This document shows positions 1 through 43,217 of a stretch of DNA of 43,217 nt, piece by piece (positions within the stretch are counted from its first letter, which is position 1; each line of letters begins with the position of its first letter). The stretch is from positions 1 to 43,217 of IMG/VR virus record IMGVR_UViG_3300046787_000054. The stretch is one strand, 5' to 3'. The position numbers were made by a program, and so were the translations under genes. The notes below the pieces were generated by a model, which was not told where the DNA came from, ran no database searches, and saw only the letters and a program-made list of their open reading frames with translations. Source of the DNA: a virus.

Positions 1-736
1 GGCCACCACCACCCCTAGAGCCGCCTGCGCCGTTAGCCGTTAATGTTCCTGTGCCACCAGTGCCTGCGGCTGGAGAGTCACCACCTGATCCACCAGATGC
101 GCCAGTTCCGTTACCAATACCGCCGCCACCTCCACCACCAGCTCCAGAATACGTACCACCTTTACCACCGGGGTTGTAGAAACCACGCTGACCGCCACCG
201 CCACCGCCTCCACCGCCTGCAATACGGTTAGCGTTGTTGATTGAAACAGCAACGGACACACTCAGAGCCAATCCGCCAGAACTGCCGCCAGCTGGATTTG
301 TGCTATTTGCGTCTGAGCCTCGACCGCCTGCTCCACCTCGTCCCAAGATAACACCACTATTAACCAGTGTTACGCCACCGGGAAAGCTGCCGTTGATTGT
401 GAGAGCAGGGGTTCCTGTACTGGTTGAGTAAACCGTCACACCAGAGCTAATAGTAGCAACTACCTTACTAGATTGATTCCATCCAGCAGCAACAGCCAAT
501 GTTCGCAAGTTTGCATTAGTTGTGTTAGATGAAATAGTGAATGAAAACTCATTTGCTTTGCCATACAAAGAGTTTATGCTCCAAGCAGTACCACTCCCCC
601 CTACCCCTGCAAGGGTACGGACGTTAGATTGGTTCATGGAGATAGAGGTAGTTAATCCAAGACCTAACTCTTGTGCAGCACTAACAGGTGAGGAAGTGCC
701 TGCCAGATTAAGCGTGCCAGAAGAGGGCATTGTCAT
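1..736 (-). CDS. Glycine-rich tail adhesin, N-terminal 245 codons (cut by window edge)
   Basis: Start ATG at 736 follows an AAGGAG site on the minus strand. The first ~130 residues form a Ser/Thr/Asn-rich beta-type region (motifs SAAQELGLGLTTSISMNQSN and NLRTLAVAAGWNQSS, then LTINGSFPGGVTLVNSG). After this the protein becomes runs of Gly (GGGGGGGGG, GAGGGGGGG), as in the polyglycine receptor-binding domains of phage tail adhesins and fibres. The reading frame is open to base 1 with one base left over. A glycine-rich C-terminus in the same strand lies at 43074-43217, so this is probably one gene split by the ends of a circular map. Likely role: host receptor recognition at the tail tip. The family type is clear; the exact receptor is unknown. 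Confidence 0.85.
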   Translation of the reverse strand, partial: MTMPSSGTLNLAGTSSPVSAAQELGLGLTTSISMNQSNVRTLAGVGGSGTAWSINSLYGKANEFSFTISSNTTNANLRTLAVAAGWNQSSKVVATISSGVTVYSTSTGTPALTINGSFPGGVTLVNSGVILGRGGAGGRGSDANSTNPAGGSSGGLALSVSVAVSINNANRIAGGGGGGGGGQRGFYNPGGKGGTYSGAGGGGGGGIGNGTGASGGSGGDSPAAGTGGTGTLTANGAGGSRGGGG

Positions 737-747
737 TTGCTAACTCC

Positions 748-1353
748 TTATGGGGTAGTGTATGCAGATACGTTAGCCAAAGCAATTATGTTTCCAGAGG
801 AATCAATAGAAAACTTAGCTACTCCACTGTAAAGAAAAGTTAATTTTCCACCAGCCTCTGATACTGTCCAGTTTGTAGACAAAACGCCAGAGGCAGAAAC
901 CCCTAAGTTTGTTCGAGCTGTTGCAGCACTTGCTACATCACTAAGGTTGTTGGCTCGATAGTTATAAGTTGTATCTGCACCAGTACCTGTCACACCCAAG
1001 TTAGTACGCGCAGTAGATGCACTAGCTAAATCAGACAAGTTGTTTGCAGTCTGCGCCATAGCTGCTAAACCAGCAGCAGTAGCACGCAATTCAACTTTGT
1101 CGCCAGCATTCCAAGACAATGCAGAAGTGCCATCTTGAGCACGAACAATAGTAAGTGTGTCTGTACTACGAGCTGTTACTTTGACAATCTCATTAGATCC
1201 TGATGTGTTAGAGAGAGTCACATAAAAAACATCTGCTCCACTCAAAGTAGGAAACAAACCACCTTGTCCACCAGCAACACTCATGCTAGTAACAGAGTTG
1301 TTAATGCTTGAAGCTAATGTAGAAGTAGCGTTGTTTGTAAATTTAATTGTCAT
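748..1353 (-). CDS. Tail fibre/appendage protein with NNLSD repeats
   Basis: 201 aa. The N-terminal ~90 residues read like a short phage virion attachment domain (TIKFTNNATSTLASSIN, TLTIVRAQDGTSALSW, GDKVELRATAAGLAAM). Two near-identical repeats follow: NNLSDLASASTARTNLGV (about residue 103) and NNLSDVASAATARTNLGV (about residue 135). These NNLSD...ARTNLG units are common in tail fibre proteins, where they form beta or triple-stranded stalk segments. The C-terminus (NWTVSEAGGKLTFLYSGVAK) is a beta-rich tip. The start has an AGGAG site. It sits between another structural gene and the adhesin. Fibre assignment is from motifs and context; no enzymatic motif is visible. Confidence 0.75.
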   Translation of the reverse strand: MTIKFTNNATSTLASSINNSVTSMSVAGGQGGLFPTLSGADVFYVTLSNTSGSNEIVKVTARSTDTLTIVRAQDGTSALSWNAGDKVELRATAAGLAAMAQTANNLSDLASASTARTNLGVTGTGADTTYNYRANNLSDVASAATARTNLGVSASGVLSTNWTVSEAGGKLTFLYSGVAKFSIDSSGNIIALANVSAYTTP

Positions 1354-1365
1354 CGTAGACTCCTA

Positions 1366-1788
1366 TTAACCGACAGTAATAGTCCAGTTGATAGTGAGTG
1401 TATCTAATGCACCCTTACCAATTGAACTAAACACTACATGAGACAACATTGTTCCGCCTGATGTAGCATTAGTAAAGATACCTGCTTCAGAGATAGAGCC
1501 TGTACCTGTACCAGCAGCATAAGTGTTAGACAAGCTAACCACGTTTGTAGACACGCTTGAGCTAGTAAATGCTGCACGAGCAATTTCTGTTTCCAAAGTA
1601 GTGTCTGACGTACTAGCAGGAGTTGTGCCTGTGCCAATAGCCATGCCCACAAAAGGAGTGCTAGAGTTGATGACAGCACTAGCTAAGAAGTTTTTGCCTG
1701 CTTGAACAATCAAGTTCTTCTTTTCAAGAACAACTTCGCCGTTCTTCAAGATTTGTACTTCACCAACCAAGTTGATTTGATCTTTCAT
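1366..1788 (-). CDS. Virion structural protein (tail/fibre-associated)
   Basis: 140 aa. The pattern is typical of a small phage tail-associated family: an N-terminal strand with NLVGEVQILKNGEVV, then NLIVQAGKNFLAS, MAIGTGTTPAS, DTTLETEIARAAF and SISEAGIFTNATSGGTMLSH, closing with a W-x-I-T strand. I recognise the family pattern (AIGxGTT, EAGIFN, GGTML) from other tailed phages but cannot name a Pfam entry. No transmembrane segment or catalytic motif. It is followed 12 bp later by the NNLSD-repeat fibre gene and preceded by the Zn-ribbon protein gene, so it probably belongs to the tail fibre set. Confidence 0.7.
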   Translation of the reverse strand: MKDQINLVGEVQILKNGEVVLEKKNLIVQAGKNFLASAVINSSTPFVGMAIGTGTTPASTSDTTLETEIARAAFTSSSVSTNVVSLSNTYAAGTGTGSISEAGIFTNATSGGTMLSHVVFSSIGKGALDTLTINWTITVG

Positions 1789-1790
1789 TT

Positions 1791-2489
1791 TTAATCCAAT
1801 GCTGAGGAGTTGAGCGCAGAACCGTTTAGAGCTGATGCAGACACCAGCAATCTAGAAACCGTCTCTGCGACACTAACAGTTTCTGAAACATTTTTCACGT
1901 AGTTCATTGTAGTTGTAACAGATTCTGAGAGAGACAGGCTCTCCACATACTCTTCAACTTCAACCAATTGTAGACTCTCTGCAACAGTAATGGTATCACT
2001 AAGAGTCTTAGTAATAGCTTTAGCTGTTGACTCAGACACAGCCAGCGTATCTGAAAGGCTTCTACCTAGGATAACTAAAACTAACTCAGATAACAAAACT
2101 CGTTCAGGATCTACGCCATCATCTGAGTACCCCAAGTAGTACGCATTTAAAGCGCTACCATTGAGTGATCCAGCACCACCAATGTTGCGGTCACCAATTA
2201 CCTTGGTAACCCCCTTGACAACTCGCTCATTTACGTCAATCTCCTCTATAGGGTATTGTGTAAAGAAGTACGGCAAGAACACATCAGCTTGTTCCGGACG
2301 TACATAAGGTGGAGCTTGAATGTCAGCTACACCTCGAACATAGTCTTGAGGTTGGCGTACTTCCCAGTCGCCACTACAAACCATGAGTCCATCCCACCGC
2401 TGCCTAAGTTCAGATTCCTTGAACTTTCTGCCGCAGGCATCGCAGATGGTTATCCATCCACCATTAGACCAGTTGGATTGATATGACAT
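1791..2489 (-). CDS. Zinc-ribbon-like virion protein with degenerate Ser/Glu repeats
   Basis: 232 aa. The N-terminus has CDACGRKFKESEL (Cys16, Cys19) and a third Cys in RWDGLMVCSGDWEVR (Cys38), followed by QPQDYVRG. This Cys-x2-Cys...DWExRxPQD block is frequent at the start of phage structural proteins. From about residue 140 the sequence becomes loosely repeated Ser/Leu/Thr/Val/Glu units (LSDTLAVSES, LSDTITVAES, ESLSLSESV, NVSETVSVAET), giving a low-complexity beta-prone tail. It ends with SALNGSALNSSALD, and a related SLNGSALNAYYLG lies in the middle. Function unknown; a structural role is inferred from its place in the tail cluster. Confidence 0.65.
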   Translation of the reverse strand: MSYQSNWSNGGWITICDACGRKFKESELRQRWDGLMVCSGDWEVRQPQDYVRGVADIQAPPYVRPEQADVFLPYFFTQYPIEEIDVNERVVKGVTKVIGDRNIGGAGSLNGSALNAYYLGYSDDGVDPERVLLSELVLVILGRSLSDTLAVSESTAKAITKTLSDTITVAESLQLVEVEEYVESLSLSESVTTTMNYVKNVSETVSVAETVSRLLVSASALNGSALNSSALD

Positions 2490-2492
2490 GGT

Positions 2493-2837
2493 TTAGCTGA
2501 GTTGACGCAGCTTGTACACAGTAGACAAGTACAGAGCTACGATCTCATCCACAATGTTTTGAATGGCAGAGAGATCACAAGACTTACGTAGCTTCTGAAT
2601 CTCAAGGACACGCTTAGCCAAGTGATCAGCCATGCTGCCAGTTGTTGTGTCACTACGCATAGGGATGTTCATAATTCCCTCGTAGCCTTGGTATGTCTCA
2701 GCCAATGTGTCGGCTAGATCAATGACACCTTCATAAAAATCTTGCAAAGCTTTGTGCTGTGCGTAGCTACTAGTACGAAGATGTTCCATGTGCGTCAGGG
2801 TACGATCCAAGAAAAGGATAGCAATGATTTGTTCCAT
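2493..2837 (-). CDS. DUF5856/Dps-like helical protein
   Basis: 114 aa, entirely helical in character. The block HMEHLRTSSYAQHKALQDFY followed by EGVIDLADTLAETYQGYEG recalls the small DUF5856 proteins of phages, which look like ferritin/Dps four-helix bundles. The metal ligands of ferritins are not obviously all present. The AGGAA part of its ribosome binding site lies inside a copy of the dispersed 12-mer (2843-2854). It is flanked by structural genes. I do not know its function; DUF5856 membership is from memory of the family pattern and should be checked with a profile. Confidence 0.55.
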   Translation of the reverse strand: MEQIIAILFLDRTLTHMEHLRTSSYAQHKALQDFYEGVIDLADTLAETYQGYEGIMNIPMRSDTTTGSMADHLAKRVLEIQKLRKSCDLSAIQNIVDEIVALYLSTVYKLRQLS

Positions 2838-2857
2838 CTGTTGTTCCTAGTAACAAG

Positions 2858-3091
2858 TTACTTGTCTTGTTTGTTGTCCAGCTTGTCAAAGATCTGTCTG
2901 AGCATATCTTTTAAATCTTTGATGTCGTTGCGATAATCGTCTTTGTGTACGTACTCGCTAGACAGCTTATCTTTTAAAGCATCTAAAGCATCTTCAGTTT
3001 TTTGAAGACGCTGCATCACTTGATAAAAGATAAACATAGCCAGAAACCCCGCTATAGAGACAACAAGGTTAAATAGTTGTTGGTTATCCAT
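2858..3091 (-). CDS. Small membrane protein with coiled coil
   Basis: 77 aa. One hydrophobic segment lies near the N-terminus (LFNLVVSIAGFLAMFIFYQV, about residues 6-25), followed by a charged heptad-like helix ending in KDLKDMLRQIFDKLDNKQDK. This one-TM-plus-coiled-coil design is shared by a common small phage protein of unknown role, sometimes guessed to be holin- or tail-related. It lies between the DUF5856-like gene and a decoration-type gene. The dedicated lysis cassette is at 29.8-32.4 kb, so I do not call this a holin. Confidence 0.6.
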   Translation of the reverse strand: MDNQQLFNLVVSIAGFLAMFIFYQVMQRLQKTEDALDALKDKLSSEYVHKDDYRNDIKDLKDMLRQIFDKLDNKQDK

Positions 3092-3102
3092 AGCGGGAGA
3101 TC

Positions 3103-3513
3103 TTACAGGTCAGCGCCCTGCTTCACCATCTGAAGAACGATGGTGTAAGTCTGAGTACCAGAAGTGTAGCCAGTAGTTGAGACAAGAAGGTTACCCGTCT
3201 TACCTGCACCAGCGTTGTTGGTGACACCACCAAAGCCCTTAAAGTTCATGTCTTCACGACCAGTAAGAGCAAAGGCAATCACATCAGTAGTTGCATCCCA
3301 GTAGAACTGTACGCCAAGTTGATCACTGATAGAGTAATCAACCATGTCAATACGAACTGCTGTAGGAGTAGGGCCAGTACCACCTTGATTCAAAGTGCTC
3401 AAGTCAATGGCTAGTACTGAGGATTGGTTAGAGGTGTCAAGCACCCCAACCAACTTCACTACCGCATTGCGTGGCCCTTCTTCAAGGATTTGGATTGAAA
3501 GGGAGTTAGCCAT
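3103..3513 (-). CDS. Minor virion structural protein
   Basis: 136 aa, beta-rich, with no signal peptide or membrane segment. Recognisable phrases are GPRNAVVKLVGVLD at the N-terminus, RIDMVDYSISDQLGVQFYWD in the middle and TYTIVLQMVKQGADL at the end. Similar proteins occur beside coat and decoration genes of aquatic podoviruses, but I cannot name the family. It lies 12 bp upstream of the small membrane protein gene and 12 bp downstream of the lectin-like gene, in one leftward operon. Function is inferred from context only. Confidence 0.6.
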   Translation of the reverse strand: MANSLSIQILEEGPRNAVVKLVGVLDTSNQSSVLAIDLSTLNQGGTGPTPTAVRIDMVDYSISDQLGVQFYWDATTDVIAFALTGREDMNFKGFGGVTNNAGAGKTGNLLVSTTGYTSGTQTYTIVLQMVKQGADL

Positions 3514-3525
3514 GATTGGCCCCTA

Positions 3526-4254
3526 TCAACGAGCAGTTTCTTGGGCAACCAACACATAGTCAATAGACAGTGTGTCAGTAGCAGTAGGAACTACGTTAAA
3601 TGCAACGTTCAACAATTCATCAGTCAGGTCTGTAGCAGTAGCACCAATAGTAGGAGCAGTGATACGAGCAATGACCACATCAGATGCGTACACCAACATA
3701 TCAGTGCCATCGTAGTAGAAAGCAACATCAACGTATGTGTCTGCTGCAACAGTAGTCACACCAGTCACCAAAGTAGTAGTAGTGCCATCTACTTCAGAGA
3801 TCAAGTTCAAGCTGGTGCTAGAAGCAGGCTTAGTAAACCAGATGCCATCAGTAGCAGAGCCAGTTGCACCAGCACCTTTTTGCAGACCAAAGGTAAATGC
3901 TTTAGTCGAGCTGATTGCAGACATCTTGATACGGCAAACGTACCAAAACTTTTGACCAGCAGTCAATTGAAAACCAGAGTGGGTAGAAGCCACAGTAGTT
4001 GTGGTAGTTGTACCACCGGGGGTGATCAAAGCAACGCCACCTACACCACTAGTGATAGTAAAGGTAGAAGATGTGCCAACAATAGTCCAGTCCAAAGTGG
4101 TAGAACCAATGTTGAAAAAGTCGTTAGCGTAGCTTGCAACATACAAACCAGAGTTACCACCTGTGTGGAATGGATCTGGAAGTGGGTAGTTGCCAAGAGG
4201 TTCGCTGGCAGGGACAGTGGCTACGCCACTAAGAAATCGGGTAGGAGCTGACAT
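3526..4254 (-). CDS. Structural protein with concanavalin/lectin-like beta domain
   Basis: 242 aa from the ATG at 4254, chosen because AAAGGAAC lies just upstream; an in-frame start at 4284 would add 10 residues with a poorer site. The N-terminus contains GNYPLPDPFHT, a phrase seen in virion proteins of this phage type. Residues ~80-235 are a Thr/Ser-rich beta region (FWYVCRIKMSAISSTKAFTF, YVDVAFYYDGTDMLVYASD, LSIDYVLVAQETAR) that reads like a jelly-roll/concanavalin-like decoration domain. It is the first sizeable gene after the coat-gene terminator at 4427-4450. Likely a capsid decoration or appendage protein. Confidence 0.6.
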   Translation of the reverse strand: MSAPTRFLSGVATVPASEPLGNYPLPDPFHTGGNSGLYVASYANDFFNIGSTTLDWTIVGTSSTFTITSGVGGVALITPGGTTTTTTVASTHSGFQLTAGQKFWYVCRIKMSAISSTKAFTFGLQKGAGATGSATDGIWFTKPASSTSLNLISEVDGTTTTLVTGVTTVAADTYVDVAFYYDGTDMLVYASDVVIARITAPTIGATATDLTDELLNVAFNVVPTATDTLSIDYVLVAQETAR

Positions 4255-4327
4255 GGTATGTTCCTTTGACGTTGTTAAAAACAACGCTCCATTATTGAAG
4301 CGTCATCGGGACGATTAGATTCTAACC

Positions 4328-4405
4328 TTATTTCTTGCAAGGTTTGCAAGGTTGGGTATGTGGGGTTGGGCGTTTGCCCTTTTCTTTTTGGCGTTCAAAA
4401 CTCAT
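4328..4405 (-). CDS. Possible 25-residue basic peptide ending in a Cys-Lys-Pro-Cys motif
   Basis: An ATG at 4405 opens 25 codons rich in Lys/Arg/Pro that end in QPCKPCKK and a TAA at 4328. A GGAG site lies 6-7 bases upstream (CTGGAGAAC). It fills the gap between the coat-gene terminator and the lectin-like gene, otherwise about 210 bp without a gene. Tiny CxxC peptides beside coat genes exist in related phages, but there is no independent support here beyond start, ribosome site and placement. Confidence 0.4.
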   Translation of the reverse strand: MSFERQKEKGKRPTPHTQPCKPCKK

Positions 4406-4426
4406 GATGTTCTCCAGATAGAAAGA

Positions 4427-4450
4427 ACCCCCTCCGGTTAAAGAGGGGGT
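4427..4450 (-). terminator. Rho-independent-type terminator downstream of the coat gene
   Basis: On the minus strand the stem ACCCCCTC (4450-4443) pairs perfectly with GAGGGGGT (4434-4427) around an 8-base loop. It is followed by the T-rich run TTCTTTCTATC. It lies 17 bp beyond the coat stop codon. Partial termination here would make the coat transcript more abundant than that of the downstream fibre genes. Confidence 0.75.
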
Positions 4451-4452
4451 CT

Positions 4453-4464
4453 GTTACTAGTAAC
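4453..4464. repeat. Exact copy of dispersed palindrome GTTACTAGTAAC (intergenic)
   Basis: Perfect 12-bp palindrome between the coat stop codon and its terminator hairpin. It is one of four exact copies in the window and is not constrained by coding here. Confidence 0.7.
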
Positions 4465-4466
4465 GA

Positions 4467-5387
4467 TTAAGGACCGTTAGAGCCGTACACAGCACGAGGA
4501 TCAGACCAACCGAAGCTATAACGCTCGTAGCCTTTGGCTTTAGCGTTCATAGTGTCGAAGTCATTGTCTTGATCAAACGTGACAGCGTGACGCTCATAGT
4601 ACTTCATACCAGTACCACCGGGCAAGGTGTTACGGATAAACCATGCGTGTGGAGCTGAGAAGTAGTGGTTCACCTTGAAGCCACCGGGGATGTACTTGCC
4701 AGTCGAAATCACGTTGATGTCGTTGTTGGCATTACCAGTCTGGTAGCTAGAGTTCAAGATGCGTTGAGCATTGAACAACTCTTGACGAGGAATGTGCAAG
4801 CTGTTAGGTTGAATAGCAACCAACAAACCACGGTCGTTTTGGAAACCCATGATTTGAATAACTGCATCTTCCAAAGCAGCTTCAGACAAGTCAACGTCCA
4901 CAGCAGGCTTGTTAGAGAAAGTACCGCCAGCGGTGTTAGGGTGTGCAGTAGAGCACATAGCCACACCGTCACCACCTTTGTAGGTGCTGTTGAAAGCGCG
5001 GTTGTACACGTTAGCGGCAACGTTTTCTTTCGTTTGACGGAAAGACAAAGCCAATGCAGCAGCACGCTTCTTAGACACTTGCTCGTACAAGTTGTCGTCC
5101 ATTTCTTCTTTGGTCACGATATAACCCATTGCGTATGCAACGTGTGTATAACGAGTAACAAAGCCTTGGATCTCAGAGTCGTACTGAGTGCCAGCACCCT
5201 GCTCTTTGACAGGAACCAAACCGAAGCCAGACAGTTGAACGTCTTCTTCGTAGTTCATGTTAGAAGTGTCTTTATCGAACAAGTCGATGTACTCTTCTGG
5301 ATGCTCGTCATAGGTTTGACCCCACCAAGCTTTGATGCCGGGCCACAGAGCTTTGGGATGTGATGCGGTAGTAATTACGCCAGCCAT
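4467..5387 (-). CDS. Major capsid protein (HK97-like fold)
   Basis: 306 aa. It begins MAGVITTASHPKALWPGIKA and carries the block YEEDVQLSGFGLVPVKEQG followed by YIVTKEEMDDNLYEQVSKKR. In tailed phages this corresponds to the E-loop/spine-helix part of an HK97-like coat protein. Further typical blocks are AMCSTAHPNTAGG, LHIPRQELFNAQRIL and KYYERHAVTFDQDNDFDTMN (ERxAVTxDxDNDF). Length fits podovirus coat proteins. The gene order scaffold, two small structural genes, coat is standard. It has a GGAG ribosome site, and a strong terminator follows. No cleaved propeptide is obvious. Confidence 0.9.
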   Translation of the reverse strand: MAGVITTASHPKALWPGIKAWWGQTYDEHPEEYIDLFDKDTSNMNYEEDVQLSGFGLVPVKEQGAGTQYDSEIQGFVTRYTHVAYAMGYIVTKEEMDDNLYEQVSKKRAAALALSFRQTKENVAANVYNRAFNSTYKGGDGVAMCSTAHPNTAGGTFSNKPAVDVDLSEAALEDAVIQIMGFQNDRGLLVAIQPNSLHIPRQELFNAQRILNSSYQTGNANNDINVISTGKYIPGGFKVNHYFSAPHAWFIRNTLPGGTGMKYYERHAVTFDQDNDFDTMNAKAKGYERYSFGWSDPRAVYGSNGP

Positions 5388-5415
5388 GAGAATTCTCCTT
5401 TAATTAGCTGTTAGA

Positions 5416-6036
5416 TTAAGCAGTGCCTTGGGCTTGCTTGTACAAGTGACGGTTGAAAATAACGTTGACTTTTGCGTAAGCGCCAGCAGCGTTATCTTGG
5501 CGTTGAGCCAAACCGATCACCATGAAAGGCAATGCCAAAGAACCAGAAGTACCAAGAGCCAAGACGGTAGAAGCCTTGATGGTGGTGCTAGATTGTGGAG
5601 CTGATTGAGCCAAAGTAGTTTGGTCAGCAGTCCAGTTAGCGCCCACGTTCTTGTTCACATCAGCCAATGCGTAGCTATCAGCCTGAGCTTCAAAGATTAC
5701 AGTTGGGTCAGTGATAACGTAGACGTAGCGTGTGCCAGAACTCTTGGTCAGGTACAGCTTAGACAAGTCAATGTTAGTGCCTTCCAAGCTTACGCCGGGA
5801 TCAGCAGGACGAACACCAACGATGACACCCATAGGGAGGTCAGCATCAGCAGTCACTTTAGTCACATAAGCGATACCGTTTGCATCGGAACCAGTAGTCA
5901 ACTTCACCACATCGCCGATAGCGTATGTGTTAGAAGCGTCGTTAGCGATTGCGAACAATTGGCCTTGCTCGTTGAAGGCTGCACCAGTCAGAGTACCGAC
6001 TGGAGACAGACCACGGGGGCGGGATACGTTAGCCAT
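5416..6036 (-). CDS. Head structural/decoration protein
   Basis: 206 aa, starting MANVSRPRGLSPVGTLTGA. The PRGLxPVG start is typical of small head proteins directly upstream of coat genes. The body is beta-rich and slightly acidic (NTYAIGDVVKLTTGSDANGI, MGVIVGVRPADPG, ending NVIFNRHLYKQAQGTA). There is no membrane segment. It lies 28 bp upstream of the coat gene in the same operon. Likely a decoration or head-completion protein; the exact role is unknown. Confidence 0.7.
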   Translation of the reverse strand: MANVSRPRGLSPVGTLTGAAFNEQGQLFAIANDASNTYAIGDVVKLTTGSDANGIAYVTKVTADADLPMGVIVGVRPADPGVSLEGTNIDLSKLYLTKSSGTRYVYVITDPTVIFEAQADSYALADVNKNVGANWTADQTTLAQSAPQSSTTIKASTVLALGTSGSLALPFMVIGLAQRQDNAAGAYAKVNVIFNRHLYKQAQGTA

Positions 6037-6054
6037 TTAAGACTCCTTGTACGT

Positions 6055-6570
6055 TTAGTTAAGTTTGATTCCACCGTTAGGAACATAGAACGCTGGATTT
6101 TCACCACCGACTTTGCCACCACGGATAGAAGCATCAATGCGATTGTTTTTTGCCTGAAGCTCAGCTTGATCTTCCTCGTACCATTCTTGCCGAATCTTCA
6201 TTAGGTAACCGTATTGCTCCGTGCCTTGAGCACGAGGGTTTACGAGAAACCGAATTCTTTCTCCGAGATCACCATTACGGCTCACTACGTTTTCACTCAC
6301 GCCACCAACTTCTTCAGGTCGAACAAACTCGTAGCCACTATCCATAGCTTCTTGAATGCGACTTCCAGCGTCCGTAAGAACGTGGAGGTGATAACCTTCA
6401 ATCTGTTGGCGAACACTTAACTTGGCCTCTGTACCATTAAAGGTATTACGGCGTTTTCGAGTTGCACCGTCTACTGCTGGTGTAGCTGATTGCTCTGCGG
6501 GAGCATTACGTTCAGCTTGCTTAGCGAGGATACGGTCACGTTTTTCAAACTCATTTAGTGCGCGGGGCAT
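6055..6570 (-). CDS. Head-cluster hypothetical protein
   Basis: 171 aa from ATG 6570, which is 7 bases from an AAAGGA site; the ATG at 6576 is too close to it. The N-terminus is charged and disordered (PRALNEFEKRDRILAKQAER). A compact central part contains LSVRQQIEGYHLHVLTDAGS and NPRAQGTEQYGYLMKIRQEW, then GGENPAFYVPNGG. Proteins with this pattern sit between scaffold and coat genes in several podoviruses. A head-assembly or minor structural role is inferred; there is no recognisable enzyme motif. Confidence 0.65.
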   Translation of the reverse strand: MPRALNEFEKRDRILAKQAERNAPAEQSATPAVDGATRKRRNTFNGTEAKLSVRQQIEGYHLHVLTDAGSRIQEAMDSGYEFVRPEEVGGVSENVVSRNGDLGERIRFLVNPRAQGTEQYGYLMKIRQEWYEEDQAELQAKNNRIDASIRGGKVGGENPAFYVPNGGIKLN

Positions 6571-6598
6571 ATTCATTTCCTTTCAGTTAACTTACAGA

Positions 6599-7426
6599 TC
6601 AAGACCAGTCGTAGCTTGCTACGTATTCTTCTTTAGTCATCAGCTTCTGCTTAACGAATTTATCGCAAGCGGCTTTAGCATCAGACGGTAGGTTGTCATA
6701 CGATTGAGCATTGCTGCTACCTCGACCTTGACGACCTGAGCCAGATTCAACACGACTAGCAGGACTTTTCTTTTCACCGAACTTGTTAGGAAACTCTTCT
6801 GCTAACACTTCATCAAGCTTATCTAGAAATGCTTTACCTTTAAGCATAGGGAACTCTAAGCGAAGACTATCACCAATACCGTTAGCGATACCAGTCATAC
6901 GTTTGTCTTGACCGAACCAAGTGTTGCCATCTAACCAAGATTGCAATTCTGGTTCCATTGCTTGCGGAGCAGGCTCTGGTGTCTTAACCGTATCGACTTC
7001 GATAACAGCTTGTTTAGCTTCCTTCAGATCTTCCTTGGCTTGATCTAAGGCATCATCTAAAGCGTTGACTTTCTGTCCGTCACCGTCGCTAATAGCTTGG
7101 GCACGGGATTCTTTAATCTCGCGGATACGGTCTTCGTATTCGTTAGCCTTACGTTCGTAGGCTTCTTTCTGAAATTTCTTAAACTCTTCTGCTGCCTCAC
7201 GAAACTCTTTGAGCTGTTCCTTTGTAGCGTTCAAGTCTTTAACAAGGTTCTCATTATTCTTACGCAGAATAGGGAGGATCTCACGACCACGTTTAACAAA
7301 GGTGTCAGCATCCACCCAGTCAGACTCATTGCCACGGAAACGTTCTTTTGGAACCCAACCTTGAGACTCTGCTTCTTTTACGACTTCGTGGGGAACTTCG
7401 TTATTAATAACATTTTCTTCGCTCAT
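6599..7426 (-). CDS. Capsid scaffolding protein
   Basis: 275 aa, highly charged and mostly helical. Residues ~60-150 form a long coiled coil (NNENLVKDLNATKEQLKEF, EEFKKFQKEAYERKANEYED). The linker is Pro/Glu-rich (TPEPAPQAMEPELQSW). The C-terminal part is typical of podovirus scaffolds (MLKGKAFLDKLDEVLAEEFP, then a Gly/Ser-rich stretch and KFVKQKLMTKEEYVASYDW). Scaffolds guide coat assembly inside the procapsid and leave before DNA packaging. Its place between the portal-side genes and the coat gene supports the call. Confidence 0.8.
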   Translation of the reverse strand: MSEENVINNEVPHEVVKEAESQGWVPKERFRGNESDWVDADTFVKRGREILPILRKNNENLVKDLNATKEQLKEFREAAEEFKKFQKEAYERKANEYEDRIREIKESRAQAISDGDGQKVNALDDALDQAKEDLKEAKQAVIEVDTVKTPEPAPQAMEPELQSWLDGNTWFGQDKRMTGIANGIGDSLRLEFPMLKGKAFLDKLDEVLAEEFPNKFGEKKSPASRVESGSGRQGRGSSNAQSYDNLPSDAKAACDKFVKQKLMTKEEYVASYDWS

Positions 7427-7440
7427 ATCTTACTCCAAAA

Positions 7441-7788
7441 TTACTTCATTGCCAAATGAACATCAACCACATCCATGTCAGCGTCGAGATAGCCGGTGAC
7501 ATCTTTGTCGTTAATCATGCGGTATTGCTTACCATCCCTACCTAAGTAAAGAAGACCAGCGTACTTAGCAAAGATAACCTTGTCTCCGACTGCACACCAA
7601 GGCTTAACCTCGTCGTCGAAACACTGATCACCCATAGCTATCACGACACCAGTGGTATTAGCCATCTGTTCTCGTGCGCTTGTTTCTTCAGTAGCGATGA
7701 TGATTCCACTAGCAGAAGTTTGCTGTACCTCGATGGGCAACAACAAGATTCGATTACCTACTGGATTGATACCTGACACATTACTCAT
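7441..7788 (-). CDS. GroES-like co-chaperonin
   Basis: 115 aa. The N-terminal INPVGNRILLLPIEV followed by SGIIIATEE matches the first strands and mobile loop of the chaperonin-10 fold. The centre has TGVVIAMGDQC and VGDKVIFAKYAG (GDxVxFxKYAG), and the C-terminus YRMINDKDVTGYL replaces the usual final GroES strands. Phage GroES-like proteins (T4 gp31 type) work with host GroEL to fold coat protein. The position between scaffold and portal, in the head operon, suggests coat folding here. It has no partner GroEL in the window. Confidence 0.8.
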   Translation of the reverse strand: MSNVSGINPVGNRILLLPIEVQQTSASGIIIATEETSAREQMANTTGVVIAMGDQCFDDEVKPWCAVGDKVIFAKYAGLLYLGRDGKQYRMINDKDVTGYLDADMDVVDVHLAMK

Positions 7789-8011
7789 TTGTTTCTACCT
7801 TTTGTGTTGCTTCAAACAGATCGCCATATTCCAAATCAAGGATGATTGCGATAGCTCTACAGCGACCTTTGACTTCTGACTCATCGTCATAAGCACTACT
7901 TACTAAACCCTCTTTCATTGCTTCACGATCCTTGCTAAGCATCTGCATCAGACGTTTAGTTACTGGGTGGTGTTGCCATTCCTCGAAGGTGTTGGGACCT
8001 ACAGCTTCCAT
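7781..8011 (-). CDS. Small hypothetical protein in head operon
   Basis: 76 aa, acidic and helical (FEEWQHHPVTKRLMQMLSKD, CRAIAIILDLEYGDLFEATQ). Small proteins of this type occur between portal and scaffold genes in T7-like and related podoviruses, but their role is unclear. Its 3' end overlaps the GroES-like start by 8 bp, suggesting translational coupling. A GGAGAG ribosome site precedes the ATG. Confidence 0.6.
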   Translation of the reverse strand: MEAVGPNTFEEWQHHPVTKRLMQMLSKDREAMKEGLVSSAYDDESEVKGRCRAIAIILDLEYGDLFEATQKVETNE

Positions 8012-8032
8012 TCTCTCTCCTTTTAAAAACTC

Positions 8033-10153
8033 TTACTGTGGCATTTGCATAGGCATTTGCGTAGGCATCTCCATAGTAGGGTCCATGCCCATATCAGGCA
8101 TCGGCAACTGTGGAGTGCTCTGTTGTTGGTCTTGCATCATTTCTTTAAAGACGGAGTTCATAGTGTGGATAGCACTAAGGACACCTTCTCTACGTTCACG
8201 AGCCATACCAATCTGGGTATTGATCTCTTGCAGACGGAGCTTCTCTCCTTCATGCAACACACCAATCTTAAACACTTCAGCTTCAGCTTCAAGTTTCTGG
8301 ATCTTAGCTTGGTTCAGTTCTGCTTCGCTCATCAGCTTCAGCAGAGCTACCTTCAAGTTCAATTGATCAGACATAGCCTTAGACTGAGCTTTGAGTTGTT
8401 CAATCTCAAGCTTAGGATTACCGGGAGCAGGAACTGCATTCGGACCCCTTGGATCCGGCAGAACCTTCTCAATGTTTGTAACCTTCATGGCTTTCAAAAA
8501 TGCGTACTCAGCTTGGTAGCGGTCATACAAGCCGGGAGTGACCTGCACTCGTTGTGCAATAGCCAAAGCTTGGTTAACACGTTGAGCATCTGAAGTAACA
8601 CTTGGATCAGCAGTAGGCATAACGTCAGTCACAGGACCAGCGTAGTCATCAGCCAAGATGATGCCTTGGCTTTCAGCGTTAGACACGTACTTAGTATTCT
8701 CAGAGATAAAGATTTGGTTCAAGCGGTACAGCTTACGGAACTCTTGCTTCAAGCTACGGTGTGTACGCTTAAAGATACCGTTGAAGATCTTCATGCCCTG
8801 CTCTGCCATAGTACGAGTAGTCTCGGCAGGAGTGTTCTGACCGGGGTTCTGACCTGACAAGATGTCCACAGATCCACCAATACGTTCACCGTAATTGATC
8901 AAGAGGTTCAACAATGTGAACATAACTTGAGAAGGCTCACGTACTGGCAAAGGTACGATACCTTTACGGAGGTCATCACCAGTTGTGTCTACGTGCTTCC
9001 ATTCCATAGGATTGAAAGAGTAGTTACCACCACGCAGCTTGATGCCACGGCTAAGGAAACCACCTGCGGTGTTAGCCATAGTGCCAGCATCAACCAACTG
9101 GTTCAAGATAGTGTTGATGGATTCGTTCAGTGGGCCAAGCAAGACGCCAAAGCCGAGGTCATAGAAACCACCATCAGGAGAAGGAATGAATGGGTACTTA
9201 GTAAAGTACTGTTCTGCTGCAATAGAAAGGATCTTGTCCTTTTTCTTGTTGTACTCAATGTCCTTCAGATCATAACGAGCAACAATGCGAGCCACTTTCT
9301 TGTTATCACGACGGACATAAACGATGTACGGCTCAGCGTAGCCATCGTGATCAAAGTCAATGTGGCAATGATGCTCAAGAATCTCAATAGGAGTACTAGT
9401 GTCGTTAGGTTCAGGAGCGTGCATACCTTGCGCACGGTCTTGAGACTGCTGCAATCCACCAGTTGCTAGGATAGAACCCGTAGATTGAGGGCGACCAGCA
9501 GCAATACCCTCTAACCACAAGCCACGAGCAGTACGTTCGTAGATTTCATTGCGAGTCATCTGCAAAACGTGGGTAACTCGGTGTGCAGTTTCTAGACTCT
9601 TAGTCCAGTAGTTCACAACCAAGTCTTTTGCCAACACGTTTTCAGAGATGTTGTGCTTTTTGACTGGATCGTAGTAGGTTTTCTTGAAAGCACAGCCAAT
9701 AATGGGCTGAGTAATCAAGACTTTATCCATTTCGCCTTCCCAATCCTCGTCTTCTTCAAGCAATTGGTAGGACATGTGCTGTTCAACACGGGTAGCACGG
9801 GCTGCACGGATGCCATCTGGGTCATCTCCCACTACACGGCACTTAACTGGCAGGTCTGAGTCAATCAGAACTGGGTAACTACGTGCGTGATACTGCAAAG
9901 CAGCGATAGTGATGAGGGGGAACTTGACGTTTGAGGCGTTAGCCCAAGGAAAGTTCTTGACCTTGGCTACTTGTAGAGCTAGTTCTAGAGAAGCTTCTGT
10001 ACGCTTCTCCCAAGATTGACGAGAGAGAAGGTCATTATCAAAGTCTTTGACAACTTGAGAGCCAATAGCTGACAGATCGTGATCACACAGCAGCTCTGCG
10101 ATGTTGGCCTCTGCAACGAGGTCTTCAACTTTGAATTTATCTTTTAATTGCAT
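8033..10153 (-). CDS. Portal protein
   Basis: 706 aa from the ATG at 10153, two bases beyond the terminase stop. An upstream in-frame GTG at 10168 would overlap the terminase gene and is less likely. The N-terminal RQSWEKRTEASLELALQVAK, the central GFGVLLGPLNESINTILNQL, then SVDILSGQNPGQNTPAETTR and KIFNGIFKRTHRSLKQEFRK are typical of podovirus portal proteins. These form the dodecameric ring at one capsid vertex through which DNA passes. The last ~110 residues are a coiled-coil helix ending in a Met/Pro/Gln-rich tail, resembling the barrel of large portals. Position directly after the large terminase gene supports the call. Confidence 0.9.
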   Translation of the reverse strand: MQLKDKFKVEDLVAEANIAELLCDHDLSAIGSQVVKDFDNDLLSRQSWEKRTEASLELALQVAKVKNFPWANASNVKFPLITIAALQYHARSYPVLIDSDLPVKCRVVGDDPDGIRAARATRVEQHMSYQLLEEDEDWEGEMDKVLITQPIIGCAFKKTYYDPVKKHNISENVLAKDLVVNYWTKSLETAHRVTHVLQMTRNEIYERTARGLWLEGIAAGRPQSTGSILATGGLQQSQDRAQGMHAPEPNDTSTPIEILEHHCHIDFDHDGYAEPYIVYVRRDNKKVARIVARYDLKDIEYNKKKDKILSIAAEQYFTKYPFIPSPDGGFYDLGFGVLLGPLNESINTILNQLVDAGTMANTAGGFLSRGIKLRGGNYSFNPMEWKHVDTTGDDLRKGIVPLPVREPSQVMFTLLNLLINYGERIGGSVDILSGQNPGQNTPAETTRTMAEQGMKIFNGIFKRTHRSLKQEFRKLYRLNQIFISENTKYVSNAESQGIILADDYAGPVTDVMPTADPSVTSDAQRVNQALAIAQRVQVTPGLYDRYQAEYAFLKAMKVTNIEKVLPDPRGPNAVPAPGNPKLEIEQLKAQSKAMSDQLNLKVALLKLMSEAELNQAKIQKLEAEAEVFKIGVLHEGEKLRLQEINTQIGMARERREGVLSAIHTMNSVFKEMMQDQQQSTPQLPMPDMGMDPTMEMPTQMPMQMPQ

Positions 10154-10155
10154 AT

Positions 10156-11670
10156 CTAGTACCCACAAATTGAGGAACGTCCAGAGTCTACACCATTACT
10201 CTCAGACACATAAGTCCTGTACTCTTCTTCTTCTGCTTCTTTTTCAGTAGGCGCTTCCCACATCCTATCGAGCATCAGACCAAGATATGCCCAAGCGTCA
10301 ACTTGGTCATCATGCTTGTCCCTAGGAAACCGTAGTAGCTGGTCTTCAAAAGGTTGATACCAATCAGCGTCCTTGTCAAAACGACATGCCCCACTTCTCA
10401 TGCGAGCTTGGATGCTTCTAGCACGGGTTAGTTTGTCACCACTAGGCTTGAGTAGAACAGTGTTGATAAATTCACCCCGCTTCAGCATCTCCTCATTGAG
10501 ATACGGGCCAATGGCCTTCTGAATAGTACCTTGTTCGAGTCCGAAGAGTACGGGCTTATAGATCTTTTGGATCATCAGGATTGTATCCACAATCTCTAGT
10601 GCGTCCATACGTTGATTGATAACATGTTTGCAGTACAGTTTCCCGTCCTCATCCATGCCACCAACCACAAAAGCTGAGTAGTCAGCACGTTGAGACTGGG
10701 ATACAGCCAAGTCACAGGTGGCGTAGTACACCAATTTCTTCTTAGCTTCGTCTGGTTTGATGGGTTGGAAGTCATTCTTGGTAAAGAATGTGTCCGTCAC
10801 ATCCAAAGGAATGTTCAACATCTCCTGAGAGTAGATGTCAGCTAGACCTTGGCGTACAAAGTCTTCCTTCAAGAGCTTAAACTGCTCAGCAGTCTTCATC
10901 TCAGGCCACAGCAAAGTCTTGAAATCATCCGTATGAGCACGGTATTTCACAGATTTCCAAGGCAAAACGTTCGAGGAGTACTCTTTCAAGTCCTCTCGTA
11001 TGAGACTTTTAACCCCTTTGTGGGAAGTTAACTGGGATGCAGGCATCAAGTTCTCTAGCAAACAGTCCAAATGCAGGATGGTCCCTACAATTCGGATCTT
11101 TCCAGATGAGGCTACGCAAGGAATCAGAGCACCATAGAACCAACGCTTGAACTTCATGCGTCGATCTTTGTTCATAACGATCTCGTCGTTCTCCATATCG
11201 TCCCCGATAACCAGATCAGGGCGTAAGTTAGCCCACTTCAGACCACGGAGCTTCTGTTCGGAACCCTTTGCTTGTATGCGGAAGGTGTACCCGTCCTCCA
11301 TCTCGACAATGAGATCGTCTTCCGTATCCTTCGGAAACGAAGAAATAGAGAATAACGATCTGAGGTCTTCGTTATCCATGAGTTCTTTCTTGATGTCTCC
11401 AAGAAATTGAACAGCCTGTGATACTGTGTCTGACACAATGAGGACATAGCGAGACTCTCGGAATAGAACTGAGGCTAGGGTGTAGGCGTGAGTTACCGCC
11501 GTAGACTTGGCATGGTAACGAGGGGCAGCAATAGCTACCTGCCGACTGTTACTAGTAACAAGTTCCCAGATTTCTTTGTGGAACTGTGGGGTTTCAGCAG
11601 GTCTATCAAAGTTTTTACGAAGGACTGAGTTAACAAATCCTTCCATGACTCCAGCGTTGAGCTTAGACAA
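10156..11670 (-). CDS. terL: Terminase large subunit
   Basis: 504 aa. The ATPase half has a Walker A variant APRYHAKST (residues 49-57) and Walker B PDLVIGDDMEND (151-162). The nuclease half has the RNase H-like pattern: CDLAVSQSQRADYSAF around Asp320, GLEQGT around Glu379, and KHDDQVDAWAY around residues 452-462. These motors cut concatemers and pump DNA through the portal. Length and motif spacing are complete. It overlaps the small-subunit gene by 8 bp and abuts the portal gene. A copy of GTTACTAGTAAC (11548-11559) encodes VTSN within it. Confidence 0.95.
   Translation of the reverse strand: MSKLNAGVMEGFVNSVLRKNFDRPAETPQFHKEIWELVTSNSRQVAIAAPRYHAKSTAVTHAYTLASVLFRESRYVLIVSDTVSQAVQFLGDIKKELMDNEDLRSLFSISSFPKDTEDDLIVEMEDGYTFRIQAKGSEQKLRGLKWANLRPDLVIGDDMENDEIVMNKDRRMKFKRWFYGALIPCVASSGKIRIVGTILHLDCLLENLMPASQLTSHKGVKSLIREDLKEYSSNVLPWKSVKYRAHTDDFKTLLWPEMKTAEQFKLLKEDFVRQGLADIYSQEMLNIPLDVTDTFFTKNDFQPIKPDEAKKKLVYYATCDLAVSQSQRADYSAFVVGGMDEDGKLYCKHVINQRMDALEIVDTILMIQKIYKPVLFGLEQGTIQKAIGPYLNEEMLKRGEFINTVLLKPSGDKLTRARSIQARMRSGACRFDKDADWYQPFEDQLLRFPRDKHDDQVDAWAYLGLMLDRMWEAPTEKEAEEEEYRTYVSESNGVDSGRSSICGY
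11548..11559. repeat. Exact copy of dispersed palindrome GTTACTAGTAAC (inside terL)
   Basis: Perfect 12-bp palindrome within the large terminase gene, read as Val-Thr-Ser-Asn. See the finding on the dispersed family. Confidence 0.7.
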
Positions 11671-12187
11671 CCTTAGCCTCTACATCTACAGGAACACCTT
11701 TGCCAATCTTAGGACCAGCAAACCTAGCAAACTCCTCAGAGAGTTTGAGTAGACGATCATCAATCGTACTTTCAATCTGTTCTTTGACAGGGTTAGCTGA
11801 GAGCTTATCTTGTCTAGCCATCAGGTCAGTAGTGATCTTCAGGGCTACGTGGGCCTTTACTGGCACACGAACAATAGAACCAGTACGCTGATCAAACTGA
11901 GCATCACCTAGGTCTAGGCGATCTTCTACAGCTTTGAGAGCTTTGTCCACAACCTTCTTCATGGTTGAGGTCATTTGCTGAACATCTTCAGCTTGGAGCT
12001 GTAGGGCGTATTCCTTGAACCAATCCGTAGTCTTCCACATCTTCAATGTGGGCAGAGGAATACCTGTAACGACAGCAGTCTCAGCCATGTTGCCTAGCAT
12101 CAGGTACGTACTGACAGCTTGCAACTTCTGGTTCTGTGTCCAGATGGACTTCTTGTAACGACGATCATGGGACTTGGGTCTACGCAT
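11663..12187 (-). CDS. terS: Terminase small subunit
   Basis: 174 aa. The N-terminal ~70 residues contain a helix-turn-helix-like region (QKLQAVSTYLMLGNMAETAV, then GIPLPTLKMWKTTDWFKEYA), matching the phage DNA-recognition domain of small terminases. A coiled-coil and oligomerisation region follows (MTSTMKKVVDKALKAVEDRL). The C-terminus (FAGPKIGKGVPVDVEAKVV) is typical of small terminases that contact the large subunit. It lies immediately upstream of terL with an 8-bp overlap and starts one base after the previous stop. Confidence 0.85.
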   Translation of the reverse strand: MRRPKSHDRRYKKSIWTQNQKLQAVSTYLMLGNMAETAVVTGIPLPTLKMWKTTDWFKEYALQLQAEDVQQMTSTMKKVVDKALKAVEDRLDLGDAQFDQRTGSIVRVPVKAHVALKITTDLMARQDKLSANPVKEQIESTIDDRLLKLSEEFARFAGPKIGKGVPVDVEAKVV

Positions 12188-12370
12188 TTACTTATCCATT
12201 TTCTTGAGGGTTTGAGCTAAACGAGCACGTTGTCCTAACTTGCCGGGCTTCTTTGCAGCAGCAGCTAACTTGGCAGAAGGAATAGGGTCACCTTTCTTCA
12301 CACCAAGGGATGCACGTAAAGCACCGGGCTTCTTGATAGCACCACTGATCCAGTTCTTATTTGTAGTCAT
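12188..12370 (-). CDS. Small basic protein
   Basis: 60 aa, rich in Lys, Ala and Gly: KNWISGAIKKPGALRASLGV, then GDPIPSAKLAAAAKKPGKLG. Proteins with the KNWIxGAIKKPGALRxxLGV pattern are recurrent in aquatic phages and sometimes fused to or beside terminase genes. A nucleic-acid-binding or DNA-condensing role is plausible from charge only. It belongs to a run of four small basic proteins that opens the late operon. Confidence 0.6.
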   Translation of the reverse strand: MTTNKNWISGAIKKPGALRASLGVKKGDPIPSAKLAAAAKKPGKLGQRARLAQTLKKMDK

Positions 12371-12378
12371 GATGTTCC

Positions 12379-12609
12379 TTAACGATGCTTAGCAGTCTTA
12401 GCAGCGATCTTCTTTGGCTGAGCTACAAACTGCTTTCCTTTGGCATTACCTGCTGCCTTAGCTTTGTTGGTAGCTGCCTTCTCACTAGGAGACAGGGACT
12501 TCCAAGCAGCATCAGGTAGATAGCGTTTCTTACCTTCAGATGGTTTACCGTCAGATGTACGCCACTTCTGAGCAGTCCAATCCTTCAAGGACTTCTGTGG
12601 GTTCTTCAT
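12379..12609 (-). CDS. Basic protein resembling C-terminal half of DUF5872
   Basis: 76 aa. The pattern SLKDWTAQKWRTSDGKPSEG, then KRYLPDAAWKSLSPSEKAAT and GNAKGKQFVAQPKKI recalls the second half of DUF5872 proteins found in phages and giant viruses. The matching first half is in the gene immediately upstream (12606-12797), overlapping by an ATGA. Two coupled genes therefore may together supply one DUF5872 unit. Function of the family is unknown; the strong positive charge suggests nucleic-acid contact. Confidence 0.6.
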   Translation of the reverse strand: MKNPQKSLKDWTAQKWRTSDGKPSEGKKRYLPDAAWKSLSPSEKAATNKAKAAGNAKGKQFVAQPKKIAAKTAKHR

Positions 12610-12797
12610 GTCTTGTAACCCCCGCCCTTAGCTTTGTACTCTCTAGCTACGATCTGAGCTTTACGAGCACTCCACTCTCCGGGATCTCCACCTTTAGTAC
12701 CAGCCTTTACCTTTTCAAAGATAGCTTTACGCATAGCAGGTTTGGTGTAGACACCAGCAGCATTCACCTTGGATTTAGGTTTAGCCTTGGTAGCCAT
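12606..12797 (-). CDS. Basic protein resembling N-terminal half of DUF5872
   Basis: 63 aa from the ATG at 12797; an in-frame start at 12815 adds six residues but lies inside the upstream gene. Motifs are GVYTKPAMRKAIFEKVKAGT and KGGDPGEWSARKAQIVAREY, ending KAKGGGYKT. The YTKPxxR...GGxPGxWSARKAQ...GGGY pattern matches the first half of DUF5872 as I remember it. Its stop overlaps the start of the next gene by 4 bp (ATGA), which normally allows reinitiation. Confidence 0.6.
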   Translation of the reverse strand: MATKAKPKSKVNAAGVYTKPAMRKAIFEKVKAGTKGGDPGEWSARKAQIVAREYKAKGGGYKT

Positions 12798-12798
12798 A

Positions 12799-13077
12799 TC
12801 AACACTTCCAAGCACGAAGGCTTTTATTGATACGAGAGTTAGGATCCTTAGCTGTCTTAGCTGAAGTAAGCTTCTTCTTCATGCCTTCCATACGAGCACA
12901 GAAAGAATCTTTACGAGAACCACCTTCAGGTTGAGGAGCTTTGAGTCCCGGCTTACCGGGGTTAGCTGCGTTGTATGAAGCACGACCCTTGGCATTCAAA
13001 CCACCGTTAGGGTTCTTACCTTCTTTACGTTGCCATGCAGGGCTTTTAGCACCTGAAGATTTTTTAGCTGTAGCCAT
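12799..13077 (-). CDS. DUF6321-like small basic protein
   Basis: 92 aa. AWQRKEGKNPNGGLNAKGRA, then GLKAPQPEGGSRKDSFCARM, EGMKKKLTSAKTAKDPNSRI and NKSLRAWKC match the highly conserved DUF6321 pattern of tailed phages. Function unknown. It is the first protein gene of the leftward late arm, with a good AAGGAG ribosome site (minus strand, 13083-13088 region). It is directly preceded by the tRNA-like element and a candidate promoter at 13277-13306. Confidence 0.75.
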   Translation of the reverse strand: MATAKKSSGAKSPAWQRKEGKNPNGGLNAKGRASYNAANPGKPGLKAPQPEGGSRKDSFCARMEGMKKKLTSAKTAKDPNSRINKSLRAWKC

Positions 13078-13103
13078 AGATTACTCCTTGTTAACCAACA
13101 CGA

Positions 13104-13196
13104 CTGAGGACTGTTGGGGGGAGTCGAACCCCCGATAATCCATAACCCATTTCTAGGTTGGCTGCTGCTACCACTGGCTCCATCAGCAATCCTCAG
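13104..13196 (-). tRNA. tRNA-like element (possibly a degenerate tRNA; identity unassigned)
   Basis: On the minus strand a canonical T-arm is present: GGGGG-TTCGACT-CCCCC (13133-13117). The ends pair over 10 bp, CTGAGGATTG (13196-13187) with CAGTCCTCAG (13113-13104), with one G-U. A D-arm-like GCTG/CAGC pair brackets a GTGGTAG-containing loop. An anticodon-like hairpin (AACCT...GGGTT) has only a 6-base loop containing AGAAAT. Three extra bases (CAA) separate the T-arm from the acceptor-like stem, so the cloverleaf is imperfect and I cannot assign an anticodon. It could be a decayed tRNA or a tRNA mimic. No integrase is present, so an att role is unlikely. Confidence 0.35.
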
Positions 13197-13206
13197 ATGT
13201 GTAAGT

Positions 13207-13269
13207 GTTGGGAGTTGGACTAGTCCTGTAGCTCATAGATTGTGTAGAACTCTAGTCCTAACACCCAAC
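13207..13269. repeat. Nested inverted repeat next to tRNA-like element
   Basis: GTTGGG (13207-13212) pairs with CCCAAC (13264-13269). Inside it TTGGACTAG (13215-13223) pairs with CTAGTCCTAA (13252-13261) with one bulged base, leaving a loop of about 28 bases. An alternative register pairs GTGTTGGG with CCTAACAC. It would be transcribed as part of the late leader if the candidate promoter at 13277-13306 is real. Confidence 0.55.
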
Positions 13270-13276
13270 GGGCTAG

Positions 13277-13306
13277 ACTATAACAGCTTGCTAGGTTATC
13301 CGTCTA
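13277..13306 (-). promoter_or_regulatory. Candidate late promoter (sigma70-like, leftward)
   Basis: On the minus strand TAGACG (4/6 to TTGACA) is separated by 18 bp from TATAGT (5/6 to TATAAT). Initiation would fall near 13270, producing a leader through the inverted repeat and tRNA-like element into the DUF6321-like gene. No phage RNA polymerase is visible, so host-type promoters are expected. Unproven. Confidence 0.35.
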
Positions 13307-13354
13307 CTGAAAATAAATATTGAAAAAACAGTGAAATGAATACCTTCAGTGGAC

Positions 13355-13383
13355 TTGACAAGGTTTTTCATTCCCCCGATACT
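13355..13383 (+). promoter_or_regulatory. Candidate early promoter (sigma70-like, rightward)
   Basis: A perfect TTGACA (13355-13360) is followed after 17 bp by GATACT (4/6 to TATAAT). It points toward the early genes but lies ~820 bp upstream of the first one, so it would produce a long structured leader. Confidence 0.35.
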
Positions 13384-13715
13384 CCGTCCCAGTTTCTTTC
13401 TTTTTACTCTTTTTCTTTCTTTGGTCCAAGTAGATATACAGCAGTAGGGGCGGAGCCCCTTATATGTAAAGAGTAAGTTTCTTACAGAAATGTTTTGTGC
13501 GAGGTGTGTAACACCGAGCACCCATTACAGACTACTTACCTTAGCTACCCCCTCTTGTTTAAAAATATGCGGCAGCGTTGTAAGTTGCTATAAGTAAATA
13601 TTTAAAAATAAAAACTTTCCCCTCCCCCCTCTAACTACTACATATAGGGTAGGGTAACCAGCTACTACCCCTACTCTGTTCTTAGTAACAAACCTACACC
13701 ATTGCTGTTAACAAT

Positions 13716-13740
13716 AATTGTTTCACGCAATTGTTTCACG
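13716..13740. repeat. Two tandem copies of AATTGTTTCACG in the control region
   Basis: AATTGTTTCACG occurs at 13716-13727 and again at 13729-13740, a 13-bp period (slightly more than one helical turn). The flank GCTGTTAACAATAATTG is also partly palindromic. Tandem repeats of this size between divergent arms are typical of operators or replication iterons. Confidence 0.5.
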
Positions 13741-13851
13741 GTAATACTGTTGTCTTTATGCAACACTAATGCTGACAACAACTTACAGTCACTTACCCCT
13801 ACATATATCAGTAGCTATTCCAGCCCTTTAAACCTACCTTCCTTCAGTTGT

Positions 13852-13880
13852 TTGACATGCGTTGATAGCTAGACATACAT
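13852..13880 (+). promoter_or_regulatory. Second candidate rightward promoter
   Basis: A perfect TTGACA (13852-13857) is followed after 16-18 bp by weak -10 options (CATACA or TACATG, about 3/6). A third TTGACA at 13949-13954 has no convincing -10. Clustering of three perfect -35 hexamers on the early strand is suggestive only. Confidence 0.25.
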
Positions 13881-14118
13881 GTGCCTACATATCTTCTTCT
13901 AGCTGGTTTAATCTGTCTGCTACTAACCATTACGTTGCGTTAGTTCCGTTGACATCTACGCTCCTTACTGCGCTACGAGCCAAGGTCTGTGGTGTTCGGG
14001 GCGTAGTGGTGCGCATATCTCGCGCCAGTCGCTGTCCTCCTCGCAAGCTCGTCGTCGGCTTTGTGTCACGCGACACGCGATTTCGTGGCGCGGTTGGCGC
14101 TCGCGGCTCTCCGCTTGG

Positions 14119-14191
14119 TTAAGTTGGTTCGTGAACTTTCACCCTCGCCGGGGGCGAGAGGGATGAAAGTCCCCTCACTTTATCAACTTAA
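14119..14191 (+). promoter_or_regulatory. Structured 5' leader hairpin of the first early gene
   Basis: An outer inverted repeat TTAAGTTG (14119-14126) / CAACTTAA (14184-14191) encloses a strong inner hairpin. In the inner stem CTTTCA (14136-14141) pairs with TGAAAG (14164-14169), and CCCTCGCC (14142-14149) pairs with GGCGAG-AGGG (14153-14162) with small bulges. The outer stem ends two bases before the AGGAG ribosome site (14194-14198). There is no U-tract, so this is more likely a leader structure controlling translation or RNA stability than a terminator. Confidence 0.55.
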
Positions 14192-14204
14192 CTAGGAGCT
14201 TCAA

Positions 14205-14438
14205 ATGTCTCAACAAAACAACTTCGACTTCAATGGCTTTAACGCTATGACAGAACGTAAACCTGCTGGCTTACAGATCTTCTTGGCACAACAGCTCTTG
14301 TCTAACGCTCTCTGGAGCATGGAGAAATATGACAACCCCCGTCAGGTGGAGGTTCGTGATGCTCTCAATGCACTGAAGACGTTGCGTACTCAGCTCAAGG
14401 CTGATGCGCTCGCTCGTGAAGCAGCTTCTCCCATGTAA
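14205..14438 (+). CDS. First early protein, unknown function
   Basis: 77 aa. The start has an AGGAG site 6 bases upstream, and the gene lies between the structured leader and a strong terminator (14453-14487). It therefore forms its own transcription unit, probably expressed early and highly. The protein is soluble, with a Gln/Asn-rich N-terminus (SQQNNFDFNGFNAMTE) and two helices (GLQIFLAQQLLSNALWSMEK; VEVRDALNALKTLRTQLKAD). First genes of early arms often encode host take-over proteins. No homologue is recognised. Confidence 0.7.
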   Translation: MSQQNNFDFNGFNAMTERKPAGLQIFLAQQLLSNALWSMEKYDNPRQVEVRDALNALKTLRTQLKADALAREAASPM

Positions 14439-14452
14439 TGTGGGCTTTGATT

Positions 14453-14487
14453 AAGGTAGTAGTTCACTCTACTACCTTCTTCTTTTG
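14453..14487 (+). terminator. Rho-independent terminator after the first early gene
   Basis: AAGGTAGTAG (14453-14462) pairs perfectly over 10 bp with CTACTACCTT (14469-14478) around a 6-base loop, followed by CTTCTTTTG. It would restrict transcription into the rest of the early arm or reduce it by read-through. Confidence 0.85.
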
Positions 14488-14507
14488 TTCAACTAATTGG
14501 AGTTCAC

Positions 14508-14612
14508 ATGAACATCATCTATCTCAACCAACTTAGCCGTGAACAACGGATGAGCTTGGCTGCTGTCATGGAAGCGATCCGTGATCTACGGGAGTTTGAC
14601 TTCTATGGCTAA
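14508..14612 (+). CDS. 34-residue early protein
   Basis: ATG at 14508 is preceded by TTGGAG. It encodes a short amphipathic protein (NIIYLNQLSREQRMSLAAVM, then EAIRDLREFDFYG). Its end overlaps the start of the next gene by 8 bp, which favours real translation. Function unknown. Confidence 0.5.
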   Translation: MNIIYLNQLSREQRMSLAAVMEAIRDLREFDFYG

Positions 14613-14904
14613 GTTCTACCACGCCATCATTTCAATGAAGGATAGATGTGCAACCATCCGTCCTTCAAACCACGGTGTCAACGACATCGAATGGGAGCAC
14701 GGCTGTCGTACTTACGGAGTCGATATGTCTCCCATAGATCTGGAGCTTGATCTCAAGCGGAAGAAGATGTACGACGTACTGGATGCTAGTAAGTGGCAGG
14801 ACTACATCATCTCATTGGATGATCCATCACTTGTTACTAATAACAGCTTCATCAACACTCGTCCTATCAAAGACAAGTGGGATCCTGAAATAACCATTTA
14901 CTGA
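14605..14904 (+). CDS. Early hypothetical protein, 99 aa
   Basis: The start chosen is ATG 14605 (MAKFYHAIISMKD), overlapping the previous stop. The in-frame GTG at 14581 lies inside the preceding gene. The protein is compact and charged, with DIEWEHGCRTYGVDMSPIDL in the middle and DKWDPEITIY at the end. No motif is recognised. A near-copy of the dispersed 12-mer, GTTACTAATAAC (14833-14844), encodes VTNN. Confidence 0.6.
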   Translation: MAKFYHAIISMKDRCATIRPSNHGVNDIEWEHGCRTYGVDMSPIDLELDLKRKKMYDVLDASKWQDYIISLDDPSLVTNNSFINTRPIKDKWDPEITIY

Positions 14905-14916
14905 CTGGAGACTTAC

Positions 14917-15006
14917 ATGATTGAAAACGATGAGATCTTTGTACTGAACCGTATCTTGTACGTTCTGTATGCCGTAGCAATCCTTGTTATATGGATGACA
15001 TTATGA
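14917..15006 (+). CDS. 29-residue single-pass membrane peptide
   Basis: ATG 14917 has a GGAG site (CTGGAGACTTAC). After a short charged N-terminus (IENDEIFVLNR) the rest is hydrophobic (ILYVLYAVAILVIWMTL), a single transmembrane helix. It ends with a 4-bp ATGA overlap with the next start. Many phages make such tiny early membrane peptides; function is unknown. Confidence 0.5.
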   Translation: MIENDEIFVLNRILYVLYAVAILVIWMTL

Positions 15007-15146
15007 ATACTTACAAATGCTTTTACGACTTGGGATTCATAGAAGTCTCAGCTAACAACAAACAAGAAGCCGCTGATAAAGCGGCTCTTTTGTTTGGACT
15101 AGGACGGAAGTCATGGCTTGTCAAAGCCTACTTGATGGGACAGTGA
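15003..15146 (+). CDS. 47-residue early protein
   Basis: It begins in the ATGA overlap with the membrane peptide. It encodes NTYKCFYDLGFIEVSANNKQ, then EAADKAALLFGLGRKSWLV. The phrase xVSANNKQEAADKAA resembles small phage proteins with a strand-helix layout (MNTYKCFY...VxANSxxEAxxKA). No function can be assigned. The GC-rich leader element follows. Confidence 0.5.
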   Translation: MNTYKCFYDLGFIEVSANNKQEAADKAALLFGLGRKSWLVKAYLMGQ

Positions 15147-15168
15147 CGCTCCTCTCAGCAAGCTGCAC

Positions 15169-15250
15169 GCCAGCAGAGCTGGCATTTGCTTGCGAGGTCG
15201 TCGCTCCCATATCTAAGCGGGCTTGTCGTCTGCCCGCCTCAAGCGGGGGC
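15169..15250 (+). promoter_or_regulatory. GC-rich leader with alternative hairpins
   Basis: Three inverted repeats lie in the gene-free stretch before the acidic protein gene. GCCAGC-AGA-GCTGGC (15169-15183) is a perfect 6-bp stem. GCGGGC (15217-15222) pairs with GCCCGC (15232-15237). The same GCCCGC can instead pair with GCGGGGGC (15243-15250), allowing one skipped base. The last two are mutually exclusive, the arrangement expected of an attenuator or switch. No U-tract follows. Confidence 0.45.
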
Positions 15251-15290
15251 AGTCGCCTTCACCCTTTATTCACTCACATTGGAGATAGCT

Positions 15291-15479
15291 ATGAACAGTA
15301 AAGATGTCTTAGATTTAATTGACGAAGCATCATGGGAAGACAGTGATAAAGTCGAAAAACTCACTCTCGAAGAAGCTGGTTTTGAAGAACATAACCCGAC
15401 AGATGATGCTTTCTTGTCTGGTATTCATGCCTACATCAACTGGTTCTACGACGGGATGCAATCTGAATTCGACGTTTAA
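15291..15479 (+). CDS. Small acidic early protein, 62 aa
   Basis: Start ATG 15291 with TTGGAG upstream. It is very acidic: DVLDLIDEASWEDSDKVEKL, EEAGFEEHNPTDDAF and a C-terminus DGMQSEFDV. It is preceded by the alternative-hairpin leader and followed by the 12-bp hairpin at 15490-15517. Small acidic phage proteins often act as DNA mimics or inhibitors of host enzymes, but there is no direct evidence of that here. Confidence 0.65.
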   Translation: MNSKDVLDLIDEASWEDSDKVEKLTLEEAGFEEHNPTDDAFLSGIHAYINWFYDGMQSEFDV

Positions 15480-15489
15480 CTTTACATCT

Positions 15490-15517
15490 ATACCCAATTG
15501 GACCGCCAGTTGGGTAT
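15490..15517 (+). promoter_or_regulatory. 12-bp hairpin upstream of the Nmad5-like gene
   Basis: ATACCCAATTGG (15490-15501) pairs with CCAGTTGGGTAT (15506-15517) around ACCG, with one G-U pair. It lacks a run of T, so it may protect or process the mRNA, or terminate weakly, rather than act as a full terminator. Confidence 0.55.
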
Positions 15518-15548
15518 GTAGGTAATGTTGCCTGAGAGAAAGGAACCT

Positions 15549-16037
15549 ATGCGAGTTAGCAAATGGGATAAACAAGCTATTGTCAAATCTATCATGGCAG
15601 ATGTACCAATGCCTGACAAAACTAAGCGACGAGCTGAAGTTCAAGCTGAAGTGGTCAAACTTATGTCGCCTGAATGTCGTAAGGTCTACAAGATCACTCC
15701 TGATGCTTTAGTCACGCTACATCTTGGTGATGTTATTTATGACGGACACCGTTGGGATCACCGTAGTGTTGTAGCAGGAAATGTCACTGAAAGCCAAGTA
15801 CAACAGCTTGTGAAGAAATACAAAGATGAAGATCAAAAATTCTACGCTGTACGAGATCAACTCAAAGCAACAGTAGACTCTTGTTCCACAGTCAAGCAAC
15901 TCAATGATCGTTTGCCTGAGTTCAAGAAGTACTTCCCAACAATAGAAAAACCTGTGGCTAATCTGCCAGCAACAGCCAATTTAGTTGCTGATCTCACCAA
16001 ACTTGGTTGGCCTAAAGGTGCTAAACAATCAAAGTAA
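15549..16037 (+). CDS. Nmad5-like protein (putative nucleotide-modification-associated family)
   Basis: 162 aa from ATG 15549, preceded by AAAGGA; an in-frame ATG at 15525 lacks such a site. The N-terminus is helical and basic (WDKQAIVKSIMADVPMPDKT). The C-terminal signature CSTVKQLNDRLPEFKKYFP followed by LPATANLVADLTKLGW resembles the TVKxLLxxWPE...FLP...LP pattern of Nmad5 proteins. Those were named for association with phage DNA-base-modification loci. The match is from memory and moderate. It opens the unit that contains the VWA and AAA+ genes. Confidence 0.55.
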   Translation: MRVSKWDKQAIVKSIMADVPMPDKTKRRAEVQAEVVKLMSPECRKVYKITPDALVTLHLGDVIYDGHRWDHRSVVAGNVTESQVQQLVKKYKDEDQKFYAVRDQLKATVDSCSTVKQLNDRLPEFKKYFPTIEKPVANLPATANLVADLTKLGWPKGAKQSK

Positions 16038-16046
16038 TCAACTTTC

Positions 16047-16071
16047 ATATAGCTTTGGTTCAGAGCTATAT
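16047..16071 (+). promoter_or_regulatory. Hairpin before the 148-aa gene
   Basis: ATATAGCT (16047-16054) pairs perfectly with AGCTATAT (16064-16071) around a 9-base loop. It ends 22 bases before the GGAGG ribosome site (16093-16097). Probably an mRNA structure; there is no T-tract. Confidence 0.4.
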
Positions 16072-16102
16072 GGAGGCGATATTGCCTTGTACGGAGGATG
16101 AA

Positions 16103-16549
16103 ATGGAAGCTATGCTATCCACTCTCTACGCTGCTGCTACTGAAGCTTTGGTTTCAGAAACGTCAGCTACGAGTACCTTTGAGAAGATGATTGCTGTTGC
16201 TTATACACATAGCACAGTGGATACCTTTGTAAAAGATCTCAAAGACACTGAGAAACAGATCAAGAAAGACTACGAGATCGGGTCTATGCCCGGTCCTTGG
16301 CGTTCTGCTAAGTCTGTGATTCAAAGCGCAATGAAGCTAGGCATCAGCTTAGTGGACGACAACGGTGGTTATCGTGGTAAATCTGCTCTTCAACAGAAGA
16401 TCAAGGAAGCCAAGCCTGTAAAGGAAGAGATGACTAACCAAGAATACGCAGACAAAATCATCAAGTCTCTCATGTTCGTACCTGAAGAGCTAGATGCTAA
16501 GACTGTACACATGCTTGTCAAAGACTTTTGTAATAGCGCGAGCTACTAA
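16103..16549 (+). CDS. Hypothetical protein preceding the VWA/AAA+ pair
   Basis: 148 aa from ATG 16103, 5 bases after a strong GGAGG; an in-frame ATG at 16070 is weaker. It is helical and soluble, with FEKMIAVAYTHSTVDTFVKD, PGPWRSAKSVIQSAMKLGIS and a lysine-rich segment (KSALQQKIKEAKPVKEE) before the C-terminal helix DAKTVHMLVKDFCNSASY. The PGPWRSAKSVI segment resembles phage proteins found next to Nmad5 and VWA genes, but I cannot name a family. It ends 2 bp before the VWA gene, so the two are co-translated. Confidence 0.6.
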   Translation: MEAMLSTLYAAATEALVSETSATSTFEKMIAVAYTHSTVDTFVKDLKDTEKQIKKDYEIGSMPGPWRSAKSVIQSAMKLGISLVDDNGGYRGKSALQQKIKEAKPVKEEMTNQEYADKIIKSLMFVPEELDAKTVHMLVKDFCNSASY

Positions 16550-16551
16550 CC

Positions 16552-18339
16552 ATGCTTACTGAAGGCATTCAGGTAATGAAGTATTGCAGAGCCAGCGCAG
16601 GTCGTGCTGGACTCTCTGTAGTCTTTGAAGACGTAAACCAACCAAGACATGATGGTCGAACCATCTATCTTCCACGGATTACGTACAAAACTACCGACAT
16701 GGAACTCAAACAACTGATGGCATCTGTTGACCACGAGGTTGCACATGACAAGTTCAGTTGCTTTGATGTCCTAAAAGAAAAGAAAGCTGATCCAAAGGGT
16801 TTGCTCATGTTTGTGTGGAACTTCTTAGAAGATTCACGCATCAACATGATCGAAGCCAATGAGTATCAGGGTTTCAAAGAGAACTGGGATGATTGCAGTT
16901 CTATCTTGGTCAAAGACATCTTGTTGAAGACCAAGTTGGAGAAAACAACCATGTCAGTGCTCGTTGAAGCACTTCTCTACTGGGAATCACGTATCTCAGC
17001 TTACAACTTTCCACAAATCGAGTTGGCTGCAAGCCATGTAACTCCTAACAAGAAAATTGTCGATGTTCTTAGTAACTTTTCTGATCGCCTTGTATATTGC
17101 CATGAGATTATCAGCAAGAAAGTAGGCACTGAAGCTACTTTCCAACTTGCTGAAGACATCCTCAAGGAGTTGGAAGACAAGTGCAAGGATGAGCTGCCCA
17201 AACCTAAACCAAAAGCCTCTGGAGGCAAAGGTGAGAAGGATGGGAAAGGTACTAAATCATCCTCTAAAACGGGTGAATCAGGCGGAGAAGAGCCTTCCAA
17301 GGGTGAAGGTGATGCCTCCAAGATGGTTGATGAGGAATACAAAATCATCGAAGTTAAAGTCACTGAGGAAGACCTTGAACGGTACTCTCTGACTATCCCA
17401 GAAGAAACCTCTATGGGTAAAACTGGTATTAACTTCAAGCCTGTGACATCTACTAGAGGAACTTGGGATCTGACTGACTTCAATAAGTTTATTGTTGTTG
17501 ATTACCCCAAGAACACTGGTCCCGGACGATATAGAAGCGAGACTTCTAGCAAATATTTTGTTGACGAGTATGAACGTAGGACAGAACCTAAGATCATCTC
17601 TCAAGAAAACTTTGCACAACAAGTTCGTCGTCTGATTCAGATCCGAGCTAAGGTTCAACGTGTCTATGGTGTCAAGAAAGGCAAGCTAGATCAGTCTCGA
17701 CTGTCTCGCATCTGCTTCAATGCACCGGGATTCAATGAACGTGTATTCAAGAACAAGATCGACAACAAAACACTAGATGCAGCTATCACCGTATTGGTTG
17801 ATAAGTCTGGCTCTATGTGTGGTGAGAAAGATCAATTTGCTCTTGCTGCAACACAGATGCTTAACGAGGTTTGCTCAACTCTCAACATCCCAGTAGAAAT
17901 CATTGGCTTCTCTGACGATGTGGTTGGTACTGAAGCTGTGCCTCTTATGTACATCTACAAAAGCTTCTCTGACCACAAAGTTAGCTATGTGGATCTAAAG
18001 AAGTTCTACGGTATGAGCAGTGGTCACATGCACGGCAATCCTGATGCAGAAAACATTCTTTGGGCACATGAACGTTTGGTTCAGCGTAAAGAGAAGAAGA
18101 AGCTATTGATTGTCATGTCTGATGGTAGTCCTGCTGCAACCAAGGGTGGTAGCGGAATTGGTAGGTATACCCATGAAGTTATCAGAGAAATCGAAGCGTC
18201 TAAGAACGTTGAGATCTATGGCTTGGGTTTGTGTAGCACCTCTGTAAAAGAGTACTACAAGTCTCATAGTGTTGTTGACGAACCTCAAGACATTCCAGCT
18301 AAGTTAATCGAGTTAATAGAAAGGAAGATCCTAAGATGA
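16552..18339 (+). CDS. CobT-like VWA-domain protein with HExxH motif
   Basis: 595 aa. The N-terminal region has DHEVAHDKF (HExxH at residues 61-65) and NFLEDSRINMIE (about 90-101), a zincin-like arrangement. Residues ~215-262 are a low-complexity Lys/Ser/Gly/Glu linker. The C-terminal VWA domain has the MIDAS motif LVDKSGSMCG (417-421 core), then GNPDAENILWAHERL (495-509) and LLIVMSDGSP (518-527), closely following the C-terminal pattern of CobT. In cobaltochelatase and MoxR systems such VWA proteins act with an AAA+ partner, here encoded directly downstream with an ATGA overlap. No vitamin B12 pathway genes are present, so the target is more likely a phage or host macromolecular complex. Confidence 0.85.
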   Translation: MLTEGIQVMKYCRASAGRAGLSVVFEDVNQPRHDGRTIYLPRITYKTTDMELKQLMASVDHEVAHDKFSCFDVLKEKKADPKGLLMFVWNFLEDSRINMIEANEYQGFKENWDDCSSILVKDILLKTKLEKTTMSVLVEALLYWESRISAYNFPQIELAASHVTPNKKIVDVLSNFSDRLVYCHEIISKKVGTEATFQLAEDILKELEDKCKDELPKPKPKASGGKGEKDGKGTKSSSKTGESGGEEPSKGEGDASKMVDEEYKIIEVKVTEEDLERYSLTIPEETSMGKTGINFKPVTSTRGTWDLTDFNKFIVVDYPKNTGPGRYRSETSSKYFVDEYERRTEPKIISQENFAQQVRRLIQIRAKVQRVYGVKKGKLDQSRLSRICFNAPGFNERVFKNKIDNKTLDAAITVLVDKSGSMCGEKDQFALAATQMLNEVCSTLNIPVEIIGFSDDVVGTEAVPLMYIYKSFSDHKVSYVDLKKFYGMSSGHMHGNPDAENILWAHERLVQRKEKKKLLIVMSDGSPAATKGGSGIGRYTHEVIREIEASKNVEIYGLGLCSTSVKEYYKSHSVVDEPQDIPAKLIELIERKILR

Positions 18340-19469
18340 CATCTCCAGCCGCGAGTTCCACACCTCCAAAAGTGGAAGACCTTGTTAAGAAAGCTTTGAA
18401 AGAAGCTTTGGACAAACGCAAATCAACAACAACCGTGTTACCAGTAACAATGGATGAGCCTACCAGCGTCAAAGAACTTGAAGAGTGTGGCGTAGAAACA
18501 ACAGTTTCTGCAAAAGTAGAGTTGAAAGACTCTCAGCGATGGCTCTCAGAAATCATTGGCAGTAAGTTATCTGTAAGCGAAGACTTTCCTGTCACATCTT
18601 TTGCTGACTACGACTGGGACTCACGAGTCTCGTCATTCATTCCAGCTATCAATGAAGCGTATGTGATAGATAAAGAGCTGGCTTCTAACGTCTTACGTGC
18701 ATGGGAACTCAATGAGAAAGTTTTGTGTTTCGGTCCTACGGGAGCTGGCAAGTCTAGCCTTATTGAGCAGCTTTGTGCTCGTACCAAGCGTCCTTTCATT
18801 CGCGTTAATTGCACTGGGGATATGGATAGCTCAATGATCTTTGGTCAGCTAACGGCTAAGGATGGTTCGACACACTGGGTTGACGGTGCAGTAACAGAAG
18901 CTGTCAAGTACGGTGCTGTGTTTGCATGGGACGAATGGGATGTCACACCTCCTGAGATCTCAATGGGTCTGCAATGGCTCTTAGAGGACGAGGGCAAGCT
19001 CTTCTTGAAAGAGATGCCCGGCAGTACCACTGAGAAACAAATCATTCCTCACGAGAACTTTAGGATCGTTGCTATTGGTAACACTCAAGGCCAAGGTGAT
19101 GAGTCTGGTGCTCATGCAGGTACTAACGTCCAGAACTCGGCTACACTCGACCGCTTTGGTACGGCAGTCTACATTGACTACCTACGACCAGACATTGAGG
19201 AGAAGATGTTGAAGAACAAGTTCAAAGACATCAACACCAAGGCAGTCAAGGAACTTGTGAAGCTTGCTAACCTGATTCGTACCGGCTACAAGGCCAGTCA
19301 GTTCAGCTTAACAATGTCACCACGTTCTTTGTTTAGCATCTGTCGTAAGGTTCAAACAGGCTGTGATCTCAAGCAAGCATTCGCTCTTGTGTATCTCAAC
19401 AAACTGAATGACACACAACGTAAGGTTGCTGACGAGCTATACACCAAGGTGTACGGTAAGAACGCTTAA
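18336..19469 (+). CDS. CobS/MoxR-like AAA+ ATPase
   Basis: 377 aa. Walker A GPTGAGKSS lies at residues 133-141, Walker B AVFAWDEWD at 194-202, sensor-1 FRIVAIGNTQGQGD at 242-254, and a downstream ATLDRFG near 270 could give the arginine finger. Residues 85-130 (DYDWDSRVSSFIPAIN, then VLRAWELNEKVL) match the CobS lead-in. The first ~60 residues are disordered and charged. It begins inside the VWA stop codon and ends at a terminator, so the pair forms one module. A MoxR-type ATPase plus VWA adaptor remodels or inserts metal into target proteins; cyanophage cobS genes are a precedent for phage carriage. Confidence 0.88.
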   Translation: MTSPAASSTPPKVEDLVKKALKEALDKRKSTTTVLPVTMDEPTSVKELEECGVETTVSAKVELKDSQRWLSEIIGSKLSVSEDFPVTSFADYDWDSRVSSFIPAINEAYVIDKELASNVLRAWELNEKVLCFGPTGAGKSSLIEQLCARTKRPFIRVNCTGDMDSSMIFGQLTAKDGSTHWVDGAVTEAVKYGAVFAWDEWDVTPPEISMGLQWLLEDEGKLFLKEMPGSTTEKQIIPHENFRIVAIGNTQGQGDESGAHAGTNVQNSATLDRFGTAVYIDYLRPDIEEKMLKNKFKDINTKAVKELVKLANLIRTGYKASQFSLTMSPRSLFSICRKVQTGCDLKQAFALVYLNKLNDTQRKVADELYTKVYGKNA

Positions 19470-19471
19470 AC

Positions 19472-19520
19472 CTCAAAACCACAAGGCTCTCCTTCGGGAG
19501 AGCTTTCTATTTTGAGTTTT
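19472..19520 (+). terminator. Strong rho-independent terminator after the AAA+ gene
   Basis: The core stem GCTCTCC-TTCG-GGAGAGC has a UUCG tetraloop. It is extended by CTCAAAA (19472-19478) pairing with TTTTGAG (19510-19516), followed by TTTT. It separates the VWA/AAA+ module from the replication genes. Confidence 0.88.
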
Positions 19521-19545
19521 ATCCAATTCAGATAAAGAAAGATAA

Positions 19546-19713
19546 ATGAACAACAGAATTGCTTTGTCTCACTTAGACACACGGTTTATACAAGCTATGG
19601 TTGGTGCTATGTACAGATTTGAATGTGCAACAGCAACACTAGAGAACATAGACAAATTAATGACTGACGAAGAGATGTTTGATTTTTACTGGAGCTACAT
19701 GTATGCCCATTGA
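19546..19713 (+). CDS. 55-residue hypothetical protein
   Basis: ATG 19546 follows GAAAGAT. It encodes ALSHLDTRFIQAMVGAMYRF, then ATLENIDKLMTDEEMFDFYW. It is helical with no known motif. Its end overlaps the primase start by 11 bp, suggesting translational coupling of the two. Confidence 0.5.
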   Translation: MNNRIALSHLDTRFIQAMVGAMYRFECATATLENIDKLMTDEEMFDFYWSYMYAH

Positions 19714-20503
19714 TCGCAAACTAATCCTAGCCAATGCTCCTAGTAACACAGGAGAACAGGTACATGTCAACCACACAGGCTGCGAAGCAGGTGAAGACAA
19801 GAAGAAACGCTTGTACATCAAGCGTACAGAGAAAGGTCTTGTGGCTTACTGCCACCACTGCAACGAGTCTGGTTTTGCCAAGGACGGTGACACTAGGCTA
19901 GGCACATGGATACACAAGAAGTCTGAGGCTGTTGTAAAAGTACAACAGAAGCCAGAGCTAGGACCGCTGAGCATAAACGGCAAGATGTGGCTGCTTGAGA
20001 ACCACTGCACAACAACAAGCAAACTATTTTCTGGGATCGTTGATGATCCAAAGAAAGTAGCGATGGCTTTGCAGAATGAATACGGTGTAGTGCTAGGTTG
20101 GCAGATGCGTAACCTCACACCTGATGCTGTGCCTAAGTACACAACGTACTACATAGACACCAAAACAAAAGGTGAATCTGCTTGGTTTTACAACGGTAGC
20201 AAGGTTCTTGTAATCACTGAGGATTATCTTAGTGCTTATCGTGTCTCTCGTGATGTTGGGTACTCCTCAATGGCGTTACTAAGAACAACCATCACAGACA
20301 AAACGTTGATGCAAATCTACGGCATGGGGTTTAGCGAGATCTACATCTGGTTGGACTCTGATGAAGCGGGAGTTAAGGGAGCAGCCAAGGTGTCAAAAAC
20401 ATTGAGGCACTTCCTGCCATCTGATGTGAGGCTAATGACGATTCATTCCGATGATGAGCCTAAGCATCTCACACCAGAACAGTTAGACAAGAAATTTTTA
20501 TAA
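19703..20503 (+). CDS. DNA primase (zinc-binding plus TOPRIM), helicase on separate gene
   Basis: 266 aa from ATG 19703, with GGAG at 19691-19694. The N-terminus has putative zinc ligands in VNHTGCEAG (His24, Cys27) and AYCHHCNESG (Cys50-x2-Cys53). The TOPRIM domain shows VLVITEDYLSAYRV (Glu173) and IWLDSDEAGVKGA (Asp218, Asp220). It makes RNA primers for lagging-strand synthesis. In T7 this domain is fused to the helicase as gp4; here the helicase is a separate gene 9 bp downstream. Length fits a stand-alone primase core. Confidence 0.85.
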   Translation: MPIDRKLILANAPSNTGEQVHVNHTGCEAGEDKKKRLYIKRTEKGLVAYCHHCNESGFAKDGDTRLGTWIHKKSEAVVKVQQKPELGPLSINGKMWLLENHCTTTSKLFSGIVDDPKKVAMALQNEYGVVLGWQMRNLTPDAVPKYTTYYIDTKTKGESAWFYNGSKVLVITEDYLSAYRVSRDVGYSSMALLRTTITDKTLMQIYGMGFSEIYIWLDSDEAGVKGAAKVSKTLRHFLPSDVRLMTIHSDDEPKHLTPEQLDKKFL

Positions 20504-20512
20504 GGAGCTATC

Positions 20513-21775
20513 TTGGATTACGACGTACTGTATCTGTGCAGTCAAAGCAAAGAGAACCTAGCAAAGTACAAGCGGTACATCAAACCGCATGTAGTGATGA
20601 AGGAAACCAACATCATCCTTGACGGGATGGAACGTTACTTCAAAACATTCCCTTCAGTAGCACTGCTGAATTGGGATTCGTTCTCTGCGTACTTGATTGC
20701 AGACCAAAGCAAACGATTGACTGACGACGCTATTGTTAAGCTTCGCATGACGCTGACTAAAGCAAAGACGTTTGAACCGCACTGTGCCCATGAGGAAGTG
20801 GTCAAGACTCTCATCGAGTTGGACTATCTTGCCAAGATCATGGAAGAGTGTGAGAAAGTAAAGGAAGGTGAGAGTGATCTCGAACACGTTCACATCCTAG
20901 CAACCAACGCATTGAAAGATGTGGAGAGATACATTGAAAAAGACGAATTGTTTGTTAGTGCTGACTTATCTTCTATTGCTGACCGTATCACTAGTTCAGG
21001 GTATGAGTGGAGATTGGACGCCCTTAATCGTTCTCTTGGTCCCTTGCGTACTGGAAATTTTATTATCGTTGCAGCTCGTGTCGAAGTAGGCAAGACAACA
21101 TTCTTGGCTAGTGAGGTCAGCTATCTTGCACAACAGTTACCAGCAGATCGTCCTGTCGTATGGGTCAACAACGAAGAAGAATCTTCTGTTGTGTTCTTCC
21201 GTATTGTGCAGGCTACGTTAGGTCAAGAGTCTAAGGTGATCATCGCTGACTCTAAGGCAGCAATGGAAACCTACACAACCATGATGGGTGGCAACAAAGA
21301 CAAGATCCGTGTGACCAAAGACACCAACAACATGCGTGACCTTGAGACACTGTTCAAAGAAGTTAATCCCGGACTCATTGTGTTCGATCAACTCGACAAG
21401 GTTGATGGTGTGAAAGGTGATGAGCCTGAACACTTGAAGCTTGGTAAGTTGTACAAATGGGCACGAGAACTTGCAAGAACGTATGGCCCAGTTATTGCAG
21501 CATCACAATTGTCTGCTGGTGTTGTAGAAATGAAAGACCCTCCGTTCATTGGTCTTGATGCTCTGCGTGGTTCTAAGACTGACAAGCCGGGTGAAGCTGA
21601 TGTCGTGCTTACTATCGGTAAGTACAAAGAACCTAAGTCACCAGAAGAAGAAATGATCCGGACGATCAACGTTCCTAAGAACAAATTGCCCGGTGGTGGA
21701 TCTAAACAAATGGAGTCTGAACGTCATGGTCAGTATCTTGTGACCATTGATCCAATCAGAGCGAGGTATGAGTAG
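20513..21775 (+). CDS. Replicative DNA helicase (DnaB/gp4-type RecA-like)
   Basis: 420 aa. The start is TTG 20513, supported by AAGGAG at 20502-20507; no better ATG is near. The N-terminal ~150 residues are helical (linker/primase-interaction region). The RecA core has Walker A IIVAARVEVGKTTFLA, of the DnaB AARxxxGKT type, then VVWVNNEEESSVV (H1a-like Glu), Walker B NPGLIVFDQLDKVDG and GPVIAASQLSAG (H3-like Gln). The H4-like end is GSKTDKPGEADVVLTI. It unwinds DNA ahead of the phage polymerase as a hexamer. It overlaps the next gene by 8 bp. Confidence 0.88.
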   Translation: MDYDVLYLCSQSKENLAKYKRYIKPHVVMKETNIILDGMERYFKTFPSVALLNWDSFSAYLIADQSKRLTDDAIVKLRMTLTKAKTFEPHCAHEEVVKTLIELDYLAKIMEECEKVKEGESDLEHVHILATNALKDVERYIEKDELFVSADLSSIADRITSSGYEWRLDALNRSLGPLRTGNFIIVAARVEVGKTTFLASEVSYLAQQLPADRPVVWVNNEEESSVVFFRIVQATLGQESKVIIADSKAAMETYTTMMGGNKDKIRVTKDTNNMRDLETLFKEVNPGLIVFDQLDKVDGVKGDEPEHLKLGKLYKWARELARTYGPVIAASQLSAGVVEMKDPPFIGLDALRGSKTDKPGEADVVLTIGKYKEPKSPEEEMIRTINVPKNKLPGGGSKQMESERHGQYLVTIDPIRARYE

Positions 21776-22583
21776 TTCATCAGATCCTAGGTTGATGTAC
21801 CCAAACCACACAGATGTGTACACAGGCGAAACTACGTTTGCTTTGCCTGATGGTAGACGAATCCGGTTTACCAACGAATACATAGAAGATCACCCAGACA
21901 GTGTGTGCAGACACTTAACTTTTGCTGCAAGTAAAGGAGAAGAGATGGCAAAGCGACACCCTAAGTACACGGCTGAAGCTGCAAGGCTGAAGCCACCAAC
22001 TTGGAAAGATCCTAGATCAGATGCGTATACGTATCTTTCAACTACGTCTACAGATGTAGATCGTAAAGCTGTTGATGAAAAGATTCGTAAAGAGTATGAC
22101 GATTTGTTCTGGACCTACACCTCAGGCCTTAAAGGAACTAGTCCCACAATTTCAACCTCATCCCCAACATCATGGGACTATGTGCCATACGAGTTTGCAA
22201 AGAAGGAGCTACCTATGAATCCGTTCTTAGACAAGGTTGTGAAGATGGAGTACGTTGGCAGCAGGATCACTTGCAACCCTGCACCTACAGACACAGACGA
22301 AGATGTGCTGTTGCTTACCGATGATTTGGAAACCTTGATTGGTGACTGTATCGAGGTAGGCTTTACACGAGATGGTGATACCAAAGCATCTTACCCAGAA
22401 GGTTTTGTTTCGTTGAGAAACGGATCAATGAATTTTATTGTTACTGATGACGAGGAGTTTTATAAGAAGTTCATGCTTGCAACACACGTATGCAAGTCCC
22501 TGAACCTGATGGAAAAGAACAACAGGATTACAGTGTTCCAAGCTATCTTGTATGGCAAGGAATATGAATATGTACCGTTTTAA
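21768..22583 (+). CDS. Nucleotidyltransferase-like phage protein
   Basis: 271 aa from ATG 21768 (GAGG just upstream, overlap with the helicase stop). The N-terminal ~100 residues contain TTFALPDGRRIRFTNEYIED. A Ser/Thr-rich linker (TSPTISTSSPTSWDY) leads to a C-terminal domain with MEYVGSRITCNPAPTDTDED, then YPEGFVSLRNGSMNFIVTDD and LNLMEKNNRITVFQAILYG. The GSR...DTDED spacing recalls the GS-x-DxD motif of polymerase-beta-type nucleotidyltransferases, and this family is often labelled so in phages. Activity is not shown. It sits between helicase and polymerase genes, so a nucleic-acid role is likely. Confidence 0.6.
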   Translation: MSSSSDPRLMYPNHTDVYTGETTFALPDGRRIRFTNEYIEDHPDSVCRHLTFAASKGEEMAKRHPKYTAEAARLKPPTWKDPRSDAYTYLSTTSTDVDRKAVDEKIRKEYDDLFWTYTSGLKGTSPTISTSSPTSWDYVPYEFAKKELPMNPFLDKVVKMEYVGSRITCNPAPTDTDEDVLLLTDDLETLIGDCIEVGFTRDGDTKASYPEGFVSLRNGSMNFIVTDDEEFYKKFMLATHVCKSLNLMEKNNRITVFQAILYGKEYEYVPF

Positions 22584-22606
22584 CTAAGAAAGGACCGTGG
22601 AAAACC

Positions 22607-24559
22607 ATGACCACGATGCCAACATTCGTAGCTATCGACGTTGAGACAACTCTCAATGCCAATGAAGATGTGGGACTAGCTCACCCTATGCACCCCGACA
22701 ACAGAGTTGTTGCTTGGGGCATTACTAAAGACTATGAACACTACACCCCACAGACTACATACACTGAAGCTGTGTTTGAAGCTCTTGTAGAAGCGAGTCT
22801 TCCAGACAACGTGTTCTGTGGTCACAACCTAGCGTTTGATTTGATGTACTTGTACAAAAATCCTAAGCTCAAGAGTCTGCTGCAAGAACGAAAGATCTGG
22901 GACACACAGTTAGCGGAGTACATTCTGAGTGCTCAACAAACTAAGTGGTCTAGTCTTGATGAGCTATCTATCAAGTATGGGCTGCCTGTTAAAGACGACA
23001 CAATCAAAGCTTATTTCAAAGCAGGCTTTGGTTCTGACAAGATCCCTCCAGAGGAATTGATTCCTTACTTGGAACAGGATGTTACTAATACCGTAGCTAT
23101 TGCTAAGAAGCAATGGCAACGTGCTGTAGATCAAGGACAACTGACTCTCATTGAGACTCAGATGGAAGCTCTACATGCAACTACAGAGATGCAGTTCAAT
23201 GGCTTGCACATTGATCGACCAGCTCTTGACAACTACACATTGGAAGTTGTTAACGAATACGTTGATGTCAAACTAAAACTAGAGTCTCTGGCTACAGGTT
23301 TGGTGGATGACATTAACAGTCCTAAACAATGGTCACAGTTCTTCTTCGGTGGAACTAAGAAGGTCAAGGTCAAGGAAGAAGTTGGCTTCTACAAAAACGG
23401 TAAGGTGAAGACTAAGCTGGTGGATAAGGAGATCACTCTCAAGCCATTCATCAAGTACGTACCTGATCCTGACAAGGTGTCAGCTAAGACAGGCCAAGTA
23501 TCTGTTGACGACTCTGTGTTGAACGACATGCTCAAGCATACGTTTGATCCTGCTGCAATTGGAATCATCGAATCTTTGTTGCAGTATCGTGAGTTGTCTA
23601 AGCAACTATCTACGTATGTGCAAGGGCTGAGTAAGCACATTATTGATAATGGTGGACAACACTTTATACATGGCAAGTTGAATCACACAGCAACTGTTAC
23701 AGGTCGTTTGTCTTCAACCAATCCTAACTTGCAAAACATTTCTAACAACCCAATCAAACAGATCTTTACCTCACGGTACAAGGACGGTGTGATTGTGGAG
23801 ATGGACTTTAACCAACTGGAAGTTGTTGCGTTAGCTCACGTTACTGGTGACTTGCAGTTGATCCATGACATCTCTAGTGGTGCTGACATCCACTCTGAGT
23901 TGTACAAAGGAATGTTTGGTCGTTACCCTACCAAGGAAGAACGCAAGCCATTCAAGGCTAGAACATTCCAATTGATCTACGGTGCTGGTGCTAAGGCTAT
24001 TAGCAAGCAAGCAGGTTGTAGTCTTGAAGAAGCTAAGAAGTTTGTTGATGTGTTCTATGGACGCTACCCACAAGTAGGTTTCTGGCACAAAGACTTTGCT
24101 GCTCAAGTAGAACGCTATGCAACATACGAATTGGATGACGATGGTTTCCGTGAGAAGACTAAGACGTACATCCTTAACACTGAGACAGGACGTAAGTTCT
24201 GCTTCAAGGAATATCACAGCGATAGTTCGTGGTCTACACGGACCTACAACTTCAGTCCAACTGAGTTGAAGAACTATCCCGTGCAAGGTTTAGCAACAGG
24301 TGACATTGTTCCAATGATGTTGGGAGTTATGTTCCGGTTGTTGAAAGGGCGAGATGATGTGAAGATGGTTAACACCATTCACGATTCTCTTATGTTTGAT
24401 GTCAAGCTGAGTTCAGCAGACGACTTTGTGAAAGGAATGACAGAGCTACTACAAAACACACATGTCTATTTTGAGACAACATTTGGAAAGCCACTGGCAC
24501 TCAAGCTCAATGCAGGTGCTTCAGTCGGTATTAATTGGTATGAAATGAAAGAACTTTGA
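22607..24559 (+). CDS. DNA polymerase, family A (with 3'-5' exonuclease)
   Basis: 650 aa. Exonuclease motifs: FVAIDVETTLNA (Exo I, DxE), FCGHNLAFDLMYL (Exo II) and YLEQDVTNTVAI (Exo III, YxxxD). Polymerase motifs: VTGRLSSTNPNLQNI, motif A VEMDFNQLEVVALAH, motif B KPFKARTFQLIYGAG and motif C MVNTIHDSLMFDV. The whole layout is that of PolA/T7 polymerase-type enzymes and length is normal. It copies the phage genome with the adjacent primase and helicase. The ATG at 22607 has a weak, rather distant AAAGGA site. Confidence 0.95.
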   Translation: MTTMPTFVAIDVETTLNANEDVGLAHPMHPDNRVVAWGITKDYEHYTPQTTYTEAVFEALVEASLPDNVFCGHNLAFDLMYLYKNPKLKSLLQERKIWDTQLAEYILSAQQTKWSSLDELSIKYGLPVKDDTIKAYFKAGFGSDKIPPEELIPYLEQDVTNTVAIAKKQWQRAVDQGQLTLIETQMEALHATTEMQFNGLHIDRPALDNYTLEVVNEYVDVKLKLESLATGLVDDINSPKQWSQFFFGGTKKVKVKEEVGFYKNGKVKTKLVDKEITLKPFIKYVPDPDKVSAKTGQVSVDDSVLNDMLKHTFDPAAIGIIESLLQYRELSKQLSTYVQGLSKHIIDNGGQHFIHGKLNHTATVTGRLSSTNPNLQNISNNPIKQIFTSRYKDGVIVEMDFNQLEVVALAHVTGDLQLIHDISSGADIHSELYKGMFGRYPTKEERKPFKARTFQLIYGAGAKAISKQAGCSLEEAKKFVDVFYGRYPQVGFWHKDFAAQVERYATYELDDDGFREKTKTYILNTETGRKFCFKEYHSDSSWSTRTYNFSPTELKNYPVQGLATGDIVPMMLGVMFRLLKGRDDVKMVNTIHDSLMFDVKLSSADDFVKGMTELLQNTHVYFETTFGKPLALKLNAGASVGINWYEMKEL

Positions 24560-24560
24560 T

Positions 24561-25085
24561 ATGACAATGATGACAGGTATCGTGGAAGCAGTATCCACAA
24601 AAGATGTAAACACTAAGTTTGGCTTGAAGCCTACCTTCTCTATGAAGGTCAACGGCAACTGGGTCAAATGTGGCTTTAAGACTCACGGCGCATCCGTTGG
24701 TGATGAGGTTGAGTTTGATGGCAACACAGGTACATACGGCATGGAAACAAAAGCCGTTAACGTTATTCGTCGAGGTGTAGGTGCAGCTCCATCAGCAGGT
24801 GTTACTAGTAGCACAGCAGCTCCAACACCACTCACTACTTATGGCAAGGGTGTGTACAAAGAGAAGGTGTTCCCTATCCCTGCTTTGCATGGTGATCGTG
24901 CCATCGTTCGTCAGAACGCATTGGCTCGTGCAACAGACATCTTCATCGCAGCTCGTGGTGGTAAACCATTTGAGTTGGACGAGTCTACGTTCACCTTGGT
25001 GATTGGCTTTGCTCGCAAGTTTGAAGCTTACACAGCAGGCGACTTGGACATGGCTGAAGCAGTAGCAGAGCAAGCATCAGAGTAA
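24561..25085 (+). CDS. Single-stranded DNA-binding protein-like
   Basis: 174 aa, starting one base after the polymerase stop. The first ~70 residues look like an OB-fold (GIVEAVSTKDVNTKFGLKPT, then GDEVEFDGNTGTYGMETKAV). An Ala/Thr/Pro linker follows. The C-terminal part contains GDRAIVRQNALARATDIFIA, a pattern I associate with phage SSB-like proteins, and an acidic end (DLDMAEAVAEQASE), as in many SSBs where the tail recruits partner proteins. Position after polymerase and before exonuclease agrees. Assignment is moderate. Confidence 0.65.
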   Translation: MTMMTGIVEAVSTKDVNTKFGLKPTFSMKVNGNWVKCGFKTHGASVGDEVEFDGNTGTYGMETKAVNVIRRGVGAAPSAGVTSSTAAPTPLTTYGKGVYKEKVFPIPALHGDRAIVRQNALARATDIFIAARGGKPFELDESTFTLVIGFARKFEAYTAGDLDMAEAVAEQASE

Positions 25086-25090
25086 GTTAA

Positions 25091-25182
25091 TGAGGGCTGT
25101 TAAGCCAGCATTCGAGGATGTCAACGTAGGAAGTTTTCTGGCTTTCTGTCCTACCTAGTTGAAGACCAAATCGAAGCCCTCA
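25091..25182 (+). ncRNA. Candidate structured RNA (pseudoknot-like) between SSB-like and exonuclease genes
   Basis: TGAGGGCT (25091-25098) pairs perfectly with AGCCCTCA (25175-25182), closing the element. Inside, AAGCCAG (25102-25108) pairs with CTGGCTT (25138-25144). GTAGGA (25126-25131) pairs with TCCTAC (25149-25154). These two stems interleave, the signature of an H-type pseudoknot or of two alternative folds. A small GGCT-GTTA-AGCC hairpin competes with the first. The element fills the only sizeable gap in the replication operon and ends 9 bases before the ribosome site of the exonuclease. Possible cis-regulator, riboswitch-like element or small RNA. Confidence 0.5.
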
Positions 25183-25198
25183 CCTTTTAAGGAACAAC

Positions 25199-25912
25199 AT
25201 GAGAGCACTAATAGATGGTGACATCGTAGTATTCAGGGCAGCTTGTAGTGCTATTGATGATGACCAATGGGTAGCTCTAGCAAGAGCAGACAAGATGATG
25301 CAAGACATCCTTGAAGATGTCGGTGCTAGTTCTTATCAGGTGTACCTCACAGGTACAGGTAACTTTCGTAGAGAGCTAACACCTACCTACAAAGCACATC
25401 GACCAGATGAACGACCAACACATTGGCAAGCAGTGCGAGACTACCTTGAGAAAGAACACAAGGCTATCGTGTGCAATGGTTGGGAAGCTGATGACCAGAT
25501 GGGTATCGACCAAGACAAGGTTGGAGAGAGCACAGTAATCTGTTCTATTGACAAAGACTTGTTGCAGATCCCCGGCAGGCATTACAACTTTGTAAAGAAA
25601 GAAGCACAAACAGTTGGCATAGACCAAGGTAGAAAGTTTCTTTACCTTCAGAGTTTGATTGGTGACAAGAGTGACAACATCATTGGTGTGGCTGGCATTG
25701 GTCCAGTAAAAGCAGGCAAGGCTTTAGCAGAGCTTGAGACTGAGGAAGAGTGGTACGAGAAGTGCCGTGAACTCTATAACGATGATGAACGCTATCACTT
25801 GAATCTCCAGTTGCTGTACATCTGGCAGAAACCAAACGACAAGTGGGAGCTGCCACCAAGCAGCGACCTCACACCCACACCCCTCTTCACACCACAACAG
25901 GAAGAACAATGA
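25199..25912 (+). CDS. 5'-3' exonuclease (FEN/PIN-like)
   Basis: 237 aa with AAGGAAC before the ATG. Metal-binding and structural motifs of the flap-nuclease family are visible: LIDGDIVVFRA (Asp near the N-terminus), TPTYKAHRPDERP, NGWEADDQMG, VICSIDKDLLQIPG and the helix-3-turn-helix block LIGDKSDNIIGVAGIGPVKA. It removes primers and degrades host DNA or processes recombination ends, as T7 gp6 does. The C-terminus is a Pro/Thr/Gln-rich tail. The next gene starts in its stop codon. Confidence 0.9.
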   Translation: MRALIDGDIVVFRAACSAIDDDQWVALARADKMMQDILEDVGASSYQVYLTGTGNFRRELTPTYKAHRPDERPTHWQAVRDYLEKEHKAIVCNGWEADDQMGIDQDKVGESTVICSIDKDLLQIPGRHYNFVKKEAQTVGIDQGRKFLYLQSLIGDKSDNIIGVAGIGPVKAGKALAELETEEEWYEKCRELYNDDERYHLNLQLLYIWQKPNDKWELPPSSDLTPTPLFTPQQEEQ

Positions 25913-26103
25913 AAAGAATCACAGACGTATTGCTCTGCTTTACTTGGGATGATGGTAAGTCAGAGTTCATGTACGAAAACTTGCCTGAGTATTTGTTTGA
26001 TGACATCAACACATACCTCAACGAACTTGAAGAACACCGAGAAGAAGTAGGTGAAGACTACAACTTCACTAAAGACGAACAGAAGCGAGGCAGCAATGAC
26101 TAA
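25909..26103 (+). CDS. Small acidic hypothetical protein, 64 aa
   Basis: ATG 25909 overlaps the exonuclease TGA (ATGA), with AGGAAG upstream. The protein is acidic (LPEYLFDDINTYLNELEEHR, then EVGEDYNFTKDEQKRG) with an initial strand (RITDVLLCFTWDDG). No known motif. Part of a tightly packed, translationally coupled early gene series. Confidence 0.55.
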   Translation: MKRITDVLLCFTWDDGKSEFMYENLPEYLFDDINTYLNELEEHREEVGEDYNFTKDEQKRGSND

Positions 26104-26296
26104 AGAAATAAACATGCAGCACATGACTATGCGAGAGTATGTGTCTATTGCTATCCTTGGTGAGATGACTACTAAACCAGAGATCTGGGAAGCACTTGGA
26201 GATGGAACTACAGATGCCAAGGCAGTTGTTAAGCAGAGCTTTGCTTGGGCGGATGTATGGATGATGGTCCGAGAGGAACGTAATGCCAAGACCTAA
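26096..26296 (+). CDS. Hypothetical protein, 66 aa
   Basis: ATG 26096 overlaps the previous stop; AGGCAG is the weak ribosome site. The sequence MTMREYVSIAILGEMTTKPE, then WADVWMMVREERNAK is a two-helix protein of a type common in podovirus early regions. Function unknown. It overlaps the endonuclease start by 14 bp. Confidence 0.6.
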   Translation: MTKEINMQHMTMREYVSIAILGEMTTKPEIWEALGDGTTDAKAVVKQSFAWADVWMMVREERNAKT

Positions 26297-26687
26297 GCGA
26301 CACCAACAATCAGCCTACCGCAGTGGGCTGGAACAACGATTCCAAACCGCCTGCGTAGCAGAAGGTTGGAACCTCCCATACGAACAAGACAAGATTAAGT
26401 ACGTAATCCCTGCAAGCAACCACACCTACACACCTGACTTCACTGTTACTAATAACGTGTACATCGAAACCAAAGGTTTGTGGACTGGAGCTGACAGAAA
26501 GAAAGCTGTGCTGATTAAAGAGCAACACCCGGAAATAACGATCCTCTATGTGTTGCAACGTAATCAAGGTTTGTCAAAGAAGAGTAAGACCACTTACTTA
26601 GACTGGGCAGCTAAAAATGGATTGGATGCCTGCATCTTTGCAGACAAGGAACATTGGTTTAACTTCATCAAGGAGCATATCAAATGA
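26283..26687 (+). CDS. Endonuclease I (T7 gp3-like Holliday junction resolvase)
   Basis: 134 aa. The signature YRSGLEQRFQ (Glu), YTPDFTVTNN (Asp) and VYIETKGLW (ExK) forms the PD-(D/E)xK core of T7 endonuclease I, a dimeric resolvase that cuts branched DNA before packaging and helps break down host DNA. The length is close to T7 gp3. The phrase NNVYIETKG includes a near-copy of the dispersed 12-mer (26445-26456). It is coupled to its neighbours by overlaps. Confidence 0.85.
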   Translation: MPRPKRHQQSAYRSGLEQRFQTACVAEGWNLPYEQDKIKYVIPASNHTYTPDFTVTNNVYIETKGLWTGADRKKAVLIKEQHPEITILYVLQRNQGLSKKSKTTYLDWAAKNGLDACIFADKEHWFNFIKEHIK

Positions 26688-26854
26688 GGCACAACACACC
26701 AGAGCAGAATGAAGCTTTTCGTAAAGCTTGGGATGCCACTAACGCACGTTGGAAAGCACAACAAAAAGCTTTTGAAGCTAATCCAGAAACATATAAAGCG
26801 GAGCTTGCAGTTCATCTTGCAGAACTGAAGGCACAAACAAAGGAACCAAAATGA
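26684..26854 (+). CDS. Small helical hypothetical protein, 56 aa
   Basis: It starts at the ATGA overlap with the endonuclease stop. Sequence: NTPEQNEAFRKAWDATNARW, then KAQQKAFEANPETYKAELAV. It is rich in Ala, Lys and Glu and likely helical. No recognisable family. It ends in an ATGA overlap with the winged-helix gene. Confidence 0.55.
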   Translation: MRHNTPEQNEAFRKAWDATNARWKAQQKAFEANPETYKAELAVHLAELKAQTKEPK

Positions 26855-27174
26855 CAGGTCGTGAATACTTCAGGTTCTTAGCCTACTCTAGTGGAGTGTT
26901 TGAAGGCATGGACTTAATGGAACGAGCACTGCTCGACATCATTGCTCAGTGTGACGATAGGCTCACAGTAACTGAAGCCATGAGTCTTGCAGACTTAGCA
27001 TCTTCAGCTACCTTGCATCGCAAGATTGACAACCTGCGTAAAGCAGGCTGGATCACACTTGAACATGTAGAAGGTGACCGTCGTACTAAGTACCTCGAAC
27101 CAACAGAGAAGGCTTGGTCAGAGTACGTCAAGCTTAACTTTGCAGTACGTGAGGCAAACAATGTCAACAAGTAA
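26851..27174 (+). CDS. MarR-like winged-helix DNA-binding protein
   Basis: 107 aa. Residues ~25-60 (LMERALLDIIAQCDDRLTVT, then SLADLASSATLHRKIDNLRK) fit helices 2-4 of a winged helix-turn-helix. AGWITLEHVEGDRRTKYLEP is the typical beta-wing with the GDRR turn of MarR-family regulators, followed by a C-terminal helix. It could regulate phage promoters or dampen host genes. Start ATG 26851 overlaps the previous stop. Confidence 0.75.
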   Translation: MTGREYFRFLAYSSGVFEGMDLMERALLDIIAQCDDRLTVTEAMSLADLASSATLHRKIDNLRKAGWITLEHVEGDRRTKYLEPTEKAWSEYVKLNFAVREANNVNK

Positions 27175-27373
27175 GACACCGTTGCAGTACTTCAAAGAGA
27201 TTCAAGATGTATCTCGTGCCCAGTTTGCTATGCCTGTGCCACCACAGAACAGCATCCATGAGCGTGATACGTATCGCACTGGAGATGGAGACTACGTGCA
27301 GCCACTACGTCCCGGGAGTCAAGACCACAAGTTGTGTCGTTCCCGTGGATTGTTAGCGAGCATGAGTTCCTAA
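27161..27373 (+). CDS. Hypothetical protein, 70 aa
   Basis: ATG 27161 lies in the last codons of the winged-helix gene, with GTGAGG upstream. Sequence features: SKTPLQYFKEIQDVSRAQFA, PVPPQNSIHERDTYRTGDGD and a basic end (HKLCRSRGLLASM). Probably disordered. No recognised family. Confidence 0.5.
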   Translation: MSTSKTPLQYFKEIQDVSRAQFAMPVPPQNSIHERDTYRTGDGDYVQPLRPGSQDHKLCRSRGLLASMSS

Positions 27374-27377
27374 TAAC

Positions 27378-27437
27378 ATGAACACTGCATTGATTATTTT
27401 GTGCTTGTTTATGTACGTCGTAAACGAACTCACATAG
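27378..27437 (+). CDS. Possible 19-residue hydrophobic peptide
   Basis: ATG 27378 opens 19 codons (NTALIILCLFMYVVNELT), nearly all hydrophobic, filling the gap between two genes. There is no good ribosome site; translation could follow from the upstream stop 5 bases away. Weak call. Confidence 0.3.
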   Translation: MNTALIILCLFMYVVNELT

Positions 27438-27446
27438 GAGAACAAC

Positions 27447-27683
27447 ATGGCAGGACCGTATGACCAAGGATGGAATGATGCTCTTGATGAGATTGCTAGG
27501 CGTGCAGCATTGCTGCCGTTTGGTAAAGACACACAAGAGAGCATTGCTATCTGGACAAAGGAAGCAAAGCGTATGCCTCTCAACATGACAGCCAAAGAAC
27601 AAGAGCGTTGGCTCTACGCTGAAGGTGAAGTAGAGCAGGCAAAGAGTAAAGCAATTGAAGATCAACTGGAGAATTTGAAATGA
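27447..27683 (+). CDS. Hypothetical protein, 78 aa
   Basis: AGGAGA precedes ATG 27447. The sequence is charged and helical: PYDQGWNDALDEIARRAALL, then KEAKRMPLNMTAKEQERWLY and EVEQAKSKAIEDQLENLK. The initial GWNDALDEIA phrase is shared by many small phage proteins without known function. It overlaps the MazG-like gene by 4 bp. Confidence 0.6.
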   Translation: MAGPYDQGWNDALDEIARRAALLPFGKDTQESIAIWTKEAKRMPLNMTAKEQERWLYAEGEVEQAKSKAIEDQLENLK

Positions 27684-27988
27684 GTTATGCAGAGGTAGAA
27701 ATGGAAGTGTTGCGTTGGGGTGAAGCACGAGGTATCGTGAAGAACGGTAAGGCTATCTCTCAAGCTATTAAGACGCTTGAGGAAGTAACAGAGTTGCTTG
27801 ATGCTATTAACCGTAAGAACTTGGATGATGCCAAGGACGCAGTTGGTGATGTGGTTGTGACATTGATCATGGTGTGTGCCATCTTGGACATCAACCTTGT
27901 TGAATGTTTGCAGGGTGCTTACACAGAAATCAAACATCGCAAAGGTTACCTTACACCAGAGGGCACATTCATTAAGGAGCAAGCATGA
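27680..27988 (+). CDS. MazG-like NTP pyrophosphohydrolase
   Basis: 102 aa. The metal-binding pattern of the MazG/all-alpha NTP pyrophosphatase family is visible: AIKTLEEVTELLDAI (ExxE) and DAVGDVVVTLIMV (DxxxD) in adjacent helices, ending with a KHRKGYLTPEG turn. Such enzymes hydrolyse (d)NTPs, and phage versions may alter nucleotide pools or alarmone levels. Length is typical of the small phage form. It starts and ends in ATGA overlaps. Confidence 0.8.
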   Translation: MSYAEVEMEVLRWGEARGIVKNGKAISQAIKTLEEVTELLDAINRKNLDDAKDAVGDVVVTLIMVCAILDINLVECLQGAYTEIKHRKGYLTPEGTFIKEQA

Positions 27989-28263
27989 CAACTGATGTTG
28001 ACAAAGTTTTAGATGAGCGTGGATCTAGGTACGGTACGTTTGAAGGCCATGCAATCATTGCTCAAAGCTTAAAGATGATTGTCCGAACTAACCTTGTTGC
28101 TAAGAACAAAGTGCTTAAAGCTTCTCAACAAGAAGCGTTAGACATGATCATGCACAAAGTTGCACGGATTATTAATGGTGACCCTAACTACGCTGATAGT
28201 TGGGTTGATATTGCAGGCTATGCCAAATTGGTAGCAGATGAACTGGAAGGAAAAGTACGATGA
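27985..28263 (+). CDS. DUF6378-like protein
   Basis: 92 aa. ERGSRYGTFEGHAIIAQSLK, then ASQQEALDMIMHKVARIING and DPNYADSWVDIAGYAKLVAD follow the conserved pattern of DUF6378, very widespread in tailed phages. The helix with MxxHKxARIxxGD...DxWxDIAGY suggests relatedness to small all-alpha phosphohydrolases. It directly follows the MazG-like gene with overlap. Function not established. Confidence 0.75.
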   Translation: MTTDVDKVLDERGSRYGTFEGHAIIAQSLKMIVRTNLVAKNKVLKASQQEALDMIMHKVARIINGDPNYADSWVDIAGYAKLVADELEGKVR

Positions 28264-28442
28264 ATGTTATTAAGAACCTGTTTGTAAAAATACCAGCAGT
28301 AGAGCTGGCTAAACTTGAGTTAGCAGAAGCAGAGCGTGAGAGATTGGCAGCACAATCATTCCACGACTACTACACAAACATCATCCAGTATCACAATGCA
28401 CGGATCAAACGTTTGGAGAACTACATTGGGAGCAACAAATGA
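28260..28442 (+). CDS. Small coiled-coil protein, 60 aa
   Basis: Overlaps the preceding gene by 4 bp. Sequence ELAKLELAEAERERLAAQSF, then NIIQYHNARIKRLENYIG is a helical, heptad-like coil of a type seen in many phages near nucleotide-metabolism genes. Function unknown. Confidence 0.6.
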   Translation: MNVIKNLFVKIPAVELAKLELAEAERERLAAQSFHDYYTNIIQYHNARIKRLENYIGSNK

Positions 28443-28627
28443 TTGAGATCTCTGTCACTGATGCCCTGCTATTTGCATGGGCAGCTATTGCAACTACGTA
28501 TGCCTTCAAGTTTAAAGAGGATGCACACATGCACAAGTATGTGATTCACAAGATCCTCAACGATGAGAAACTTCGTAATGAAATGGTCAAGGGTTATGCA
28601 GAAGTACAGAAGGCGAGTGAAGCATGA
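28439..28627 (+). CDS. Small membrane-anchored protein, 62 aa
   Basis: The N-terminal hydrophobic stretch (DALLFAWAAIATTYAF, about residues 8-23) is followed by a charged helix (MHKYVIHKILNDEKLRNEMV). Likely one membrane anchor with a cytoplasmic helix. Overlaps both neighbours by 4 bp. No family recognised. Confidence 0.6.
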   Translation: MIEISVTDALLFAWAAIATTYAFKFKEDAHMHKYVIHKILNDEKLRNEMVKGYAEVQKASEA

Positions 28628-28800
28628 ACAAAGAACAGATGATCACAGTACTACGCAGTGTTGGTGTCAGTGAGAGCACAATCACAGTTATGAGCAACGC
28701 ATTTGATTTGGGGTTTGAGTCTGCTAAAGATCAGGCTGCTGAGATTGCATTGGCTTATGACTTCGATTCAGCTCAGAAGATTGACGACCTTACCCCATGA
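28624..28800 (+). CDS. Hypothetical protein, 58 aa
   Basis: ATG 28624 overlaps the previous stop. NKEQMITVLRSVGVSESTIT, then MSNAFDLGFESAKDQAAEIA suggests a small helical domain, perhaps helix-turn-helix-like but too short to assign. It ends in an ATGA overlap with the next gene. Confidence 0.55.
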   Translation: MNKEQMITVLRSVGVSESTITVMSNAFDLGFESAKDQAAEIALAYDFDSAQKIDDLTP

Positions 28801-29066
28801 CAATACCATTGTCGGTGTGGTGTCCTGTAAAAAGGTGTAAAGTGCTAAACCCTAAAGCATTTGAACCGGAGATTACTATGGACACCCCCAAAACAATTCT
28901 CAACCCTGATGCTCCTTGGCCTAACAAACCAGAGAGCAAGGTAAAAGAGGTTGTTCGTAAGCCTAGAAAATTACCACCACCTAAAGACCCAAGCAAGATC
29001 AAACGCACAGATGAAAACTTTGAGCGATGGGCACTTAAAACCTTTGGAGAAAACTATGGCAAATGA
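28797..29066 (+). CDS. Hypothetical basic, proline-rich protein, 89 aa
   Basis: It contains WCPVKRCKVLNPKAFEPEI, then ILNPDAPWPNKPESKVKEVV and a Lys/Pro-rich middle (RKPRKLPPPKDPSKIKR) before a short helix (FERWALKTFGENYG). Mostly disordered. An in-frame ATG at 28878 is possible but the coupled start at 28797 is preferred. Function unknown. Confidence 0.5.
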   Translation: MTIPLSVWCPVKRCKVLNPKAFEPEITMDTPKTILNPDAPWPNKPESKVKEVVRKPRKLPPPKDPSKIKRTDENFERWALKTFGENYGK

Positions 29067-29244
29067 AGCAGGCAAAGGGGACAAGCAGCGTCCCACTAAC
29101 TACAACTCTTTCAGTAGCAACTACGACTTGTGTTTCAAGAAGAAAACAGATGAACAGAAAACCAATAGGGCTGTCAGTCCCACACAGGAAGATAACCCAG
29201 AACAACTATTTGGAACTGGCGAAACAACACATGACAAGAAGTAG
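29056..29244 (+). CDS. Hypothetical protein with GKGDKQRPT motif, 62 aa
   Basis: ATG 29056 lies just inside the end of the upstream gene. The opening NEAGKGDKQRPTNYNSFSSN followed by YDLCFKKKTDEQK is a phrase found in numerous phage early regions (GKGDxxRPTD...). The C-terminal third (NPEQLFGTGETTHDKK) is polar. Function unknown, but the conservation of the motif supports a real gene. Confidence 0.6.
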   Translation: MANEAGKGDKQRPTNYNSFSSNYDLCFKKKTDEQKTNRAVSPTQEDNPEQLFGTGETTHDKK

Positions 29245-29332
29245 ATTTGGTACGTGGTCAGTCACTGATGCAGAGCTTCAAAGCTTTGCTGAAGCTGTTG
29301 CAAAACAAACAAAGGAGAAACAAGTTGGCTAG
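29231..29332 (+). CDS. 33-residue hypothetical protein
   Basis: ATG 29231 overlaps the upstream gene and encodes TRSRFGTWSVTDAELQSFAE, then AVAKQTKEKQVG. This is a plausible small helical protein with natural-looking amino-acid use. It overlaps the next TTG start by 8 bp. Weak but consistent with the coupled layout. Confidence 0.4.
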   Translation: MTRSRFGTWSVTDAELQSFAEAVAKQTKEKQVG

Positions 29333-29834
29333 GAAGAAGTACAAACCAAAAGGTATCCGTATGGATGCAGTCGGGTGGGTTCTAAAAGGACTACAACCAT
29401 TTAAGACGGTGGAGTACAGCACAACATTACGCATCAAGAACCATGCAGCAATGGATGCTCTTCGTAAAGGAGATGCAACTATGGCGGATATTGATGTCCT
29501 TATTGGATCGTTCAATATGTGTGAGGCTTACACAATGCTTAACCCTGAACTCGGTGCAGACTGGAGTGAAGAGATTAAAGCAGGACTGGATGCACTACAC
29601 GCAGTTGGTGTACGTGGTGTTACGAGTAAACGTTTTATTCTGAAGGCTGACGAGTTGACTGCTATGAACTTAGTGATGGAGATTCACGACGCTCAACTAG
29701 ACAACACAACTGTAGTTGATATGGAGAAAGCGATGGACCTCGTATCCCGGGAATACCGCGCTAAGCGCATGAGGCCCATCGTAACTAAAGAGCAGAAGGC
29801 AGAGTTACTAGGAACATCAAGCCAACAAAGCTAA
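29325..29834 (+). CDS. Conserved phage hypothetical protein, last gene of the early arm
   Basis: 169 aa from TTG 29325, 7 bases after AAGGAG, giving an N-terminus ARKKYKPKGIRMDAVGWVLK. The body contains LRIKNHAAMDALRKGDATMA, then DIDVLIGSFNMCEAY and MEKAMDLVSREYRAKRM. This MARKKYKPKG...DIDVLI pattern recurs in phage genomes without known function. Its final 18 bp overlap the convergent endolysin gene, and GTTACTAGGAAC (29804-29815), a variant of the dispersed 12-mer, lies at its end. Confidence 0.7.
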   Translation: MARKKYKPKGIRMDAVGWVLKGLQPFKTVEYSTTLRIKNHAAMDALRKGDATMADIDVLIGSFNMCEAYTMLNPELGADWSEEIKAGLDALHAVGVRGVTSKRFILKADELTAMNLVMEIHDAQLDNTTVVDMEKAMDLVSREYRAKRMRPIVTKEQKAELLGTSSQQS

Positions 29835-30413
29835 TGCTTGGTTAGTGTGGGCTACTCGGTCATCAAGACCAATAGTCCCACCATTGATCTTCTTAGTCAG
29901 TGCAACCCAGTTGCCTGCTTCAGCTAGATCATTGCAACCATGTGTTGACCAGAACCAACCAGCAGTTAAGGCTGCATACTTTGGAGTAGCAACCAAGTCA
30001 GGGTCAGCAACAAAATCGACTCCCAATGCTTGACCAGCGTGATAGTAGTTAGCATGACCAGTAAGTTGGATGCAACCCCTGCCACGGAAACGATACCCGT
30101 CACCAGACGCTTCATCTCTGTTCCCCATACGTGAGCTATACACGTTGTTAGCGATTTTTTTAGGATTGCGTTCGTACTGCTTAGCAAACTCTAGCGTTGG
30201 AAAACGCTTAGGCCACAACTTACAAAGAGTCTCAGCACGGTAGTTAAGGTTCTCTTCAAGGATACGGAAGTTGCCACACTCGTGACCACATTGACCAATG
30301 AAGGCAGCTTGTTGACGAGGTGTGTTGATACCAAAACGATTGAACGTTTCATTCAAAGCATCGACCCATTGAGGACCAATGTGGAGTTTTGATAGTTGAT
30401 CAGCGTTAATCAT
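29817..30413 (-). CDS. Endolysin, glycoside hydrolase family 19 (chitinase/lysozyme-like)
   Basis: 198 aa. The GH19 signature is clear: FIGQCGHECGNFRILEENL (catalytic-type His44-Glu45, second Glu near 61), SGDGYRFRGRGCIQLTGHAN, then ALTAGWFWSTHGCNDLAEAG. It cuts peptidoglycan at the end of infection. No signal peptide or SAR sequence is seen, so it should need the adjacent holin. The start overlaps the Rz stop by 4 bp. It is the last gene of the late arm and overlaps the convergent early arm by 18 bp. Confidence 0.9.
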   Translation of the reverse strand: MINADQLSKLHIGPQWVDALNETFNRFGINTPRQQAAFIGQCGHECGNFRILEENLNYRAETLCKLWPKRFPTLEFAKQYERNPKKIANNVYSSRMGNRDEASGDGYRFRGRGCIQLTGHANYYHAGQALGVDFVADPDLVATPKYAALTAGWFWSTHGCNDLAEAGNWVALTKKINGGTIGLDDRVAHTNQALALLA

Positions 30414-30832
30414 TGTAGTGTGTTCCTTATTGCTTCGTACCTGTCGATGCAGGAGTTGAGTTCGATGATGGCTCTGTCACCTTCTGCGACGAGCCTGATA
30501 AGGTCTTCAACAGTCTGTCCGTCAAGTTCGGCTCTCTCTTTACCATCGTTGGAGGTAGAGGTGGAACATCCAACTTTGGAGGTGACGGGGATGTACAACC
30601 TTGGACGACTAGCAATAATGCCAGACAGCTTAGTTTCAAACTCTTGTTTAACAGTGTTGTCTTTTGCATCTTGTTCATCCTTTAGCTTGTTTATCTCGGA
30701 GTTCTTGCTGGCAATTAGCAAGTTGTCCTCCGCTTCCTTTTTGGCATAACCAGCATGGTGCCCGTACAGGTAGACACTGAAAGCGACAGCTATAGCTCCC
30801 AGTATCACCCAAGGATTTGGTAGTGTTGGCAT
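30410..30832 (-). CDS. Inner-membrane spanin (Rz-like)
   Basis: 140 aa. An N-terminal membrane segment (WVILGAIAVAFSVYLYGHHA, about residues 8-27) is followed by a coiled-coil periplasmic region (EAEDNLLIASKNSEINKLKD). The C-terminal helix carries ELDGQTVEDLIRLVAEGDRA. This is the standard i-spanin layout. The outer-membrane partner lies entirely inside this gene in another frame (30427-30669). Spanins fuse the two membranes after endolysin action, implying a Gram-negative host. The start overlaps the holin stop by one base. Confidence 0.82.
   Translation of the reverse strand: MPTLPNPWVILGAIAVAFSVYLYGHHAGYAKKEAEDNLLIASKNSEINKLKDEQDAKDNTVKQEFETKLSGIIASRPRLYIPVTSKVGCSTSTSNDGKERAELDGQTVEDLIRLVAEGDRAIIELNSCIDRYEAIRNTLQ
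30427..30669 (-). CDS. Outer-membrane spanin lipoprotein (Rz1-like), nested in Rz
   Basis: 80 aa from ATG 30669, 8-9 bases after AAAGG; an ATG at 30678 would also fit. The signal peptide KSLKLSCLALLLVVQGC ends in the lipobox VVQGC. The mature part is short and Pro-rich (SPSPPKLDVPPLPPTMVKRE), as in Rz1 proteins. It is read from a different frame wholly inside the Rz gene, exactly as in lambda. Very characteristic. Confidence 0.85.
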   Translation of the reverse strand: MQKTTLLNKSLKLSCLALLLVVQGCTSPSPPKLDVPPLPPTMVKREPNLTDRLLKTLSGSSQKVTEPSSNSTPASTGTKQ

Positions 30833-31329
30833 TAGCGTTCTCCAGCACGGGCATTTGCAATCTCTTCACGGACATCATCAGACTCTAAGTGTGTAGCCGG
30901 GGTAGTTGGTGGAGGTGGAGGAACCCATGACTCATCTAGATCTGGATTCTTAAAGTTCATCCAGTTCATACCTTGATTAATGGGTTGAGCTATCGGGGTA
31001 GGGTTAGGTGTGTTACTAGGAACAGTAACTACAGGAGCAGGGGACGTAGGTCCACCAGCTAGTGCTTGACTAGCAGCTTGGATACCTTTGCGACTCATCA
31101 CACCACCAATGCCACCTACAACTAACAACACAATGTCATTCAACATCTTGGTGTAAGCCATGTCAATTGGAGCCATTGACTTAATAGGTTGAACAACAAA
31201 CGTAACAGAGTACAGCAAGGCAAACACAATGCCTGCAAGGATCAAAGTTACAACGACGACTACGAAGCCCCAGATACGGACTTCATATTCTTCAGCGGTC
31301 AGACGAGGCTGTTGATTGGGGTGGGACAA
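30832..31329 (-). CDS. Holin-like protein with two membrane segments
   Basis: 165 aa. The N-terminal helix GFVVVVVTLILAGIVFALLY (about 21-40) and a second segment (MLNDIVLLVVGGIGGVM, about 63-79) flank a short loop, followed by a long hydrophilic Pro-rich tail (ESWVPPPPPTTPATHLES). Two-TM proteins beside Rz/Rz1 and endolysin genes are usually class II holins, which open the inner membrane. The tail is longer than in most holins. Overlaps the upstream lipoprotein gene by 38 bp. Confidence 0.7.
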   Translation of the reverse strand: MSHPNQQPRLTAEEYEVRIWGFVVVVVTLILAGIVFALLYSVTFVVQPIKSMAPIDMAYTKMLNDIVLLVVGGIGGVMSRKGIQAASQALAGGPTSPAPVVTVPSNTPNPTPIAQPINQGMNWMNFKNPDLDESWVPPPPPTTPATHLESDDVREEIANARAGER

Positions 31330-31507
31330 CTTTGTTCTCCAAGACAGGGGCTACTAAATATTCAGGACACGTTTGTGTGAACTGACAACGGGGTTTCTGA
31401 CACTCAGGTAAGTTGAAATTGTCAGGACTTTGGCAAGTGTATCGGTAACGATCTTCACATGCTACTAGTAACAGACTACTCAACAGGATCAATGCGAGGC
31501 TTCTCAT
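31292..31507 (-). CDS. Small phage lipoprotein
   Basis: 71 aa with a clear lipoprotein signal (RSLALILLSSLLLVAC, lipobox LVAC), then EDRYRYTCQSPDNFNLPECQ and CQFTQTCPEYL. The EDRYRYxCQ...PECQ...TCPEYL pattern recurs in phages of this type in the lysis region. Possible role: outer-membrane modification, superinfection exclusion or a second spanin component. Overlaps both neighbours (32 and 38 bp). Confidence 0.65.
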   Translation of the reverse strand: MRSLALILLSSLLLVACEDRYRYTCQSPDNFNLPECQKPRCQFTQTCPEYLVAPVLENKVVPPQSTASSDR

Positions 31508-31757
31508 TGCGTTTCTTCTCCTTTTCTTCCAGTCTTAAAATCATTGCATCAGCTTTCTTTAGCTGCTTAGTTAAGTGCATAGCTAAGAATGATGTGCCCA
31601 TCAGTCCGAAGATGATCAACGTAACAATAACAACCCAAAACCAGAATTCTTTCATAGAGTTAAATACAACCCAACTACTTCCAGTGTCCCTATTAGTATT
31701 GCTATTAGGTACACGAGCTTGTAAGTTAGTATTTCCTTTCGATGTTCCAGTTGCCAT
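31476..31757 (-). CDS. Single-TM protein in lysis region
   Basis: 93 aa. A polar N-terminus (TGTSKGNTNLQARVPNSNTN) is followed by a membrane helix (FWFWVVIVTLIIFGLMGTSF, about 38-57) and a charged coil (LRLEEKEKKRNEKPRIDPVE). It starts inside the 3' part of the upstream gene (106-bp overlap in another frame). It may be an accessory holin/antiholin, but the evidence is only topology and place. Confidence 0.55.
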   Translation of the reverse strand: MATGTSKGNTNLQARVPNSNTNRDTGSSWVVFNSMKEFWFWVVIVTLIIFGLMGTSFLAMHLTKQLKKADAMILRLEEKEKKRNEKPRIDPVE

Positions 31758-32386
31758 GTATTATCCCGTTCTTTCTTGAGCTTCAACTCACGAGCAACTT
31801 CTTGCTCTTCTAAGATCTCGTCATACTTCTCAAGAAACTCTTGGTACATAGCACCAAGTCCCAACTCTTCTGGAGTCCCATAAATCATGGCCTGCTTGAG
31901 CTGCTTATGCAACTCCTTCATCTGCCACTGCATCTCAATGCGATCAATCGCACTGTCAGCAACCTTCTCTGTGGTCAAAGCTTCTTCTTCAAGCTCTCGA
32001 CAATGTGCCTTCAGATGTCTGATAGCCTCAAAGTAAACCTTCAAGTTCTCACATATCTCATGTACAGCACGAGCTTGGAACTCTTCGTAGCTTAGCTCTG
32101 GTTCAGACTCGTCTTTGCTTTTGGTTTTCTTTGGCTCGGGCTTCTTTTGGATGGCTTCTGGGGCAACTTCGATTTTGGTAACGGCTTTAGGAGGGCCGAA
32201 CAATCCTGTAAGCCATCCCCAGATTCCTGTGACTTCGTTGTAGATGGCTTTGGCATCTGCAATTCCACCTTCGACCTGCTTCTTAAGCTTTCCAATTTCA
32301 GCTTTACCTTCGCTGAGCATTTGACAGCCAGCTCTGATAGCACTGACCGCGCTTTGTGCCATAAGGAGAAGAGAGATTGGATCCAC
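31652..32386 (-). CDS. Conserved phage protein with coiled coil and C-terminal membrane anchor
   Basis: 244 aa from GTG 32386 (MDPISLLLMAQSAVSAIRAG); ATG 32362 is an alternative. The N-terminal block AIRAGCQMLSEGKAEIGKLK, then AIYNEVTGIWGWLTGLFGPP is a recurrent pattern in aquatic podoviruses. A Lys/Pro/Glu linker and a long coiled coil (about 100-215) follow, with a C-terminal membrane helix (LVYLIAILIGTLEVVGLYL). Function unknown; it could be a lysis or virion-associated membrane protein. Confidence 0.6.
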   Translation of the reverse strand: MDPISLLLMAQSAVSAIRAGCQMLSEGKAEIGKLKKQVEGGIADAKAIYNEVTGIWGWLTGLFGPPKAVTKIEVAPEAIQKKPEPKKTKSKDESEPELSYEEFQARAVHEICENLKVYFEAIRHLKAHCRELEEEALTTEKVADSAIDRIEMQWQMKELHKQLKQAMIYGTPEELGLGAMYQEFLEKYDEILEEQEVARELKLKKERDNTWQLEHRKEILTYKLVYLIAILIGTLEVVGLYLTL

Positions 32387-32402
32387 ATTAGGTTAGTCCT
32401 AG

Positions 32403-32819
32403 TTAAGTTGGAGCTGTGTACGCAGTGATGATGCCATTAGATACTGTTAAAGAACCGTTAGATCCTAGAGTAGTTAGCTTAGCCAAAGTTACTGTAGTGG
32501 AGATGCCTATGTTTTGAGTAGACATTGTTCCAAGACCAGTGATGTCTGTATTAGGAATAGTGGTAGAAGCAGTAATGTTACTAGTACCATTAGCCTTCAT
32601 GTACCCGGTAAGTGCAACTTTTAAAGTAGTAAAAGCGCCAGTGCTAGGCGTGTTAGCACCGATAGCAGTGTCGTCAATGACGCCCCCAGTGATGAAGACA
32701 TCGTTAGCATCCTGCTCAGTCATGCTTCCATATACACGATTGCTCAGCTTTTGGAACCACTCTCTCCAAGCAAAGCTTTCGCCAATAGGGTTTGGTGGAA
32801 TAGGAGTTTGAACTGCCAT
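32403..32819 (-). CDS. Virion structural protein (tail-associated)
   Basis: 138 aa. The N-terminus TPIPPNPIGESFAWREWFQK followed by VIDDTAIGANTPSTGAFTTL is characteristic of phage structural proteins; the DDTxIGxxTPSTGAFTTL phrase occurs in tail-fibre shafts. The rest is Thr/Ser/Gly-rich beta. It is located directly after the giant virion gene. Probably a small fibre or ejection-complex protein. Confidence 0.6.
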   Translation of the reverse strand: MAVQTPIPPNPIGESFAWREWFQKLSNRVYGSMTEQDANDVFITGGVIDDTAIGANTPSTGAFTTLKVALTGYMKANGTSNITASTTIPNTDITGLGTMSTQNIGISTTVTLAKLTTLGSNGSLTVSNGIITAYTAPT

Positions 32820-32821
32820 GA

Positions 32822-35800
32822 TTATTTACCCATCTTCTTGTCCATCTCTTCTCTACGCTTACGAAGCATGTTGCCTTGCTTGATATGCTCAGGAGTCATC
32901 TTCTCACGACCAGCTTTGATTTCTTTCTCACGATACTGGTAAGCCAACTCTTTAGTCTGCAACTCACGTTCAGCATTCTTCAGCTTACGTTGTTCAGGAG
33001 TAGAGCCATACACAGGGAAGCCCATTGTTCCTAGTAACGCACGCTTAGCACCCTCACCTTGAGGAGCATCCTTAGCAGCAGACACTTGGAATGGCAGAGC
33101 ACCAGAGGCAGCAGTCTTCAGGCGGTTAGTAGCACTACGATCAACCAGCTTAGGAGCATTAGGTGATGCGTACTCTGTACCAGCAATACCAACGATAAGA
33201 GCTTTAGGAATAAAACCAAGCTTGTTGGACAATGTTTTATCAGGATCCATGATCCAGTGAACAGGTTCCATAGCGTGCTTCATAGCCTGCATAGACGTTC
33301 CATCAGGGAACTCGATACGTGTTGGATCTTTGTTCTCCCACACAGGACGACCAGCAATCATCATGTTGATTGTGTTGATCAAAGTCAAGTAAGTCAGAGC
33401 AGTCTTGAACTGATACAACCTAGCGTAGTCAGCTTTGGTTGTAGGATTGATCATGCCTTTGATACCCTCAACAGGACTTAGCTTAGTAGGATTCAAAGTC
33501 TTAGGCAAAGCAGCACTGAAGGCACGAAGAGTAGAGATGGTCCAGTCAGGAGCAAACAAAACAATCTGCAAACCACGACGACCAGCAGGACTGTAAGCAG
33601 CCATAGCCATACGTTTAGCAAACTCATTTTGAGTAGCAGCCGCTGCATCAAACCAGTTCAATCCACCAAATGAATCGTTAACAAATCTAGAGATTTCTAC
33701 ACGAGCAGCAGTCTCATCAAATGGCTTGCCTTCCTTAGCAGCTTGCAAACGAGCACGATCTAAGTAAGCATCAGCAACCATGAGCTTACCGCCAGTGTGC
33801 AAGTAATCCCATGTGTACTTATCAAACAAACCAAGTGTGTACTTCTCAACTGTAGACAAAGAGCTTTCAAGCACACGAGTCTTAGGTCCGTATTTGCCGA
33901 TCATTGTGTCAGCAAACTTGCCCATAGAAGACAAGATGCCACGAGACACATCTTCTGGAGCATCTAACTGAAGACGACCTTCCTTAATCCACTTGTCCAC
34001 GTTGTCGCCAACACCACCTTTGCGATATTGCTCAACGGCTTTTGTAATAGCAGACAACTGCAACTCTTTACCAGTAACAGCTTTCACACCCTTCTCAACC
34101 AAAGGCAATACGATGGCTTCTTTAAGTGGTGTCCAGATTGGGATCTCAGCACTAGACAAAACTTCCATCAAAGACTTAGCGTGGAAGAACGAACCAACAA
34201 CGTTGATACGCTTAGTAATCTGGGACACTGTGCCCATAGCTTCCATCAGTTGACCGGGACCAGCATCAAAGACAAAGCGAAGAGCAGGCAACAAGTCAGG
34301 ATGAACAGCGTAGCCAGCAAGTTCAGAGTTGTCCATCACCTCCCAACCGTGAGGCAGAGGATCATCTTTAGTAATAGGGCGGATCAATGATTCACCTGCT
34401 GCATTACGTACTTGCTTCAGGTTAGTGATCAGGTTCTTGTTCTCAATTGCTTTCTCAACAGAGTGTGCGTAGTCAGCATAGATGTCAGCAAGGTTGTCTG
34501 ACTTCAGTTTAAAGCGATAGTCTTTACCGTTCTCTGCTAACCATCCGTTGATACCGTCAAGGTGGTTCAACAAGTCTTCACGAGTTTTAAGACGACGCTG
34601 TTCACCATACTTGGTAGTAGTCTTAGTTCCGCCAGTAGCAGAGCCTTCACCACCACCAAAGATGTCCCGCATGAACTCTTCAAGAGCACCCTTGGGAGCA
34701 TCACCCTCTGACACAACGTTACGAGCAACGTAGTCTTCATGCCAGCCATTGATAACGCCTGCATCTAAAGCACGCTTACCCAAGTCGTCCATGAACTTAC
34801 GGAACTTGTCAGCAATGGTCTTCTCTGCACCATCAAGCTTGTCACCACGATCAATCTTGTATGTCAGATCTTCTAAGTTGACACCATCTTTAGCAGCGAT
34901 GTCTAAGATCTCTGCTTTGTTGTTACTAGTAACGCGCTCACCAGCAAGCTTGTTACGCAGGTTAGTGCCAACAAACTTTTCTGTTTCAGCTACAGGTTCA
35001 AGCCAAGTTTTCTTGTATTGTTTGTAGCCTTCGTAGAACTCAATAGCAGCTTTGTCACCAGACTTCTCGTAGATGTCTACAGCAGTTTTGTAGAAATCAT
35101 CTTCATCTTTCATGTCACGAGGATCAGGTTTGCTTTCTTCCTCACGCATCATCTCTTTGACAGACTTAGATGCAAACACATCTCTAGTAGAGTGGATGTC
35201 ATGTTTAATAGTAGATGCTTCGTCTATAAGTCTAGACCCACCTTCGATAACATCATCAAGAGCAGTACGAGCACCTTCAGGAATACCTAGTCCTAAGCGC
35301 ACTACTTCTTTAAAAGAGTCCCATAAAGACTGTGGCTGCTTGACTTCTTGCCCTCGAACATTCAAACGACTGAGCATTGTTTGAAATTCTTTGCTTGTAA
35401 AAGCTTCAGACACAAACTCATATACGTCAGAGTAGCCATAATGGTCAGCATGTAGCTTTTCAAACTCTTGTAAATCTTTAATAGTTGCGTCAGGCTTTTG
35501 TGTTTTAAAGTTTTCTAAAGCCTGTTCGTATTTAACTTGTTGTTCTTCTTTGTATTTGTTAAACAACTCTGTCATTTGCTTACCAGCAACAGAGTTAGGA
35601 TCAGATAACAGACGAACAGTGCCAGCATGAACAGCCTCATGCAAGAACACACGCAAGTCACCAGTAGCACCTAGCTGAACAGTGTGGTTGTCAGATACAT
35701 ATAAACCAGCAGCGTCAGCTTCTTTACCGTCCTTATCTGTGTACTTTAAAAACTCATTGTTTAAGTCAAGCTTAGCTTCACGAAGAAAACCAGACTTATT

Positions 35801-37309
35801 GAGAGCCTTAGCTAAAATACGTTGACCAACAGAGCCAAGTCCCTTGGTACTAATAACACGGTCAAGAGCTTCACCGACAGTCTTAGCGTCAGACAAGTGG
35901 TCGTGCAGTTCTTCCCACGTAGGTTTCTTTGGATCAGCAAACTCTACAGCGGGCATGTTTGTACGCAGTTGTTGTATCTCTTGTTGCAGTTGTTCTGCAA
36001 GTTGGTTGTGTCGAGCTGCATCACCATCGTTGCCTCGTGCTAAAGCTTCTTCAGCTAATAGCTCTGAGGTTAAGATCTTGTTCTCTTTGTCACTGATAGC
36101 AGTGCGGTAGTCGTCACGAGTGACTAGCTGTTCAGGGTCATAAGGCTTTTGCTCAGAGACAACTGTATCTACAGGTGTTTCTGGAGCAGTAGGTTCTGGA
36201 ACAGTAAAGCGTTCGTCACCTGCGTTACGCAAGTCTTGACTACGTAAACCAGTAGTAGGTTCAACAGGAGTTTGTCCTTCAGGGATCTGGCCTGCACTCT
36301 TAGTACGGTTCCAAGCTTCCTTACGAGTCAAGAAATTACCACGCTCATCCACAAAACCTTGGTCATGTGTATCAGCTAGATCAATCTTCTGTTGTTCATC
36401 ATGGGCTTTACCAACACGTTGGATCTCACCAGTCTCTTTGTTACGGAAAGCAGCTTCAGTAACTGGGACTGTGGCGTTCTTCTCAGCCAGACGCTTCTTC
36501 AAGCTATCAATATAGACAGCTCGTTCTTCTGGTGTTGATTCAGCAGTAGGCTTAGGAGGCAGGTCAGTGTTACCAGTAACATCTGGTGTGCCTTTAGGAG
36601 CACTAGGAATACCTAAGATCTTTTCACCTAGCTTAGTAGGCTTAGTAAATGCACCACTAGCTGCATCAATAACCATCATCTTAGGATCAAGGATGTCCTC
36701 ACCACTGACAGCACGTTGACCAGCACCAATACCCAACATAACGCCAGAGCCAAACAGACCTTCTGCAACAGTACTAGGTAGCCCGGGTTTCATAAACGGA
36801 CTTACAGATCCACCTGCAACTTGACCAGCAAGAGTTGCTCGTGGGTTCTCTAGTCGTTGTTGTTCTCGTGTTGCTAAGATGTTTGTGCCAAACACTTCAT
36901 CAACAGCACCTTCAAGGCTAGTGACACCCATAGAACCAAGTACACCACCAGCAATACCACCGGCAATACCAGCAATAGGTTTAGCAAAAGGACCGACAAC
37001 AGGAAGAACAGGAGGAGTAACAGCCATAGCAGCTCTAGCACCAGCTAAAGCTACAGGTGTAGCAGCAACTGCTTCACCAGCAGATGCAGCAAATGCGCCT
37101 AAGCTACTAGTGTCTCCATCTTTCATTGGTTTCATACCCGGCTTAGGGTACACACCAAATGCAGCACCACCTCCGCCCTCTACAGGAGCAGACGCAGATG
37201 TTCTAGGAGCTTCAGAAGTTACAACCTCATCATCACTGCCCCAAGAAGACTTAGGTGTAGAAACAGAAGGCTTCGATACAACCTCATCGTTTTGTCCGAA
37301 GTCTGCCAT
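32822..37309 (-). CDS. Giant internal virion/ejection protein with HExxH domain
   Basis: 1495 aa from ATG 37309 (AAGAAGGG 6 bases upstream). The first ~240 residues contain Ala/Gly-rich hydrophobic stretches (PIAGIAGGIAGGVLGSMG) suited to membrane insertion. Residues ~558-565 show FLHEAVHAGT (HExxH), with EFVSEAFTSKEFQ ~85 residues later offering a Glu ligand, a gluzincin-like peptidase signature. The C-terminal third (FVNDSFGGLNWFDAAAAT, then GLQIVLFAPDWTISTLRAF) matches large polyvalent/ejection proteins of podoviruses. It is probably injected to build a trans-envelope channel, as T7 gp16 is. It carries an exact copy of the dispersed 12-mer at 34922-34933. Confidence 0.8.
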   Translation of the reverse strand: MADFGQNDEVVSKPSVSTPKSSWGSDDEVVTSEAPRTSASAPVEGGGGAAFGVYPKPGMKPMKDGDTSSLGAFAASAGEAVAATPVALAGARAAMAVTPPVLPVVGPFAKPIAGIAGGIAGGVLGSMGVTSLEGAVDEVFGTNILATREQQRLENPRATLAGQVAGGSVSPFMKPGLPSTVAEGLFGSGVMLGIGAGQRAVSGEDILDPKMMVIDAASGAFTKPTKLGEKILGIPSAPKGTPDVTGNTDLPPKPTAESTPEERAVYIDSLKKRLAEKNATVPVTEAAFRNKETGEIQRVGKAHDEQQKIDLADTHDQGFVDERGNFLTRKEAWNRTKSAGQIPEGQTPVEPTTGLRSQDLRNAGDERFTVPEPTAPETPVDTVVSEQKPYDPEQLVTRDDYRTAISDKENKILTSELLAEEALARGNDGDAARHNQLAEQLQQEIQQLRTNMPAVEFADPKKPTWEELHDHLSDAKTVGEALDRVISTKGLGSVGQRILAKALNKSGFLREAKLDLNNEFLKYTDKDGKEADAAGLYVSDNHTVQLGATGDLRVFLHEAVHAGTVRLLSDPNSVAGKQMTELFNKYKEEQQVKYEQALENFKTQKPDATIKDLQEFEKLHADHYGYSDVYEFVSEAFTSKEFQTMLSRLNVRGQEVKQPQSLWDSFKEVVRLGLGIPEGARTALDDVIEGGSRLIDEASTIKHDIHSTRDVFASKSVKEMMREEESKPDPRDMKDEDDFYKTAVDIYEKSGDKAAIEFYEGYKQYKKTWLEPVAETEKFVGTNLRNKLAGERVTSNNKAEILDIAAKDGVNLEDLTYKIDRGDKLDGAEKTIADKFRKFMDDLGKRALDAGVINGWHEDYVARNVVSEGDAPKGALEEFMRDIFGGGEGSATGGTKTTTKYGEQRRLKTREDLLNHLDGINGWLAENGKDYRFKLKSDNLADIYADYAHSVEKAIENKNLITNLKQVRNAAGESLIRPITKDDPLPHGWEVMDNSELAGYAVHPDLLPALRFVFDAGPGQLMEAMGTVSQITKRINVVGSFFHAKSLMEVLSSAEIPIWTPLKEAIVLPLVEKGVKAVTGKELQLSAITKAVEQYRKGGVGDNVDKWIKEGRLQLDAPEDVSRGILSSMGKFADTMIGKYGPKTRVLESSLSTVEKYTLGLFDKYTWDYLHTGGKLMVADAYLDRARLQAAKEGKPFDETAARVEISRFVNDSFGGLNWFDAAAATQNEFAKRMAMAAYSPAGRRGLQIVLFAPDWTISTLRAFSAALPKTLNPTKLSPVEGIKGMINPTTKADYARLYQFKTALTYLTLINTINMMIAGRPVWENKDPTRIEFPDGTSMQAMKHAMEPVHWIMDPDKTLSNKLGFIPKALIVGIAGTEYASPNAPKLVDRSATNRLKTAASGALPFQVSAAKDAPQGEGAKRALLGTMGFPVYGSTPEQRKLKNAERELQTKELAYQYREKEIKAGREKMTPEHIKQGNMLRKRREEMDKKMGK
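34922..34933. repeat. Exact copy of dispersed palindrome GTTACTAGTAAC (inside giant virion gene)
   Basis: Perfect palindrome read as Val-Thr-Ser-Asn in the minus-strand gene. See the finding on the dispersed family. Confidence 0.7.
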
Positions 37310-37311
37310 GA

Positions 37312-38538
37312 TCAACCCTTCTTACGTTTCAATACGCCATCTTGCATGTAGTAGCTACCGGGAGGAAGCTTGTCATATTCCTGTTTGCTAGTAGGCTTAG
37401 CAGGACTGCTCTCAGTATAAGTGTTACTAGGAACTTCTTTGCCTGCTGGTTTGGCAGGTGTTGTTGGCTTAGCCTCTGGCTTAGCTTCTGGTTTTGGTTC
37501 TGCTTTAGGCTTTGGATACAGCTCAAGTTCAGTAACCAAGTTATCAATAACAGACTTCTTACCCGGAAAATCAGGAGCACTGATAGCAAGGTTCAATTCT
37601 TTTTGAACTTGATCACGACGGAAGTTGTCACGAGCTTGAACAGCTTTGGTGTAAGCAGCCTCTGATGCAGCAGAAGGTTTAGAATTATCAAAGAACACAC
37701 CAATCTTGCTCTTTGTTTGCTCAAGGTCAGCAGCCTCAACAGCAGCATCTAACTTCTCAAGAGTCTTACGACCAGAGCGTTCGATGTTCTCTTGTGCTCG
37801 TGTGTAGATGTTCCAGTCACGCATATCACGATCATCACCACCAGCAAGTCTACGACTAGTGATAGCGTTCTCACGAATAAAAGCAATGCGCTCACGAGAC
37901 TGGTTGATTAGCTCTTGTTTCTGAAGCTCAACTTGTTTAAGTTGGACGCCCATCTGACCTTTAGCGTTAAGCATCAGGTTCTTAGTGGCCTCTTTTTTTT
38001 CAGTACCAGACATCTTTGCCCAATTGTCTGCACCAATTTTGTCAATAATAATATTACGATTGACTTCTGGAAGACCACCAACAAACTCTTCAATCTTATC
38101 GTCAGGTACGGCTGCAATAACACCATAGGCATTACCAATTTGTTGGGCATCTAAGTCCAACTGTTTTTGTTGATTAGCAATCTTCTTAGCATCAAATGTT
38201 TCAGCAGCAGCTAGTCTTTTAGCTCCACCTTCTACATCATTTGCCATCATCTGTGTAGCACCTTGCATACGCAATACAGTGCCGTAATCCTGCTCATCAA
38301 GGGCAGTCTGAAACTTAGGATCTTGTTGCAACTCTTGCAGTTTTGCACGAGAGTTTTCAGAATCTTTAAACCCAGTCTCTGCTACTAGGTTAGCAAGCTT
38401 AGACTTTTGAGTGTTAGCAATTACTTGCTCAGCCTGTGCTTGACCAACTTGCGTAGCCAAAGGTGCAGCGCCCATGTTCTGCATCATGGTCATTGCAGCA
38501 TCACTACCCTTTGCTGCATCTGTCATTAAATATGCCAT
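37312..38538 (-). CDS. Internal virion (ejection) protein, 408 aa
   Basis: Mostly helical and polar: DSENSRAKLQELQQDPKFQT, then KKIANQQKQLDLDAQQIGNA and QMGVQLKQVELQKQELINQS. A Pro/Lys/Glu-rich linker (EPKPEAKPEAKPTTPAKPAG) precedes a conserved-looking C-terminal tail TSKQEYDKLPPGSYYMQDG, a pattern seen at the ends of other virion proteins. Position between the 218-aa and 1495-aa ejection-type genes matches the T7 gp14-gp15-gp16 or P22 gp7-gp20-gp16 sets. Likely injected with DNA. Confidence 0.7.
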   Translation of the reverse strand: MAYLMTDAAKGSDAAMTMMQNMGAAPLATQVGQAQAEQVIANTQKSKLANLVAETGFKDSENSRAKLQELQQDPKFQTALDEQDYGTVLRMQGATQMMANDVEGGAKRLAAAETFDAKKIANQQKQLDLDAQQIGNAYGVIAAVPDDKIEEFVGGLPEVNRNIIIDKIGADNWAKMSGTEKKEATKNLMLNAKGQMGVQLKQVELQKQELINQSRERIAFIRENAITSRRLAGGDDRDMRDWNIYTRAQENIERSGRKTLEKLDAAVEAADLEQTKSKIGVFFDNSKPSAASEAAYTKAVQARDNFRRDQVQKELNLAISAPDFPGKKSVIDNLVTELELYPKPKAEPKPEAKPEAKPTTPAKPAGKEVPSNTYTESSPAKPTSKQEYDKLPPGSYYMQDGVLKRKKG

Positions 38539-38547
38539 GATTAGTCC

Positions 38548-39204
38548 TTAACGAATAGATGGTCCAGAAGCACCGCCATAATCAGCCGTGTCTACTCCAC
38601 CTGAGCTGCCATAAGAGCCCATCCCGTAGCCAGTAGTATCAACTGTGTATCCTGGATTTGTAGTGGGGCTATTAAACGATTTGTACAAACTAGACATACC
38701 AGATGTAAGAGAGCCTATGCCTTGCATAACTGCTGCGTCATTCATGTTGCCTTGGTTAATACCAAGAGCTGCTGCTTGAGCAGGATTATTGACAGCACCA
38801 GAACCTTGAGCCAGTCGGTTCAAGTAATCAGTCATAAAGCCGTAGTAACCTTTTTCAGCAGTCTTTTCTAAAGCAATTTGTTCGTTACCAGAGCGCAACA
38901 TACCTGATGCAGCAGCACTACGTTTAGAAGCTTCTAATGCAGGGTCCATCACACCAGTTTGGAACTGTGTATAACCGGGCATTTGAGTTAGATCTGTTTG
39001 TCCACCAGTCATAGCGCCAGCGTACAGTGCTCCAAGATTTGCTCGATAAGGAGCAAAAGGATCAGCAGCATTTTGTGCTCCAGTACCAGAGCCACCACCA
39101 ACAGGATCATTACCAAAACCTAAAGCATTGGTAATGCCCCCGTTTGTCAATGAGTTGACGCCAGCAGCCGTTGCAACTACAGCGGCAGTAGTAACCATAG
39201 ACAT
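38548..39204 (-). CDS. Internal virion (DNA ejection) protein, 218 aa
   Basis: Ala/Gly/Ser-rich. The N-terminus (VTTAAVVATAAGVNSLT) is hydrophobic. The core PFAPYRANLGALYAGAMTGG, then VMDPALEASKRSAAASGMLR and GNEQIALEKTAEKGYYGFMT matches the QxG/ARxGMxxSG-type pattern of podovirus DNA-transfer proteins (T7 gp14/P22 gp7-like). The C-terminus is Gly/Tyr/Ser-rich. First of the three ejection-protein genes. Confidence 0.72.
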   Translation of the reverse strand: MSMVTTAAVVATAAGVNSLTNGGITNALGFGNDPVGGGSGTGAQNAADPFAPYRANLGALYAGAMTGGQTDLTQMPGYTQFQTGVMDPALEASKRSAAASGMLRSGNEQIALEKTAEKGYYGFMTDYLNRLAQGSGAVNNPAQAAALGINQGNMNDAAVMQGIGSLTSGMSSLYKSFNSPTTNPGYTVDTTGYGMGSYGSSGGVDTADYGGASGPSIR

Positions 39205-39205
39205 A

Positions 39206-39658
39206 TTAAGATCCTTCTAGTGTGTTAACAGACTTAGACTCTAAAGCCAGCTTTCTAGTCTGCAATTTATGACTATCTGGCGTTAGGTCTTCTTCAATTT
39301 TGTCTAGCTCTGTTTCTTCTGTATGTACTAGCGTAGTCCAGTACGTATCAGAATGTGCGTAACCTACTCTACGCATACCAGCTTGTGTTGGAAACACGTT
39401 GTATCCAGTAAGCCGCTTCATGCCAGTATCAGTCGTGACAGTGATGTCACCGACCATAACATTCATGTGATCTTTATTATGTGTTGCACCTACTAGAGAT
39501 ACTCCAGCAGGAATAAAGATTGTTCTTGAGTAAATTTTACCTGAAAGGTGATGCGTAGTCTGCAAATCAATCTGAGGCATGTTGTCCAACATAGACTCGT
39601 AACCATCTATCTTTTCCGCAGAAGGATTAGAAAAGATGTCAAGGATTTCAGTGCTCAT
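39206..39658 (-). CDS. Cupin-like virion-associated protein (copy 1)
   Basis: 150 aa. The centre SRTIFIPAGVSLVGATHNKD, then MNVMVGDITVTTDTGMKRLT and FPTQAGMRRVGYAHSDTYWT reads as a double-stranded beta-helix with His in the expected places (ATHNKDH, YAHSDT). Proteins like this lie beside tail-neck genes in several podoviruses. Whether it is an enzyme or a structural plug is unknown. The start overlaps the neck gene stop by 4 bp. Confidence 0.6.
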   Translation of the reverse strand: MSTEILDIFSNPSAEKIDGYESMLDNMPQIDLQTTHHLSGKIYSRTIFIPAGVSLVGATHNKDHMNVMVGDITVTTDTGMKRLTGYNVFPTQAGMRRVGYAHSDTYWTTLVHTEETELDKIEEDLTPDSHKLQTRKLALESKSVNTLEGS

Positions 39659-41547
39659 CTACGATACCTTCCACCACCTACTGATTGTTCTTGGTCCATC
39701 TCTCCGATACGGAAATCAATCTCTGCTGCATCCAACCGAAGAGGACAGTTACTAGTAACAAGAAACTCCCAAGCCCTACGACGATCAGCCCCACTAAGGT
39801 AGACTTGAGAACGTGAAGCATTGAGGTTTACCTCTCTGTAACTAGACCACGTATTGTAGTCGTCACCTGAGTGACGAATCTGCATCGTGCCTTCAACTTT
39901 ATCTCCAATGATCTCTAGGCGACCATAGAACTTACGCTTGGTAGTACCATTATCAGAGATGTCAGTAACTGTACGACAATAAATATCTTCACCATCATCT
40001 TGGTATACGTCTACATCTAATTCATAGATCTCAGCCGTATCATCGTCAAGCATGTAAGGAACACCTTGGACCTGAGCATAGTACGTAGGACGGAAATAAG
40101 ATTCGTAGTAAGTACCGGGGTTAGGTTGATCGTTAGATGCCATAGCCCACTGGGTCCATGTGTACCACATCTTTTCGCTAATGTCATACACCAAAGTCTT
40201 GTTGGTATTATGCAAAGTCAAGATGTAGAGGGTGTGCCCACTGATTGTGTAGCAATACGCAGATACTTCTGACAATGAGTCAGCAGCTAAGTGCTTATCA
40301 ATGTTGTGCGTAGACACACGAACAGCAGCAACACCGTCCATGATATACACAGAACGACCATAGGTCTTGCTAGTACCGATCCAAAGAACAGTATTGCTAG
40401 TAGAGACAATAGAGTCTCCAGAAGCACAACCAATCTCAGAGGTGTAACTCTGAGCTACACCTAGAGGAGAACCTGTAGCAGTACCTGCATCATAAAAGAA
40501 CTGTGTGCTTACGTTACCAAACGCAACAAGGTAGTTCAAATGCTTAGCAATGCCCACAAGGTTGTCAGCAGTTTGTTCAAAAGTTATGTAATCTAAAGCT
40601 CCCCAAGTTGTTGGATCACCAACAGCAGAGTTATAGATACGGTTACCAGTTGTTCCTAAGAACAAATAGTTGTTGAGATACGCAACCCCAGACACATAGG
40701 GTCCAGCAGGAACTGCATTTAAAGATGGGGTAAGTACACCACCTGTCCCGTTGTCTGTAAACGTAATTGTTCCACTAACAGCACCTGAGTTAGCTACATC
40801 AACTGTTACCGTTGTACCAACAACGCTCGTTACCTTAGCACTAGTACCAACACCAGTACCTGTAACACCCATGCCCACATAGATGCCTGTAGCACTAGAC
40901 ACCACAATAGTGAATTGAGTGCTAGTTCCAGTTCCAGTAGGAGTTTGAGTAGTAGGCTTTACGATGTTACAAATAGGTGCAGAAGAGTACCCACTACCAG
41001 CGTTACTAATAGCTACAGCAGTAATGACACCTCCAGTAACTGTTGCAGTAGCAGCAGCAGTACCAGAAGAAAATGTCAGCGTGATGCCAGCACTGTAGTT
41101 GTTACCGGGGTTATCAATGCTAATCTTATGAACAATGTCATTAGCTAACGAGACAAACGCATAGCTAGAGTTCAACAGATAGGGAGTTACTTTGTTGTGG
41201 AAGAACAGCTCTGCATCTAGAAATGTCTTGACAAAGTAGCTTTGGCTAGTTGACGTAGACGTAGTGCCAAGCGTAGTCTTAGTCCAAGTACTAGGATCTA
41301 TTTTATAAACTGTGTCATCAATGACAGCAATTAAATAACTTCCAAGACTAGACAAGCCTTGGCTATCTACAGAGGCAGGGGGAGTAACAGTAACCACCTG
41401 CATCTTAGAGACAATGCCCGGACGCTTAACAAACTCTCGCTTCTGATCTCTTGTTTCAAAGAAACAGTTGGATGAGTATGAGTCTTTAGCAAAAGACCCA
41501 CTACGAGATTCAATAGGCTGTGTTAACGGGATACGTTCGGTAGCCAT
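39655..41547 (-). CDS. Tail-neck/DNA stabilisation protein (P22 gp10-like)
   Basis: 630 aa. N-terminal RIPLTQPIESRSGSFAKDSY, then SSLGSYLIAVIDDTVYKID and FLGTTGNRIYNSAVGDPTTW match the beta-propeller-type packaged DNA stabilisation proteins, which close the portal after packaging. A beta-rich insertion (about residues 145-260) holds two related units, IDNPGNNYSAGITLTFSSG and ISNAGSGYSSAPICNIV, typical of phage carbohydrate-contact or decoration repeats. The C-terminal half (SEKMWYTWTQWAM) supports the gp10 class. Located after the gp4-like adaptor gene. Confidence 0.78.
   Translation of the reverse strand: MATERIPLTQPIESRSGSFAKDSYSSNCFFETRDQKREFVKRPGIVSKMQVVTVTPPASVDSQGLSSLGSYLIAVIDDTVYKIDPSTWTKTTLGTTSTSTSQSYFVKTFLDAELFFHNKVTPYLLNSSYAFVSLANDIVHKISIDNPGNNYSAGITLTFSSGTAAATATVTGGVITAVAISNAGSGYSSAPICNIVKPTTQTPTGTGTSTQFTIVVSSATGIYVGMGVTGTGVGTSAKVTSVVGTTVTVDVANSGAVSGTITFTDNGTGGVLTPSLNAVPAGPYVSGVAYLNNYLFLGTTGNRIYNSAVGDPTTWGALDYITFEQTADNLVGIAKHLNYLVAFGNVSTQFFYDAGTATGSPLGVAQSYTSEIGCASGDSIVSTSNTVLWIGTSKTYGRSVYIMDGVAAVRVSTHNIDKHLAADSLSEVSAYCYTISGHTLYILTLHNTNKTLVYDISEKMWYTWTQWAMASNDQPNPGTYYESYFRPTYYAQVQGVPYMLDDDTAEIYELDVDVYQDDGEDIYCRTVTDISDNGTTKRKFYGRLEIIGDKVEGTMQIRHSGDDYNTWSSYREVNLNASRSQVYLSGADRRRAWEFLVTSNCPLRLDAAEIDFRIGEMDQEQSVGGGRYRR
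39748..39759. repeat. Exact copy of dispersed palindrome GTTACTAGTAAC (inside gp10-like gene)
   Basis: Perfect palindrome read as Val-Thr-Ser-Asn near the C-terminus of the gp10-like protein. See the finding on the dispersed family. Confidence 0.7.
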
Positions 41548-41549
41548 AC

Positions 41550-42314
41550 TTACCTCGAATAAGAGTTGTTGCTACTAGATCTAAAGTCTGGGGCAAAGAA
41601 TGTACTAGCCACTTCAACATCCCAATCATTGAGAAGTTGACGGTAAGCTGTAGCCCTGTTGGTAATTTCTTGGCGAGTGTTCATAGGAACACCATACTCA
41701 AGAGACAACTGATCTGCAAGGTTCCATACCAGTGTGTTCATCCACTCATTAGGGAAGTCTGCAATTTGACTAGAGGTAGTGATGTCATTCAATGGCATCT
41801 GAGCTACAAGATGTAACTCAAGGTTTGCAGCAGCATTAGCATCAGGGGTCAAGAACACATACAAGATACCATTCAGCGCCTTGGTGTCGTAGAACACAGT
41901 ATTAGCTGTACCTGTAGAGAACTTAGAACCAAGAGTGTTGTACTCGTTCTTAGATACAACCATGAATGGTGTATCAATGTTTGGAGTAACTTCAAGATTA
42001 CGATACCAGCCTTGGATAACTTTCAAAGGTCGATCAGTAATTGGCACTGTTGGATTCTGAGTGTCGTACATCAAAGCAGAAGAAGCTCCACCCAAGATGT
42101 AGCTTGTTTGGTTTGCAATGAGTGGAACAATCAGCTCAGATGTTTTCCAGATCTTCAAACCTTCTGTACTCATCTGTTTGATAAGAAGGTTGAGAGACAT
42201 GTTTGCATTGGCAATGGTTGCAGCATCAGGTGTGTCACCAATCTCAAGCACACCAAGCTTACGTAAAGCTAGTGCAATAACTTCATCACGGGTGATTGAA
42301 TAGTTTGATGACAT
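41550..42314 (-). CDS. Head-tail adaptor/tail accessory factor (P22 gp4-like)
   Basis: 254 aa. ITRDEVIALALRKLGVLEIG, then ANANMSLNLLIKQMSTEGLK and the C-terminal NEWMNTLVWNLADQLSLEYG are the standard pattern of the P22 gp4-like adaptor family, which binds the portal ring and starts tail assembly. The region after the N-terminal helices is beta-rich. It is the first clear neck gene past the window junction, followed 2 bp later by the gp10-like gene. Confidence 0.85.
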   Translation of the reverse strand: MSSNYSITRDEVIALALRKLGVLEIGDTPDAATIANANMSLNLLIKQMSTEGLKIWKTSELIVPLIANQTSYILGGASSALMYDTQNPTVPITDRPLKVIQGWYRNLEVTPNIDTPFMVVSKNEYNTLGSKFSTGTANTVFYDTKALNGILYVFLTPDANAAANLELHLVAQMPLNDITTSSQIADFPNEWMNTLVWNLADQLSLEYGVPMNTRQEITNRATAYRQLLNDWDVEVASTFFAPDFRSSSNNSYSR

Positions 42315-42331
42315 CCTTAACCTTTTATTGT

Positions 42332-42691
42332 TTACAGAGGCTTAGCAAAGCCTTCTGTTAGGGGGTTCTCAACTCCAACAGGAATCATAGATGGATCGAG
42401 TACATCTTCTTCACGCTCACCAGTGCGTAGAGCATGTAAGCATGAGGCAACAGTATTATCCTCTAACGCAGTCAAAAAATGGCGCTTACCTTTAGCAATG
42501 TAGATTAAATGTGGAGCTTTAAAAATTGTCTTATTGCCCTCAACATCTACCTCTACACTTCCTTTGGATAGCAGTGTGATGTGATCAAAGTTGTGTACGT
42601 GACCTTCGTTGCGATCACCAGCTTTAACAAAGTGCATCATTCGAACCCAAAGATTCGAAACGCAGCTCATTGTTGTTTCTGGGTAACTCAT
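42332..42691 (-). CDS. Cupin-like virion-associated protein (copy 2)
   Basis: 119 aa. DRNEGHVHNFDHITLLSKGS, then VDVEGNKTIFKAPHLIYIAK and GKRHFLTALEDNTVASCLHA match a single cupin domain: a GHxHxxDH metal-type motif followed by PxxxxxIxxGxxH. Small cupins in this position are common in aquatic podoviruses and of unknown role, perhaps structural. Overlaps the upstream gene by 4 bp. Confidence 0.7.
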   Translation of the reverse strand: MSYPETTMSCVSNLWVRMMHFVKAGDRNEGHVHNFDHITLLSKGSVEVDVEGNKTIFKAPHLIYIAKGKRHFLTALEDNTVASCLHALRTGEREEDVLDPSMIPVGVENPLTEGFAKPL

Positions 42692-43074
42692 AACTGTGTA
42701 GTACCAATCTCAGTTGGGTCCGAAGGTAACACTCCAAACTTGACAAGCGCCTTGGCTGTTCGCTTCTCAAACTGAACTTGCTCCCACATAGCAGCGTTTG
42801 CTGCTGCTTCTGGGTCCGGTGTTTCAACTGGTAATTCCTGTACGAGTGCAACGATTTGATCGAAGCCAGTAGCCGAAGCCACCTCTTGCTCCCGTTGTGT
42901 TGCCCAAGTTGGAGCGCGGTGCATGATCTCCTCGTGTAGCGCGGTGCCTGTCAAAAACACACCATCAACAACCGGAACGTCGATAGCGTACATACCCATA
43001 GGCTTTTCGCCCTCTTTGTAGAGAACTTCAATTTGCCCAATTTCCGGCGTTGCGCGAATAATCTGATAGTCCAT
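42688..43074 (-). CDS. Hypothetical protein downstream of the adhesin (possible fibre-assembly factor)
   Basis: 128 aa. IIRATPEIGQIEVLYKEGEK, then MGMYAIDVPVVDGVFLTGTA and LHEEIMHRAPTWATQREQEV are followed by a helical, Glu-rich C-terminus. Similar small proteins follow phage glycine-rich adhesins and may assist their folding or assembly, but I do not recognise a named family. It starts in the adhesin stop codon (TAATG), so the two are translationally coupled. Confidence 0.6.
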   Translation of the reverse strand: MDYQIIRATPEIGQIEVLYKEGEKPMGMYAIDVPVVDGVFLTGTALHEEIMHRAPTWATQREQEVASATGFDQIVALVQELPVETPDPEAAANAAMWEQVQFEKRTAKALVKFGVLPSDPTEIGTTQL

Positions 43075-43217
43075 TATGAAATTCCTCCGTTACGTGTACC
43101 TGTTGCAATCCATGTAATGTTACTGTTACCAGTAACTGCTCCGCCAGCAGCACCACCACCAGCGCCAGCACCATAGTTATTACCAGAGCCTCCTGTGGCT
43201 CCTGCTGAGCCATAGCT
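43074..43217 (-). CDS. Glycine-rich tail adhesin, C-terminal 47 codons (cut by window edge)
   Basis: Reading leftward from base 43217 the frame is open: SYGSAGATGGSGNNYGAGAG, then GGAAGGAVTGNSNITWIATG and TRNGGIS before TAA. The GNSNITWxxTGTRNGxIS ending is the standard C-terminus of phage glycine-rich adhesins whose start has the form seen at 736-1. The two parts are therefore most likely one gene of about 290-300 residues. Direct joining of base 1 to base 43217 does not keep the frame, so a few bases are missing or the assembly is imperfect there. Confidence 0.85.
   Translation of the reverse strand, partial: SYGSAGATGGSGNNYGAGAGGGAAGGAVTGNSNITWIATGTRNGGIS

Follow-up and report, generated by a model that had tools for sequence, protein, structure and literature searches.

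A CobT/CobS-like gene pair with a conserved HExxH motif in a small phage: a candidate protein-remodelling machine beside DNA replication genes

What use does a small, freshwater-type phage have for genes resembling cobaltochelatase subunits? We examined a stretch of 43,217 nucleotides (the window; IMG/VR record IMGVR_UViG_3300046787_000054), the first 25 kb of which gave no megablast match to phage records. A first-pass annotation had placed four plus-strand genes in one module, and all four ORFs proved real at the coordinates then assigned: an Nmad5-like gene (15549-16037, 162 aa), p148 (16103-16549, 148 aa), a cobT-like gene (16552-18339, 595 aa) and a cobS-like gene (18336-19469, 377 aa). 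Do the four belong together? A neighbourhood survey bore out this part of the proposal for the last three only: p148 lies directly 5' of cobT, and the order p148-cobT-cobS is kept, in 76/76 related contigs of the clade that extend far enough upstream, but just one of the 26 clade genomes has an Nmad5 gene. The proposed coupling of the ATPase gene to the VWA gene was evident in the ATGA by which the cobT stop overlaps the cobS start. The strong terminator said to close the unit is present here as a hairpin (19483-19506, plus strand, z -5.9; GCTCTCC-TTCG-GGAGAGC followed by a T-rich tail), but under a strict, perfect-stem criterion only 18/85 sequences have one. We conclude that the true unit is three genes, p148-cobT-like-cobS-like, not four. 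A scan of genome contigs with the clade alignment gave no cellular relative.

Since Nmad5 is found in so few clade genomes, we do not count it as part of this unit and regard it as an accessory passenger. The protein matches PF18757, a DNA-modification-associated family, above the cut-off (E 2.5e-12) but only over the last 73 of 206 model positions (134-206), so that the domain is incomplete. Its slot is occupied by other genes in relatives and is bounded by hairpins. The slot is flanked by a strongly covarying leader hairpin, whose copy ahead of the three-gene unit (16037-16081, plus strand) is conserved and scores 50 bits against our model R1; a second copy precedes nmad5 (15480-15527, plus strand; 28.6 bits, E 1.5e-6). 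In the alignment of this hairpin 94% of cells were paired, 10/16 pairs had changed on both sides, and covariation reached 0.653 against 0.214 in shuffled alignments. The palindrome-like GGCGATATTGCC comes after the hairpin at 16037-16081, and no Rfam family was found within 12000-30000. An nmad5 mutation in a Dhillonvirus has been linked to escape from Tmn defence (PMC11846954); that link concerns the passenger gene and not the p148-cobT-cobS module.

We then considered what kind of motor the pair encodes. The CobS-like protein is a MoxR-family AAA+ ATPase (PF07728, E 7e-17, 62 bits against a cut-off of 22), scoring 129 bits against TIGR01650 and thus below that model's equivalog cut-off of 559. 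The Walker A and B motifs reported earlier are indeed intact (GPTGAGKS and VFAWDE), and together with sensor 1, LDRF and SPRSL they are nearly all invariant in 50 sequences. A phmmer search of the PDB returned midasin and CobS, with the midasin AAA as top sequence match. The CobT-like protein consists of an N-terminal, putatively zincin-like domain (about residues 1-210), a low-complexity, charged linker (about 215-310) and a C-terminal VWA/MIDAS domain. It matches PF11775 (E 4e-25, 89 bits, cut-off 21) and, weakly, PF06213; against TIGR01651 it scored 101 bits (51 and 46 bits in a whole-genome search), below the equivalog cut-off of 759. The MIDAS and GNPDAE block noted at first reading are both retained: DKSGSM lies at residues 417-422 (17800-17817, plus strand), its D, S, G, S and M invariant in 50/50 sequences, and GNPDAE at residue 495. 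An AlphaFold2 model was confident for the N-terminal domain and the VWA core, and its best Foldseek matches were the VWA of NorD, in a structure with bound NorQ, and the midasin MIDAS. A MoxR/CobS-type AAA+ protein with intact ATPase motifs thus adjoins a VWA protein with an intact MIDAS, as in a MoxR AAA+/VWA pair. On the best reading, the phage CobT assists a MoxR AAA+ motor as its zincin-like VWA co-chaperone.

Is the HExxH in its N-terminal domain more than a chance occurrence? The motif, HEVAH at residues 61-65 (16732-16746, plus strand), would form the helix of a putative zinc site and is invariant in 48/48 and 31/31 clade proteins. A candidate third metal ligand, E93, lies in N90-x-x-E93-D94 (16819-16833, plus strand), also invariant in the clade; none of H61, E62, H65, N90, E93 and D94 varies among 31 clade proteins, the most distant at 46% identity. 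HEVAH falls within predicted helix 49-68 and the second motif within predicted helix 84-104, two nearby helices in the confident part of the model; Foldseek hits to this model came mainly from the VWA. Beyond the clade, 19/23 representatives, drawn from conjugative plasmids and unrelated phages, keep the full HExxH and E-D signature at the matching alignment column, and nearly all distant relatives have an NxxED-type motif at the column where the clade has its own. Because the motif is invariant in the clade and recurs in one column in unrelated phages and plasmids, we judge from these alignments that it is present beyond chance. The arrangement, HExxH with a downstream acidic third ligand, is the sequence pattern of a zincin (gluzincin-like) site, and the domain is probably of metallopeptidase type; no Pfam peptidase family scored above its cut-off for it. 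HExxH has decayed in three phage or phage-plasmid proteins and the third ligand is missing from the CobT-like protein of ICP2, so a peptidase activity cannot be a universal requirement. The domain is not the fusion partner that had been supposed; it is what CobT normally has at its N-terminus, since PF06213, the CobT N-terminal family, spans it in relatives (E 5e-29 in SSU5) and it can be aligned with a solved cobaltochelatase CobT, in which the HExxH has been lost. Among 80 bacterial cobaltochelatase CobTs, all of the alphaproteobacterial type, HExxH was present in none, and the column reads S/A-(M/L/I)-A-L-(R/K).

The third protein, p148, is helical and clade-specific and carries an invariant motif, MP..WRS.K..V. 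It has no Pfam family and no match in a PDB fold search, and its BFVD fold matches are uncharacterised phage proteins only. Kinship with DUF3150 received no support from hhalign, nor did hmmsearch support kinship with ORFs adjoining cobT/cobS in other phages. It is probably an adaptor or a substrate partner.

On what would such a machine act? In the window clade, primase, DnaB and DNA polymerase A genes lie near the pair, and Vibrio phage ICP2 has the same gene order. The pair adjoins DnaE, or precedes it by one or two genes, in Salmonella SSU5, Escherichia Cyrano and PhiR41_1, Pseudomonas ZY21, Rhizobium X66 and Stenotrophomonas BUCTxx99. A sliding clamp follows it in P-HM1 and phiOC and lies five genes off in HTVC008M; T5S1 has a DNA polymerase and a primase/helicase as neighbours, and on conjugative plasmids ssb, RecT, exonuclease and toprim genes accompany an AAA-DUF3150-VWA cluster. 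CRP-810 and Acinetobacter P577 have no annotated replication gene near the pair. Replisome or recombination genes thus sit beside the pair in most lineages examined, a tally that is not a formal test and that counts lineages only partly independent of one another. Early and nucleotide-metabolism genes are often located near replication genes.

Given the intact metal-site motif, these neighbours and the missing B12 partners described below, the probable target is the phage's own DNA replication proteins. We consider the chances about even that p148-cobT-cobS is a MoxR-type protein-remodelling machine, most likely working on a phage complex for DNA replication or recombination, rather than a corrin chelatase. 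The CobS-like ATPase, judged by its family, would form a ring that pulls on protein. The CobT-like protein would act as co-chaperone, its MIDAS-bearing VWA binding a carboxylate of the substrate complex and coupling it to the ring, as midasin and NorQ-NorD suggest. Its N-terminal domain, with a putative zincin-like fold and intact metal-site residues, would dock the substrate and may cleave it, p148 serving as a clade-specific adaptor or partner. The substrate would most likely be a replication or recombination complex specified by adjacent genes, which here are those for primase, DnaB helicase and DNA polymerase A. Of the targets listed at first reading, replication is thus the best supported, but host takeover and anti-defence found no evidence: PADLOC returned only generic, weak AAA+ matches.

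Might the pair instead be a chaperone-protease for virion assembly or maturation, a role suggested for the jumbo-phage MoxR-vWA-metallopeptidase pair (PMC7824862) and also in an archaeal virus with two tails? The domain set equals that of the jumbo-phage pair, and the precedent is cited in both PMC7824862 and PMC7911831. However, the pair here lies on the plus-strand replication arm, whereas those head, tail and lysis genes that could be identified run along the minus strand, and the structural arm already contains a separate GroES-like co-chaperonin; we consider this role unlikely. Less likely still is the reading favoured in the first-pass annotation, a machine for host takeover or counter-defence by which a host protein would be unfolded or cleaved. 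The early-arm position agrees with it, and host complexes are conceivable targets for an AAA+/VWA/peptidase architecture. Yet the pair and the replication block are conserved together, strictly and vertically, even where CobT identity has fallen to 44%, whereas counter-defence genes usually show a patchy spread; the PADLOC matches and the passenger status of Nmad5 also speak against it.

There remains the vitamin B12 role, in which viral CobST would join host CobN and raise the cobalamin supply for nucleotide synthesis (PMC8651126). Both subunits are homologous to CobS and CobT, including those of solved CobNST structures, and some carriers encode a ribonucleotide reductase. The absence of cobalamin genes from this phage was confirmed, with neither CobN (PF02514, TIGR02257) nor ribonucleotide reductase (PF02867) detected in the window. 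PF02514 had no match in 29 other phage records, and PF02867 was missing from 16/17 relatives, leaving one ribonucleotide reductase in 18 clade genomes. Escherichia phage PhiR41_1, whose CobT has an intact HExxH, infects E. coli K-12 MG1655, and a control search of E. coli found no CobN-family protein. With both proteins far under the NCBIfam equivalog cut-offs, 17/18 clade genomes lacking the reductase, a carrier in such a host, and an HExxH site kept by phage CobTs but lost by bacterial ones, a B12 role is disfavoured and the least probable of these explanations. The Roseobacter "cobaviruses", considered as a possible home for this phage, are named for a cobalamin-dependent ribonucleotide reductase (PMC6775973), and the main text of that paper does not mention CobS or CobT, so the group provides no evidence here.

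Phage records with CobT/CobS-like genes number in the hundreds and plasmid records about a thousand; such genes are mostly interpreted in the literature as auxiliary metabolic genes for vitamin B12. Whether HExxH and NxxED are present is a simple criterion that sets most proteins of mobile elements apart from the bacterial cobaltochelatase CobTs in our comparison, and the B12 reading can be put to a direct test in the carrier that infects E. coli K-12. If the pair does act on replisomes, an annotation common in metagenomics would be mistaken and a replication chaperone would so far have gone unrecognised. A bolder proposal, which we hold only tentatively and think doubtful, is that mobile-element CobT/CobS would be a widespread protease-coupled MoxR-VWA machine for phage and conjugative-plasmid replisomes, from which bacterial cobaltochelatase CobT, its metallopeptidase site dead, would derive.

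How does the unit compare with known systems? The combination of a possible metallopeptidase with a MoxR-VWA motor had been called undescribed; the motor is strongly conserved and the domain probably of peptidase type, but two precedents have been published for such a pair in other phages (PMC8651126, PMC7824862), and the window is a further example. Viral cobST pairs, reported from haloarchaeal tailed viruses, cyanophages and others with a proposed part in cobalamin production, likewise place, in tailed viruses, a CobS-like AAA+ gene next to a CobT-like VWA/MIDAS one, and cobT is frequently annotated as a peptidase in cyanophages (PMC8651126); here, p148 is clade-specific, and the zincin signature and the lack of CobN and ribonucleotide reductase point away from cobalamin. 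The group 2.2 jumbo phages share, by description, the domain set of a MoxR AAA+ and a vWA fused to an N-terminal metallopeptidase, with virion assembly proposed (PMC7824862), whereas the genomes here are 43-50 kb and the pair lies near primase, helicase and polymerase. Aerobic cobaltochelatase (TIGR01650/TIGR01651; PDB 9uka series) is homologous in both subunits, N-terminal domain included, but the phage proteins fall far under its cut-offs and come without CobN, and bacterial CobT is without HExxH. NorQ-NorD and midasin (MDN1) provide the best structural matches of the VWA, and the midasin AAA is the top match of the CobS-like protein by sequence; the substrates differ. The AAA-DUF3150-VWA cluster of conjugative plasmids (IncC type and others) places DUF3150, with which p148 shows no kinship, between the AAA and VWA genes, but its CobT-like VWA bears the same HExxH..NxxED signature near ssb, recT, exo and toprim genes.

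The order p148-cobT-cobS-primase-helicase-polymerase was held in 84 related contigs, to the limit of each contig, and p148 (16103-16549) was present in all 76 contigs that reach past the cobT start, with CobT identity falling as low as 44%. We conclude that p148, cobT (16552-18339) and cobS (18336-19469), all on the + strand, are a real unit. The first-pass annotation had added an Nmad5-like gene (15549-16037, +) as a fourth member; that gene drops out of the module, as tblastn detected it in none of these related contigs and the window was the only one of 26 genomes with a match to the Pfam model. The coordinates, motifs, ATGA overlap and terminator described at the same time all held. In the 43,217-base IMG/VR virus record, those structural and lysis genes that could be identified occupy the - strand at either end; the + strand arm (about 12.5-29.8 kb) encodes primase, DnaB-type helicase, DNA polymerase A and a 5'-3' exonuclease, with primase directly 3' of the unit. 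Also on the - strand are a GroES-like co-chaperonin in the structural arm of this 43-kb phage (7441-7788; PF00166, E 6e-13), a DUF5856 protein (2493-2837) whose PHROG name is starvation-inducible transcriptional regulator, and a 92-residue DUF6321 protein (12799-13077) that elsewhere forms the C-terminus of far larger phage proteins.

PF06213, the family of CobT N-terminal domains, includes the HExxH domain of the CobT-like protein (E 5e-29 for the SSU5 protein). HEVAH (residues 61-65), N90, E93 and D94 do not vary within the clade formed by the window and related phage contigs. Among 23 representatives, drawn from T4-like cyanophages, pelagiphages, a jumbo Ochrobactrum phage, SSU5-type phage-plasmids, Zobellviridae, Gordonia and Brevibacterium phages and conjugative plasmids, 19 carried HExxH and the E-D pair in the same alignment column; four of the 23 were the window and its close relatives, and seven were left out of alignment building. 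HExxH was missing in Stenotrophomonas BUCTxx99, Pseudomonas ZY21 and one Acinetobacter plasmid, and ICP2 lacked the putative third ligand. The solved cobaltochelatase CobT aligns with this domain, with its histidines substituted. None of 80 bacterial CobTs had HExxH at that column, in a sample that was all alphaproteobacterial-type and mutually close. The predicted structure places HExxH in helix 49-68 and E93 in helix 84-104, both within a confidently modelled domain.

What might such a pair do? Homology marks the CobS-like protein as a MoxR AAA+ motor and the VWA protein as its co-chaperone: the sequences nearest to the CobS-like protein are midasin AAA and CobS, and the structures nearest to the VWA model are NorD and the midasin MIDAS domain. 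A role in virion assembly, as proposed for the jumbo-phage pair (PMC7824862), is weakened by the location of the present pair on the replication arm. The B12 reading of viral cobST (PMC8651126) is also weakened, because CobN was not found in 30 phage records, just one of the 18 clade genomes encodes ribonucleotide reductase, both equivalog cut-offs were missed by far, and a carrier with an intact-HExxH CobT was isolated on E. coli K-12 MG1655, E. coli being outside the set of control genomes that have a CobN-family protein.

By a by-eye count of annotated neighbours, the MoxR-VWA pair adjoins replication or recombination genes in several phage types and in conjugative plasmids. No annotated replication genes lie close by in CRP-810 and P577, and in S-CRM01, Gordonia phages and Cantare the nearest replication or recombination gene is several genes off. 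This adjacency is suggestive only, since early genes of many kinds gather near replication genes. Three conjugative or mobilizable plasmids (L106, L107 and L108) carry AAA-DUF3150-VWA clusters whose VWA protein has the same HExxH..NxxED signature, with ssb, recT, exonuclease and toprim genes adjoining. CobT-like proteins, often labelled porphyrin or cobalamin biosynthesis, occurred in 1,025 plasmid records, mostly from Klebsiella, Escherichia, Acinetobacter and Enterobacter and many of about 105-120 kb.

The slot 5' of p148 is variable. Where the window has Nmad5, relatives have unrelated small genes, either DUF1281/Api92-like or of two unknown families (MGLDMYL-type and MKLTKQQ-type), or none; the slot lies at 4777-5490 in L007, 4836-5360 in L020, 3043-3426 in L015 and 5063-5494 in L041. 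The p148 leader forms a 16-bp hairpin with strong covariation: 94% of cells were paired, 10 of 16 pairs had changes on both sides, and the score was 0.653, against 0.214 +/- 0.026 when shuffled and about 0.1 when slid. It matched no Rfam family, and 3' of it stands the palindrome-like GGCAATGTTGCC or variants. Most relatives gave a covariance-model match to the hairpin 5' of p148, and several of those with an accessory gene gave another 5' of that gene; the window has copies at 16037-16081 and 15480-15527. Relative L005, with no accessory gene between hairpin and p148, has a single copy (5485-5530) that matches the upstream hairpin of L022 at 100% identity; L022 itself carries an accessory gene and two copies (5031-5076, 5485-5530). 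The L022 hairpin between accessory gene and p148 is, at 64%, unlike that of L005; it is 98% identical to the hairpin of L025 (5486-5531), which has the same accessory gene. These identities suggest that accessory genes come in together with a hairpin, in gene-cassette-like exchange, and from its two flanking hairpins we infer that Nmad5 entered in this way. Hairpin and palindrome presumably resemble the start-associated sequences of cluster K mycobacteriophages.

The open-access literature searched did not identify the phage 'peptidase' domain as a CobT N-terminal domain that keeps its site, nor did it yield the contrasting HExxH loss in sampled bacterial cobaltochelatase CobTs or a carrier whose host, E. 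coli K-12, lacks CobN; as the search covered open-access work only, this absence does not establish novelty. Each half of the idea has already been published: the widespread occurrence of viral cobST (PMC8651126) and, in jumbo phages, a MoxR-vWA pair with an N-terminal metallopeptidase (PMC7824862).
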